From Arcuatula senhousia (taxonomy: Eukaryota > Mollusca > Bivalvia > Mytilida > Mytilidae), in contig OZ020305.1 in the NCBI GenBank assembly GCA_963971305.1, forward strand, positions 12,061,001 through 12,125,000: 64,000 bases of DNA. The letters are read 5' to 3'. Below, piece by piece: positions 1 through 64,000 of the stretch; the first letter of the stretch is position 1; every line of letters begins with the position of its first letter. A model generated the notes under the pieces. It had not been told where the DNA came from. It saw only the letters and a list, made by a program, of their open reading frames with translations, and searched no databases. A program made the position numbers and the translations under genes.

Positions 1-130
1 TTTGACTCTTGTAAATCAAAAAGTATAAGAGATAGATGAAATCTGATTCCGCCCTACTGCTTCAGCATCAAAAGTTCTACAAAAGTCTCCATTTGTTCCA
101 AGTTGTCAGATGACCCCTTATAGTGAAAAA
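1..130 (+). repeat. Fragment of dispersed repeat shared with 19470-19750 and 53930-54050
   Basis: The words for 'aaaagtataagagatagat', 'ttcagcatcaaaag' and 'tctacaaaagtctcc' recur in the same order in the tandem-repeat element at 53692-55396 and, reverse-complemented in orientation of the whole element, near 19500-19750. It is a truncated member of that family continuing from left of the window. No coding potential is visible. Confidence 0.6.
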
Positions 131-289
131 TAGCGTTTTTTCATGCTTTTGTCCTTATAGTATGAAAACTATTGCAGAATGTTTGTCACATATATTTCTC
201 CAGGAAGCAGAACTTACATGTTAGATGAGGTAGTTATAGGACTAGCATCTGGACTGTCATCAGACAAAGGTGGGGGTATAATATCTTAC

Positions 290-390
290 ATGTTAAATGA
301 GATAGTTATAGGACTAGCTGATAATCTGCTGGTATACTATCTACATCTGGACTGACATCAGATCTTTTAGAAGTCTTTCTTGAAGGGGAC
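290..390 (-). CDS. Possible RS-rich exon of the SURP splicing-factor gene
   Basis: On the minus strand a good acceptor (ttttatttccag) is followed by a reading frame giving SPSRKTSKRSDVSPDVDS, which is RS-like, and then a stop after about 27 codons. A strong donor-like gtaag lies at 289. A shortened second version of the same exon end, again followed by gtaag, lies just below, at about 203-258. This could be a terminal or alternative exon of the gene whose SURP exons lie at 2799-4524. The in-frame stop and lack of transcript evidence keep confidence low. Confidence 0.3.
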
Positions 391-392
391 CT

Positions 393-1864
393 GGAAATAA
401 AAGATACATGTTGTACTGTTTGGTTTAAACATGTTTATTTATCCTGGATTTGGAAATAAGCTTATGGCTTCTATAAATCCCTCTCCAGTTTGCAGTTTGC
501 AAGTGTGGCCATTTTAAATGGCCTTAATTGGGCCTACTCTTACGGTACTCTACTCTATGGGGTCTTTATGTTCACAGTGCATTTCTCTCCCAATACACAA
601 GACATACCCAGAACAACCTTTATTAGTCCCCTTTAAAGACGAGCATTGTTTTTGAGACCATCCTTGCAAATGGTGTCAAAAGAGAGTAAGAAAATCGGTT
701 CATGAAATTTTCACCCCTGATGAGAAATTATCGACCAACATCAGTGTTAGTAGCCAGATGCATTAACCACTACACCACCAGTACATGTTATTATTTAACC
801 TGATACAAGAACGAATAGATTAATATGAAGACAGAAAGAAAAGGAGCACAAATCAGTTGAAAACTATGAAAATATAATAATTACATGAATTAATAATACA
901 ATTTCAATTGTTCAAAATAAAAACCATATTTGTCACCTGCATGAAAAATACTAAAAAACAAGGCTCATCTAATTTTCTTGCTGAGGAAGTTACAAAATTA
1001 CAAGCTATCTGAAGGTAATCTGGGGCAATAACAAAACTTTTAGCTTTTTGCTGTTTTTCATTGTGGAGTTTTAAATTGCCTTTGGTTTATAAAGGTTGTG
1101 TCCACATCTCATTATTCTTTAAAAACAAATTAATTTAAACATATACCAAGCTTGCTCCACATAATGCATATTTTTTTGTAAATCTCTGTCAATAGAATTT
1201 GCATGACATAAATTTTCTCAGTCTGTTTGTTACTCCCACCTTGGTTTGACCTTTGAATTGCAAGCATATTTCTCAGACACATGTGCATTAAAACTGGAAT
1301 CTTGATATAGGATTGTGTACACTTATTAATAACTAGAAAGGCAATCTTCTATGGAAGACATATGTTGCCTGCGTCTTAAAATATTTTGAAAAACAGGAAG
1401 TAGATGAGTGAAGGGCACAAAATTGCTTAACACCATAAAGTACTTACAGAAGATGCTACATGCCAAATAACAAGAGGCTGTGACATGTAATTGCTCAGAA
1501 AACTGTGACAGAAATTTTTGTGACGCCTTAGGCCGCAGGACAATGCAAGAGGAGTGACTCCTATATATGTATGTTGCTTTGCAACATGTTGCAGACAACA
1601 TTATATCAATGACAACACATTGCAGTTTTTATGCCATTCCAACAAATATGTGTAAGCCTCCAATGTCTTAGAAGACACATTTGCTTCTTTGTAATTTGAC
1701 TTTTTGCTTTTTGCTACTTCTTATTTATGTTTTTGTCTTAAAGTTTGATGATTTGTTTTGTTTGTCGGTGTTTGTCCAGTCAACAATATTTCAGTCATAA
1801 TCAGGATAAGAGCTAATTAAAACAAATAATTCTCTTTCGGTTAAAACAACCTTGATTTTGTCCT
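393..1864. other. Intron or intergenic sequence, no gene recognised
   Basis: AT-rich sequence between the two tentative RS exons. Apart from a SINE-like fragment at 722-781 I see no coding signal; the 91-codon open frame on the minus strand at 1326-1601 has no recognisable domain and is probably chance. Confidence 0.5.
722..781 (-). repeat. tRNA-like (SINE-like) fragment
   Basis: On the minus strand the text reads ctggtggtgtagtggttaat, a good match to a tRNA A box (TGGTGTAGTGGTTA). The expected B box further on is badly degraded (gttggtcgataatttc). I read it as a decayed tRNA-derived SINE head rather than a tRNA gene. Confidence 0.35.
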
Positions 1865-1972
1865 TGACATTTTCTTCTTCTTGGACTTCTTTGATTACTG
1901 GCAGTGCCCACCCATGACCTTTTTAGACTAGGTGACCTTGTTTTATATCTACCAGGTGATCTAGATATTGAT
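1865..1972 (-). CDS. Probable RS-domain exon of the SURP splicing-factor gene
   Basis: A clear acceptor (aaatcttcttttgtag) ends at 1973 on the minus strand. The exon then opens in phase with one leading base and reads RSISRSPGRYKTRSPSLKRS followed by an SNQRSPRRRK stretch, giving five RS dipeptides in about 35 residues. That composition is typical of the RS domains of SR-related splicing factors, matching the SURP exons upstream. The 3' end of the exon is uncertain: only weak donors (gtcaag at 1868, or gttg near 1848) are visible. Function inferred: protein-protein contact in spliceosome assembly. Confidence 0.45.
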
Positions 1973-2798
1973 CTACAAAAGAAGATTTGTTAATGTGAAA
2001 TCATTGCACAATAAATGTATTAAAACCTGCTGGACAGATTTAATTATTGCATAAAATAAAATTGAGATAAGGGTCCAAGCAACATTACCCCAATAAAATG
2101 TAAGAGGGTTCTGAATTTGTAACTTGTTAACAAACATGTCATAAAGTATAAATTCAATGAAATTTCATTAAGAATTGTAGGCATAAGAATGCTGACAAGA
2201 GTGTGAACAGCACAAAAACAAACAGACAGATATCCACCATTTCTACCTTTCCCCGCTCAATGTTGCAGTGTTATGCAAAAATAACCTTATATCCAAAAGA
2301 CATAATGCCAGTTCTCAGAACATTTGGACAGACAATTAGACCCAAACATTATAAGCCTCAAAAATAATATATATAGTGGAGGGTATCTATTAAGTTTTAA
2401 ATTTGAAATGAAACATTTCTAGGTACATGTATAAACACCGTTAACCATGTTAAGAAGCTTTAAGGTCCTTGGAAAAAAAAATGTAAATAGATTGATGTTC
2501 TCTCAAAATTATCAAGTTTTTGATATTTACATACCTGTGAGAAGCAACCTGTTTGAAAAATGTGTTCTCTATCACATTGTCTGATGATTACATATCTCGG
2601 TTCTTTCCTTAGCATTTTTAACGTTTTCTAACGTAATAAATTTAACATTTAAACTCGAAATAAGCTTTTCTAACACCTGAGAAATGTTTTCTTAACTATA
2701 AACAAACTTCTATGAAAATATTCTTTTTAGAGTTGTAGTATCTGAAAACTGAGTGCCAAGGTTGCAGAAATTCAAATCAAATCAAATCAAAAACTCAC

Positions 2799-2928
2799 AA
2801 CAATCTCAAACTCGACCCCTTTCTTAGCTACAAACATAGCCATATGGTCTACGATAAGCTGGATGTCAGGGGGAGGTGGAATTATCCTGGGTTCCAATGA
2901 AGGTCCTATAACTGGTGTTGGTTGAACA
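2799..2928 (-). CDS. SURP-domain exon, SFSWAP-like splicing factor
   Basis: This 130-bp exon is bounded by an acceptor (tttattgcag) and a donor (gtgagt). Its single leading base completes the codon split at the end of the exon at 4216, and the remaining 43 codons contain no stop. The encoded text includes IIPPPPDIQLIVDHMAMFVA followed by KKGVEFEIV, the N-terminal half of a SURP (SWAP) module; the IIPPPPD lead-in resembles the second SURP domain of SFSWAP (suppressor-of-white-apricot). SURP domains bind SF1 or other splicing partners in the nucleus. The second half of the domain, expected on the next exon, was not found below 2799. SFSWAP-like is the best guess; another SURP/RS protein is possible. 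Confidence 0.7.
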
Positions 2929-3082
2929 CTGCAATAAACAAATCAAACAAAATTGGTAATTATCTGATTTATTACAAGCAAATGTAGATGCTTTTTAACC
3001 CTGGCATGTCATAAGGTGTATTAAACCATTCTATAATGTCAGATACTAAACATGCTAAAATGCACTTCAAAGTGAAACTTAC

Positions 3083-3118
3083 CGGTATACCTGTACTCCA
3101 TCAAATGCAGCATTGTTG
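3083..3118 (-). CDS. 36-nt microexon, in frame between two SURP-gene exons
   Basis: Minus strand: acceptor aacaatttctag, 36 coding bases, donor gtaagt. Its length is a multiple of three and its phase fits both neighbours: it would insert NNAAFDGVQVYR between the proline-rich exon (4216-4524) and the SURP exon (2799-2928), and skipping it also keeps frame. This makes it a candidate cassette microexon. No transcript evidence is available from sequence alone. Confidence 0.55.
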
Positions 3119-3473
3119 CTAGAAATTGTTTATATGAGACAAGATACAATCATCACATATTGCAAAATAATATCTTAGGTCATGGACTTAAACTAAGAAA
3201 ATTACAAAAGTGTGATAAATAGACAAGTTTAATATGGCCTTATTCATGTTCATGACAAATGGTGTATAATTAAACATCACAACTACATAGGAGCTTAGAT
3301 TTTGGTCCAAAATAAAAAAAATATCCTAGATCCTGGTCTCAACCTGTCCAAAACACTTTATCTAATCTGTAAATCATGCTAATTTTTTTGCAAATAATGT
3401 TCAATTGAATGATAATCTAGGAAGTTTGGCCTAATGTTTACTAAGGTAAAGTTTACTTGCTTTTCTTATCAAT

Positions 3474-3757
3474 CAGGGTTTCCACTTTTTCATGACTAAA
3501 ATTTCACGGGTTTTCCAGGACTTTTCAAGAGTATTTTAGTCATTTTCAAGGATGAAAATAGTCGCCAGAATGATAGATCCTGATATTTTTTTATACCATT
3601 TTTCCCAAAACAGCAGACAAAGTGTCATAATATAAAATTCAAGGGTTTTTCAAGGATATGTTTTGATTTTTTAAAATTCAAGGACTTTTCAAGGTCCTTG
3701 AACTTAAAAATGAAATTCAATGGTTTTTCCAGATTTCAAGGATGCGTAGGAACCCTG
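3474..3757. mobile_element. hAT-type MITE in intron
   Basis: Ends are cagggtttcc and ggaaccctg, the CAGGG-type terminal inverted repeat of hAT elements. The interior is full of the 'ttcaaggacttttcaagg' words found in a widespread animal MITE family. It has no coding capacity. It lies in the intron between the microexon and the 4216-4524 exon, directly left of another MITE. Confidence 0.65.
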
Positions 3758-3763
3758 TATTAA

Positions 3764-4156
3764 CAGTCAGGGGCGTAACTTATTTAAGTTATTACAGAAA
3801 ATCACATCCATTTGTTATTCAACCATAATGTCAAGAGTTGTCTGCCCTTACAATCTTCCCTTGTAATAACATACATATGTGATTTGTTGGAAACCATGGT
3901 CTAGGATAACAAATGTGTGTTATTTAGTATAACAGTCATAATAACTACCACATGTTATTGTACTGCAAAATTACAGCTAATCTGCTCAGTAAATTTTCTC
4001 AAAGTTATCCCAGGTTACTATTTCAACAAATCACATACATGTATGTATGTTATTACGAGGGAAAATTGTAAGGGCAGACAACTCATGATATTATGGTTTA
4101 ATAACAAATGGTTGTGATTTTTCTGTAATAACTCAAATAAGTTACGCCCCTGACTG
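3764..4156. mobile_element. Foldback MITE with about 125-bp inverted arms and ATTAA target duplication
   Basis: Left arm starts cagtcaggggcgtaacttat and the right arm ends with its reverse complement (ttacgcccctgactg). The arms pair over roughly 3764-3892 and 4028-4156. Both sides carry attaa (3759-3763, 4157-4161), read as a 5-bp target-site duplication. The 66-codon frame inside is not a gene. Confidence 0.75.
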
Positions 4157-4215
4157 ATTAATGCTCCATTTTTTTTTATCTCAATCTCCTATACAAAAAA
4201 TCTCTTCCAACTTAC

Positions 4216-4524
4216 CTTGGTGGTTTCTTTTCCTCTTCAATTTCTTGTCTAAGCATCTGTTGTTGTAGATGAGGAGTAAGCAAGGGTCCAACAGGTTCTG
4301 TGCAAGGTGGGGGTGGCTGGTTAGACACTGGCAAGGTGACAGGCTCTATCCCAGGGATGGGGGTACGCAGCAAGCACCATGATTGTAATCTGTCAAAATT
4401 TGTACAGTACTGTTTAATATAAGACGTTGTTGTCTCTACTTGAAGGGGTGGAGTATTACTCTGGGAATGTGGGGAGTAGCTGCTGCTTCCTGAGTTTGGA
4501 TCCTGTGTAGATGCCGGTATATTG
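4216..4524 (-). CDS. Proline-rich exon upstream of the SURP domain
   Basis: This 309-bp exon lies between an acceptor (tttcattgaag) and a consensus donor (gtaag at 4215). One leading base, 102 codons and two trailing bases give perfect phase with both the microexon and the SURP exon. The protein is low-complexity: a serine/glutamine part (SSSYSPHSQSNTPPLQ), a proline-rich part (VSNQPPPPCTEP) and a charged end (QQQMLRQEIEEEKKPP). This is the kind of linker that precedes the second SURP domain in SFSWAP-like proteins. A longer open frame on the same strand (4436-5086) is in another phase, has no domain and is rejected. Exons upstream of this one were not identified. Confidence 0.65.
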
Positions 4525-4776
4525 CTTCAATGAAAACATAGCAAACGATAGAAATAGTCATGTTTGATGGTTTATTCGTACAGTAAAAAGTTCTAATTTG
4601 AAGGTCAGATCTGCTAAACCTTACATTTGCTGCTGAAATATCAAAAATTTTCATATTTAATACATACAAGACAGGAAAAGCATAACCACATGTAAAGATT
4701 AAGAAAACAATACTACTACAGAGAAACTTCTCTAAACCGGACCCCCTGAAAACTGGCGAACCCCTTTTAATTGGCC

Positions 4777-5211
4777 CACGGGGGGAAGGGGGGTAACTTC
4801 CATTATAAAGGTAGGTACATATGTGCGGCCCAAAAGGGTCTACTTTTTGGGGTGTCCAATATGTGAAAAGGGTGCAATTTTCAGATGTTGCATATGTTGA
4901 TAAGGTGTACTTTTCACAAATGTCATATATCAATAGCAAAAGAATGACCAAGCATGCCATGTTTTGCCTGCTTGTGACCCTGATTGTACATGCATTTGGT
5001 AACTTTAACCATTTAAACTTTGATTTTAATAGAATATCTATAAAATATGCCAAGTTTAAGCATATCTTATGTAATTTTAAATGCATTAAAAATATATGAA
5101 TGGGTGTCTTTTATGCAGACGTATACATGTATATGAATGGGGTGCGTACAAAATTTCTAAGGCCGCATATCTGTACCCAAAAATACTTGGAGTTACCCCC
5201 CCCCCCCTATG
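4777..5211. mobile_element. hAT-like MITE with 8-bp target duplication
   Basis: The left end (cacggggggaagggggg) and the reverse complement of the right end (cataggggggggggggtaac) match imperfectly over about 45 bp, ending with gtgcggcc/ggccgcat. Identical 8-bp flanks aattggcc stand at 4769-4776 and 5212-5219. CA-starting termini and an 8-bp duplication suggest the hAT superfamily. No transposase is present. Confidence 0.65.
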
Positions 5212-5332
5212 AATTGGCCATTTCAAAAACTATATTAAAAGTCTATGTAAATTTTCCTCACAACAGCAACCCCTCAAAACTGAACACTGGCTACCTTTTT
5301 CAAACTTCCCCTGCATTAATTGAATAATTAAA

Positions 5333-6369
5333 GGCCGTGGCTATTTTGCCGTAACCGGCAAAATAGTCTCCCAGGCTATTTTGCCGTAATTGTTAAAATT
5401 TATTAATTAACACAGGTATCACGGCCTTAACTCGACTAATTAGGGATACACGAAGATAATTAAGAAAAAAAATCTTTTGGTAAATCAGTGCTATTATAGT
5501 TTGTTGGTTTTGATTCAAGGCATTGGAAGTCTTTTTAAATTAATATTTTGTTGGTTGCATTTGAAAGTTAATATCTGATTTAAAGAAAAAATATTCAGAA
5601 AAATTATACGATCTAAATATTTTTTTTTTTCATCCAAGAACATTAAAACGTAGATAAAATGTCTCAATTTTCTTTAAAGAAACAAAGTTATCACTAAATT
5701 GAAAATTTACTGAATCCCAGAAGTATATGGTTGAGATGTCTTATAGAGTTTTTTTTAATATATAAAAATAATTGTGGCTGCCAGGGATTAAATAAAACTG
5801 ATCCATTTAGCAGTTTGATAAAAAACTTAAAAAGACGAAACTTCTCGAAATCGTAACACCGCTTAACCCTTGTACGTATTTAGATTTGGTTCATCCTATA
5901 TTTTACCAGTTCTCCGGTGTGACTGATTCGTTTTTGTCATTTTCTCTGGACTATGAGATTGATCATTCAAGTTCGGTAGTTTTGTTATTACCTTTATTTG
6001 CTATATAGAATATGTATCTAAATTGCAACTTACTTTAAAAAATATTTGATTATTTTTTAAACTGAGATTTTCTAATTTTTCTGAAATAAAATTAAGGTAA
6101 AACAATTATATTCAATATCATTTTAAATTTATATTACCCTGTTAATGATCTAATCTAGTTTCTCTGTACCAATGTGATTGGCTGTTTGAGAATAAAGACA
6201 TATATAATAATGAATATAGAAATAATTTGTTCCACTCGATATTTTGCTTATTAAGTGTACAACATAATAAAATCTGTTACGGCAAAATAGCCTGTGGGAC
6301 TATTTTGCCGGTTACGGCAGAATAGCCTGTGAGGCTATTTTGCCGGTTACGGCAGAATAGCCACCGCCA
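5333..6369. mobile_element. Non-autonomous DNA transposon with 8-bp duplication TAATTAAA
   Basis: Ends carry inverted blocks built from the motif ggctattttgccgtaaccgg; the right end has this motif in three tandem alternations (6278-6365). Both flanks read taattaaa (5325-5332, 6370-6377). Termini beginning GG and an 8-bp duplication would fit Merlin or hAT, but no transposase is seen. The interior is AT-rich and includes an older Penelope-like 3' end at 5906-5994. Confidence 0.65.
5906..5994 (+). mobile_element. Orphan 3' end of a Penelope-like element
   Basis: About 90 bp match the last part of the Penelope-like insertion in copy B (63206-63294), including 'gactatgagattgatcattc' and ending ttattaccttta. 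Everything 5' of this is missing, as expected for a strongly 5'-truncated insertion. It lies inside the DNA transposon at 5333-6369. Confidence 0.7.
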
Positions 6370-6463
6370 TAATTAAAACCCCTAAATACTGGCCACACAA
6401 CATGCACAAGCAATATGTCACTGGTATAAATTATAACCATCATGTTATTGTTTAATGTTAACA

Positions 6464-6936
6464 CACAGGGGCCTGCTCCCGGTCTTTTGGGTTGAGAGTC
6501 AAAGAACCATCAGCTAGAGAAAATGGGTTGAGAGTCAAAGAGCCATCAGCTAGAAAAATCACTACATGTATCAACCCCCATAGACCAATTGCGAGTTAAT
6601 CCATTCCGGAACATTCCGGATATTAGAATGTCCAAATGTCAAAGGTCAACTGAGGTAAGATCTGACGTCAGAACATTGGGAGCAATGGAAGCAACATGTT
6701 TACCGATTTATTTTAGGAAAATTTGAAAGAAAATTGAATAAAAAGTTTTGTTCATCAATTTGTAATGGTTACAGAAATCTAAAAACAAACATTTCCAAGA
6801 GATTGGAGAGAAAGGACAAGGTTTCCCTGTTTTATTTATCACAGAGTAGGTACAAGTTTTCCAGTAAAATCGAGGTAAAATGGCGGCTATTTTGGAACTC
6901 GCGATCCGGGTATGACCCCGGGAGCAGGCCCCTGTG
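6464..6936. mobile_element. TIR element with perfect 19-bp ends and GTTAACA duplication
   Basis: The left end cacaggggcctgctcccgg is exactly the reverse complement of the right end at 6918-6936. gttaaca flanks both sides (6457-6463, 6937-6943), and an eighth base may belong to the duplication with one change, which would suit hAT. Inside, a 30-bp word around 'ttgagagtcaaagaaccatc' is repeated twice near 6489-6552. Confidence 0.75.
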
Positions 6937-7139
6937 GTTAACATTTCCACTGTAATTTGACATACCCTCAATGGCTCATGCACCTGTTAATAGTTATACA
7001 CAAAAGACTTTATACGTGCATATATATCCAACTATACAGTGTTGTATCATCGAAAAACCTTACCTTACCTTACAAGTTGAGCGGCGACTTCAAAAATCAA
7101 AACGAAAGTACATCTTGACACATGCGCAATAGCAGGAAA

Positions 7140-7858
7140 TTAGAATCTTTGGCTCTACAAAATTAGTAACTCCGGGGATTGAATGACTGGGACTGGGTTA
7201 CCCGAAGTTATTTGTTTGCATGCTCTTGCTGTAAAACCAGTCGAAAATTAGAATCTCCGGCATATAAATGACTGGGTTACCCGAAGTTATTTGTTTGCAT
7301 GCTCTTGCTGTAAAACCAGTCGAAAATTAGTATCTCCGGCATTATTGAAAATTGCCGGAGTTACTAATTTACTTCGGGGATTGAATATGTAACTTGTATT
7401 GATGATGTAAATTTGTAACTCCGGCATCATTTAAAATTGCCGGAGTTACTAATTAGTAACTTCGGTACTATTTTTTTTTACCGAAGTTACAAATAAAAAA
7501 CTTCGGCAATAAAAATTTGTAACCCCGGGTACAAATTTACATTGCCGAAGTTTTTTATTTGTAACTTCGGTAAACATTTTTAGCACCGAAGTTACTAATT
7601 AGTAACTCCGGCAATGAAAATTTGTAACTCCGGGGACGAAATTGTAAGTTCGGGGATGAAATTAGTAACTCCGGGGTATAAAAATTTGTAACTTCGGCAA
7701 ATCGTTGAATTGCCGGAGTTACAATTTTCCATTGAAAGCAATGGAAAAATTAGTAACTTCGGGAGGGTCCACTCCGGCTTTCCATTCGGGGACATAATAA
7801 TAATAAGAAACCGAGCAAAAACAATATGTCCCCGACACTTTGTGTTCGGGGACATAAT
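7140..7858. repeat. Dense CTTCGG/CTCCGG inverted-repeat block
   Basis: More than twenty copies of gtaactTCGG or gtaactcCGG and their complements alternate over about 700 bp, so short hairpins can form almost anywhere. A 79-bp direct repeat (7192 and 7271, 'acccgaagttatttgtttgc') opens the block, and a palindrome around gtccccgacac/gtgttcggggac (7826-7855) closes it. The block directly abuts the left edge of the 30-kb duplication. The 86-codon open frame across it simply reads the repeat. Confidence 0.7.
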
Positions 7859-8050
7859 TAACTTAAGATTATGAAGTTAACATGAAATGATGATGATAAA
7901 AGAAATATGGATATAGGATGGGAAAGAATTTAAAGGAACAGTAAATTTTAAGACCACAGGAAAAGGGGAAAGGTGGAAAGGGACAGAAAATACAGCTTTT
8001 GTGGTGCACTACTTGTCGGTCCACAAAGGGATAATTTACGTGCATGAAGC

Positions 8051-8849
8051 GTGGCACTCGTGGTTCGCGACAAGGTTTTCTGCGTTATAGCCCGACAACC
8101 CCGACATCCCAGTCGCTTTATGGACTAAGCGACTTGACCCGTCCCGATATCAAATTTCTGAGGTGATGCTGAAAAATTATTTTAAAAAGCGAAATTTATG
8201 TATGTGTGGGGAAAAATGATATTGCTTTTGTTAGAAAAAAATTACCAGGTTGGAAAATCCGAGCCCCACCTTATAGGAATAATCTGTGCTTAAGTCGTTT
8301 ATTGACCGACCATTTAAGTTTTAAATGGGGCGGCTTAGAATCCCCCCTCAGAATATTTTCTTCCTAACCTCTGGTGACAGAATATTTTGTCCATCACTAA
8401 TAAGATTCACGAGATTCACATTATTTCTTAAAAACGCCGTGCACGAATCGTGGCACTCGTGGTTCGGGACCAGGTTTTCTGCATTTTAGCCCGACAACCC
8501 TGACATCCCAGTCGCTTTATGTACTGATCGACTTGACTCGTCCCGATGTCAAATTTCTGAGGTGATGCTGAAAAATAATTTAGAAAGGCGAAATTTCTGT
8601 ATGTGTGGGGAAAAATGATTTTGCTTTTGTTAGAAAAAAATTACCAGGTTGGAAAATCCGAGCCCCCACCATATAGAAATAATTTGTGCTTAAGTCGTTT
8701 ATTGACTGACCATTTAAGTTTTAGATGGGGCGGCTTGGAATCCTTCCTCAGAATATTTTCTTTTTAACCTCTGGTGACAGAATATTTTTTTTCCATCACT
8801 AATAAGATTCACGAGATTCACATAATTTCTTTAAAAAACGCCAACCACA
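8051..8849. repeat. Two tandem copies of a 399-bp unit
   Basis: 'gtggcactcgtggttcg' occurs at 8051 and 8450, and everything to 'acgccatgc/acgccaacc' repeats with few differences. A diverged relative of the unit's start lies at 20780-21250. The unit contains gaccgaccatttaagtttta, the end motif of the MITE family at 11618, 18241 and 27948; a matching opposite end (ttaaatggtcagcc) stands at about 8864. Confidence 0.7.
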
Positions 8850-11610
8850 CATCTTCAAGTTAAATGGTCAGCCACTCATAAAAGGAATAATAATTAATGG
8901 TTGAACAGTTTCAATAAAGGGCGTAACTCCATTAAGGCAAATGAGGTAAATGCCTCATGACGATATTGGCATTTTCTTAATGATTATGTTTTTGTCATTG
9001 TAAGAATTTGGATAAGTTCTTTGAAAAGGAAAAAAGACATTGAACAAAAAGTTTCTTTACAAAGATTTAGTATTGATTAAGACAAATTGAATAAATTCGC
9101 GAGGGTCAAATGAGAATATAGTCTTGCTTAGGCAATTTGCTCGTCAGGTAACGTTTAACTACCATAAAGTTGTATGTTTAGGTCACATTGCCTTAAGCGA
9201 CTCAGACCCGTGCAGAAAAAAGTTGGCCTCGCTTAAATTGCTCTGTTACAACTTTTGTCTCATTTTATAAGATATTTTTTATTTTGGTTGTGGCCATGCA
9301 GTGTATGAGTGAATTTCCCTAAATGGTTTAAAATCATAAATATTTCTTAAAAAGTGTAGATTTTATATCCCACTTTCATGACTTTAATATCCCGTAGGGT
9401 TAAGGTAAGAGTAGTCTATAGTTTCCGCCATTTTTATGAATGAAATTTAAATTATCTCTCTTTACCAAATATTTATTGATTTGGTAACAGAAAAACTTCC
9501 TGGTTCAAGTTTGACTTTGAAGGTAAAATATGAAAGATTTGAATTGATTTGCCATAAAAGCGATATAAATATACTATAAATTGAAACAAGAGTTGGGTGA
9601 CAACATTATTTAAAAAAAAAATATTGACGATAGCCGAGTTTGAAAGCTCGTTCGTCTTAACATTGACAGACGGTCCTGTTGCTATGTTGAAAAGAAACTA
9701 ATAACTCCAATTGAATGTCCCCGCATTGGTAGGAATTTCATATGAAGTGCAAAATTTGTAATTAATCCTCCGAGAAAACAGATTCTTTCGGATACATCAC
9801 AGGGACTTGCTTCCCTCTATCAATAATTTGTTAATAAGAGTCAATGTGCGGTTTTTTTTTTCGTACCGCACATTGACTTTAACAAAATATTGATAGGATG
9901 AAGCAAGTCCCTGTGGATACATGAATATTCATTGGATATTCGGGTGCAAGAGTGCCAACAGCCCGGACCAACTGCACTTCAAAAATAAACCACTCATATA
10001 GTTAAAATGAAAATATAAAGTGAACCCATTCATATATATTGAATGTCAAATAAACATTACATGCATCAATACCACCATGTATTTCTACATTTGATCCGAC
10101 TTTTAAATGTCACACAAAACGATTTTTTTTCATATTTTGTCAACGTTTTCAAAATCGCGACCGTTTACTAAAATAGAGAAAGACTAAAGTTACATGTAGT
10201 TATTCGATTCTCGCGAAATTGGCTTATCTGAATCAGGTAATTCGAGGTCTATGGTGCAGTCAGAACTTTGCCTCGACTTCCGGTTTAAAAATGATGACAA
10301 ATTTTACTACACTCCCGCCCAGTTAAAATGTAAACTTTGCTCGATCTCCTTTGCCTGTTTTGATTTACCGTTCTTGTCGACTCTAATATACCTATCATGG
10401 TTATGCAAACACGTAACCATTTGAAAAGTTACTATATATTAAAAATAAAAAGCTAGCTTTCAAAGTGTAAGACTCAACTAACAGTCGTTCGCGTAGATCT
10501 GTGGTATTGCATGATAGTGAATGCTAACGATTTTTTGTGCGACCTAAGTATAATTATTTTCCTTTATGTTTCAAATTTGCTTTTCACCATAATATGTAAA
10601 AAACCCCAGTTTTTATATTTAAACCCAACGCTTCAAATGGGTATAAAGTGATATAGGGTCGTCCATTCGTGTGTCCTTCCGTTACACCACTGGGTATACC
10701 CGTCTCTTATCCACCCTTTCTCCTAAATCCCCCAAATGATTTTCATAAAATTTTCACACAAAATTTTTGACAAATTAAAATGTTCACCTTACATTTTAAA
10801 TGTTAATCTGTTTGATTTTTGTGGAGAGCGGTGGTATTCGTTTGTGATCAACTGCTCACAGTTTTTCTAGTTAAAACTATATTCTTGTATATTACTTAGT
10901 GGGTTTTCTGATGATCCACGAATACTGTGGCAAAGTCTATAGTTTCCAATATTTACGAATGGAAACATGATTTCCGAAAGAGGTTAAAAATAAAAATCTG
11001 ATTGAAAAAGCAAATACGGACAATTAATATATAACATGCACGAATCAAAACCAGTATAAATATGTACATGTATGCACAAGTTCATGTTAGCTTCCTGTAC
11101 TATTTTTCAGGTGACCTAACGACTCAACAGACGTTACTAAACAACAACATTTTCATCTGGAAGACTTTTAAGTGTGTGAGTTTATCCTTCATTTTCTATC
11201 ATCATTCATATGTTTTTGACTAAAGATTTTTTGAAGACCTACAAGACCTGAATCTTAGAATAGATTGGCAAAAATGATGAAGTCTCAACATCATGCACGA
11301 ATTTTGTCTACTAGTAAACCAAAGAATTACACGGTGTATATCCATATCGGATAAATATGAATTATAGGTTCTTACATAAGTTCGATCTTGTAAAAAGACC
11401 GGCTGATCTTTCACAAGTGATGGAATTTTTCAGTCTTTTTGCGAGTGAAGCGGAGCGAAACAATACAGAAAGTCAGACAGAGATTTTCACAAGGAATCTA
11501 ACGAAAGAAGATTTTGAAAACCCCAAATTCAATACCAACATTTATTTAGTGTATATGATCATCATATAAAAACTTCATAACAATTGGCTGGCCTAATTCA
11601 ACTTAATTTT
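8850..11610. other. Non-coding duplicated sequence with one long hairpin
   Basis: No gene recognised. The sequence is AT-rich and conserved in copy B at 39130-42140. The only clear structure is the hairpin at 9791-9922. Short open frames at 11220-11570 are not conserved in a coding manner: copy B interrupts them with a different 270-bp segment (41718-42010). Confidence 0.6.
9791..9922. repeat. 132-bp hairpin (inverted repeat)
   Basis: The arms run from gatacatcacagggacttgc to its near-complement aagcaagtccctgtggatac, with tcaatgtgcgg/ccgcacattga closing near a poly-T loop. Arms are about 55-60 bp with a few mismatches. Copy B keeps it at 40075-40193. It is probably a MITE rather than an RNA gene. 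Confidence 0.7.
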
Positions 11611-11617
11611 AGCTATA

Positions 11618-11962
11618 AGGGACGGACCTTGAAGGGGGGCCTTGGTTTTTTTCTAAAAAAATATTTTGAAAATGATTTTTGATGAAAAAAATATTTTGAA
11701 AATGATTTTTGATGAAAAAAATATTTTGAAAATGATTTTTGATGAAAACAATATTTTGGCAGCAGAGGGTAAGAAAAAAAAATATTATGATGAAGAATTT
11801 CTGCCATATAAAATAATGCTAATAATAAAAAAAAATATTCTGTCCCAACGCTTTCAAAAAATAAAAATTCTGTCATGACGCATTCACGAAATAAATTTTT
11901 TTTCCGCGTTTTGGCCAAAACAAAAAACCAAGCCCCCCTTTCAAGTTAAATGGTCGGTCCCT
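11618..11962. mobile_element. MITE present only in copy A
   Basis: Ends agggacggacctt and aaatggtcggtccct pair as inverted repeats, with a second inverted pair ggggggccttggttttt / aaaaaccaagcccccc inside. The centre has a 30-bp unit (ttgaaaatgatttttgatga) repeated more than three times. Copy B lacks the segment at about 42160, so it inserted in A or was lost from B after the copies separated. Confidence 0.7.
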
Positions 11963-11986
11963 AAGACAATTTGTCTCAACAAACTT

Positions 11987-14235
11987 TTTAAAATGTCTTT
12001 TTTGTCCCTTCCACCCCTAATTTTTCAAAAACGGTTAGAGATATTGCAAATCTGATTGAAAAACGTAGGCAGGGATTTTTACAAGGATTCCAAAGAAAAA
12101 AAGATTTTGATAATCGGACCAAAAATAAAAAAAAGTAGATTTCTGAGTGTGGCCCCTTTTTGACCCCCCTATAGCAATGTTACAGTGCAATATATATCGA
12201 AACCATTGACACATTTAGTTGACACAATTTAATGAAGAATTTTCAAAATTGAATGCCTGAATAATAGCGAGCATCGCAGATGCGAGCCCTACGGCATTGT
12301 GCATGTTTTGAGATGTGCCAGAAATATACTGACGATAGAACCGGAACAGGTTTACTTTTACGGAGATTTTTGAAAATCGGAAAACAAATAAAAAAGTAGA
12401 TTTTTTGGGTGTGGTCCCTTTTTGACTCCCCTATAGCAATATAACAGTGCAATATATATCGAAACCATTGACACATTATTTTACAGAATTTAATGATGAA
12501 TTCAATAAAAAAAAAATCAAAACTGAATGAACAATGAACATTCTACAACAGTGTTGTCAATACACCCGATTTAGCCCCTTTTGGCCTTTTTTTTTATATA
12601 AAACAGTAGAGGCCACAAACCCCAAATACAATACCAAGTTTCTTTAAGTCGTTACAAACATCATTTCAAAATTTCATATCAATCGGTCTATATTTACTCA
12701 CGTTATCGCACGGAAACCAATTGTCCACAGACGACAACGACGACGACATCGCAATAACATTATATAATCGCAAAAATTATGCGGTCGTATAAAAACAGAA
12801 AGTTTTAAATGTCATAACATTTCATTGGTCGACATCATCAATCAATATCAGTACCGATGTTTAATTTTTATTGGTTAGTTAACCCATGCGAGATCGCTGC
12901 ACGTGCTCGCATCTCAACCTGGTCATCTCACAATGAAATAAAAAGCTTTGCCGAGCGCAGCATGATACGACCACAACACGATGAACCCTGTACATTTTAG
13001 GCCCAATATGGATAGTCAATTGCTCTGGACACATGCAGCCCATGGTGGACTGACAAAGGTTTTTGACACATGCCTTTTTTAGTGGACTTTTCAGCCACAT
13101 TTAACAGGGAATTCATTAGATTTAACTATTTTAAAAGTTCAATATCAACACTCAATTTAATATTAAGAAATCGACCAATTTTCTTGGTTAATCTATAATT
13201 ATTATTGATGTTTTTGACCCCTTTGCCCCCTAACTTCTTGAAAACAGTAAGAGATATTCAATTAAAAAAGTTTCAATTTTGGCCCCTAAATACGTTATAG
13301 GGGGAAAAAAGGGAGGTTGCAGAAATTAATTCTCAAATTTTTGTATCCACTAATTGACAAGAACAAACATGCACCAAAAATTTTCAAAATCGGATCACAA
13401 GTAACACATTTTTGATTTTGGTCTCTTTTGGCCTCTAATTACGTAATAGGGTAAAAAAGGGGGTCTCAAAAATTAATTCTCAATTTGTTTTCGCTATTTG
13501 ACAAGAACAAACATGCAAAAAAAATTCAAAATCGGATCACAAGTAAACAAGTTTCGATTTTGATCCATTTTGGCCCCTAATTACCTAATAGGGGGAGGAG
13601 GTTTTCAAAAATTTATTCTAAATTATATATCCGCTATTTGACACGAACAATCATGCAAAAAAGATCAATATCGGACCACAAATAAAAAAAAATCGATTTT
13701 GGCCCCTTTCGGCCCCTAATTACATAACGGGGAAAAGGGGGCGCAAAAATTCATCATGTTCATTTTGTTATTATAAGAAACATTCTTGACAAATTTCTCA
13801 GCAATAGGCCAACTAGGACCAAAGTTATGGTGGAAACAAATAAAATATTTGAATTTTTTGCCCCTTTTGGACCCCTAATTTCGAAACAAAAAAGGGGGGA
13901 CCCCCAAAATCAATACCAGTCATTCTATTATGGTAAGGAACATTATTGCCAAATTACAAACCAATGGAATAACTAGAACTAAAGTTATTGTGGCAACAAA
14001 CATAAAAGTAGCATTTTAGCCCCTTTTTGGCCCGTAATTTCGAAACGAAAAATTGGGGGACCAAAATCAATCCCATTCATCCTTGTATTGAAAGAAACAA
14101 TATTGTAAAATTCCAATCGGATAACTGGAACTAAAGTTATTGTGGAAACACTAAAAAGTTAACAGACAACAACGACGACGACACGACATCACCATACCAT
14201 AATACGCCCACACATTTTTTGCGGTCGTATAAAAA
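11987..14235. repeat. Degenerate tandem repeat region (~140-bp period)
   Basis: Words such as 'ttggcccctaattacgtaat', 'aaaatcggatcacaagtaa' and 'gacaagaacaaacatgc' recur about every 140 bp and then drift into 'aactaaagttattgtggaaa' units. The block is studded with gcggtcgtataaaaa (12780, 14221) and acaacgacgacgac tracts. Copy B has the same region at 42160-45935 with a Helitron-like insertion and an extra unit. No gene is supported. Confidence 0.7.
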
Positions 14236-15050
14236 GGTATTTACGGGGAAAAATGACTGAAATCTTTAAGTTTTCGAAAAATCTTGTCACGTCCATTAGT
14301 TCTTCAATAACTTTACCTATAATCTATGTATTGTTTTTTGTTTGACTCTTTAAGTGAGTATAGGACTTTAATTGCTGGAAATTCTAACAGTTCTAACCGT
14401 CTATGACTGTAAATATTCCCGTCCTCAACCTCGTATGTTGAAAGAAGCAGAAACTGTTTTCTGTTGCGTTGTTGCGTAGCTTTCTAAATTACTGAGTTCT
14501 AAGTTTTACAGACAAAATCCGAAATAGAAGGTCGTGGGTTGATTCTCGCATATCGCATTAATCAGTTCACCTATGGAGACACAAATGATCATTTTTAAAC
14601 TTTTCATTTTTTTGTTACGCCTGCGCTGAAACTTGGCATGCGTTTGTTAAAGCTTGGCAGTTGCTTTTTCGTCGATTTTTTGTTTATATTTCTCATAGTA
14701 TTGAAGAAACCCAATTATGAATAGAAGATATTGTTTGATGATATATTTGCATTATAAATGATTATGAAAAATGTAACAAAAAAGTAATCGAATAAAATCT
14801 CAGTCGTGAAATCGAAATGCTATAAGGAGCCTGAATCGCCCACTTGATCTTTAACGTTGAAACCTTTTTACCTAGTGTGCAAAGGGAAACTAACTCTCTT
14901 TAAGGAGTTGTCCCACAATTTTGGCTTAATGGAGAGTTATGTGAAGCTTTTGTCAAGTTTTATGCTGAGGAATGAAGGTGGCCTCGGATTTTCTCTATGG
15001 TCTGATCCCCTATTCTATTTTTCGCAACGGTGACCATGTTGGTTGCGTAG
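14236..15050. other. Non-coding sequence upstream of the SINE-like pair
   Basis: No gene recognised; conserved in copy B (45936-46870) apart from an additional ~110 bp there near 46400-46490. Confidence 0.5.
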
Positions 15051-15225
15051 CCGGAGAGCATGAATTACGTCACAAAATCGACATGTCCTTACCGGGAATC
15101 GAACCCGAGACCTCTAGGTTTACAGTCAGGCACTCTACCTCTGAACCAAAGAAGTACTTCCCTTGTTCAGGGATAAAGGCTGGCTATTTAAATCTACTAG
15201 GAAGGGGAGCAACCCCGTTACACTT
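15051..15225 (-). repeat. tRNA-derived SINE-like unit 1 (copy A)
   Basis: Minus-strand text ggttcagaggtagagtgcc (A box) and ggttcgattcccggt (B box) frame a tRNA-like body at 15092-15152 with a loop reading ctgactgtaaa (GTA in anticodon position). The acceptor stem does not pair, so this is a tRNA-derived repeat, not a gene. Conserved tails on both sides ('ggctatttaaatctactagg' and 'acgtcacaaaatcgacatg') belong to the unit. A second copy stands 290 bp further on. Confidence 0.65.
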
Positions 15226-15340
15226 CCCCCCTCCTCAAGAGTCATCATACCTTCATGTATGACTCTTAACACAACTAACCCTGGCTAGTTTTCCTGTTCT
15301 AACCATCGTGGTTTTTTTTTTAGTTGGTCGCCAATGTAAC

Positions 15341-15514
15341 CGTAGAGCATGAATTACGTCACAAAATCGACATGTCCTGACCGGGAATCGAACCCGAGAC
15401 CTATATGTTAACAGTCAGGCACTCTACCTCTGAGCCAAAGAAGTACTTCCCTTATTCATGGATAAAGGCTGGCTATTTAAATCTACTAGGAAGGGGAGCA
15501 ACCCCGTTACACTT
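15341..15514 (-). repeat. tRNA-derived SINE-like unit 2 (copy A)
   Basis: Direct repeat of the unit at 15051-15225, with tRNA-like part at 15381-15441. The B box is intact; the anticodon-loop region differs (tgttaacatata). Both units recur in copy B. Confidence 0.65.
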
Positions 15515-16071
15515 GGTAGACGTGCATTATTTCACAAACTTGGTATAGTACACCCTAAAGACCGAGTGTACAATTCCTTCAGTGGTATCGGAAAAGGTAT
15601 CTTTAAAGAAAAAATAAATAACGGACGAACGCCGGACGCCCGGATATGACAATAGTTCACATGACCCTTCGGGTCCGTTGTGCTAAAAAAAGGGGGGTCA
15701 TACGGGCGACCCAAGGGGTTATCTTGTATGCAAGTACCCGCGCTTTAACTGACGATTTTCAATACATATAAAGCAATCTAACTTAAAGTTTAGTGTCGAA
15801 CTCTCTATATCTTAAGAAATGTAAATCCTAGGCTAAGAAACTTTAAAGGCATATGCCCCAGTAGTAGCTCAGCACAGTTGTATTTCCATTTTTTATCTTG
15901 ACCTTGATCTGCCAGTTTAGTGATTTTGAAAATTTGTAATCACATACAATATTTCTGAATCATTACTAGACAGTTACAATTACATTCTAATCTTTTGACC
16001 TTGACCTTAGCTAACAGCATTTGTATATAAGTTGGATTAATTCATTAAGAGTATTACTCAGTGATCGAATG
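15515..16071. other. 5' flank of the B-box gene, copy A
   Basis: No coding signal. Well conserved in copy B (47340-47893), with small indels. It leads into a TATA-like box. Confidence 0.5.
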
Positions 16072-16079
16072 TATAAAAG
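16072..16079 (+). promoter_or_regulatory. TATA-like box of the B-box gene, copy A
   Basis: TATAAAAG lies 249 bp upstream of the ATG and is preserved in copy B (47894-47901) although the sequence directly after it differs. A 5'-UTR intron is possible, because a pyrimidine-rich acceptor (ctgtctttcgcag) ends at 16305 just before the start codon. Confidence 0.45.
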
Positions 16080-16327
16080 AAATCAAATTGGTATGGTGCT
16101 GGCAAGCGAGACTTACTGTAGTAGTTTTTGTCAATGCTCTTTGCTTATGAGGCTCGTCCAATAAATGGTGTAGTAAAATGCATAGAAAACGATGATTCAC
16201 GTGATTTGATTTTAATTCGACTAGTACAGTATAAAATTTTCATAATTAGACATAGCTTCAGTCTTGAAGGATTTATATTTTTGAATAACTTTCTGTCTTT
16301 CGCAGGTCTGTATTGCAGAGTTTAGAG

Positions 16328-18016
16328 ATGGCAACGATCATTGCATGTGGCCCATGTGAGTTCCTTACTAAATCAACCCCTGCAGAATATTGGTGCCCGG
16401 AGTGCGAGGACTTGCTGTGTGAAGAGTGTAACAGCCACCACAGTTCAGCTAAATCATCCAGAGATCATACTGCCATAAGCGTGGAAAATTATAGAAAACT
16501 ACCACAGTCGGTACGCAAGGTCACTCAAATTTGTCCCAACCATGGCATGAAATATGTCCATTTCTGTACTTCGCATAATACTACATGCTGTCCAGCATGC
16601 GTTTCAGGATTACACAAGTCATGCCCCGATTTACAATTACTTGATGATGTTATCAAAACAGCCAAAACATCCAGTTTTATCGACGAAGTTGAGAGGAGCA
16701 TGAAAGAAATTACATCAAACTTACAGAAAATTATTTTGGAACGTGATCAAAATTTTTCAGAGATACAAAAACAGAAACGAGAAATTAAGGAGAAGATCGG
16801 CACTGTACGTAAAAACGTCAACAAGCACATTGACAAGTTAGAAGAAAAGATACTCGGAGAATTAAACCGTATTGAAGACAGTGAGACAAAGAAGTTGCAA
16901 CAATCTAAGACCAGATTAACAGCCAAACTAGACCTGGTTGAAAACAAGTTAGAGGAAACGACCATACTAAAGAAGTACGCCTCAGATCTACAAACCTTTC
17001 TTGGAACTCGGGAAATAGAAAAAGTCATAGAGAAAGAGAAAACATGCTTAGATCATTTATCAAAGAACGGTTCCCTTAACATATACGAACTACAATGCAG
17101 CATCAACGATAAAATACAAAGCATTATGTCCGATCGCGATATTCAAACGTTTGGTTCAGTATCAGTCATCTCTAAACCTTCAACCGTACGTCTGACATCC
17201 GACAAAGACAAACAGGCACAGATATTTATATCCACACCCCAACCAAACAGAATCAAATTTGAAAATGCTATCACTAATTTAAAATCAAAGTTCAATATCC
17301 AAGGGTCATCACTTAGAGGATGTTCTGTATTTCCCAATGGCAAAGTCGTCGTTGCTGATAATAAAAACAGTCGTGTTATCATTTTAAGCGAATCTGGTAC
17401 AGTAGAGAAAGAAATCCCCATCAGAGGAGGATTGGGTCCATGGGACGTGACAGTCATAGACGACAGATCTATCGCTGTATCTACATACAATGGAGTACAG
17501 ATAGTAGACGTGAATACCGGCACTGTGGAGAGGACGTTTGATGTGGGAGATTGCTGTGGATCGTCCTATCATGATGGAATGTTGTACTGCTGTGTAGTTA
17601 ACATAGGCGTCATTTCTATTGAAATGTCTACAGGGAGAAATAAAACAGTTATAGATGATCGCCATAACTATTATTCAATCTGTGCCGTGGCTGGTGATCA
17701 TTTATATTATACAAGGGCAGACAAGAAAGGTGTGCAGTGTTATTCCGTCACAGGAGAGAAGAAATGGGAGTATGAAGACAGAACACTGATCAATAGTCCT
17801 AGAGGTGTTACTACTGATGACAGTGGTAACGTCTACCTGGCATCTTATTGGAACGACCAGATTGTGATGATATCTCCTGATGGACAAAGATGTAAACTGA
17901 TACTGTCTGGTAATGACGGGATTGTAAAGCCGTTTGGACTTTGCTTCGACAAGAACAAGAAGGAACTTTGCCTTGCCTGTGAAAAAGGTCAGTGCTTCGT
18001 TTTCGAAATAAAATAG
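16328..18016 (+). CDS. RING-less TRIM-like protein: two B-boxes, coiled coil, NHL-like propeller (copy A)
   Basis: Intronless coding region of 562 aa. The start chosen is the ATG in gagATGg, with a purine at -3 and G at +4; an earlier TTG is ignored. Residues 7-47 form a B-box type 1 (CGPC, WCPEC, LLCEEC, then HH and DH zinc ligands). Residues about 70-102 form a B-box 2 (ICPNHGMKYVHFC through HKSC). About 115-250 is a charged, heptad-rich coiled coil. About 315-562 is a six-bladed-propeller region of NHL/SMP-30 type, with blades ending in phrases such as GNVYLASY and ISPDGQRC. No RING precedes the B-boxes, so direct E3 ligase activity is not expected. Such proteins are greatly expanded in bivalves and are often proposed to act in signalling or immunity; that role is inference here. 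A polyadenylation signal aataaa lies at 18074-18079. Confidence 0.88.
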   Translation: MATIIACGPCEFLTKSTPAEYWCPECEDLLCEECNSHHSSAKSSRDHTAISVENYRKLPQSVRKVTQICPNHGMKYVHFCTSHNTTCCPACVSGLHKSCPDLQLLDDVIKTAKTSSFIDEVERSMKEITSNLQKIILERDQNFSEIQKQKREIKEKIGTVRKNVNKHIDKLEEKILGELNRIEDSETKKLQQSKTRLTAKLDLVENKLEETTILKKYASDLQTFLGTREIEKVIEKEKTCLDHLSKNGSLNIYELQCSINDKIQSIMSDRDIQTFGSVSVISKPSTVRLTSDKDKQAQIFISTPQPNRIKFENAITNLKSKFNIQGSSLRGCSVFPNGKVVVADNKNSRVIILSESGTVEKEIPIRGGLGPWDVTVIDDRSIAVSTYNGVQIVDVNTGTVERTFDVGDCCGSSYHDGMLYCCVVNIGVISIEMSTGRNKTVIDDRHNYYSICAVAGDHLYYTRADKKGVQCYSVTGEKKWEYEDRTLINSPRGVTTDDSGNVYLASYWNDQIVMISPDGQRCKLILSGNDGIVKPFGLCFDKNKKELCLACEKGQCFVFEIK

Positions 18017-18240
18017 AATCACGGAGATTAAGTAACTTGATAACCACAAGAACCACCGATACCGTTTTGATAAAATAAAGGAATACACTTTTATAAATGT
18101 GTTGGTTAAAATGTAAAACTCTCAATTAAAACTTTTAAAAAATCTCTCGATTTAAAGGTGTAGATTAGAACAATAAAAAGACAGAACAACTCAGAGGAAT
18201 TGTGTGTTGTAGCCGAGTTCGTAGCTGTGAAAAATAATAA
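18017..18240. other. 3' flank of the B-box gene, copy A
   Basis: Contains aataaa at 18074-18079, 58 bp past the stop codon. This flank is visibly more diverged from copy B than the 5' flank, as is the propeller-coding part. Confidence 0.5.
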
Positions 18241-18428
18241 GGGAGCGACCATTTGATTTTTACGAGGGGCTATGGTGAAATTTGATATGAACATAAAGTG
18301 CTTTGAACTAAAAAAAAAAAGACAGGATGGTGTTTTGGCTGAAAAAATATAGTAAGTCAAATACATGATCCGATTTTAAAATAAAAAGGCGGGACGAAGA
18401 AAAATTTCCATAACAGATGGTTGCTCCC
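18241..18428. mobile_element. Small MITE of the GACCATTT-end family
   Basis: Starts gggagcgaccatttgattttt and ends tggttgctccc; copy B (50056-50253) keeps a better right end (aaaatcaaatggttgctccc). Internal text agctatggtgaaatttgat is shared. Present in both copies, so it is older than the duplication. Confidence 0.6.
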
Positions 18429-18897
18429 GAAGTCGTAACGCCTATGATTTTATATGTTAAGATAAATGTCGTCAATCAGACTAAAAAACAAACAGTTTAT
18501 AAAAAGATGTATTGTTAACCATTCATTATTAGATACTCAATTCATAGGTTGTTGTATATTTATTTATAAAAATCATCACAATTATCGAATACAACTTTTT
18601 AGATAGACAAACAGGCATGATTAGATATTCAAGAAAGACAAATAAAGTGAAAATGAGCAATGAGCGGTCACTTAAAATTGCTGTAGATGGTTTACCTTTT
18701 TTCATCCAAATTTTGATAACTTTTCTAAAATGTAGATTTTGTTATAAACATCATAACTTTTTTTTTTTATTTTCAATATAATTCTTATCAGACATGCGTT
18801 CATGCGTATACTCATTTCTGATTGGTCTAAACGTCATTGCCAGATCCGTTCATACTTTCATGAACGACTCTGCCTCGTTTTCAATGTAAACAAATAC

Positions 18898-19026
18898 ACC
18901 CGGGTTAACCCGAGATCGTGAAGTCGGTGGTTATCGTGAACTCGGTTAAGCAAAATGTAAACAAACGAGAATTGACCAATGGGAAAAGAGAAATTTTGAC
19001 TAAAATGTAGTCGTTAACGCGGTTAA
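18898..19026 (+). repeat. Left ~129-bp inverted arm
   Basis: Reverse complement of 22221-22349 with few differences; shared text includes aaacaaacgagaatt and ccaatgggaaaagagaaatt. Confidence 0.8.
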
Positions 19027-19301
19027 AAATCAAAGCTGTTATCGTTTAACTCGGTTTAAGTTATCGTCAACATAACACGGTCACATATGCCTTTAACGGT
19101 AACTTCTAGTTTTAAAACGTACTCCATATGTTTTAATGACACTATTCTGTTGAGATAACTAAAACGAAAGGTTTACAATGAACGTTTTGGAACGGAATTC
19201 CCGGATTTGCGCTAAAAAAGATTTATGAAGCATTTTCTCTATGATCATTAAAAAATACATAAAATGTATTTCCTTATTAGTTGTTAACACCCCATAAAAT
19301 A

Positions 19302-20012
19302 AACAAGTGGCTCCCAGGAGCCTGAACCGCTCACCTGGTCTTGATGTCGACCCTATGAAGCCTAACTGAGATGAATGGTAAGCAAACAACAGCTTTTCTC
19401 TATATGCAATAGTTTTCATTCTATAGGCCAAAAACACTATTTTTTAACTTTAAGGGGCTATAACCCCTATAAGGGGGTCATCTGACAACTTCGACCCTAT
19501 GGAGACTTTTGTAGAACTCAATGAGCTGAAAATTTAAGCAAGCAACAGCTAATCTCTATCTGCAAGATTTCATTCTGTAGGCCAAAAACACGAAAAAAGT
19601 CTATTTTTCACCTTTAAGGGGCCAAAACCCCTAAAGGTGGTCATCTGACATTTTCGACCAAAAGGATACTTTTGTAGAGCTTTAGATGCTGAAGCAGTAG
19701 CATTTCATCAGATTTCATCTATCTCTTATACTTTTTAATTTATAAGCCAAAAACAGTAGTCTGACCCCCAGGTCTATTTTTAGCAACGGCGGCCATGTTT
19801 TTTATCAGATCAATTTAAAATGAGGATCGTTTGTAGCGAATATACCATATATCATTCCTGCCAAGTTTCAAGCAAATTGATTCAGTAGTTGCAGAGGAGA
19901 AGATTTTTTAAATTGTTAACGGACGACGACAGACGACGACAGACGACGACGGACGACTACGGACGCATTGTGATGACATAAGCTCACATGGCCTTTGGCC
20001 AGGTGAGCTAAA
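19302..20012 (-). repeat. Dispersed repeat related to 53692-55396, opposite orientation
   Basis: Begins ggctcccaggagcctgaacc and ends ggccaggtgagcta, the reverse of the ends seen in copy B at 53692 and 55390. It contains the 'aagtataagagatag' type words and a gacgacgacagacgacgac tract (19921-19960). Here the unit is present about once, not three times. Confidence 0.65.
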
Positions 20013-20739
20013 AACGGAGTGTGCAGATTCATACAATATACAAATTGTTGTGACAAAATAAAAAAAATCTAAAAAAAAAAAAAATAAAAAACCGTGTTCA
20101 ACCTACACCTCTTGCTTTTCTGGAATGAATCAAACGAGCATTATTTTGATGACAAACTAAAACCAGTTTTACCGAAATACTTATAGTTTAACATTATTGC
20201 GTTGCCAGTAAATCATAATCATAGACCTACACACTTAAAGTATTTGTATACGATTTTAACAGCATACTTTTGCACAGTATTTAAGTGACCGATCATTTCC
20301 GATAAAAAAAAACCCAAAAACATGATAAATCTTTTTTTTTTTTTAAAATATGTTTTGACAGCACAGCTTCAGATAAACACTGAAAAGGATTTCTGCTATA
20401 TAAAGCATAATGTTTTCAATAAAAATATTTGGTCATGTATGCCATGCGAAATAGCTAATGTACGACCATAAACGAGAAGGAAATGTACTAACTCATAAGA
20501 TCAATGTACCCCCAATGCACAATAGGCCAATGTACCTAGAAAATAACCAAACCCTCCCCCCCCAAAATAAAAATAAATCGCATGATCTGAAACTTTAACC
20601 TAGGGTGACTGACAATGAAGAAACTTTACCTGAAATGAGGTCATATACTAGTTTGACATTTAACAGAGTGGGATATAGCCAACCCTTAACCAAGTTCACA
20701 TAGGCAACCCTTATCTGCCGAAAATACAATACTGAATCC

Positions 20740-21310
20740 TTTTGAACCGACACACACTGAGCGAGAAAAAAAGGGTTTGGGTGGGAAACAAAAGAACTGT
20801 AAATTTTGAAAACCACAGGATAAAGAGCGAGGTGGTTAGGGGCAGAAAATTTAGCTTATATTTGATGAATTACTTTGCGATCTTCAAAGTGATCTTTTAC
20901 GTGTCTTTTGAACATCCCTGGCAAGAAGCATGACTAATCAAAGGTGGGTTAAAGAACGGTGTGCCGGGCGCGCTCCCTCCCGTTTTACAGGAAAATTTGG
21001 TTAGGAACTGAATTAAATAAGAAGTCCCAAAGAATTTTTTTAATTGCGCGCCCTCCCCTTTCAAAATTTCTGGATCAGCCACTGGCCCTATCCACTCACC
21101 TTGACCCACTATGGTTTGCGGTCAGGTTTTCCGAATTATAGCATGATGACTCCGGTATTCATTATGACAGGGCTGTCCCATTCAACTACCTTAGGCACAT
21201 ATCCCAGTCGTGTTTGAGCTAAGCGAACGGACCCAATGTCAGCCGTTTCTGAGCGCTCTTTAGTGGACTTCTTCCGACAAGCTTAGTGCCTTTGTGGGCC
21301 TATTCGCTTC
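20740..21310. repeat. Diverged relative of the 399-bp unit and its left flank
   Basis: 'gaactgtaaattttgaaaac' and 'cacatatcccagtcgt...gagctaagcgaacg' parallel 7935-8135 (gaacagtaaattttaagacc, catcccagtcgctttatgg). An old copy of the same family, inside the copy A-specific insertion. Confidence 0.45.
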
Positions 21311-22220
21311 CCGTGCACCGCAAGGATTCGGAACCAAGTGTTAAATATTCTGTACATAACGACTGCCATAAGATTGAGAATTAATTATAAAGGTCAGTTT
21401 TATGATAAAGGGTCGCTAATGTCCCTCTTTTTGCTGGATTCCACGAAGTTAAAAATCAATTAACTCAATAACTACTCATCGCAGCCTTTTGATATTTGGT
21501 ATGTAGCATAAGTATGCAATCCCATAGCATTAGGTCTGTCACTCTCGATCTACTTCCTGTATAACAAAAAGACGGTCACTATGTCTTGACATGGTTTATT
21601 TTTTTTATAAACAAAGTTGATTGGTCGTTTATTTGTACTACACATGTATATAGTGCCAATATTGAATAAGCTGTTGGTTTATTATGTTAATGATATCTAT
21701 TCTTGTCCGTGTGTTTGTCCGTCTAAAGATTTTGTTAACCTTTTTTTCTTAAAAATTAAACCCGAATTCGAAGTTGCAATTTGCCATACCGTTTATATTT
21801 AGTTCCAAGATTTTGGACCACGACCAAAACAATTAAAACAAGTTGTTATGGAAAAGTAGATAAAAAAAGTAAGATAATTCTTTATAAAGTACTTTAACAG
21901 GGTCAGAAATAAACAATCGGACGCATGTATATACCCCAAGTTTCCCAAACACCGGCTGTAATTAATTAGAGAGTGGTAAATTGCATATGGTTGACAACCT
22001 TACTATATATTATATATTATAAAGTCCAGTATTTTTACCTTTATTTACCCTTTTTAGTTTCTTTCCTTAATTTGTTAATGAGATACTTCTAATTTCAAAG
22101 ACCAAAAAGTTAATTTGTTACACTAACAAAGGTTTCAAACATCTAAACTAACACTATTTGATAAGAGAAAGAAGCTTTTGGTACATATTACATTATACAA
22201 ATTTGCGGTTCACGATAACA

Positions 22221-22349
22221 TTAACCGCGTTAACGACTAAATTTTAGTCGTAATTTCTCTTTTCCCATTGGTTAATTCTCGTTTGTTTACATTTTGCCTA
22301 ACCGAGTTCACGATAACCACCGATTTCACGATCTCGGGTTAACCCGGGT
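22221..22349 (-). repeat. Right ~129-bp inverted arm
   Basis: Inverted partner of 18898-19026; ends aacccgggt. Confidence 0.8.
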
Positions 22350-22444
22350 GAAATATGGTGGCGATGACGTCGTCCTAAATAAGGAATTGTTTCCGAATAT
22401 ATTTATTTTTCTTTTTAAAAAAATGATAAATTTGAAGAATTATA

Positions 22445-22600
22445 AGGATTGAACACCTATTTTCGGTCGTTCATGCATGTATGAACGGATCTCTTCACTC
22501 ACAAACTGTATCATGAACGGCCTTCGGCCATTCATTCAGTTTGTGAGCTCCAAGATCCGTTCATACATGCATGAACGACCGAAAATAGGTGTTCAATCCT
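22445..22600. repeat. 156-bp near-perfect palindrome
   Basis: 48-bp outer arms at 22445-22492 and 22553-22600 are exact reverse complements. Inside, ctcacaaactg/cagtttgtgag and ggcc-ttc-ggcc continue the stem to the centre. It forms the right end of the copy A-specific insertion. Confidence 0.9.
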
Positions 22601-22603
22601 ATA

Positions 22604-24000
22604 ATATATTTTTTAAATTAATTTCATTTCAGATTTCAATGATATTGTACCAATTTTTACATCTTAGCAAAAAGTTTATGAAGACAATTGTACAAAGATT
22701 TTAGCCATGCCTTAAAATTTATGTTAAGCAGAACCTGGGTTACATCCCAGCTCTTTTGTTCTAACAGGGGTGATCTGAGCCGGATCGTCCCTCGGAATAC
22801 CCTGTTCTACTTTTCCAACTCTATTATTCTTTTTCTTTTGTTTTTTATAGCACTTTTTTTTTTAGAAATGTTCACTAAGTTGGACATGTTGGACTTAGTA
22901 AAATTATAAAATCAACAACAAAGTATAATTGAAGATTGAAAAATACATAGTTCCCACTGGGATTGGAACGAGGGACCTCGTCATTCCTATTCCACCTTTA
23001 TGTCCGCTAAACCACGAAACCAATGCAAACTTTGTGTTAAAAATTTGTTGATAAAGAATATTGAAGGGGCCCTATAGGGATACTCTATATTATATAGTAT
23101 TTTTTTTTATTTGATTCTAAATACACAGAATGTATTCTAATGTTTGTATTTATATTTTACATGACATTTTTGGAAGGCTGGGATGTAAAATAGTTATTGC
23201 GTTCGGACTTGGTGGTGCCTCCGGCCGTCGGGTGATCTTTTACTGACACACCGCGTCCTCATGTAATAACTATTACGGAAATGTGACTTGTGTTTGAGGA
23301 AAATAGACTATGTTGTATTGAAATAAAATTCTTTAAAGTTCAAATAAATATAAGTAAAAAATGTCGAATTAGTATTTCAATCGTCTATAAAATGTACACA
23401 AAGCTGAGTCAATCCCCCCGCACAAAAAAATCCATTAAGAATACCAGTATACAATTAAAAATGCAAATGACAAAATAAATCAGAACAAGGAAAAAAGAAT
23501 AATGGAATCGGCAAAGCGAACATAGGAACGAATCATTACACTTGAAAGGGGAGGGGGCTTGTTGTTTTTTTTGTTTTGGTAAGAATTTTTTTTTTCAAAG
23601 TGTCGCGACAAAATATTTTGTCATTTTATATAGCAGAAATCTGTCTTCATGATATTTTTTCTCACCAAACCAAACAAGGGGTCAAAACCTCTTTAAAACC
23701 TCTTTTACCGTTATTTTTCATCCTCGGTTCACACTGCCAGTGATATTGATTCAACATGACAAAGGAAAAGAGAATTCAAATGAATAGCAGAAAATTAGAA
23801 AATAGCAGAAATAGTATGATCCGTGAATATAATGATTTACAAGGTCCGTTCATGTAAGGTTGACTTGAAAACTTATACAACACCATACGGAATTCTACAA
23901 AATATTTTTTTTTGGTGACAATGTTAAAGTTTTCAATATTCTATTCGACTCTGCTTCTTTCTTATTAATATGCCACTATTTCAAGCTCAGAAAAAACGTG
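22604..24000. other. Duplicated non-coding sequence
   Basis: Conserved in copy B at 50476-51830. Contains a tRNA-like fragment at 22951-23021. The 62-codon open frame at 23290-23478 is nearly identical in B only because the DNA is duplicated; it has no recognised domain. Confidence 0.5.
22951..23021 (-). repeat. tRNA-like (SINE-like) fragment
   Basis: Minus strand shows tggtttagcgg (A-box-like) and cgttccaatccc (B-box-like) at plausible spacing. T and acceptor stems do not pair, so it is not a working tRNA. In copy B a deletion removes the A-box side (near 50830). Confidence 0.4.
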
Positions 24001-25960
24001 TTTGTAGAGCTCATTTATCTCTCAGGTTTTTTTCTTTTGAGTTGTCATTTGACCCCTACTTATAAGGAAAAGAAAAAGTTTTTTTTCATGTATTTACACT
24101 ATAGAATGAAATCTATTGCAGAGAAAAGATGTTGCTTGCGAAAACCTACAGCCCATTAAACTCTACAAAAGTTTCCACAGGACCGAAGTATCTGAATGTT
24201 CCTAACAGGGATTATGGCCCTTTAACGGTAGAATTAAAATATCGAAACTTGTGCAAATTGGGGTGGAGGTGTTACATTCAGGTATTTCCTTATAGGAGTT
24301 ATAGATTTCAGGAAAGTCCGATATTGCTAATACAGGGTTCTTACACGATCAGAAATAGACGATATTGAGATGTGGAATAAGTGTACGCGACACAACAAAC
24401 ATAAACAAACAGCAATTCAAAAATCACAACGGAAAACAGCAAGCAGTCTTCAACAGGACCATAGGTCACTGCTTACCGTCTTGCATTGGCCCAATACTTA
24501 TAATACAATACAAAAGTTTCAAAACCAATCCCTAAATCATCAACGAAAGACCCAATTCTTGACATAAAACAGTTAACACAAAATGACAAGGACAAACAAA
24601 GGCTTTGGCAAAGTTTCCTGGCTTAGGACAGGCACATATACAAAACAACTAGTTTTTTGGATCCAACCTTCCCCCTATTGATAAGCTTGCACAAAGCATA
24701 CATATAAAACACACTGTAAAACTCAATCGACAAAAGTTCAATTCAACAAGAGAGAACCTAAGACAAAATACTGTACGAATACAACAAGACAAGGAGGAAC
24801 TCTCTTGAGATCACTCGAAGTTACTGACAACTAGCTAAGAAAAATTTATCGATTGATGTAAAAGAATTAAATACATCAGTTCTAAATCCGACACCCATCG
24901 TCAAAACAATGAATGATTTAGAGTTGTATCACCACACAGAACCGACATACTTGATCGCTGTGGTGCTTATAAATGATACAGTGGATACAAAGTGAAAATT
25001 TAACGTTTTAAAGTTACTATCAATCGAGAAAAGACCGGGAATTTCATTTTTGCTAATCCCGTTGCGGGAAAAAAAACGGGAAAATTTCAACCAACTCCCT
25101 AAATCTGCTGCACAATTCTACTCTACCCAAATATACTGCGGTAATATTCCCAGGACCAATGTGATTGTTCTTATTTCAATAAAACTATTCGATAGGTGTT
25201 TGAATAATAGTGTCTAATCACTATATTGTCAACATATCTAATTGGTTTATTTGGACATGTTGGATGAGAATTGAAGTCTTTTTTGTATAAAAGGACATTG
25301 GAAATGGGTGAAAAGACCTTTAAATTGATTGAAATCTCCTTGACTTTGGTTTCAGATTTTTGTTTGAACCCTGCAAAAGATCAGGTGAGTGATTCAGCTT
25401 CTTGGAAGCCTCTTGTCTTTTTTTTTTACATATGACCAATACCATAGAAATCAACAGATAAGTAATAGCAAAACACGTCAATTTGTTTTAATAAAAACCA
25501 CCAATAACAAAAATGACACAGAGATGCACGGACTTATGAAACATCAACGGGAAGTTGTTCACATTAAACACTTTCATTGCAACAATGCATCTACAAATTA
25601 ACCAGTCTCCATTGAAAAGAGCAGTTGATTCAAATTCAAATATAATTTAGCTGTTTCTCAAGTTCCATGAAAATATTGCGTCCATTGCATAGATTGAACA
25701 GAGAGAAAAAAATGAACACAAAAGCCCACCAAAAACCAAGCTTATGCAGTAAAGGTGTCTGGTCAGAATTCTTTTATCAAAGGTGTCGATACGAATTACT
25801 TTCATTTATAACATTTTATGTGGCAAAAATCCTCTTTCAGAATATTTTTTTAAGTACAATGGTCGATTCCTTACAATTTTGTTTTTCATGTTTTGTGACT
25901 TTGTGATGAAGAACAGAAATAAAAGCGCCGATTTTTTGCTTTGGTAATGCATTTTTTTTT
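24001..25960. repeat. Dispersed mussel-type repeats, no gene
   Basis: 24040-24330 and 24330-24860 contain words such as 'ttgagatgtggaataagtg', 'aggacaggcacatata' and 'ggatccaaccttccccctat', which resemble a repeat I recall as very common in Mytilus. A related unit follows at 25975-26480. Copy B keeps them at 51830-53690. Open frames here are short and unconvincing. Confidence 0.5.
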
Positions 25961-25974
25961 GTGTCATGAGGATA

Positions 25975-26480
25975 ATGAGATGTGGAATAAGAGAAGCGAC
26001 CCAACCTGCGTATATCAACGAAATTTTAAAAATCCATGATGGAAATCAGACAGCAGCCACCATTGTGACATCGTGAATGTTACCAGGAGTCGCAGTTCGC
26101 GATTTTTCGATTTGCCCTAGATTTAAAATATAATGCATAAGATTCAAAACCAATCCTAAAAATGTCAACAAAGCACCCCAATCTGGACATAGAAAGATAC
26201 ATTAGACGACGATTATTAGCTTTGACAGAGATTCTAGCTGGCTTTTGACAATCACACATAAAATGTGGCAGGGTTAAAAAAAAATTGCCCCCCCCCCCTT
26301 TTCACCATATTGATAAACTTGAAGTTAACACAATAGAAATCAAATTGATAAAAGTTGAATTTAACAAAAGAGAACCTGAGACATAAACACCACAAAAAAA
26401 ATGAGACGTAGAGGAACTTTCCTTGAGAAATCTCGCTTACTAATAGTTTAAAAACCTTTCTTAAGATTAACTCTGATGAG
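25975..26480. repeat. Second diverged unit of the same dispersed repeat
   Basis: 'gagatgtggaataagagaag', 'aaatcagacagcagccacc' and 'acaaaagagaacctgagaca' align with words in the preceding unit. Copy B follows it only to about 55880, where it runs into a Penelope-like fragment instead. Confidence 0.5.
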
Positions 26481-26510
26481 TCCTAAATAGACGAAACACG
26501 CGTCATAATC
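26465..26510 (+). ncRNA. Hammerhead ribozyme, minimal type I
   Basis: Core boxes are all present in order: CTGATGA (26473-26479), stem II GTC/GAC with loop CTAAATA, GAAA (26493-26496), a two-pair stem III with loop ACGC, and the cleavage triplet GTC (26502-26504). Stem I forms from gatta (26465-26469) with taatc (26506-26510) plus t-a next to the core. Very short stem III is the form described for Penelope-like retroelements. Predicted to self-cleave after C26504. Absent from copy B, whose sequence differs here. Confidence 0.72.
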
Positions 26511-27440
26511 ATTTCTCTGAAACTTTTTTGTAATTTTAATATCATTTCTCATTTTCTGTTCAGAACGTTGAGATATAGGTTAAATGAAACAGGTGACAAA
26601 TCAAGAGCCTTAACAAAACTTTCACAAAGCAACGTCATTTTGATTCAGCAATAGGACTTAATTTTGACTTTATGCATTTTAGACCAAATAATGGCCATAC
26701 GTTTTCCATGTTTACCTTGAACATATTTCGTACTTTTTTGTGTATATGTATGATTGTGTTTTGTGCTTAACTGCAACGTTCAGTTTTATGAATCAGCAAT
26801 GCCTCACTGCTACAAACAAGTTAAGGATGCGATTAAGAGGATACCCAACACTTAGGGTAAAATATAGTAAAATTGTGTCGTTTAATTTTCCTGAAAATTT
26901 GCAAAAATATTCACTTTAATTATATAATTCAATCACAAAATCTTACGATTTTCGCATCATAGGTTTCTTGGGAAAATTTTCGTTGAACATAATGAAGTTT
27001 CAACATATCCGATTTTGATCAATCAGCAGCAATTTAAAGTCCAAAAGAGAAACAGCCTGCAGCCATCACCGCAACCAGTTTTTCAATCAGTTCCAGATTA
27101 AAAAGACCTGATTCTGAACATATAACAACTGACTCAAAAACGACGGGTAGAATATCAGATTTGTTAAAATTTCTGCAAAGCTATGGACAGGCACATAAAA
27201 CAAATGTCAGGGTTAACTCTGTCGGTTGTTTCTTCCGGGTACTCTAGTTTCAATCACCACTAAAACTGTCAACTTTGAATGACCAGGTTGCGTCGCGTAA
27301 CAAAAAGTAATTACATCTAGGAAAAAAAATAAATGAAAGAAGACGTTGATATTATTAGGCTTAGGTTTGGTATAAGAAAGGAAAAACAGAAAAACTCTAA
27401 AATGTGATAAATAAATCTAAATACCAAAACGTATATGCTG
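26511..27440. other. Copy A sequence without counterpart in copy B
   Basis: Copy A differs from B between about 26282 and 27440; B has Penelope-like RT sequence instead (55885-56433). No gene or domain recognised in the A version. Confidence 0.5.
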
Positions 27441-27680
27441 GTTATGCTGTATATGCATATTTCAAGGAGTAGCCTCTCATCAGCAGCACTTGAAACAAGC
27501 ATTAAAAGGTCAAAAACCAAAAGTATTGAACGAAAAGACTCAAAACCAACATAGTGCGAACAGGAAAGCCAAATCCAGCACCGAGGATATCGACCATTTG
27601 AAGTACAAGGAAAGAAACCTAGTGTTTTATACAATGTTGAATTTTGAAATCGGAAATTTCAATGACAGAAAATAGTAAAA
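27441..27680 (-). pseudogene. Truncated Penelope-like element fragment (copy A)
   Basis: Reads on the minus strand with the phrase SSAADERLLLEICIY, the same as in copy B (56434-56650), and then leaves homology at a sharp point, before the catalytic RT motifs. In B the frame continues into the RT. So copy A has lost or been replaced over the RT. Confidence 0.6.
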
Positions 27681-27947
27681 TTTATTGGTAAATATAGGTG
27701 CTTTTTTCAACAATCATCAACATTTTGTTTCTATGACTAAATTATGTTTAATAGGCTGTTTTTGTGTAGATTGTAAACAACAACAACATTTTTTTGCAAC
27801 GATAAGACACCAAAGAGTTCAGACGTGGTTTAACGAAGAGCAAAGGTAAGATGCGTTTGTAATAAAAGGTCAAACTTAGCTTTTAAAGGGATACCATAAA
27901 AATGGGTCAAAGTTAAAAAGGATTGACAACAGATATACTTAGTTTTG

Positions 27948-28216
27948 TACAGACCATTTGATTTTCTGGGGAGGGGGGGGGGCTGGGATTTAAAAAAAAA
28001 TGTTCTGGCTCTGATTTTCGGCACAAAAATAGTTTAGCCAGCTGATAGGGCGAAATTTTTGCGTATTAGAAAAAAAAAGATTTTCTGAACAAAATTTTCT
28101 AGCATTGAGTGTATGGATAAAAAAAATAAGTTGGCCCGCGCAGCGGTCGAAAAAAAAATCCCGGCTCGGGTGAAAATCCAAGCCTCCCCCCCCAGAAAAT
28201 CAAATGGTCGGTGCCT
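27948..28216. mobile_element. MITE of the GACCATTT-end family (copy A)
   Basis: Left end cagaccatttgattttctgg and right end agaaaatcaaatggtcgg pair as about 35-bp inverted repeats flanking G/C runs. Copy B equivalent is 57890-58173. Confidence 0.75.
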
Positions 28217-28239
28217 TACCTGTGCTAAAACATTTACCT

Positions 28240-29795
28240 GCAAACAATATGGAGCCAATCAGTTACATCGTCATAGACGATGGACCATCGACCGAGAAAC
28301 TTACTCGTGTACTAGATGCACCTAGACTTACGAGGCAGGAGAATTTACAAGGTCACATGATTTGTAAAATTAATGGGTTACGAGTGTACTAAATGCAACC
28401 AGGCTATTGCCGCCCAACGCCATTTAGAGTAACATCAGCAAACAAATGGACAAATAAGAGCAGGTCAACCGTTCCACATGGATGATCCGAAGTCCTATTA
28501 CACCATCAAACGGGAGGAGAAGAAACAAATACTCAAGTTTGGAACTTCGAGAAATCATTATACCGTTACTTTTAAAGATTTGAAGTAACAAACCTGCCTT
28601 TCATCATAAGAACAATACATGAGTTATTTGACTCCATCCTGCAAACTATCGGCGAAAATATGGAAGAACAGGTCCTGGCTAAATTGACAAATGAAATCAA
28701 CTCTCTTGATATCCCGATTGCCCTTCCTACACTTCAACTCAAGGATAACTATTAAAGGAAGTAGAGAGGTTATTACAATCCATCGTAGCCGATAAAGCCA
28801 GGGTCGATAAACACTCAAAGTGGGAGAGTACAGGACATGGAAAATACATGCAAGAATTCTAAGCTGTGCAGTTCTACGAGAAAGCAAGTGTACAAAGAGG
28901 ACCGTGTGGTATTCAAGAACTCAGACGATTTCAGGTGATACATGTATCTCAGGAATATCAATCATCGTTTTTGTCCTAAAAACTGTTTAAATGGAATCAT
29001 TAATATAGGACCGGAAGCTGATACGAAGATTAACCTATACCATCAGGACGATCATTATGAAGTCATCACTAGCTGTAGCCATTTCTGAAAGGTTTTTATC
29101 ATGTTAATTGCCAGACGTGTAAACAAGGATATGATCATTTAGAAAAACATGCAAAGAACAAAGCCTGCATCATTTGAAAAAAAATATACACGAGCCCTGT
29201 GATCATCTGTAGCCAATATGACAGAAACTTTAGAGAAAAAGAGTGCTTCCAACTTCAATTAGAACAGACAAGGAAATGTAAACACGTAATACAAGACTTA
29301 GTGTAAAGACTGTTGCCATACCGTCAACAAGGAACGATTGAAAAGCGATCATGTATGTGGTGACATGTACTGTCAATCGTGTAAATGATACTGCGATCCA
29401 GACCATCAGTGTTAAAGCATATCCATAGTTGTCAAGGAACCTTCTACATGTTCTAAAGAGCAAACTTACATCTTCTTTTTTCGAATGCACCCACGACGTC
29501 TCGAAGATTGTGAAGGATGGCGACCTGACACCAACGGAATGTAATCACACTGTAAAGGCAGTAAATGGGGAGCCAAGGAACATCGGTCAAACTGTGTTAT
29601 TCATAAAGTCTGTACCGTCCGTATGGAAAAACAAGTAACATAAGAGATTATCTGCAAAAACTGAATCTAATGACCTTTAAAGGATCCAGCACCACCAATG
29701 ACTTTTCTGGACACAACAACGTCACTACTATTTGCCATTATTTAAAAGGATACGATTCCATCCCCAATACCTATTTGACCATGAAGTTCAACTAA
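28240..29795 (+). pseudogene. Polinton/Maverick-type DNA polymerase B relic, N-terminal and exonuclease part (copy A)
   Basis: Broken frames on the plus strand give, in order, pieces typical of the protein-primed family B polymerase of Polintons: a KREEKKQILKFG stretch near 28510, an IPIALPTLQLKD stretch near 28710, GPCGIQELRRFQ (about 28899-28934), YHQDDHYEVITS near 29040, a cysteine-rich CKDC/HVCG/YCQSC zinc segment (29300-29390), a degraded exonuclease I box (FFECTHD, near 29480) and an exonuclease II-like LKGYDS (near 29745). Many stops and frameshifts show it is dead. It is interrupted at about 29800 by a minus-strand LINE and resumes at about 32935. Other Polinton genes (integrase, ATPase, protease, capsid) are not seen. 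Confidence 0.65.
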
Positions 29796-30025
29796 ATACG
29801 TACATTTATACATATCCCCTCTTGGTCTTCAAGGACCCGAAAGGCCGTTGAGTATTCTATGTCACCCAAGTCTGTCACTTACTGTTTTTTCTGCTCTCTG
29901 TCATGTATTCCATCCTATTCCATTCCTCTCTTTTTCAACAGTTCGTTTCCAGGTGTTCCTTGGTCTTCCAGCTTTTCTTTTACCTTCAGGTGTTCAGGTT
30001 AGTGGTACCTTGATGTAACTGTTAT

Positions 30026-30171
30026 TGTTGGTTTTACTGTTCTATGCTCCTCATATTCATACAGTGTTTGGCATTTTCAATATTTTTGGTAGAGCGCCTC
30101 TGATGAGTCTTGAATAGACGAAACGAGCGTTTTATTATAGATTTATTGTCTGGAACTTTGTTGTCATTTGT
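30026..30171 (+). mobile_element. Copy A-specific 146-bp insertion with hammerhead core
   Basis: Copy B lacks this piece: its text runs gttat-attctctacgta at 59611. The insertion contains 'tctgatgagtcttgaataga' and ends gtctggaactttgttg, resembling Penelope-like element ends. It interrupts the C-terminal part of the LINE. Confidence 0.65.
30100..30131 (+). ncRNA. Decayed hammerhead ribozyme core
   Basis: CTGATGA (30100-30106), a four-pair stem II (GTCT/AGAC), GAAA (30120-30123), a two-pair stem III with loop GAGC and GTT in place of GTC. Stem I does not pair convincingly, so activity is doubtful. Confidence 0.5.
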
Positions 30172-32934
30172 ATTTCTCTACGTATTATGTAACCTATATA
30201 TCTCCATCTTAGCACTTTGATCATATGGGACAGTAGTGTGGTCTTGGTGCAGGTGTACAGGTCGATGTTTGAGATCTTCTCAGGCCAATGTATCTTTAAT
30301 ATCTTAAGTAGGCATTTACGGTAGAATGTGTCAAACCTCTCTTCGTCTTTTTTCGTTGTTGTCCATAGCTCTGTGCAGTAGAGCAGTACAGAATTTACGT
30401 TTGCTTTAAAAATAGCAATTGAGTTTTGGTATTTCCATACCTGAGTTAAAGCACAGTACGCAGATCTTGCTAGCCCCAGTCTCCTTGTTATGTCTCTTTC
30501 GGTACCATCATTTTGTCCATGGTTGTTCCTAAGTATAGGAAGGAGTCTGTATCTTCCACCTCAGTGTTGTTTATTCTGACTTTAAGCTGGTTCTTACAGT
30601 TCATTCTCATTGTCATTGCTTTTTTGGCATTTATGTTGAGCCAAATGTATTTTCAACATTATGTTACCTGATCGTTTTCTCTTGCAAGTCAGTGAATCTA
30701 CTTGCTAATAGGTCAAGGTCATCAGCATAGTCTAGGTCTTCAAGTCTGGTGGTAAACTTCCATCTGATGCCTCTGCTCTTGTTGTTGGTGTTCCACATAT
30801 TCCAGGCAATGATGATGATGAAGAGAAAGCCTGACATAATACGACCTTGCTGCACACCAGTTTTAACTTCGAACCACTCTTGTTTTACCGCTTTCAAGGA
30901 CACAGCCTTTGCCACCCATGTATATGTTCTTAAAGATGTTAACATATATATCAGGAACACCATAGGGTCTTAAAATTTCCCACATTCTTTCATGTATGAT
31001 GCTATCGAATGCTGTCTTAAAATCTAATTTAAGTATAATGGTGCATTCCATTTCATGATGTTACGTAGGATAAAGACTTGCTCAGTTGTTCCATGGCTAC
31101 TTCGAAAGGCTGCTTGTTCGTCTCTGAGTTTTTGTTTTACTCTGTCTCTCATACGCATACGATCAATAATCATTCTAAAGAAAATCTAAGATGGAACAGA
31201 TAAGAGAGATATGCCCCTCTCGCATAATGTCAAGTCACGTTTCTTGTAAATTTTAACAATCAATGATCGCTTCCAATTAGTTAGTCAATTATTCTAATAA
31301 AGAGGGAGAGCAGGCATTTAGTTGATGTGCCAATGCTTCCTTTCAATAGTTCTGGATTGATGATGTCAATATGGGCTTTTTTGCTTTTAAGGTTCTGTAT
31401 TGATTTGGTGGTTTCACTAATTGTAATATTTCCAGTGTTTATTGTTTCGATGGTGTGGTTGTTTTCTATATTGCAGTTGTCTGTAATTACGGTGTCCACG
31501 GCTTTGACATTGAGGACTTCCTCAAAATGCTCTTTCAGTCTATCTAAGACTTCTTCTTCTTGCATGAGTAGTTTGCCCTCTTTTGACTTCATACCCCAGG
31601 TGTCCTTTCTTCTGTTATTCTTAATTTCCCTTGTAAACTTTTGTCGCTAAGTTTGTTTTGAGATGCCGGCTCTTCTGCTTTGCTAGCCAATTCTTCATGC
31701 CATTTTCTTTTATCTGCCCTTGCTTATTTTTCTTCTTTATCTTTTTATCTATAACGGCCTCTCTTCATCTCTTTGATTCTAGCTGGGTTTTTATTATTTA
31801 TTTTTTTCTTTTATTTTCCTTCGTTGTTTGATGGCATTGTAAGTTATTTCTTGGATCCATTCCTTTTCTAATATTTCCTTGTACCCAGTATCTTATCTGC
31901 GCTTCCGATGTACACTTGTGATACCTTTTCCCGATGCTCGTCGATGATATCATTTTCTTCAGGAAGCTTTTGAAATCAATTCTTAAGATCGATTTGGAAG
32001 GTTGAACAAATTGTTTGATTCTTCAGTTTTTCAAAGTTATAGGCTGTTCTAGTTTTCTTTCTTTGTTTAACATTTCTATTTAGTCTAAGTCTTACTTTGC
32101 AGACTACAAGATGATGGTCACTATTTGCGTGTGCCCCACCCATTGTTCTTACGTCTAGCAAAGAACCTTTGTACCTTCCATTTATCATACCATGGTCTAT
32201 TTGGTTCTTGTCTCTGCAATTTGGCGATCCCAAGTATATTTATGTATATCTCTTTGCTTGAAGTGGGTTCCACCAAATACAAGGTCGTTTAAAGCACAGA
32301 ACTCTGCTAGTCTCAAACCCTTCTCGTTCATGATGCCAATTCTCCCAGCTTTCATTTGATGACCCAATCTTTGCATTCGCGTCACTCATGATGATGATCA
32401 TGTCATGATTTGGAATGGTGTCTATTATGTATATAATGTAGTTGGTCATAAAAGGCATCCTTTTCATCTTCATCAGAATCATTTGTTGGGCTGTAAATTT
32501 GAATGATTTTGAGTTTTGCAAATCTGGAAAAGAACCGTGCGCTTAGGGTTCTATTACTGGTGGGAATCCGTTTTATGAGGCTGGCATTGCTTTTCTTGTC
32601 CAGTTTAAGACCTACTACATGATGGTGTGTGCTATTATTCCCTGAATATAATATTGTTTCACAAGTTGATATTGTCACTTCTCGAAACCCTGTACATTGT
32701 ATTTCACTTATTAACATGATGTTGAGCAAATATTTCTTCAATTCCATGATGACATTAGCTGTTTTGTCTGTTTGGTACATAGTTATCACATTCCAACATC
32801 ATATTCTTAGATGGTTCTTAGAAGTGGTTAAGGATTGTTTATGTAACTTCTGACCAATGGCTTCCTCATGGCTTTCGGCTTTAACCAGGTGTCTTCATAT
32901 GCTCAGGTTCCCAGTATACAATGTAAGTATGCTT

Positions 32935-33710
32935 CATCAACAAAAGATAATCCTTAACGAGACCAAGAACATATCCGCGACGATTCGAAACATACGAATG
33001 ATGACTCAATTTACTTCCTACCTACAGCCTTGGCAAAACTTCCGAAAATGTTTGGATTCAATGAACTCCACAAAGGATACTTTCCACATCTGTTTAACAG
33101 AAAGGAAAAGCAGAAAGTCCGATTTGAGACCCTTCCAGACATCCACTACTATAACATCCAATGGCATGAAGGCAGAAGATCGAAATATATTCATTAACCT
33201 TCCGGAAACTGTTCATGGACACCTTAAGCAACACTTACATATATCCATTCCAATACATTACAACTAAATCATCTACATTTAGCCTCATCTTTCGATCCAA
33301 GATTCTATTGCAAGAGACCATATGCATGTAATTGATGTCTGTCCAAGGATATTGACCAGAACACAAACAATTCATATAGTCATGAAATGGTTAAAATACG
33401 TATCCGCAACTATGGACATGCCGATTCAACATGCTATTAATGAGGTAGAAAAGCAGATCAAACCCTACAGAGTATGTTACTGGCACGGTTGTCCCAGATG
33501 TTATTCAAGAGAGACCATCAATGAAGCCAATAACATGTTCGAGTACGATCTACATCAACGATCTCATGAGCAAAATGAGTTCGCTGGACTTTCAAAAAGG
33601 AGGATATACCCAAATAGAGAAATGGAAATGAGATTTTGACAAAGAACTGGAAAAGGATACAACTCTTTGCGACTTTGTGAACTCTTTAAAGGTAAAAAAG
33701 CGAGAAGAAA
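32935..33710 (+). pseudogene. Polinton/Maverick-type DNA polymerase B relic, middle part (copy A)
   Basis: Continues the relic right of the LINE: LPKMFGFNELHKGYFPHLF (about 33036-33092), LPDIHYYNIQWHEG, then MKWLKYVSATMDMPIQHA (about 33382) and CYWHGCPRCY (about 33475-33504). This order matches the region before the polymerase domain in Polinton enzymes. Stops and frameshifts are frequent. A short MAVKLYNN near 33853 may be the next piece after further decay. The palm-domain motifs are not found. Confidence 0.65.
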
Positions 33711-35130
33711 TCGTACATGGATAAGCCATACAAGGGGACGAATAACAGCACAGGAGTCCATAAAGGGCGAATAAAAAAAAGAAGGTTAAGGGTCGGGATC
33801 CTGATTAGGGCTGTGGTTAAAGATAGGATGAAGAATAGGAATAGGGTTGGAGATGGCAGTAAAGCTATACAACAACACAAGAATACAAGCCTAATCACAA
33901 TTCAAGATCCCATTAAAGTCCACACTTATACAAAAGAGCATAAAGGCCGGCAAAGAAGAAGATTTCAAGTTTGGGTAAGCCATTCAAGCACAGGGAACAT
34001 TAATGGCGAAACTAGCAAAATAAAAGAGAGAGAGAGTAAGGTTTAGGATTAAGGTTAGCGTAAGAAATAGTGTTAGATTTTAAAACAAAAAAACTGGGAA
34101 TAAACTATATAAAGGGACAAAAGAAAAGACGAAAAACGGTACGTAGTACATGATTGTTCTCGTTTAAACTACAAGATACATAAGGTGACAGGTGTTGCCA
34201 ATTGTTTAAACTTTGCTCCAGGCGTCACCAATAGGTTTGACCTTTAGTGCACTGAAAATTAAAAGTAAATTCTTACCTATGTATAAAGACATCTAATATT
34301 ACTAACGTTAATATAAACCCAATTTTGTTCACGTAAGCTATATTGGATGCATGTGTTTTTTAGAACATCTTTAAGTTATTAAAAATAATTATTATTTTAA
34401 CTCTAATTTGCAAAATTATACCCATAAGGGTCAAGTAAAATACAAAATATAGAACATATTTGCAATGCATACGAAACAAAACAACGTAATTACAAAGTCC
34501 AATTAGAACTTTGATCGATATTCACCCTATCGTTGCAGTTCCTATAAACAATTTAAAGGGTCTTGGATTTCTTTAAAAGAATATATTTACTCCAATTTTT
34601 GTTAAAAAAATAATTTAATGGACATGAAAAAAAATTATCAATAAAAAAATATCAGATTTGCGAATTTAAAAAAAGGAACAATTTGGATGCATTGAGAAGG
34701 CAATAATATTTTGTAATATTTAGCTGCAATTGCATATATGAAGCTAGAACAATTTTCAAATTCCACAGTAGCCAACTAATAACTACTGATTAAAAAGTAG
34801 AGCGGGAAATGTATACAGGACAGCTATACATGTAGAGAACTGCATAAAAACAGTAGACATTGAGACAGGTCAACTCTGCCCCTATCGCTTCACAAAGAGT
34901 AAGCAATAAAATGGTGAAAACACTTACACAAGACAGATACTTTTGAAGATTAGAAGAAAATCAACGACAAAAGTAAGTGGAAAGACAAGAGCATAAACAG
35001 GAAAAAAAATGGAATGATATACATATGCACCCATTTAAAATATACAAGATAAGGTAGATTTTACTTTACTTCAGTTACCGATTTAAACTGACGTTTTATT
35101 TTAAAATTCTGTACCTAACATGACATGTCT
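33711..35130. other. No recognised feature
   Basis: AT-rich; a lone agagagagag tract at 34025-34036. The 109-codon open frame at 33717-34046 is basic and shows no domain; it may include decayed polymerase text. Confidence 0.45.
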
Positions 35131-35760
35131 ATTAAATCCAAAAACTTTTAAAATTCACGTGCGAGGATTTGTTTAGCAACAAAGTTAAGACTTTTACTCT
35201 TTACTTGGTATATTGGGGTACCACTTTTTGTATCCCGATTATTTACTTTTTTTCCTTCTTTTACAAAAATACTGACCAAAAATATCTTGGATATCAAAAT
35301 TACTCACTAGGAATGACCAGAACCCAGGATTCAAAGTTTCAGGGGGGGCCTTGACAACCCCTCTCACCATGGCCAGAAAACTGCGTTCCACATTTTTTAC
35401 GCTTGGCAGACCACTCATAGCTCATACTATTTAGATGCTAGTTATGGCCATCGGGTACTACATTATATGAAAAACAAGAATGACAATAGAGACTACTGTA
35501 TGCCCTAGGCCTAAGACCACCCATCTGCCCAAGGAATCAGTGAGAACTGAATGTTCAGAGATGGGGAAAGAAGACCATATAGAAACACATTCTAAGTCAT
35601 AAGTCACAAACGAAATATTACAGCAAAGTCCTTACAGTACCACATGCAATGCAGGGAAAATGCCCTAGACCAATTAGTGGCGGACACAGTAATTTAAGTT
35701 AAGGGGTGAAAAAAATACTGATGTTGTTTTTTTGCGAAATGTTTTGAGGTGTTTTAAACG
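35131..35760. repeat. Direct repeat unit 1
   Basis: 'aaaacttttaaaattcacgt', 'gaccagaacccaggattc' and 'gcccaaggaatcagtgag' recur in the same order at 35803-36116 and 36987-37320. The second unit is split by the TIR element at 36117-36986. Confidence 0.7.
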
Positions 35761-35779
35761 TCTTATCCTAAGATGACAT

Positions 35780-37330
35780 GTTTTTTAAATTTAAAACTTT
35801 TAAAATTCACGTGCGATGATTTGTTTTACAACGAAGTAAATATCTTTACTCTTTACTTGTGATATTTGGCTACCATTTTTTTGTATCCCGATTATTCACT
35901 TTATTTTCTGTTTTACTAAAATACTGACAAGCATGACAAGCATGATAATATGGACACAAAATTACTCACTGGGAATGACCAGAACCCAGGATTCAGAGTT
36001 TCTTGGGGCCTTGACCGCCTCTCCCCTCTGGACTCGAAAACTGCGTTCATAATTATTTTTTCACATCGCTACTCTCGGCAAACCACTAATAGGTCATACT
36101 ATTTAGATCTTACTGTCTGTAAAGGGTAGTCTGGAGAACAGAAATTCTTAATTTCTTTCTTCATGTTGGAGCTTGAACCTTTGAAATGTTTGCCAATTTT
36201 ATATTTGCATAAAAACGTAACTAAATCACAAAAAGAGTAAAAAAATGGCTTACCTCTTAGATAAATTAAGCAAAATCACTTTGCTAGTTTTTACCATAGT
36301 AAATGGCAGCCATATTTGGGGATGCCAAATTGTCAATAATCACTTTTTTTGTACAATTTTAGAATATCATTCAGATCACAGATATATTTTGTGTTCAACT
36401 TGTTTTTGTTTACATCTGGGAGTGGACTTTGACGTCATGTGACGTCACAATAGAAATTGACAATTTTCCCGCCATTTTTTTACAATGGGAAATCTCCATA
36501 GGCTTGCAAATATCTGAATTTTCAGGAAATGTATTGAACTTTCTGTAAAGTTGTTATATTTTCTTACTACGTCTCTTTGATACTAATAAGATTATGTAAA
36601 CAAATTAAAGCTAAATTATTTTAGAAAAAAATATTTTTGATTTTTTCATAGACGATCTTCCAAAAGTGCCATTCCGGTCACGACAGGTTAATGGGGGTAA
36701 TATGGCGCCTTTTTTTAAAAGAGAGCACAGGGACTGAATTATTCTATCAATCTATAAAATGGGTTTTCAAATGGAAAACAACCACACATGAAAAGAATTA
36801 ATTTGTTTCACTCGGAGGGTCCTTTCAAACCAATTCATTTACACTTAAATAATGAAATTTAAAAATTTCCTTTTACGCGCAACTGACGTCGGCAACCAGT
36901 TATCCAGTAATTTGAGGTAAGATTTCGACAATTACCAAAAAAATCGAAATTGGAAGATCGTCTATTCTCCAGACTACCCTTTACAGAAAGTAGTTATGAT
37001 CATAGAGTACTACAAGATCAATCAATGAAAAACAAGAATGACGATAGAGACTACTGTTTACCCTAAGACCACTTATCTGCCCAAGGAATCAGTGAGAATT
37101 TTACGTTCAGAGATGGAGAAAGAAGACCAGAAAACCTAAATAATTCTAAGTCATGAGTCACAAACGAAATATTACAGAAAAGTCCTAACAGTACCACATG
37201 CAATGCTGGGGAAATCCCTTATACCAACCAGTGGCGGACACAGGATTTTTAGTTTAGGGGTGTAAAAAATATTCATGTTGTTTTTCGCGAAATATTTGGA
37301 GGTGCTTTTTTGGGATGGATTTTTAGCAAA
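35780..37330. repeat. Direct repeat unit 2, split by an inserted element
   Basis: Left part 35780-36116 and right part 36987-37330 together match 35131-35760. This proves that 36117-36986 is an insertion, since unit 1 is uninterrupted at the equivalent place (about 35440). Confidence 0.7.
36117..36986. mobile_element. 870-bp element with perfect 22-bp terminal inverted repeats
   Basis: Left end ctgtaaagggtagtctggag+aa (36117-36138) is the exact reverse complement of 36965-36986. It interrupts a direct repeat. A clean target duplication is not obvious. Inside are two overlapping TGACGTCA sites (36430-36448) and tttcccgccatttt (36465). The 65-codon frame at 36245-36442 has no recognised domain. 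Confidence 0.8.
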
Positions 37331-37738
37331 AACCATGACTTTTGTCAGTTTTATTGGGGAGTATACCCTGTACGGCTTTCCTTTGATCTGCGCCTGACAA
37401 TATTGAAACAGCTTAGCTGAATTGGATTACACCAAGAAGACAAATTATCTTTAGATGAATATATTTTTGATAGAATATTTTTATTTCAAAATAAAAGGGC
37501 ACATTTAAGGCATGACATGAAATTACGTAACACAAAACATTACAGAGTTGTCTAGTGAAACAATAGTCAATGAGGATATTGTCAGAGGTCGAAAGAAGAT
37601 AAAACGAATATGATATAGATTTATGAATAGATGAAAATGTGCATGAAAAGCAGCTAGCAAAGAAAAAAGTTGATGCTGAGTGAGTGAGTTGGTGTTTTAC
37701 GCCCTTTACGCCAGGTTTATTGTTATTGATGACAATGG

Positions 37739-38115
37739 CACGTCAAACGTTTCAATATTCAAAACATATATTGATTCAAATATTACACAGAATGAAATAT
37801 TGAATATATATTTAATAATGTTTTGAATATATTTTTTACCAGTTTTTGAATATATCAATGTATATATTTGTAAGTTTTTGAAGATATATTTGTAAGTTTT
37901 GAACATATATTTCAATTTTTGAATATAACAAATTGAAGAATATTGCATTATATGTTTATTAGTTTTTAACATATTTTGGGGGTTTTCATATCTATATTTG
38001 TAAGTAAAAACATTTATTTCAATTCTAAATATAAATATAAAAAGTATTGCATATATATGCATAAATATTGAATATAAATTATTTTCTTTTGAATATTGAA
38101 ATGTTTGACCTGCAA
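37739..38115. mobile_element. AT-rich element with inverted ends next to the duplication junction
   Basis: cgtcaaacgtttcaatattc at the left pairs with gaatattgaaatgtttgacc at the right. The interior is a degenerate gaatatat/gtaagttttt minisatellite. It ends about 25 bp before copy B starts. The 139-codon minus-strand frame across it only reads the A/T repeat. Confidence 0.6.
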
Positions 38116-38331
38116 TAGATGACATTACAAGATAAGTACTAACTTAAGACGATGAAGTTAACATGAAATGATGATGAGAAAAGAAATATGGATATGAGAT
38201 GGGAAAGAATTTAAAGGAACAGTAAATTTTAAGACCACAGGAAAAGGGGAAAGGTGGAAAGGGACAGAAAATACAGCTTTTGTGGTGCACTACTTGTCGG
38301 TCCACAAAGGAATATTTTACGTGCATGAAGT

Positions 38332-39131
38332 GTGGCACTCGTGGTTCGCGACAAGGTTTTCTGCGTTATAGCCCGCCAACCCCGACACCCCAGTCGCTTT
38401 ATGGACTAAGCGACTTGACCCGTCCCGATATCAAATTTCTGAGGTGATGCTGAAAAAATATTTTAAAAAGCGAAATCTATGTATGTGTTGGGAAAAATGA
38501 TATTGCTTTTGTTAGAAAAAAAATACCAGGTTGGAAAATTCGAGCCCCCACCATATAGAAATAATCTGTGCTTAAGTCGTTTATTGACCGACCATTTAAG
38601 CTTTAGATGGGGCGTCTTGGAATCCCCCCTCAGAATACTTTCTTCTTAACCTCTGGTGACAGAATATTTTTTCCATCACTAATAAGATTCACGGGATTCA
38701 CATAATTTCTTAAAAACGCCATGCACGAAGCGTGGCACTCGTGGTTCGCGACCAGGTTTTCCGCATTTTAGCCCGACAACCCTGACATCCCAGTCGTTTT
38801 ATGTACTGATCGACTTGACTTGTCCCGATGTCAAATTTCTGAGGTGATGCTGAAAAATAATTTAAAAAAAGCGAAATTTCTGTATGTGTTGGGAAAAATG
38901 ATTTTGCTTTTGTTAGAAAAAAAAATACAAGGTTGGAAAATCCGAGCCCCCACCATGTAGAAATAATTTGTGCTTAAGTCGTTTATTGACCGACCATTTA
39001 AGTTTTAGATGGGGCGGCTTTGAATCCCTCCTCAGAATATTTTCTTCTTAACCTCTGGTGACAGAATATTTTTTTCCATCATTAATAAGATTCACGAGAT
39101 TCACATAATTTCTTTAAAAAACGCCAACCAC
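38332..39131. repeat. Two tandem copies of the 400-bp unit (copy B)
   Basis: Counterpart of 8051-8849; 'gtggcactcgtggttcg' at 38332 and 38732. Confidence 0.7.
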
Positions 39132-42100
39132 ACATCTTCAAGTTAAATGGTCAGCCACTCATAAATGGAATAATAATAAATGGTTGAACAGTTTCAATAA
39201 AGGGCGTAACTCCATTAATGCAAATGAGGTAAATGCCTCATGACGATATTGGCATTTTGTTAATGATTATGTTTTTGTCATTGTAAGAATTTGGATGAGT
39301 TCTTTGAAAAGGAAAAAGACATTGAACCAAAAGTTTCTTTACAAAGATTTAGTATTGATTAAGACAAATTGAATAACTTCGCGAGGGTCAAATGAGAATA
39401 TAGTCTTGCATAGGCAATTTGCTCGTCAGGTAACGTTTAACTACCATAAAGTTGTATGGTCAGGTCACATTGCCTTAAGCGACTCAGACCCGTGCAGAAA
39501 AAAGTTGGCCTCGCTTAAGTTGCTCTTTAACAACTTTTGTCTCATTTTATAAGATATTTTTTTATTTTGGTTGTGGCCATGGAGTGAATGGGTGAATTTC
39601 CCTATATGGTTTAAAATCATAAATATTTCTTTAAAAGTGTAGATTTTATATCCCACTTTCATGACTTTAAGGTAAGAGTACTCTATAGTTTCCCGCCATT
39701 TTTATGAATGAAATTTAAATTATCTCTCTTTAACAAAATATTTATTGATTTGGTAACAGAAAAACTTCCTGGTTCAAGTTTGACTTCGAAGGTAATATAT
39801 GAAAGATTTGAATTGATTTGCCATAAAAGCGATATAAATATACTGTAAATTGAAACAAGAGTTGGGTGACAACATTATTTATAAAAATATATTGTCGATA
39901 GCCGAGTTTGAAAGCTCGTTCGTCTTAACATGGACAGACGGTCCTGTTGCTATGTTGAAACGAAACTAATAACTCCAATTGACTGTCCCCGCATCGGTAG
40001 GAAATTCATATGAAGGGCAAAATTTGTAATTTTACATAATCCTCCGAGAAAACAGATTCTTTCGGATACATCACAGGGACTTGCTTCCCTCTACCAATAG
40101 TTTGTTAATAAGAGTCAGTGTGCGGTTTTTTTCGTACCGCACATTGACTTTATCAAAATATTGATAGGATGGAGCAAGTCCCTGTGGATACATGTATATT
40201 CATTGGATATTTGGGTGCAAGAGTGCCAACAGCCCGGACCAACTGCACTTCAAAAATAAACCACTCATATAGTTAAAAATGAAAATATAAAGTGAACCCA
40301 TTCATATATATTGAATGTCAAATAAACATTACATGCATCAATACCACCATGTATTTCTACATTTGATCCGACTTTTAAATGTCACACAAAACGATTTTTT
40401 TTCATAATTTGTCTACGTTTTTAAAATCGCGACCGTTTACTAAAATAGAGAAAGACTAAAGTTACATGTAGTTATTCGATTCTCGCGAAATTGGCTTATC
40501 TGAATCAGGTAATTCGAGGTCTATGGTGCAGTCAGAACTTTGCCTCGACTTCCGGTTTATAAATGATGTCCAATTTTACTACACAACCGCCAAGTTAAAA
40601 TGTAAACTTTGTTGATATCCTTTGCCTGTTTTGATTTACCGTTCTTGTCGACTCTAATATACATATAATGGTTATGCAAACACGTAACCATTTGAAAAGT
40701 AACTATATATTTTGAAAATAAAAAGCTAGCTTTCAAAGTGTAAGACTCAATTTACAGTCGTTCGGGTAGGTCTGTGGTATTGCATGATAGTGAATGCTAA
40801 CGATTTTTTGTGCGACCAAAGTATAATTATTTTCCTTTATGTTTCAAATTTGCTTTTCACCATAATATGTAAAAAAAACCAGTTTTTATATTTAAACCCA
40901 CCGCTTCAAATGGGTATAAAGTGATAGGGTCGTCCATTCGTCCATTCGTCTGTCCTTCCGTTACACCACTGGGTATACCCATCTCTTATCCACCCTTTCT
41001 CCTAAATCCCCCAAATGATTTTCATGAAATTTTCACACAAAATTTTTGACAAATTAAAATGTTCACCTTACATTTTAAATATTAATCTGTTTGATTTTTT
41101 GGAGAGCGGTGGTATTCGTTTGTGATCAACTGCTCACAGTTTTTCTAGTTAAAACTGTATTCTTGTATATTACTTAGAGGGTCTTCTGATGATCCACGAA
41201 TTCTGTGGCAAAGTCTATAGTTTCCAATATTTACAAATGAAAACATGATTTCCGAAAGAGGTTAAAAATAAAAATCTGATTGAAAAAGCAAATACGGACA
41301 ATTAATATATAACATGCACGAATCAAAACCAGTATAAATATGTACATGTATGCACAAGTTCATGTTAGCTTCCTGTACTATTTTTCATGTGACCTAACGA
41401 CTAAACAGACGTTACTTAACAACAACATTTTCATCTGGAAGACTTTTAAGGGTGTGAGTTTATCCTTCATTTTTTATCATCATTGTAGTTGTTTTTGACT
41501 AAAGATTTTTTTAAGACCTACAAGACCTGAATCTAAGAATAGATTGGCAAAAATGATGAAGTCTCAAAACATCATGCACGAATTTTGTCTACTAGTAAAC
41601 CAAAGAATTATACGGTGTATATCCATATCGGATAAATATGAATTATAGGTTCTTACATAAGTTCGATCTTGGAAAAGACCGGCTGATCTTTCACAAGTGA
41701 TGGAATTTTTCAGTCTTAAGACCATAAAAATTATATTGCCGGCTTTCCAAAAACGCGTGTAAGTACCTATTTCTTCCGTAAAAATCAAATTTTATATTCT
41801 GAAACCTTTAGCTAGGTGACTTCATTCTAATAAAAAGCTACGCCGAGCGAAGCATGATACGACCGCAACAAGTTGAACCCTGTTCGATGGAGGCCCTATG
41901 TGGATAGTCTATTGCGTTTGTCACACGAAGCCCATGGTGGACTTACAAAACATTTTGACACATGCATCCTGTAGTGGACTTTAAACATATGTACTTACTT
42001 CGAGATCTAATACAGAAAGTCAGACAGAGATTTTCACAAGGAATCTAATGAAAGAAGATTTTCAAAACCCCAAATTCAATACCAACATTCATTAAGTGTA

Positions 42101-42150
42101 TATGATCATCATATAAGAACTTCATAACAACTGGCTGGCCTACTTCAACT
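39132..42150. other. Non-coding duplicated sequence (copy B)
   Basis: Matches 8850-11610. Hairpin at 40075-40193. The segment 41718-42010 is absent from copy A and carries a piece ('gccgagcgaagcatgatacg') also seen at 12950 and 44645. Confidence 0.6.
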
Positions 42151-42159
42151 TAATTTTAG

Positions 42160-45100
42160 CCAACTCAACAAACTTTTTAAAATGTTTTTTTTTGCCCCTT
42201 TCACCCCTAATGTTTCAAAAACGGTTAGAGATATTGCAAATCTGATTGAAAAACGTAGGCAGGGATTTTTACAAGGATTCCAAAGAAAACAAGATTTTGA
42301 TAATCGGACCAAAAATAAAAAAAGTAGATTTCTAAGTGTGGCCCCTTTTTGACCCCCTATAGCAATGTTACAGTGCAATATATATCGAAACCATTGACAC
42401 ATTTAGTTGACAGAATTTAATGAAGAATTTTCAAAATTGAATGCCTGAATAATAAACATTCTACAACAGTTTTGTCAATACACCCACTTCAGCCCCCTTT
42501 GACCTTATTTTCTAAAACAGCAGGGACCACAAACACCAAATACAATAACAACCTTCCTTAAGTGGATATAATCATCATATTAAATCTTCATAACAATTGA
42601 CTCGCCCACTACAACTTAATTTCAAGTATATAACTATTTGCCTACTAAACTTTTAAAAATGGCGTTTTTTGCACCTTTGACCCTTAATTTCTAAAAAAAA
42701 AAAATGCTAGAGATATTGCAAACATGTGCAAATCTGATTGAAAAACGCAGGCAGAGATTTTTACTAGGGTTCAAATGAAAAAAAAAGATGTTGAAAATCG
42801 GAAAACAAATAAAAAAGTAGATTTTTTGGGTGTGGTCCCTTTTTGACTCCCCTATAGCAATATAACAGTGCAATATATTTCGAAACCATTGACACATTTA
42901 TTTGACAGAATTTAATGATGAATTCAATAAAAAAATCAAAATTGAATGAACAATGAACATTCTACAACAGTTTTGTCAATACACCCGATTTAGCCCCTTT
43001 TGGTCTTTTTTTTATAAAACAGTAGAGGCCACAAACCCCAAATACATTACCAAGTTTCTTTAAGTCGTTACAAACATCATTTCAAAATTTCATATCAATC
43101 GGTCTATATTTACTCACGTTATCGCACGGAAACCAATTGTCCACAGACGACAACGACGACGACATCGCAAAAACATCTATACTACTAACATGACTAAAAT
43201 GACGAAGTGTTTTTTTTTCTAGCCGGGTTGCAGCCTAGACAACAAATGCTACGACCAAGCTTCATATATCAAAAACAGGGGATGGTCGTGCCCTTTAAAA
43301 ATTTAATCAGCGCATATGCAATATTTTGTCTGCAATTTGCTAATTAACCTAATTAATTAATCCGGAAAACCTATAGCCGTCATCGTTCCGGCATTAGAAT
43401 GATGGAAATTATTTCCCCTGTTTTCTGACAATTACAAAAAAATCAGACAAAACTTTTCCATTAATTTTGCTATATATTTAAAATATTGTATATAATAGGT
43501 TATATTGGTAGATTCACTATAAAAATGTATGCAAAAAATGTTTTATGGTTAAAAATTGCAGTTTGATAGAAAAATAAAAACCATGTTGAAGTTAACGACC
43601 CCTGGCACACAGTGAGTCTATTTACTGCTAATTGTAGCTGCAGAGGCGTACAGCCTGTATAACAAATTTAGGATTGATTAATACTGACCCTGCCAATGGA
43701 CGTTTGTTTTAATAGCAGATGGGGGTAACAAAAACCAAGATAACAAGATATAACACCTAAAAAGTTTGTCTCGCTGCCGGCATCATCAGAAAAGAATATT
43801 CTTTCTTACTTCCACTATACTTTGCAATTATAAGGACAGATCAATAGGTGTTAAAGAACTTAAACACTGCTAATATATGCAATAACAATAATCAAAGTCA
43901 ATCAACCGAGAATTCAAGGTATAGGTCAAAAGATGGGTATGCAACTGTGCTAGGCTGCTACTGGGGCATATGTATACCAAGTTTTATCAACCTAGGACTT
44001 ATAGTTCTTCGGATATGGAGGTGCTCGCAAAACCTTACCCCTGCTTTTATATATATATTGAAAATCAGTTACTCTACCAGAAAATCAAGGTCAAGGTCAC
44101 AAGATGGGGATTCAACGATGCTAAGCTACTACTAGGGCATATGCATACCAAGTTTCATCAACCTACGACCTATAGTTCTTGAGATATGGATGTGTTCCCA
44201 TACAACCTGACCCAAAAAGTTCACGCTGCCGACGACGGTAAAGTAACATCTATGTCCCGCACTGCTTTGCAAGACAATAAACTAAAAACTTACTTACAGA
44301 TAAATATACCGTAGAACCTTTAATTTGCGATAAGCACAACCAGGAAAGGTAATTCAAATCCTATTTTTATGTTGTGTGGTCTATTTTTTAATGCACGTAA
44401 CGATTGATTTTCTCGCGAATTCGCGGGTTTTTCCTAGTTATATATATGATCGCAAAAATTTTGCGGTCGTATAAAAACCGAAGTTTTGAATGACATCACA
44501 TTTCATTGGTCGCCATCATCAATCAATATCATCAATTAATATCAGTACTGATGTTTAATTCTTATTGGTTAATTAACCCATGTGAGATCGCTGCACGTGC
44601 TCGCATCTCAACCTGGTCATCTCACACTGAAATAAAAAGCTTCGCCGAGCGCAGCATGATACGACCGCAACACGATGAACCCTGTACTGTTTAGGCCCAA
44701 TATGGATAGTCAATTGCTCTGGACACATGCAGCCCATGGTGGACTGACAAAGGTTTTTGACACATGCCTTCTTTAGTGGAGTTTTCAGCCACATTTTATA
44801 GGGAGTTCATTAGATTTAACTATTTAAAAAGCAAATGGAAAAAAATAGTCTTACAATATCATATTTATATTATTTCAATATCCCCACTCAATTTAATATT
44901 AAGAAATCGACCAATTTTCTTGGTTAATCTATTATAATTGATGTTTTTGACCCCTTTGCCCCCTAACTTCTTGAAAACAGTAAGAGATATTCAATTAAAA
45001 AAGTTTCAATTTTGGCCCCTTAATACGTTATAGGGGGAAAAAAGGGAGGTTGCAAAAATTAATTCTCAATTTTGTATCCATTAATTGACAAGAACAAACG

Positions 45101-45935
45101 TGCAACAAAAATTTTCAAAATCGGATCACAAGTAACAAATTTTTGATTTTGGTCTCTTTTGGCCGCTAACTACGTAATAGGATAAAAAAGGGGGTCTCAA
45201 AAATTAATTCTCAATTTGTATCCGCTATTTGACAAGAACAAACATGCAAAAATAAAATTCAAAATCGGATCACAAGTAAACAAGTTTCGATTTTGATCCA
45301 TTTTGGCCCCTAATTACCTAATAGGGGGGAAGGAGGTTTTCAAAAGTTTATTCTAAATTATATATCCGCTATTTGACACGAACAAACATGTAAAAAAAAT
45401 CAATATCGGACCACAAATAAAAAAAATCGATTTTGGCCCCTTTCGGCCACTAATTACATAACGGGGAAAAGGGGGCGCAAAAATTCATCATGTTCATTTT
45501 GTTATTATAAGAAACATTCTTGACAAATTTCCCAGCAATAGGCCAACTAGGACCAAAGTTATGGTGGAAACAAATAAAATATTTGAATTTTTTGCCCCTT
45601 TTGGACCCCTAATTTCGAAACAAAAAAGGGGGACCCCCAAAATCAATACCATTCATTCTATTATGGTAAGGAACATTATTGCCAAATTACAAACCAATGG
45701 AATAACTAGAACTAAAGTTATTGTGGCAACAAACATAAAAGTAGCATTTTAGCCCCTTTTTTGGCCCGTAATTTCGAAACGAAAAATTGGGGGACCCAAA
45801 AATCAATCCCATTCATCCTTGTATGGTAAGAAACAATATTGTAAAATTCCAATCGGATAACTGGAACTAAAGTTATTGTGGAAGACATCATCATACCATA
45901 ATACGCCCACACATTTTTTGCAGTCGTATAAAAAG
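42160..45935. repeat. Degenerate tandem repeat region (copy B)
   Basis: Counterpart of 11987-14235. Longer than A because of a repeated ~480-bp unit ('gattgaaaaacg' to 'gtcaatacaccc' at 42240-42485 and 42740-42990) and the Helitron-like insertion at 43176-44437. Confidence 0.65.
43176..44437 (+). mobile_element. Non-autonomous Helitron-like insertion (copy B)
   Basis: The 5' end is TCTATACTACTAAC, close to Helitron 5' termini. The 3' end is CTAG, preceded by the palindrome cgcgaattcgcg (44414-44425) at the distance expected for the Helitron 3' hairpin. It lies between A (43175) and T (44438) with no target duplication, and copy A shows the empty A|T site at 12759/12760. No Rep/helicase frame is inside. 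Two ~170-bp internal repeats ('agatgggtatgcaactgtgc', 'gggcatatgcataccaag') are present. Confidence 0.78.
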
Positions 45936-46870
45936 GTATTTACGGGAAAAAATGACTGAAATCTTTAAGTTTTCGAAGAATCTTGTCACGTCCATTAGTT
46001 CTTCAATAACTTTACTTATAATCTATGTATTGTTTTTTGTTTGACTCTTTAAGTGAGTATAGGACTTTAATTGCTGGAAAATCAAACAGTTCTAACCGTC
46101 TATGACTGTAAATATTCCAGTCCTCAACTTCGTATGTTGAAAGAAGCAGAAACTGTTTTCTGTTGCGTTGTTGTGTCTGGTTTTGCGTAGCTTTCTAAAT
46201 TACTGAGTTCTAAGTTCTACAGACACAATCCGAAATAGAAGGTCGTGGGTTGATTCTCGCATATCGCATTAAACAGTTCACCTATGGAGACACACGCGTG
46301 GAGACACAAATGATCACTTTTAAACTTTTCATTTATTTTTGTTACGCCTGCGTTGAAACTTGGCATGCGTTTGTTGAAGCTTGGCAGTTTCCAACTCGTT
46401 GTTCTTGGTTTGCCAATTGAGTGTCTACTCGTATATAGGATAACCTTCTGGGTGTTCCATATGAACCCCTTTTTCAAAAGAGACTTTTTCGTCGATTTTT
46501 TGTTTATATTTCTCAAAGTATTGAAGTAACCCAATTATGAATAGAAGATATTGTTTGATGACATATTTGCATTATAAATGATTATGAAAAATGTAACAAA
46601 AAAGTAATCGAATAAAATCTCAGTCGTGAAATCGAAATGCTATAAGGAGCCTGAATCGCCCACTTGATCTTTAATGTTGAAACCTTTTTACCTAGTGTGC
46701 AAAGGGAAACTAACTCTCTGTAAGGAGTTGTCCCACAATTTTGGCTTAATGGAGAGTTATGTGAAGCTTTTGTCAAGTTTTATGCTGAGGAATGAAGGTG
46801 GCCTCGGATTTTCTCTATGGTCTGATCCCCTATTCTATTTTTCGCAACGGTGACCATGTTGGTTGCGTAG

Positions 46871-47045
46871 CCGGAGAGCATGAATTACGTCACAAAATCG
46901 ACATGTCCTTACCGGGAATCGAACCCGAGACCTCTAGGTTTACAGTCAGGCACTCTACCTCTGAACCAAAGACGTACTTCCCTTGTTCATGGATAAAGGC
47001 TGGCTATTTAAATCTACTAGGAAGGGGAGCAACCCCGTTACACTT
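46871..47045 (-). repeat. tRNA-derived SINE-like unit 1 (copy B)
   Basis: Counterpart of 15051-15225; tRNA-like part 46912-46972 with intact A-box- and B-box-like text. Confidence 0.65.
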
Positions 47046-47157
47046 CCCCTTCCTCAAGAGTCATCATAACTTCATGTATGACTCTTAACATAACTAACCC
47101 TTGCTAGTTTTCCTGTTCTAACCATCGTGGTTTTTTTTAGTTGGGCGCCAATGTAAC

Positions 47158-47344
47158 CGGAGAGCATGAATTACGTCACAAAATCGACATGTCCTGACCG
47201 GGAATCGAACCCGAGACCTATAAGTTAACAGTCAGGCACTCTACCTCTGAACCAAAGAAGTACTTCCCTTGTTATAAAAAAATAATGCCAGGAATAAAGG
47301 CTGGCTATTTAAATCTACTAGGAAGGGGAGCAACCCCGTTACAG
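47158..47344 (-). repeat. tRNA-derived SINE-like unit 2 (copy B)
   Basis: Counterpart of 15341-15514; tRNA-like part 47198-47257. A 20-bp interruption (aaaaaataatgcc) sits in the 5' tail. Confidence 0.6.
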
Positions 47345-47893
47345 TTATTTCACAAACTTGGTATAGTACACCCTAAAGACCGAGTGTACAATTCCTTTAG
47401 TGGTATCGGAAAATAAATCTTTGAAGAAAAAATAAATAACGGACGAACGCCGGACGCACAGATATGATAATAGTTCACATGACCCTTCGGGTCCGTTGTG
47501 CAAAAAAGGGGGGGTCATACGGGCGACCCAAGGGGTTATCTTGTATATATGCAAGTACCCGCGCTTTAACTGACGATTTTCAATACGTTTAAAGCAATCT
47601 TACTTACAGTTTAGTGTCGGGACCTCTATATCTCAAGAACTGTAAATCCTAGGCTTAAAAACTTTAAAGGCATATGCCCCAGTAGTAGCTCAGCACAGTT
47701 GTATTTCCATTTTTTTTATCTTGACCTTGATCTGATAGTGTAGTGATTTTGAAAATTTTTAATACATACAATACTTCCGAATCATTACTAGACAGTTACA
47801 ATTACATTCTCATCTTTTGACCTTGACCTTAGCTAACAGCATTTGTATATAAGTTGGATTAATTCATTAAGAGTATTACTCAGTGATCGAATG

Positions 47894-47901
47894 TATAAAA
47901 G
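47894..47901 (+). promoter_or_regulatory. TATA-like box of the B-box gene, copy B
   Basis: TATAAAAG, 261 bp upstream of the ATG; same context as 16072. Confidence 0.45.
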
Positions 47902-48161
47902 AAATCAGGAATTTTTAAGTCGTATGGTGCTGGCAAGCGAGACTTACTGTAGTAATTACTTTTGTCAATGCTCTTTGCTTATGAAGCTCGTCCAATAAAT
48001 GGTGTAGTAAAATGCATAGAAAACGATGATTCACGTGATTTGATTTTAATTCGACTAGTACAGTATAAAATTATCATAATTAGACATAACTTTAGTCTTG
48101 AAGGATTTATATTTTTGAATAACTTTCTGTCTTTCGCAGGTCTGTATTGCAGAGTTTAGAG

Positions 48162-49841
48162 ATGGCAACGATCATTGCATGTGGCCCATGTGAGTTCCGT
48201 ACTAAATCAACCCCTGCAGAATATTGGTGCCCGGAGTGCGAGGACTTGTTGTGTGAAGAGTGTAACAGCCACCACAGTTCAGCTAAATCATCCAGAGATC
48301 ATACTGCCATAAGCGTGGAAAATTATAGAAAACTACCACAGTCGGTACGCAAGGTCACTCAAATTTGTCCCAACCATGGCATGAAATATGTCCATTTCTG
48401 TACTTCGCATAATACTACATGCTGTCCAGCATGCGTTTCAGGATTACACAAGTCATGCCCCGATTTACAATTACTTGATGATGTTATCAAAACAGCCAAA
48501 ACATCCAGTTTTATCGACGAAGTTGAGAGGAGCATGAAAGAAATTACATCAAACTTACAGAAAATTATTTTGGAACGTGATCAAAATTTTTCAGAGATAC
48601 AAAAACAGAAACGAGAAATTAAGGAGAAGATCGGCACTGTACGTAAAAACGTCAACAAGCACATTGACAAGTTAGAAGAAAAGATACTCGGAGAATTAAA
48701 CCGTATTGAAGACAGTGAGACAAAGAAGTTGCAACAATCTAAGACCAGATTAACAGCCAAACTAGACCTGGTTGAAAACAAGTTAGAGGAAACGACCATA
48801 CTAAAGAAGTACGCCTCAGATCTACAAACCTTTCTTGGAACTCGGGAAATAGAAAAAGTCATAGAGAAAGAGAAAACATGCTTAGATCATTTATCAAAGA
48901 ACGGTTCTCTTAACATATACGAACTACAATGCAGCATCAACGATAAAATACAAAGCATTATGTCCGATATTCAAACGTTTGGTTCAGTATCAGTCATCTC
49001 TAAACCATCAACCGTACGTCTGACATCCGACAAAGACAAACAGGCACAGATATTTATATCCACACCCCAACCAAACAGAATCAAATTTGAAAATGCTATC
49101 ACCAATTTAAAATCCAATTTCAATATCCAAGGGTCATCACTTAGAGGGTGCTCTGTAATGCCGAATGACAAATTCGTTGTTGCCGATAGTCGTAACAGTC
49201 GTGTTATCATTTTAACCGAATCTGGTACAGTAGAGAAAGAAATCCCCATCCGTGGAGACGGTCCATACGACGTGACAGTCATAGACGACAGATCAATCGC
49301 TGCATCTACATACAATGGAGTAGAGATAGTAGACGTGAATACCGGCACTGTGGAGAGGACGCTTGATGTAGGATCGTGTCCTATATTGTCCTATCATGAT
49401 GGAATGTTGTACTGCTGTGTAGAAAACAAAGGCGTCATTTCTATTGAAATGTCTACAGGGAGAAATAAAACATTTATAGATGATAAACATAGATACTTTT
49501 CATATTGTGTCGTGGCTGGTGGTAAATTATATTATACAAGGGCTGATAAGAAAGGTTTACAGTGTTATTCCATCACAGGAGAGAAAAAGTGGGAACATGA
49601 AGACAGAACACTGATCGATGGTCCTAGAAGTGTTGCTACTGATAGCAGTGGTAACGTCTACCTGGCATCTTATAACAACAACCAGATTCTAATGATATCT
49701 CCTGACGGACAAAGATGTAGACCGATACTGTCTGGTAATGACGGGATCAAAAAGCCATGGGGACTTTGCTTCAACAAGAACAATAATGAACTTTGCCTTG
49801 CCTGTGTAACTGGTCAGTGCTTCGTTTTCGAAATAAAATAG
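48162..49841 (+). CDS. RING-less TRIM-like protein: two B-boxes, coiled coil, NHL-like propeller (copy B)
   Basis: Intronless, 559 aa, same architecture and start context as the copy A gene. In the first ~315 residues only one substitution (L to R at residue 13) and a two-residue deletion (RD in SDRDIQ) separate it from A, and only a few silent changes are visible. In the propeller about 47 of 245 residues differ, including W/Y, F/W and charge changes, plus a one-residue deletion (RGGLGPWD against RGDGPYD). Zinc ligands are all kept, so both copies should fold. A polyadenylation signal lies at 49907-49912. The two proteins may recognise different ligands through the propeller; this is inference. 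Confidence 0.88.
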   Translation: MATIIACGPCEFRTKSTPAEYWCPECEDLLCEECNSHHSSAKSSRDHTAISVENYRKLPQSVRKVTQICPNHGMKYVHFCTSHNTTCCPACVSGLHKSCPDLQLLDDVIKTAKTSSFIDEVERSMKEITSNLQKIILERDQNFSEIQKQKREIKEKIGTVRKNVNKHIDKLEEKILGELNRIEDSETKKLQQSKTRLTAKLDLVENKLEETTILKKYASDLQTFLGTREIEKVIEKEKTCLDHLSKNGSLNIYELQCSINDKIQSIMSDIQTFGSVSVISKPSTVRLTSDKDKQAQIFISTPQPNRIKFENAITNLKSNFNIQGSSLRGCSVMPNDKFVVADSRNSRVIILTESGTVEKEIPIRGDGPYDVTVIDDRSIAASTYNGVEIVDVNTGTVERTLDVGSCPILSYHDGMLYCCVENKGVISIEMSTGRNKTFIDDKHRYFSYCVVAGGKLYYTRADKKGLQCYSITGEKKWEHEDRTLIDGPRSVATDSSGNVYLASYNNNQILMISPDGQRCRPILSGNDGIKKPWGLCFNKNNNELCLACVTGQCFVFEIK

Positions 49842-50055
49842 AATCACGGAGATTAAGTACCTTGATAACCATAAGAACCACCGATACGATATTAATCAAA
49901 TATAGGAATAAACTTTTATAGATGTGTTGGTTTAAATTTAAAACTCTCAGATAAAACTATTTAAAAATCTATATATTTAATATGTAGAACAATAAAAAGT
50001 AAAAATAAGACACAACTACAGAAAAAATGTGTGTTGTAGCTGTGAAAAATAATGA

Positions 50056-50253
50056 GGGAACGACCATTTGATATTTATGGGGGACTATGGTGAAATTTGA
50101 TATAAAAAGAGAGTGCTTTGAACTAAAATAAAGCAGGATTGTGTTTTGGCTGAAAAAAATATAGTAAGTCAAATCCAGGCTCCGATTTTTCAATAAAAAG
50201 GCGAGACGAAGAAAATATCCATAACCACCCATAAAAATCAAATGGTTGCTCCC
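50056..50253. mobile_element. Small MITE of the GACCATTT-end family (copy B)
   Basis: gggaacgaccatttgatatt at left and atcaaatggttgctccc at right; counterpart of 18241-18428. Confidence 0.65.
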
Positions 50254-53200
50254 CAAGTCGTAACGCCTATCATTTTTTGTTAGTTTAGATAAATGTCGTC
50301 AATCAGACTAAAAACAAACAGTTGATCAAAAGATACATTGGTAACCATTCATTATAGAGACTGCATGTTACTCAATTTATAGGAAGAAAAGAATTATATT
50401 TTTTTAAAAATAAAAATCATAAAAATTATCAAATAAACATCAAATCTTTTTTTTTAATTTTCAAAATATATTTTTTTTTATTAATTTCATTTAAGATACA
50501 ATGATATCGTCCATTTTTTACATCTTAGCAAAAAGCTTATGAAGAAAATTGTACAAAGATTCTAGCCATGCCTTAAAATTTATGTTAAGCAGAACCTGGG
50601 TTACATCCCAGCTGTTTTGTTCTAACAGGGGTGATCTGAGCCGGATCGTCCCTCGGAATACCCTGTTCTACTTTTCCAACTCTATTAATAGCACTTTTTG
50701 TTTTTAGAAATGTTCACTAAGTTGGACTTAGGAAAATTGTAAAATCAACTACAAAGTATAATTGAAGATTGAAAAATACATAGTTCCCACTGGGATTGGA
50801 ACGAGGGACCTCGTCATTCCTATTCCACCTTTATATCAAACCAATGCAAACTTTGTGTCAAAAATTTGTTTATAAAGAATATTGAAGGGGCCCAATAGGG
50901 ATACTCTATATTATATAGTATATTTTTTTTATTTGATTCTAAATACACAGAATGTATTCTAATGTTTGTATTTATATTTTACATGACATTTTTGGAAGGC
51001 TGGGATGTAAAATAGTTATTGCGTTCGGACTTGGTGGTGCCTCCGGCCGTCGGGGTGATCTTTTACTGACACATCACGTCCTCATGTAATAACTATTACG
51101 GAAATGTGACTTGTGTTTGAGGAAAATAGACTATGTTGTATTGAAATAAAATTCTTTAAAGTTCAAATAAATATAAGTAAAAAATGTCGAATTAGTATTT
51201 CAATCGTCTATAAAATGTACACAAAGCTGAGTCAATCCCCCCGCACAAAAAAATCCATTAAGAATACCAGTAAACAATTAAAAATGCAAATGACAAAATA
51301 AATCAGAACAAGAAAAAAGAATAATGTAATCGGCAAAGCGAACATAGGAACGAATCATTACACTTGAAAGGGGAGGGGGCTTGTTGTTTTTTTGTTTTGG
51401 TAAGAAAATATTTTTTTTTCAAAGTGTCGCGACAAAATATTTTGTCATTATATTAGCATTATTTTATATAGCAGAAATCTGTGTTCGTGATATTTTTACT
51501 CACCAAGGTCAAAACCTCATTTACCGTTATTTTTCATCTTCGGTTCACACGGCCAGTGATATTGATTCAACATGACAAAGGAAAAGAGAATTCAAATGAA
51601 TAGCAGAAAATTAGAAAATAGCAGAAATAGTATGACCCGTCACTATAATGATTTATTATGTCCGTTCATGTAAGGTCGACTTGAAAACTTATACAACACC
51701 TAACGGAATTCTACAAAATATTTTTTTTGTCAAACAATCATTGTGACAATGTTAAAGTTTTCAATATTCTATTCGACTCTGCTTCTGTCTTATTAATATG
51801 CCACTATTTCAAGCTCAGAAAAAAACGTGTTTGTAGAGCTCATTTATCTCTCAGGTTTTTTTCTTTTGAGTTGTCATTTGACCCCTACTTATAAGGAAAA
51901 GAAAAAGTTTTTTTCATGTATTTACACTATAGAATGAAAGCTATTGCAGAGAAAAGATGTTGCTTGCGAAAACCTACAGCCCATTAAACTCTACAAAAGT
52001 TTCCACAGGACCGAAGTAGCTGAATGTTCCTAACAGGGATTATTGCCCTTTAACGGTAGAATTAAAATATCGAAACTTGTGCAAATAGTAAAGCTGGAAA
52101 TTTCGTAAACACTCAGCTCATTTAGCTTAACACAGGTCCTTTTGGGATGGAGGTGTTACATGCAGGTATTTCCTTATAGGAGTTATAGATTACAGGAAAG
52201 TCCGATATTGCTAATACAGGGTTCTGACACGATCAGAAATAGACGATATTGAGATGTGGAATAAGTGTACGTGACACAACAAACATAAACAAACAGCAAT
52301 TCAAAAAATCACAACGGAATACAGCAAGCAGTCTTCAACATGACCATAGGTCACTGCTTACCGTCTTGCATTGGCCCAAGACTTATAATACAATACAAAA
52401 GTTTCAAAACCAATCCCTAAATCATCAACGAAAGACCCAATTCTTGACATAAAACAGTTAACACAAAATGACAAGGACAAACAAAGGCTTTGGCAAAGTT
52501 TCCTGGCTTAGGACAGGCACATATAAAATGTGGCGGGGTTAAACTAGTTTTTTGGATCCAACCTTACCCCTATTGATAAGCTTGCACAAAGCATACATAT
52601 AAAACACACTGTAAAACTCAATCGACAAAAGTTCAATTCAACAAGAGAGAACCTTAGACAAAATACTGTACGAAAACAACAAGACAAGGAGGAACTCTCT
52701 TGAGAACACTCGAAGTTACTGACAACTAGCTAAGAAACATTTATCGATTGATGTAAAAGAATCAAATACATCAGTTCTAAATCCGACACCCCACGTCCCC
52801 ACAGAACCGACATACTTGATCGCTGTGGTGCTTATAAATAATACAGTGGATACAAAGTGAAAATTTAACGTTTTAAAGTTACTATCAATCGAGAAAAGAC
52901 CGGGAATTTCATTTTTGCTAATCCTGTTGCGGGAAAAAAACGGGAAAATTTCAACCAACTCCCTAAATCTGCTACACAATTCTACTCTACCCAAATATAC
53001 TGCGGTAATATTCCCAGGACCAATGTGATTGTTCTTATTTCAATAAAACTATTCGATAGGTGTTTGAATAATAATGTCTAATCACTATTGTCAACATATT
53101 TGATTGGTTTATTTGGACATGTTGGATGAGAATTGAAGTTTTTTTGTATAAAATGACATTGGAAATGGGTGAAAAGACCTTTAAATTGATTGAAATCTCC

Positions 53201-53691
53201 TTGACTTTGGTTTCAGATTTTTGTTTGAACCCTGCAATAGATCAGGTGAGTGATTCAGCCTCTTCGAAGCCTCTTGTCTTTTTTTTTACATATGACCAAT
53301 ACCATAGAAATCAACAGAAAAGTAATAGCAAAACACGTCAATTTGTTTTAATAAAAACCACCAATAACATGAATAAAAAGAAAAAATGACACAGAGATGC
53401 ACGGACTTATGAAACATCAACGGGAAGTTGTTCACATTAAACGCTTTCATTGCAACAATGCATCTAAAAATTAACCAGTCTCCATTGAAAAGAGCAGTTG
53501 ATTCAAATTCAAATATAATTTAGCTGTTTCTCAAGTTCCATGAAAATATTGTGTCCATTGCATAGATTGAACACAGAGAAAAAAAATGAACACAAAAGCC
53601 CACCAAAAACCAAGCTTATGCAGTAAAGGTGTCTGGTCAGAATTCTTTTATCAAAGGTGTCGATACGAATTACTTTCATTTATAACATTTT
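50254..53691. other. Duplicated non-coding sequence (copy B)
   Basis: Matches 18430-18780 and then 22604-25815; the 3.8-kb insertion of copy A is missing. Dispersed repeats as in A; no gene recognised. Confidence 0.55.
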
Positions 53692-55396
53692 TAGCTCACC
53701 TTACCCTTCGTGTCATCGTTAAACGTCCGTCCGTCCGTCCGTCGTCCGTTAACTTTTCTTCAAACATCTTCTTCTCTGAAACCACTGATGGGATTGCTTT
53801 GAAACTTTGTACACTTGATCTTTAGGATGTCCTCTACCCAGTTTGTTAAATTTGTGAACGTCGACCAATCAACATGGCCGTTGTTACTAAAAATAGAACA
53901 GGGGGTCAGACCATAGTTTTTAGCTTAAAGCTCAAAAAGTATAAGAGATAGAGAAAATCCGAAGCAACCTTTCTTCTTCAGCATCAAAAGCTCTACAAAA
54001 CTCTCCATTGAGTCAAAGTTGTAGGATGACTCCTTATAGGAGTTATTTCCCCTTAATCGTCAAAATTGACCATTTTCAAAGTTTTGGACTTTATCTTTAA
54101 AACTCTAAATGTTAGAGGAAAAGTTAGCATTGCAAAATTGTTCAGCTCATTGGGATCTACAAAAATGATTCAGGGTCAAAACTGTCAGATCTACCGTTTA
54201 AGAGTTATCCCTCTTTAACGGATTTTTCTATCAATTTTATCTGATATTTAAAAATCCTTCTTTTCTGAAACCACTGGTTGGATTGCTTTGAAACTTTGTT
54301 CACTGATGTTTAGAATGTCTTCTACCAAGTTTGTGAAATTTGTGAACGTCGACCAATCAACATGGCCGTTGTTACTAAAAATAGAACAGGGGGTCAGACC
54401 ATAGTTTTTAGCTTAAAGCTCAAAAAGTATAAAAGATAGAGAAAATCCGAAGCAACCTTACTTCTTCAGCATCAAAAGCTCTACAAAACTCTCCATTGAG
54501 TCAAAGTTGTGGGATGACTCCTTATAGGAGTTATTTCCCCTTAATCGTCAAAATTGACCATTTTCAAAGTTTTTGGACTTTATCTAGAAAACTGTAAGTG
54601 CTAGAGGAAAAGTTAGCATTGCAAAATTGTTCAGCTCATTGAGAACTACATAAATGATTTCAGGGTCAAAATTGTCAGATCAACCGTTTAAGAGTTCTCC
54701 CCCTTTAACTGATTGTTCTATCAATTTTAACATATTTTAAAAAAATCCTTCTTCTCTGAAACCACTGGTGGGATTGCTTTGAAACTTTGTACACTTGATC
54801 TTTAGGATGTCCTCTACCAAGTTTGTGAAATTTGTGAATGTCGACCAACCAAAATGGCTGCTGTTACTAAAAATAGAGCAGGGGGGTCAGACCATAGTTT
54901 TTAGCTTATAGCTCAAAAAATACAAGAGATAGAGAAAATCCGAAGCAACCTTCCATCTTCAGCATGCCAAGCTCTACAAAACTCTTCTTTAAGTCAAAGT
55001 TGTGGGACGACTCCATATAGGATTTATTTTCCCTTAATCGTCAAAATTGACAAATTTCACAGTTTTTGGACTTTATCTTAAAAGCCATAAGAGTTAGAGG
55101 AATGGTTAGCATTGCATAATAGTTCAGCTCATTAAGATCTACAAAAATGATTCGGGGTCAAAATTGTCAGATCATCCTTTTAAGTGTTTTCAATCAATTT
55201 TAACTTGTTTGGGTTTTTTTCAAATGGAAAGCTTTGTATAACTTTGTATTCTTGATCTTAAAAGTGTTTTCTATCCTAACTAGTTTCTTCAATGTTTAAT
55301 ACTTACCAAGTACATGTAGACCATGTTGCACACTATGTAAGAGGCTTTAGCATCAGAGATCAGGTGAGCGATTCAGGCTCCTGGGAGCCTCTAGTT
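53692..55396. mobile_element. 1.7-kb tandem-repeat element inserted in copy B
   Basis: Copy A is uninterrupted here (25817). The insert starts tagctcacc, has a cgtccgtccgtccgtc tract, then three units of about 490 bp (tctgaaaccactg at 53775, 54264, 54755), and ends ggtgagcgattcaggctcct. Flanks suggest a short ttta-type duplication. Family members are at 19302-20012 and 1-130. No protein is supported. Confidence 0.7.
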
Positions 55397-55564
55397 TATA
55401 TGGCAAAAATCCTCTTTCAGAATATTTTAAGTACAATGGTCGATTCCTTACAATTCTGTTTTTCATGTTTTGTGACTTTGTAATGAAGAACAGAAATAAA
55501 AGCGCCGCTTCTTTGCTTTAGTAATGCCAATGTAAATAAAACAGTGTTTTTTTTTGGTGTCATG

Positions 55565-55880
55565 AGGATAATGAGATGTGGAATAAGAGAAGCGACCCAA
55601 TTAACTAGCGTATATCAACGAAATTTTTAAAAAAACCACGATGGAAATCAGACAGCAGCCACCATTGTGACATCGTGAATGTGACCAGTAGTCGCAGTTC
55701 GCGATTTTTCGATTTGCCCCAGATTTAAAATATAATGCATAAGATTCAAAACCAATCCTAAAAATGTCAACAAAGCACCCCAATCTGAACTTAGAAAGAT
55801 ACATTAGACGACGATTATTAGCTTTGACAGAGATTCTATCTGGCTTTGGACAATCACATATAAAATGTGGCAGGGTTTAA
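55565..55880. repeat. Dispersed repeat unit (copy B)
   Basis: Counterpart of 25975-26280; stops where the Penelope-like fragment begins. Confidence 0.5.
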
Positions 55881-55884
55881 AAAA

Positions 55885-56650
55885 AAATTTGCTGATGTAA
55901 CTCTAATGTACTCCCCACATGCTCTGGAATAGCGAATCAATTGTGATACGTAAACTCCATATGCTGGAGCGGACGGAATGTTGCTACACAGAAAGGGAAA
56001 GTTAACTATTGGAAAGTTGAAGTCATCACGTTTGTCATAGAGCTTTGTACAAAGCCTTTCTTGTGTGTCAATTTCGAGAAATAGATCCAGATATGAAGCG
56101 GACCTCCTAGAATCTGTAGTGTCCTTTATCTCAAGTTCCTTCGGATATATGAGATGTAAATAGTCACCAAATCGAGGATTGTTTAGTGAAAGGACATCAT
56201 CAATGTAACGAAATGTGAGATTGAAGGATAAAGCAAGTTTGCGGTCCTTTTTGTCTAGAAGTGATTGTAAGAAGTCCGCTTCATATGAATGAAGAAACAA
56301 ATCGGCAAGCAATGGTGCACAATTTTTGCCCATTGGGATACCTATTGTTTGCTGAAAAACACGTCCACCAAACTGTACAAATATGTTGTCGATTAGAAAG
56401 TTGAGCATTTCTATTATTTGATCTTCTGTAAATTTGTATATGCATATTTCAAGGAGTAACCTCTCATCAGCAGCACTTGAAACAAGCATTGGAAGGTCAA
56501 AAACCAAAAGTATTGAACGAAGACTCAAAACCAACATAGTGCAAATGAAGGCCAAATCCAGCACCGAGGATATCGACCATTTGAAGTACAAGGAAAGAAA
56601 CCCAGTGTTTTATACAATGTTGAATTTTGCAATCGGAAATTTCAATGACA
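55885..56650 (-). pseudogene. Penelope-like reverse transcriptase fragment (copy B)
   Basis: A 245-codon minus-strand frame carries RT landmarks of Penelope-like elements: MLNFLIDNIFVQFGGRVFQQ, IPMGKNCAPLLADLFLHSYE, the catalytic FRYIDDVLSLN and SASYLDLFLEID. The C-terminus stops abruptly at RACGEY and runs into the neighbouring repeat, so the GIY-YIG endonuclease region is missing, and the 5' RT part is also incomplete. Confidence 0.8.
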
Positions 56651-56657
56651 GAAAATA

Positions 56658-57612
56658 ACACTTCGGGCTCAGTGAATATTTGTTTTTCAAAAGTCAATAA
56701 CACTGCACATTTACCTCAACAAAAGACAGTAATTGTTTTATTCTATTATCCAATATCTGACAAAAATATGCATTTAGAGTGTTAATTTTTTTTTTAACCA
56801 AACAGAAAAAGACTGTTACGACGTCATCACCTTTCCCGCCATTTTTTAGTTGAATATCACTTTGCCAGGTGAATATACTTTTTCATGTTTTTATTCAGTT
56901 AGTTGATTATAATGAAATATGTTAAAGAATTATGTATATTATAGAATAATATACAATTACTGTTTTGTTGAGGTAAATGTGCAGTGTTATTGACTTTTGA
57001 AAAACAGATATTCTAAAGTCAATAACACTCACATTTATCGAAACAAAAGACAGTAATTGTTTTATTCCTTTATCCCAAATCTGACAAAAATATGCATGTG
57101 AAGTGTTAAAAAAAAGGACCAAACAGAAACATACTGTAACGACGTCATCACCTTTCCCGCCATTTTTTAGGTGAATATCACTTTGCCAGATGAATATCCT
57201 TTTTTATTCACTTAGTTGATAATAATGAAATATATTAAAGAATTATTTATATTATAGAATAATATACAATTACTGTTTTGTTGAGGTAAATGTGCAGTGT
57301 TATTGACTTTTGAAGAACAGATATTCACTGAGCCCGAAGGGCGAGGTGAATATCTTTAGTTATTCTAAAGTCAATAACACTCACATTTATCGAAACAAAA
57401 GACAGTAATTGTTTTATTCCTTTATCCCAAATCTGACAAAAAATATGCATGTGAAGTGTTAAAAAAAGGACCAAACAGAAACATACTGTAACGACGTCAT
57501 CACCTTTCCCGCCATTTTTTAGGTGAATATCACTTTGCCAGATGAATATCCTTTTTTATTCACTTAGTTGATTATAATGAAATATATTAAAGAATTATTT
57601 ATATTATAGAAT
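56658..57612. mobile_element. Array of foldback MITEs inserted in copy B
   Basis: About three units with 352-bp period (ttctaaagtcaataacactc at 57011 and 57363). Each unit is itself an inverted repeat, from cttcgggctcagtgaatat to its complement, with gcacatttacctcaacaaaa/ttttgttgaggtaaatgtgc arms. Copy A shows the uninterrupted site at about 27675. Confidence 0.7.
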
Positions 57613-57889
57613 AATAAAATTTATTCGTAAATATAGGTGTCTTTTTTCAACAATCATCAACATTTTGTTTCTATGACTAAAATATGTTTAATAGGCTGTT
57701 TTTTTTGTAGATTTTAAACAACAACAACAACATTTTTTGCAACGATAAGACGCAAAAGAGTTCAGACGTGGTTTAACGAAGAGCAAAGGTAAGATGCGTT
57801 TGTAATAAAAGGTCAAACTTAGCTTTTAAAGGGATACCATAAAAATGGTTCAAAGTTTAAAAGGATTGACAACAGATATACTCAGTTTT

Positions 57890-58173
57890 GTACAGACCAT
57901 TTGATTTTCTGGGGAGTGGGGAACTGGGATTTTAAAAAAAGTGTTCTGGCTCTGATTTTCGGCAAAAAAATAGTCTGGCCAGCTTATAGGGCGAAAATAA
58001 AAATAACTGGTCCTCATTTTGCGTATAAGAAAAAAAGAGATTTTCTGAACAAAATTTTCTAGCATTGGTTGTATGGGAAAAAAATAAGGTGACCCGCGCA
58101 GCGGTCGGAAAAAAATTCCCGGCTCGGGTGAAAATCCCAGCCTCACTCCAAGAAATACAATTGGTCGGTGCCT
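57890..58173. mobile_element. MITE of the GACCATTT-end family (copy B)
   Basis: Counterpart of 27948-28216, with a more decayed right end (aaatacaattggtcggtgcc). Confidence 0.65.
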
Positions 58174-58194
58174 TATCTGTGCTAAAACATTTAC

Positions 58195-59385
58195 CTGCAA
58201 AAAATATGGAGCCAATCAGTTACATCGTAGACGATGGACCAACGACCGAGAAACTTACTCGTGTACTAGATGCACCAAGACTTACGAGACAGGAGAGTTT
58301 ACAAGGTCACATGATTTGTTACTTAATGGGTTACGAGTGTACTCAATGCAACCAGGCTATTTCCGCCATTTAGAGTTACATCAGCAAAGAAATGGACAAA
58401 TAAGAGCAGGTCAACCGTTAAATAACTCAGACGATGGAAAATACATGCAAGAATACTAAGCTGTACAGCTCTACGAGAAAGCAAGTGTACAAAGAGAACC
58501 ATGTGGTATTAAAGAACTCAGACGATTTCAGGTGATACGTGTATCTCAGGAATATCAATCATCGTTTTTTTTCCTAATAACTGTTTAAATGGAATCATTA
58601 ATAAAGGACCGTAAGCTGATTAGAAGATTAACCTTTACCATCAGGACGATCATTATGAAGTCATCACTAGCTGTAGCCATTTTTGAAAGGTTTCTATTGC
58701 CAGATGTGTAAACAAGTATATGAATGATCATTTAGAAACATGCAAATAACAAAGCCTGCATCATTTGAAAAAAAAATAACACGAGCCCTGTGATCATCTG
58801 TAGCCAATATGACAGAAACTTTAGAGAAAAAGAGTGCTTTTAACTTCAATTAGAACAGACAAGGAAATGTAAACACGTAATACAAGTGTAAAGACTGTTG
58901 CCATACCGTCAACAAGGAACGATTGAAAAGCGATTATGTATGTGGTGACATGTATGCTGTCAATCGTGTAAATGATACTGTGATCCAGACCATCAGTGTT
59001 AAATCATACCCATAGTTGTCAAGGAACCTTCTACATGTTCTAAGGAGCAAACTTACATCTTCTTTATTTCGAATGCACCCACGACGTCTCGAAGATTGTG
59101 AAGGATGGCGACCTGACACCAACGGACGGTAATGTAATGGCAGTAAATGGGGAGCCAATGAACATCAGCCAAACTGTGTTATTCATAAAGTCTGTACCGT
59201 CCGTATGGAAAAACAAGTAAGTTAAGACAGTATCTGAAAAAACTGAATCTAATGACCTTTAAAGGATCCAGCACCACCAATGACTTTTCTGGACACAAAA
59301 ACAACGTCACCACTATTTGCCATTATTTAAAAGGATACGATTCCATCCCCAATACATATTTGACCATGAAGTCAAAAATACGTAC
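58195..59385 (+). pseudogene. Polinton-type DNA polymerase B relic, N-terminal part (copy B)
   Basis: Counterpart of 28240-29795 with an internal deletion: text equivalent to 28470-28830 is missing (58420-58435). The zinc segment and LKGYDS box remain. Confidence 0.6.
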
Positions 59386-61931
59386 GTACATACATACATA
59401 TCCTCTCTTGGTCTTCAAGGACCCGAAAGACCGTTGAGTATTCTACGCCACCCAAGTCTGTCACTTACTGTTTTTTCTGCTCTCTGTCATGTTTTCCATC
59501 CTATTTCATTCCTCTCTTTTTCATCAGTTCGTTTCCAGATGTTCCTTGGTCTTCCAGCTTTTCTTTTACTTTCAGGTGTTCATGCAGGTTGGTGCTATCT
59601 TGATGTTACTGTTATATTCTCTACGTAGAATGTAACCTATATATCTCCATCTTAGCACTTTGATCATATGGGACAGTAGTGTGGTCTTGGTGAAGGTGTA
59701 CAGATCGATGTTTGAGATCTTCTCAGGCCAATGTATCTTCAATATCTTACGTAGGCATTTACGTTAGAATGTGTCAAACCTCTCTTCGTCTTTTTTCGTT
59801 GTTGTCAATAGCTCTGCGCAGTAGAGCAGTACAGAAATTACGTTTGCATTAAAAATAGCAATTGAGTTTTGGTATTTCCATACCTGAGTTACGGCATAGT
59901 ACGCAGATCTTGCTAGCCCCAGTCTCCTTGTTATGTCTCTTTCGGTACCACCATTTTGTCCATGGTTGTTCCTAAGTATAGAAAGGAGTCTGTATCTTCC
60001 ACCTCAGTGTTGTTTATTCTGACTTTAAGCTGGTTCTTACAGTTCATTCTCATTGTCATTGCTTTCTTGGCATTTATGTTGAGTCAAGTGTATTTTCAAC
60101 ATTATGTTACCTGATCGTTTTCTCTTGCAAGTCAGTGAATCTACTTGCTAATAGGTCAATGTCATCAGCATAGTCTAGGTCTTTAAGTCTGGTGGTAAAC
60201 TTCCATCTGATGCCTCTGCTCTTGTTGTTGGTGTTCCACATTATCCAGACAATGATGATGACGAAGAGAAAGCCTGACATAATACGACCTTGCTGCACAC
60301 CAGTTTTTACTTCGAACCACTTAGATGTTTTACCGCTTTCAAGGACACAGCCTTTGCTACCCATGTATATGTTCTTAAAGATGTTAACATATATATCAGG
60401 AACACCATAGGGTCTTAAAAGTTCCCACATTCTTTCATGTATGATGCTATCGAATGCTGTCTTAAAATCTAATTTAAGTATAATGGTGCATTCCAATCTT
60501 GGAATTGTTTCATGATGTTACGTAAAATAAAGACTTGCTCAGTTGTTCCATGGCCACTTCGAAAGGCTGCTTGTTCGTCTCTGAGTTGTTGTTTTACTCT
60601 GTCTGTCATACGCATACGATCAATAATAATTCTCAAGAAAATCTAAGATGGAACAGATAAGAGAGATATGCCCCTCTCGCATAATGTCAAGTCACCTTTC
60701 TTGTGAATTTTAACAATCAATGATCGCTTCCAATCAGTTGGGACTTTCTGTTAGTCAATTATTCTAATAAAGAGGGAGAGCAGGCATTTAGTCGATGTGC
60801 CAATGCTTTCTTTCAATAGTTCTGGATTGATGTTGTCAATATGGTTTTTTTTTATTTTAAGGTTCTGTATTGATTTGGTGATTTCACTAATTTTAATATT
60901 TCCAGTGTTTATTGTTTCGATGGTGTGGTTGTTTTCTATATTGCAATTGGCTGGAATTACGGTGTCCACGGCTTTGACATTCAGGACTTCCTCAAAATGC
61001 TCTCTCAGTCTATCTAAAACTTCTTCTTCTTGCATAAGTAGTTTTCCCTCTTTTGACTTCATACCCCAGGTGTTCTTTCTTCTGTTATTCTTTATTTCCC
61101 TTGTAAACTTTTGTCGCTAAGTCTGTTTTGAGATGCCGCCTCTTCTGCTTTGCTGGCTAATTCTTCATACCATTTTCTTTTATCTGCCCTTGCTTATTTT
61201 TCTTCTTAATCTTTTGCCTATAACGGCCTCTCTTCATCTCTTTGATTCTAGCTGGGTTTTTATTATTTATTTTTTTCTTTTATTTTCCTTCGTTCTTAGA
61301 TAGCAGTGCAAGTTATGTCTTGGATCCTCTTTTTATATTTCCTTGTACCCAGTATCTTATCTGCGCTTTCGATGTACACTTGTGATACCGTTTCCCGATG
61401 CTCGTCGATGATATCATTTTCTTCAGGAAGCTTTTGTAATCTTTTCTTAAGATCGATTTGGAAGGTTGAACAAATTGTTGGATTCTTCAGTTTTTCAAAG
61501 TTATAGGCTGTTCTAGTTTACTTTCTTTGTTTAACATTTCTATCTAGTCTAAGTCTTACTTTTCAGACTACAAGATGATGGTCACTATTTGCGTCTGACC
61601 CACGCATTGTTCTTACGTCTAGCAAAGAACCTTTGTACCTTCCATTTATCATACCATGGTCTATTTGGTTCTTGTCTCTGCAATTTGGCGATTCCAAAGT
61701 AAATTTATGTATATCCCTATGCTTGAAGTGGGTTCCACCGAATACAATATAGTTTAAAGCATATAACTGCTAGTCTTAAACTATTTTCGTTCATGATGCC
61801 AATTTTCCCAGCCTTCGTTTGATGACCCAATTGCAATCTTTGCATTTGAATCACCCATGATGATGATCATGTCATGCTTTGGAATGGTGTCTAATTCCTA
61901 ATAAAGTTTTTCATAAAAGGCATCCTTTTCA
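59386..61931 (-). pseudogene. RTE-like LINE, 3' part (copy B)
   Basis: Counterpart of the copy A LINE without the hammerhead insertion. KLDFKTAFDS (near 60475), GVQQGRIMSGFLF and DYADD (near 60175) are in one 129-codon frame, so this copy is slightly better preserved over the RT. The left end shows a tacgtacatacatacat tail. It breaks at 61931 at a Penelope-like insertion. Confidence 0.75.
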
Positions 61932-63294
61932 CAAAAATTCGTACAAAGAAAGGTATATAGCTGGATCTTCATCATGTTCAACCACAGAGCTGTCCGTTCA
62001 TTTAACTAAAATCTTGTCTGCTGTCAAAGAAGGTCAACAAGCATACTGCGACACTATTTATAATCGTTGTGGAATTAACCATATGTGGATTTTGAAGAAC
62101 TCAAAAGATTTGTTAGATCATTTTAAATCTAGATCATTTTCTGAGATTCACTCTTTGAAAACGTTCGATTTTATACACTACCTTGCCACACGAAAAACTA
62201 AAATGTCGCCTGAAAAACTTCTCGAAAAGCCTTTTCAAACTATAGGAATTTTGTTGTTTTGGGTTATAATTCTACATTCTTTTCCAAAACATCTTTCAAA
62301 GATAAAATTTGTTACACACTGGAACAAGTTTGCAGTATGCTTGATTTCCTCATTGACAACATATTTGTCACCTTCGGAGGAGAGATTTTTCAACAACAAA
62401 TCGACATTCCAATGGGCACAAACTGTGCTCCTCTCCTCACCGATTTGTTTTTATACTCTTACGGGACTGAATTTCTTCAGGGACTCGTAAAGAACAAGAA
62501 GATGAAAGAGGCAAGGTCATTTAATCTTACATTCAGACATATTGATGATGTCCTTTCTGTCAATAACTCTTCATTTGGTAGATGGATTCCTTCAATATAT
62601 CCTCCGGAATTGGAGATTAAAGAGACCACCGAATCAAATTGCTTCACGTCTTTCTTGGATTTGTACCTCGAATTTGACCCAGGTGGTCATCTCAGTACAA
62701 AATTTACGATAAGAGAGACGATTTTGATTTTCAAATTATTAATTTTCCTAATCTACAGAGCAATATACCTACTTCCCCTGCATACGGTGTTTATATTTCA
62801 CAACTTATTCGATATGCCAGAGCTGCACACATTTCACAGATTTTTTGATCAGACACCGATTTCTTCGTGACCGACTTTTGGAGCAGGGCTATAACATGTA
62901 TACGAAAATACGTCTCATACGACCACTAAAAAAATTCTTTCTTCGTTATCAGCCACTAATAGAAAAGTTCAAAATTGAGTTAAAAGATATGGTGGTTAAT
63001 TGTTTTAATTAGTGTTTGACTGGTCTGCTGTACTGAGATGATCACCTCATTATCCCTATTGTGTCTCACAACTATGTTGTGTTCTATGGTCATTACCGGA
63101 TCCTAAGATCGCAATGGAAGAGGGAGGTTTGGCGCCATAAAACCTGGTTTAACCCACCATTTCGTTTGAAATGCCTATACCAAGTCAGGACCATTACGAT
63201 CCACCAATTCTCCGGTGTGACTGGTTAGTTTTTGTCATTTTCTCTGGACTATGAGATTGATCATTCAAGTTCGGTAGTTTTGTTATTACCTTTA
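61932..63294 (+). pseudogene. Penelope-like element inserted in the LINE (copy B)
   Basis: The frames read YIAGSSSCSTTELSVHLTKI and MWILKNSKDLLDHFKSRSFS upstream and, in another frame, MLDFLIDNIFVTFGG, IPMGTNCAPLLTDLFLYSY and FRHIDDVLSVNN, then TSFLDLYLEFD. It is 5'-truncated, frameshifted and lacks a clear GIY-YIG part. tttca on both sides (61927-61931, 63295-63299) is a 5-bp target duplication, and copy A has the empty site near 32465. The 3' end ttattaccttta matches the orphan end at 5994. Confidence 0.8.
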
Positions 63295-63745
63295 TTTCAT
63301 CTTCATCAGAATAATTTGTTGGGCTTTAAACTTGCATGATTGTAAGTTTAACATGCATGGAAAAGGACCGTGCGTTGAGGATCCTATCACTATCCGTTTT
63401 TTTAGGCTGGCCTTGCTTTCCATGTGAAGTATGAGACCTACTTCATGATGGTGTGTGCTATTATTCCCTGAATATAATATTATATCACCAGTTGATATTT
63501 TCACTTTTTGAACCTCTGTCCATCGTATCGTATTAATTCACATGATGTTGATCTTATATTTCTCAAACTCCTTGCATGACATTAGCCGTTTTGCCTGTTT
63601 GTTACATAGTTCTCACATTCCAACATCCTAATCTTAGATGGTTCTTAGGAGTGGTTAAGGATGGTTTCTGTAACTTCTGACCTATGGCTTCCTCGTGGCT
63701 TTCACCAGGTGTCTTTATATGCTCAGGTTCCCAGTGTAAGTGTGC
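63295..63745 (-). pseudogene. RTE-like LINE, 5' part (copy B)
   Basis: Counterpart of 32465-32930: the endonuclease start and 5' end of the LINE, more decayed than in copy A. Confidence 0.65.
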
Positions 63746-64000
63746 CTCATTAACAAAAGATAATCATAAACGACACTAAGAATATGTCCGTGACGATTCG
63801 AAACTGTAACATACGAATGCTTGACGCAATTAACTGCCTACCTACAGCCTTGGCAAAACTTCGAAAAATGTTTGGATTCAATGAAATCCACAAAGGATAC
63901 TTTCCACATCTGTTTAACAGAAAGGAAAACCAGAACGTCCGACTTGAGACCCTTCCAGACATCCACTACTATAACATCCAATGGCATGAAGGCAGAAGAT
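63746..64000 (+). pseudogene. Polinton-type DNA polymerase B relic, middle part (copy B, cut by window edge)
   Basis: Counterpart of 32935-33180; the FGFNEIHKGYFPHLFN stretch is present near 63870-63920. Continues past the window. Confidence 0.65.

Follow-up and report, generated by a model that had tools for sequence, protein, structure and literature searches.

The stretch of DNA analysed here (the window; 64,000 nucleotides, C3:12061001-12125000 of a 1.04 Gb assembly in 1803 contigs) contains two closely related genes on the plus strand, referred to as A and B. Gene A (16328..18016, with the ATG at 16328 and the stop at 18016) is a single open reading frame of 562 aa, for which the ORF list, Pfam, an AlphaFold2 model, and fold matches give two B-boxes, a long coiled coil, and a six-bladed NHL propeller. 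Its partner copy, gene B (48162..49841, ATG at 48162, stop at 49841), is a single open reading frame of 559 aa according to the ORF list and Pfam. The ORF list opens both frames at a TTG five codons upstream of the ATG, and every one of the 90 aligned proteins has M1.

The B-boxes are recognized by Pfam as ANCHR-like_BBOX, with 30.3 bits in A and 29.8 bits in B (cut-off 27); zf-B_box scores 21.6 bits, below its own cut-off of 24.1, and 14 Cys/His positions are invariant in 90 of 90 aligned proteins. The coiled coil, judged from the helices of the AlphaFold2 model, comprises long helices at 116-217 and 220-246. Gene A also has the six-bladed NHL propeller expected of a TRIM-NHL protein, the first strand of which begins in the model at residue 316, i.e., at position 17273. 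There is no RING finger among the Pfam matches of A or B with E up to 1, as read from the open frame, and no B30.2/SPRY domain among these matches. Because the open frame shows no RING, we would not file the A/B family as a TRIM in the strict sense. The named homologues are Mytilus proteins with about 32-38% identity, and the best matches reach 39-40% (among the best 120 of 251), from which a mytilid-like bivalve is presumed as the host. B-box genes appear to be massively expanded in this genome, with at least 150 scored places out of 1920 candidates, many of them in tandem clusters on C10 and C13.

A sequence-only reading of the window had described a near-identical first ~315 residues in the two genes, about 47 differing sites thereafter, most of the changes altering the protein, an abrupt transition near 17285, and a more diverged 3' flank. 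The counts reproduce this description. The conserved half of A (residues 1-315; 16328..17272, plus strand), composed of the B-boxes, the coiled coil, and a linker, differs from B by one substitution (L>R) and a two-residue indel, with 4/939 nucleotide differences. The propeller of A (residues 316-562; 17273..18013, plus strand) is compared with that of B (49101..49838, plus strand), the start of which is set by the register of A residue 316 minus the two-residue deletion. Here, the two proteins differ at 47 positions, namely 46 substitutions and one single-residue gap, and about 65 nonsynonymous changes are found against 24-26 synonymous ones. In 100-bp windows, the divergence is 0-1% over 16298-17197, 3% from 17198, and 14% from 17298, and the coding windows from 17298 onward show 8-16%; the step lies at about 17273, on the first strand of the propeller. 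The pS increases tenfold, from 0.015 in residues 1-315 to 0.154 in the propeller (where pN is 0.114), a step beyond chance (Fisher p 6e-7, with site totals that were back-calculated and rounded). The noncoding 3' flank up to 18537 (18017..18537, plus strand) differs at 80/504 sites (16%).

On both sides of this region the duplicated DNA is much more similar, with 245/7621 A-B differences (3.2%) upstream and 73/3107 (2.3%) downstream, at 22604-25817. Since the adjoining duplicated DNA differs by just 2-3%, the propeller of A together with its 3' flank constitutes an island of divergence inside an otherwise similar duplicon. Selection on the protein cannot cause a jump in synonymous and noncoding 3'-flank divergence, and it follows that a segment was exchanged between copies, its noncoding end being 18017..18537.

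The duplicon holding A extends over 7859..33180 (plus strand), possibly on to about 36.1 kb, and matches in blastn both 38140-64000 and a third duplicon downstream of the window. The duplicon holding B (38140..64000, plus strand, blastn) runs past the window end. The mismatch between the A and B duplicons is mostly 2-6%, being about 5-6% further out and 11% at 32462-33180. The third duplicon holds a gene, L014, located about 35 kb downstream of B, and its noncoding DNA differs by 3.1-4.3% from that of A and B. The duplicon, about 30 kb in length, was copied at least twice, the copies with A, B, and L014 being mostly 2-4% apart beside the genes.

The third copy also gives a direction to the exchange. 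The pair B/L014 shows 17 differences in 575 sites over 17881-18125 and 18216-18537, while A differs from B at 69/550 and from L014 at 84/562. Because B and L014 agree there and A differs from both, A is the recipient of the exchange in these two intervals. In the 90 bases between them (18126-18215) all three pairs differ, B and L014 at 15/82 sites. Over 17273-17880, A, B, and L014 differ pairwise at 76-91 of 605 sites, and because all three are mutually different there, more than one replacement must have occurred. The conserved half of L014 differs from A and B at 55/939 sites; as this half has diverged too, the replacement in L014 probably involved the entire gene body.

The A duplicon contains in addition a segment of about 4 kb (18538..22602) that is absent from the B and L014 duplicons according to blastn, and which begins where the exchanged tract of A ends. 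Part of this insert (19379-20018) resembles repeats further downstream. Repeats inside the B duplicon have spacings of about 490 bp and about 325-350 bp (53759-55188 and 56672-57616), and the open frames at 55854-56591, 60107-60496, and 62259-62870 look by eye like fragments of a retroelement reverse transcriptase.

We have also considered the relatives of A and B in the genome, the tandem array lying at C3:11.68-12.15 Mb. From 39 matching places, 30 loci were taken. The family has ten close copies; from the 20 more distant loci (L019-L038), the 11 with a full-length frame were used, leaving out L024, L027, L029, L030, L033, L034, L036, L037, and L038; L036 and L037 have long open frames of 573 and 635 aa. 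A further 81 homologues, from the best 120 of 251, were aligned. One close copy, L011 (C3:11947475-11952164), has an interrupted N-terminal part, its longest open frame starting from about codon 61, and entered the codon analyses over this open part only, from codon 61. The PHI, GENECONV-like, breakpoint, and M8/FUBAR-like tests reported below are our own scripts or iqtree2 runs rather than the published programs.

In the ten close copies, none of 2000 permutations reaches the observed PHI statistic, either for the whole alignment or for each half. The best single breakpoint lies at 17258-17299, with an AICc gain of 443, part of which can come from rate differences alone; the topology was therefore tested separately, and in the AU test each half's tree is rejected on the data of the other half. 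As the breakpoint interval spans the start of the model's first propeller strand at 17273, the exchange point is placed at the domain boundary between coiled coil and propeller. Recursive splitting gives seven segments with different trees, and, in 90-bp windows along the propeller, A and B each change their nearest relative.

The flanks tell the same story. In their 5' flanks, A and L011 have a common type (94%) and L012 and L016 another (87%), with no match between the types; in their 3' flanks, A and L012 have a common type (82%) and L011 and L016 another (97%), the two types being alike over merely about 100-160 bases. The flanks of A, L011, L012, and L016 thus form a four-gamete pattern. 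The pair L013/L018 repeats the A/B pattern, with 5' flanks that are 99% identical, propellers diverged by 13-15%, and 3' flanks without a match. The ten close copies are hence mosaics, with exchange also inside the propeller. The receipt of the 3' end by recombination or conversion, one of the two explanations in the sequence-only reading, which had also called for a recombination test with related genes, is in this way borne out by the pS jump, the diverged noncoding flank, PHI (0/2000), the breakpoint, the two-way AU rejection, and the flank tests.

A close donor for the tract of A was not found in the assembly among the 40 scored of 708 candidates, the best being 84-85% identical over the tract and 87% over 980/1256 bases. 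The donor may have diverged, been lost, or sit on an unassembled haplotype. This result would suit a different history, in which alternative propeller alleles had persisted for a long time, the source haplotypes of the duplicons bore such alleles, and a crossover occurred near 17273; the synonymous divergence of about 0.15 would likewise suit deep alleles. L011 and L016, however, have no differences in 18017-18540 and unrelated 5' flanks, an arrangement that requires exchange between loci, and we consider an origin from old alleles rather unlikely. L011 may be a pseudogene, yet its end is nearly identical to that of L016 from about 17750 on.

Exchange between loci could also have taken place in the absence of diversifying selection, if old paralogues were mixed and the propeller loops are merely less constrained. 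The averages are compatible with such a situation. The mean propeller dN/dS is 0.69-0.79, below 1, and the pooled pN of the DA and BC loops over propeller pS in the ten copies is 1.29, with a bootstrap interval (0.93-1.76) that spans 1. For the A-B pair alone, dN/dS is 0.74-0.79 in the propeller, 0.88 in the DA/BC loops, and 1.42 in the AB/CD loops, the last on 12 changes. The selection signal described below belongs to the family, the A-B pair alone being without it.

In the ten copies, the pairwise pN/pS is about 0.30-0.31 in the conserved half and 0.76 in the propeller. The comparison of M8 with M8a (own script, segment trees) gives for the propeller an LRT of 80.8 (p about 1e-19), with 8% of codons at an omega of 5.5; codons 61-310 give a weaker signal (LRT 8.4, p 0.002), with no single site above 0.8. 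Seven of the 254 propeller codons have a P(beta>alpha) above 0.8, and all seven residues differ between A and B. On the plus strand, these codons are those of residue 346 in the BC loop of blade 1 (17363..17365, P 0.988), residue 372 in the DA loop before blade 2 (17441..17443, P 0.993), residue 408 in the DA loop before blade 3 (17549..17551, P 0.968), residue 410, which comes second in the first strand of blade 3 and is not part of a loop (17555..17557, P 0.995), residue 424 in the BC loop of blade 3 (17597..17599, P 0.959), residue 449 in the DA loop before blade 4 (17672..17674, P 0.964), and residue 553 in the BC loop of blade 6 (17984..17986, P 0.856).

Circularity and tree dependence were avoided by ranking the sites according to how variable they are in other sequences, either the 11 remaining paralogues or the 81 distant homologues. 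For the top 10-30 sites of either ranking, the ratio of pN in the ten copies to the propeller pS is 1.76-2.80, and a ratio of 1 or less appears in 0-17 of 5000 bootstraps; against their own pS the ratio is 1.61-2.21, and for the least variable 120 sites it is 0.46. Relaxed constraint should not lift pN over pS in this way at independently chosen sites, and one side of the propeller is hit far harder than the opposite one. DA or BC loops contain six of the seven hot residues, and these loops exceed the AB/CD loops in nonsynonymous or amino-acid rate and in entropy, whether the ten copies or the distant homologues are considered (0/20000 permutations each). The seven hot positions also have a high mean entropy outside the ten copies, among the 81 distant homologues as well as among the 11 other paralogues (0/20000 in both cases), with residues 372 and 449 ranking just 44th and 80th of 241 in the former. 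On these grounds, we regard exchange without selection as improbable. Across the ten close copies, positive selection alters a small number of residues, most of them in the DA/BC loops, against constraint over the remainder of the protein.

As a control, we took a different B-box cluster, located on C13. There, pN/pS is 0.43 in the putative propeller, 0.44 in the DA/BC loops, and 0.72 in the AB/CD loops, and the mean entropy of the hot sites (0.47, with five of seven positions alignable) is close to that of the propeller (0.49). Since this cluster lacks the pattern, the signal would not be general to the B-box genes of the genome; the control is weak, as it covers 8 of at least 14 places and the NHL propeller of that cluster is putative.

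The diversifying selection on the propeller suspected in the sequence-only reading is accordingly found at the level of the family, in a minority of codons with omega well above 1, and the mapping of differing residues on a propeller model that it had proposed puts six of the seven hot sites in the DA/BC loops. It had set selection and recombination against each other as an either/or; each of the two holds and their exclusivity does not, as both act on the same half. It had also held that a propeller dN/dS at or below 1, together with the lack of a closer paralogue, would remove both explanations. This is nearly what is observed, given the A-B values above and the fact that no scored match to the whole A tract exceeds 85%, but the rule is too crude, since a mean hides a few selected sites and a donor may be diverged, lost, or unassembled.

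The possibility that the assembly has set two haplotypes one after the other as A and B, or has made mosaics by chimeric joins, has also to be considered. A divergence of about 3% is similar in magnitude to bivalve heterozygosity, the genome is in 1803 contigs, and some common tracts, as in L011/L016, are identical. Such an artefact would have to account for a third duplicon at similar divergence, for other common tracts that differ by 0.3-4%, and for selection at the codon level in the DA/BC loops, which cannot come from assembly; moreover, the sole run of N in the window and the 100 kb downstream falls outside the A-B-L014 array. We judge an assembly-only origin to be very improbable and reject it. 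Finally, a whole-gene duplication followed by fast amino-acid change in the propeller, with no exchange of DNA, would fit the positively selected propeller codons of the family, but it is contradicted by the step in synonymous sites and the noncoding 3' flank, as well as by the conflicting half trees and shuffled flanks, and is rejected as scarcely credible.

That this is a real recombining and diversifying gene family is well supported, and a conserved part is joined in it to a recombining, positively selected part, as in diversifying recognition families. The likeliest reading is that of a B-box/NHL family without a RING and specific to its lineage, in which one half is fixed and the other, the recognition half, is swapped and hypervariable. 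With considerable confidence, we favor a joint explanation, in which duplicon copying, exchange of propeller halves, and selection on the DA/BC loops together shaped a tandem family that would serve as a recognition repertoire. The duplicon was copied, and diverged family sequence then took the place of the propeller and 3' flank in A, as well as of parts of the propeller in B, L014, or both, with a breakpoint close to where the coiled coil meets the propeller; the mechanism was presumably ectopic gene conversion or unequal crossing-over. The constrained N-terminal half would oligomerize and recruit partners as a shared effector part, and the hot face of the propeller would be the binding surface for a changing ligand. 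Recombination at the boundary would join new recognition halves to the fixed effector half and spread useful changes, and short tracts inside the propeller would recombine blades. The array may then represent a germline repertoire, most likely of sensors acting inside the cell on RNA or protein from microbes or viruses, and an immune role of the family is suggested by analogy. The joint explanation predicts that A and B bind different ligands through residues 346, 372, 408, 410, 424, 449, and 553.

The top face of a propeller is made up of its DA and BC loops. NHL domains bind RNA on their upper surface, as described in PMC5908797, and PMC9070667 assigns this binding to a charged top surface. 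It is thus plausible that the DA/BC face corresponds to the RNA-binding face of NHL domains. The RNA contacts given for DrLIN41 include 564, 581, 611, 628, 658, 676, 707, 722, 752, and 770 (PMC5908797). In our reading, with the blade pairing taken from the spacing, these contacts form five pairs 15-18 residues apart. The equivalent pairs in the A/B family are 14-17 residues apart. Residue 492, which occupies in blade 5 the position corresponding to 372 and 449, falls by the match coordinates on DrLIN41 Arg707, i.e., human Arg751, with a numbering offset for which we assume a 19-residue tag; it is not among the seven hot sites and is R in seven of the ten copies. Against this correspondence, PMC9634614 reports that in LIN41 and Brat the structurally variable parts of the blade-connecting NHL loops do not touch the RNA directly.

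We also put forward, tentatively and as somewhat short of an even chance, a germline combinatorial immune repertoire in which the nucleic-acid-binding NHL face has become a hypervariable surface for non-self, joined at the boundary to a fixed B-box/coiled-coil signaling half. Up to two variable positions in each of six blades would contribute, where the 14 "two per blade" positions were named by eye, just seven reached P 0.8, and one, residue 466, hardly varies among the ten copies.

To our knowledge, bivalves do not have antibody-type immunity, which raises the question of how they reach recognition diversity. In the present family, the NHL propeller, familiar mainly from conserved regulators of RNA, bears a double signature of an arms race, namely the exchange of whole recognition halves and selection on equivalent DA/BC positions of several blades. 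PMC5908797 reports that RNA recognition by NHL domains has evolved rapidly between LIN41 and Brat; if the ligand is RNA, the family would extend this to within one genome. In the titles and abstract starts of the open-access literature, where absence is weak evidence, we found no description of bivalve NHL propellers that are hypervariable or recombine.

The TRIM-NHL proteins TRIM2/3, TRIM71/LIN41, Brat, Thin, and Mei-P26 are few and conserved regulators, whereas the A/B family is expanded, has a hypervariable loop face, and shows no RING. Some likeness is found in coral tachylectin-2, a beta-propeller lectin with positively selected surface residues and a proposed role in immune recognition (PMC2880987). 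As presented in that source, however, it is a five-sheet lectin studied as alleles, without a B-box half, and its sugar-contact residues are conserved. The NLR-B30.2 genes of zebrafish are, in the account drawn from PMC4852459, a large family in which gene conversion is unlike between NACHT and B30.2 and the recognition domain is positively selected; they combine NACHT with B30.2/SPRY in a vertebrate, in contrast to the B-box, coiled coil, and NHL propeller of the bivalve family. The finTRIM genes of fish, according to PMC2657112, are duplicated genes with a TRIM-type N-terminal part, positively selected C-terminal loops, and recombination points detected by GARD; they carry a RING and a B30.2 domain, unlike the A/B genes with their six-bladed NHL propeller and no RING in the open frame. 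The A/B family would therefore appear to follow the logic of the zebrafish NLR-B30.2 and finTRIM genes in another fold and another phylum.
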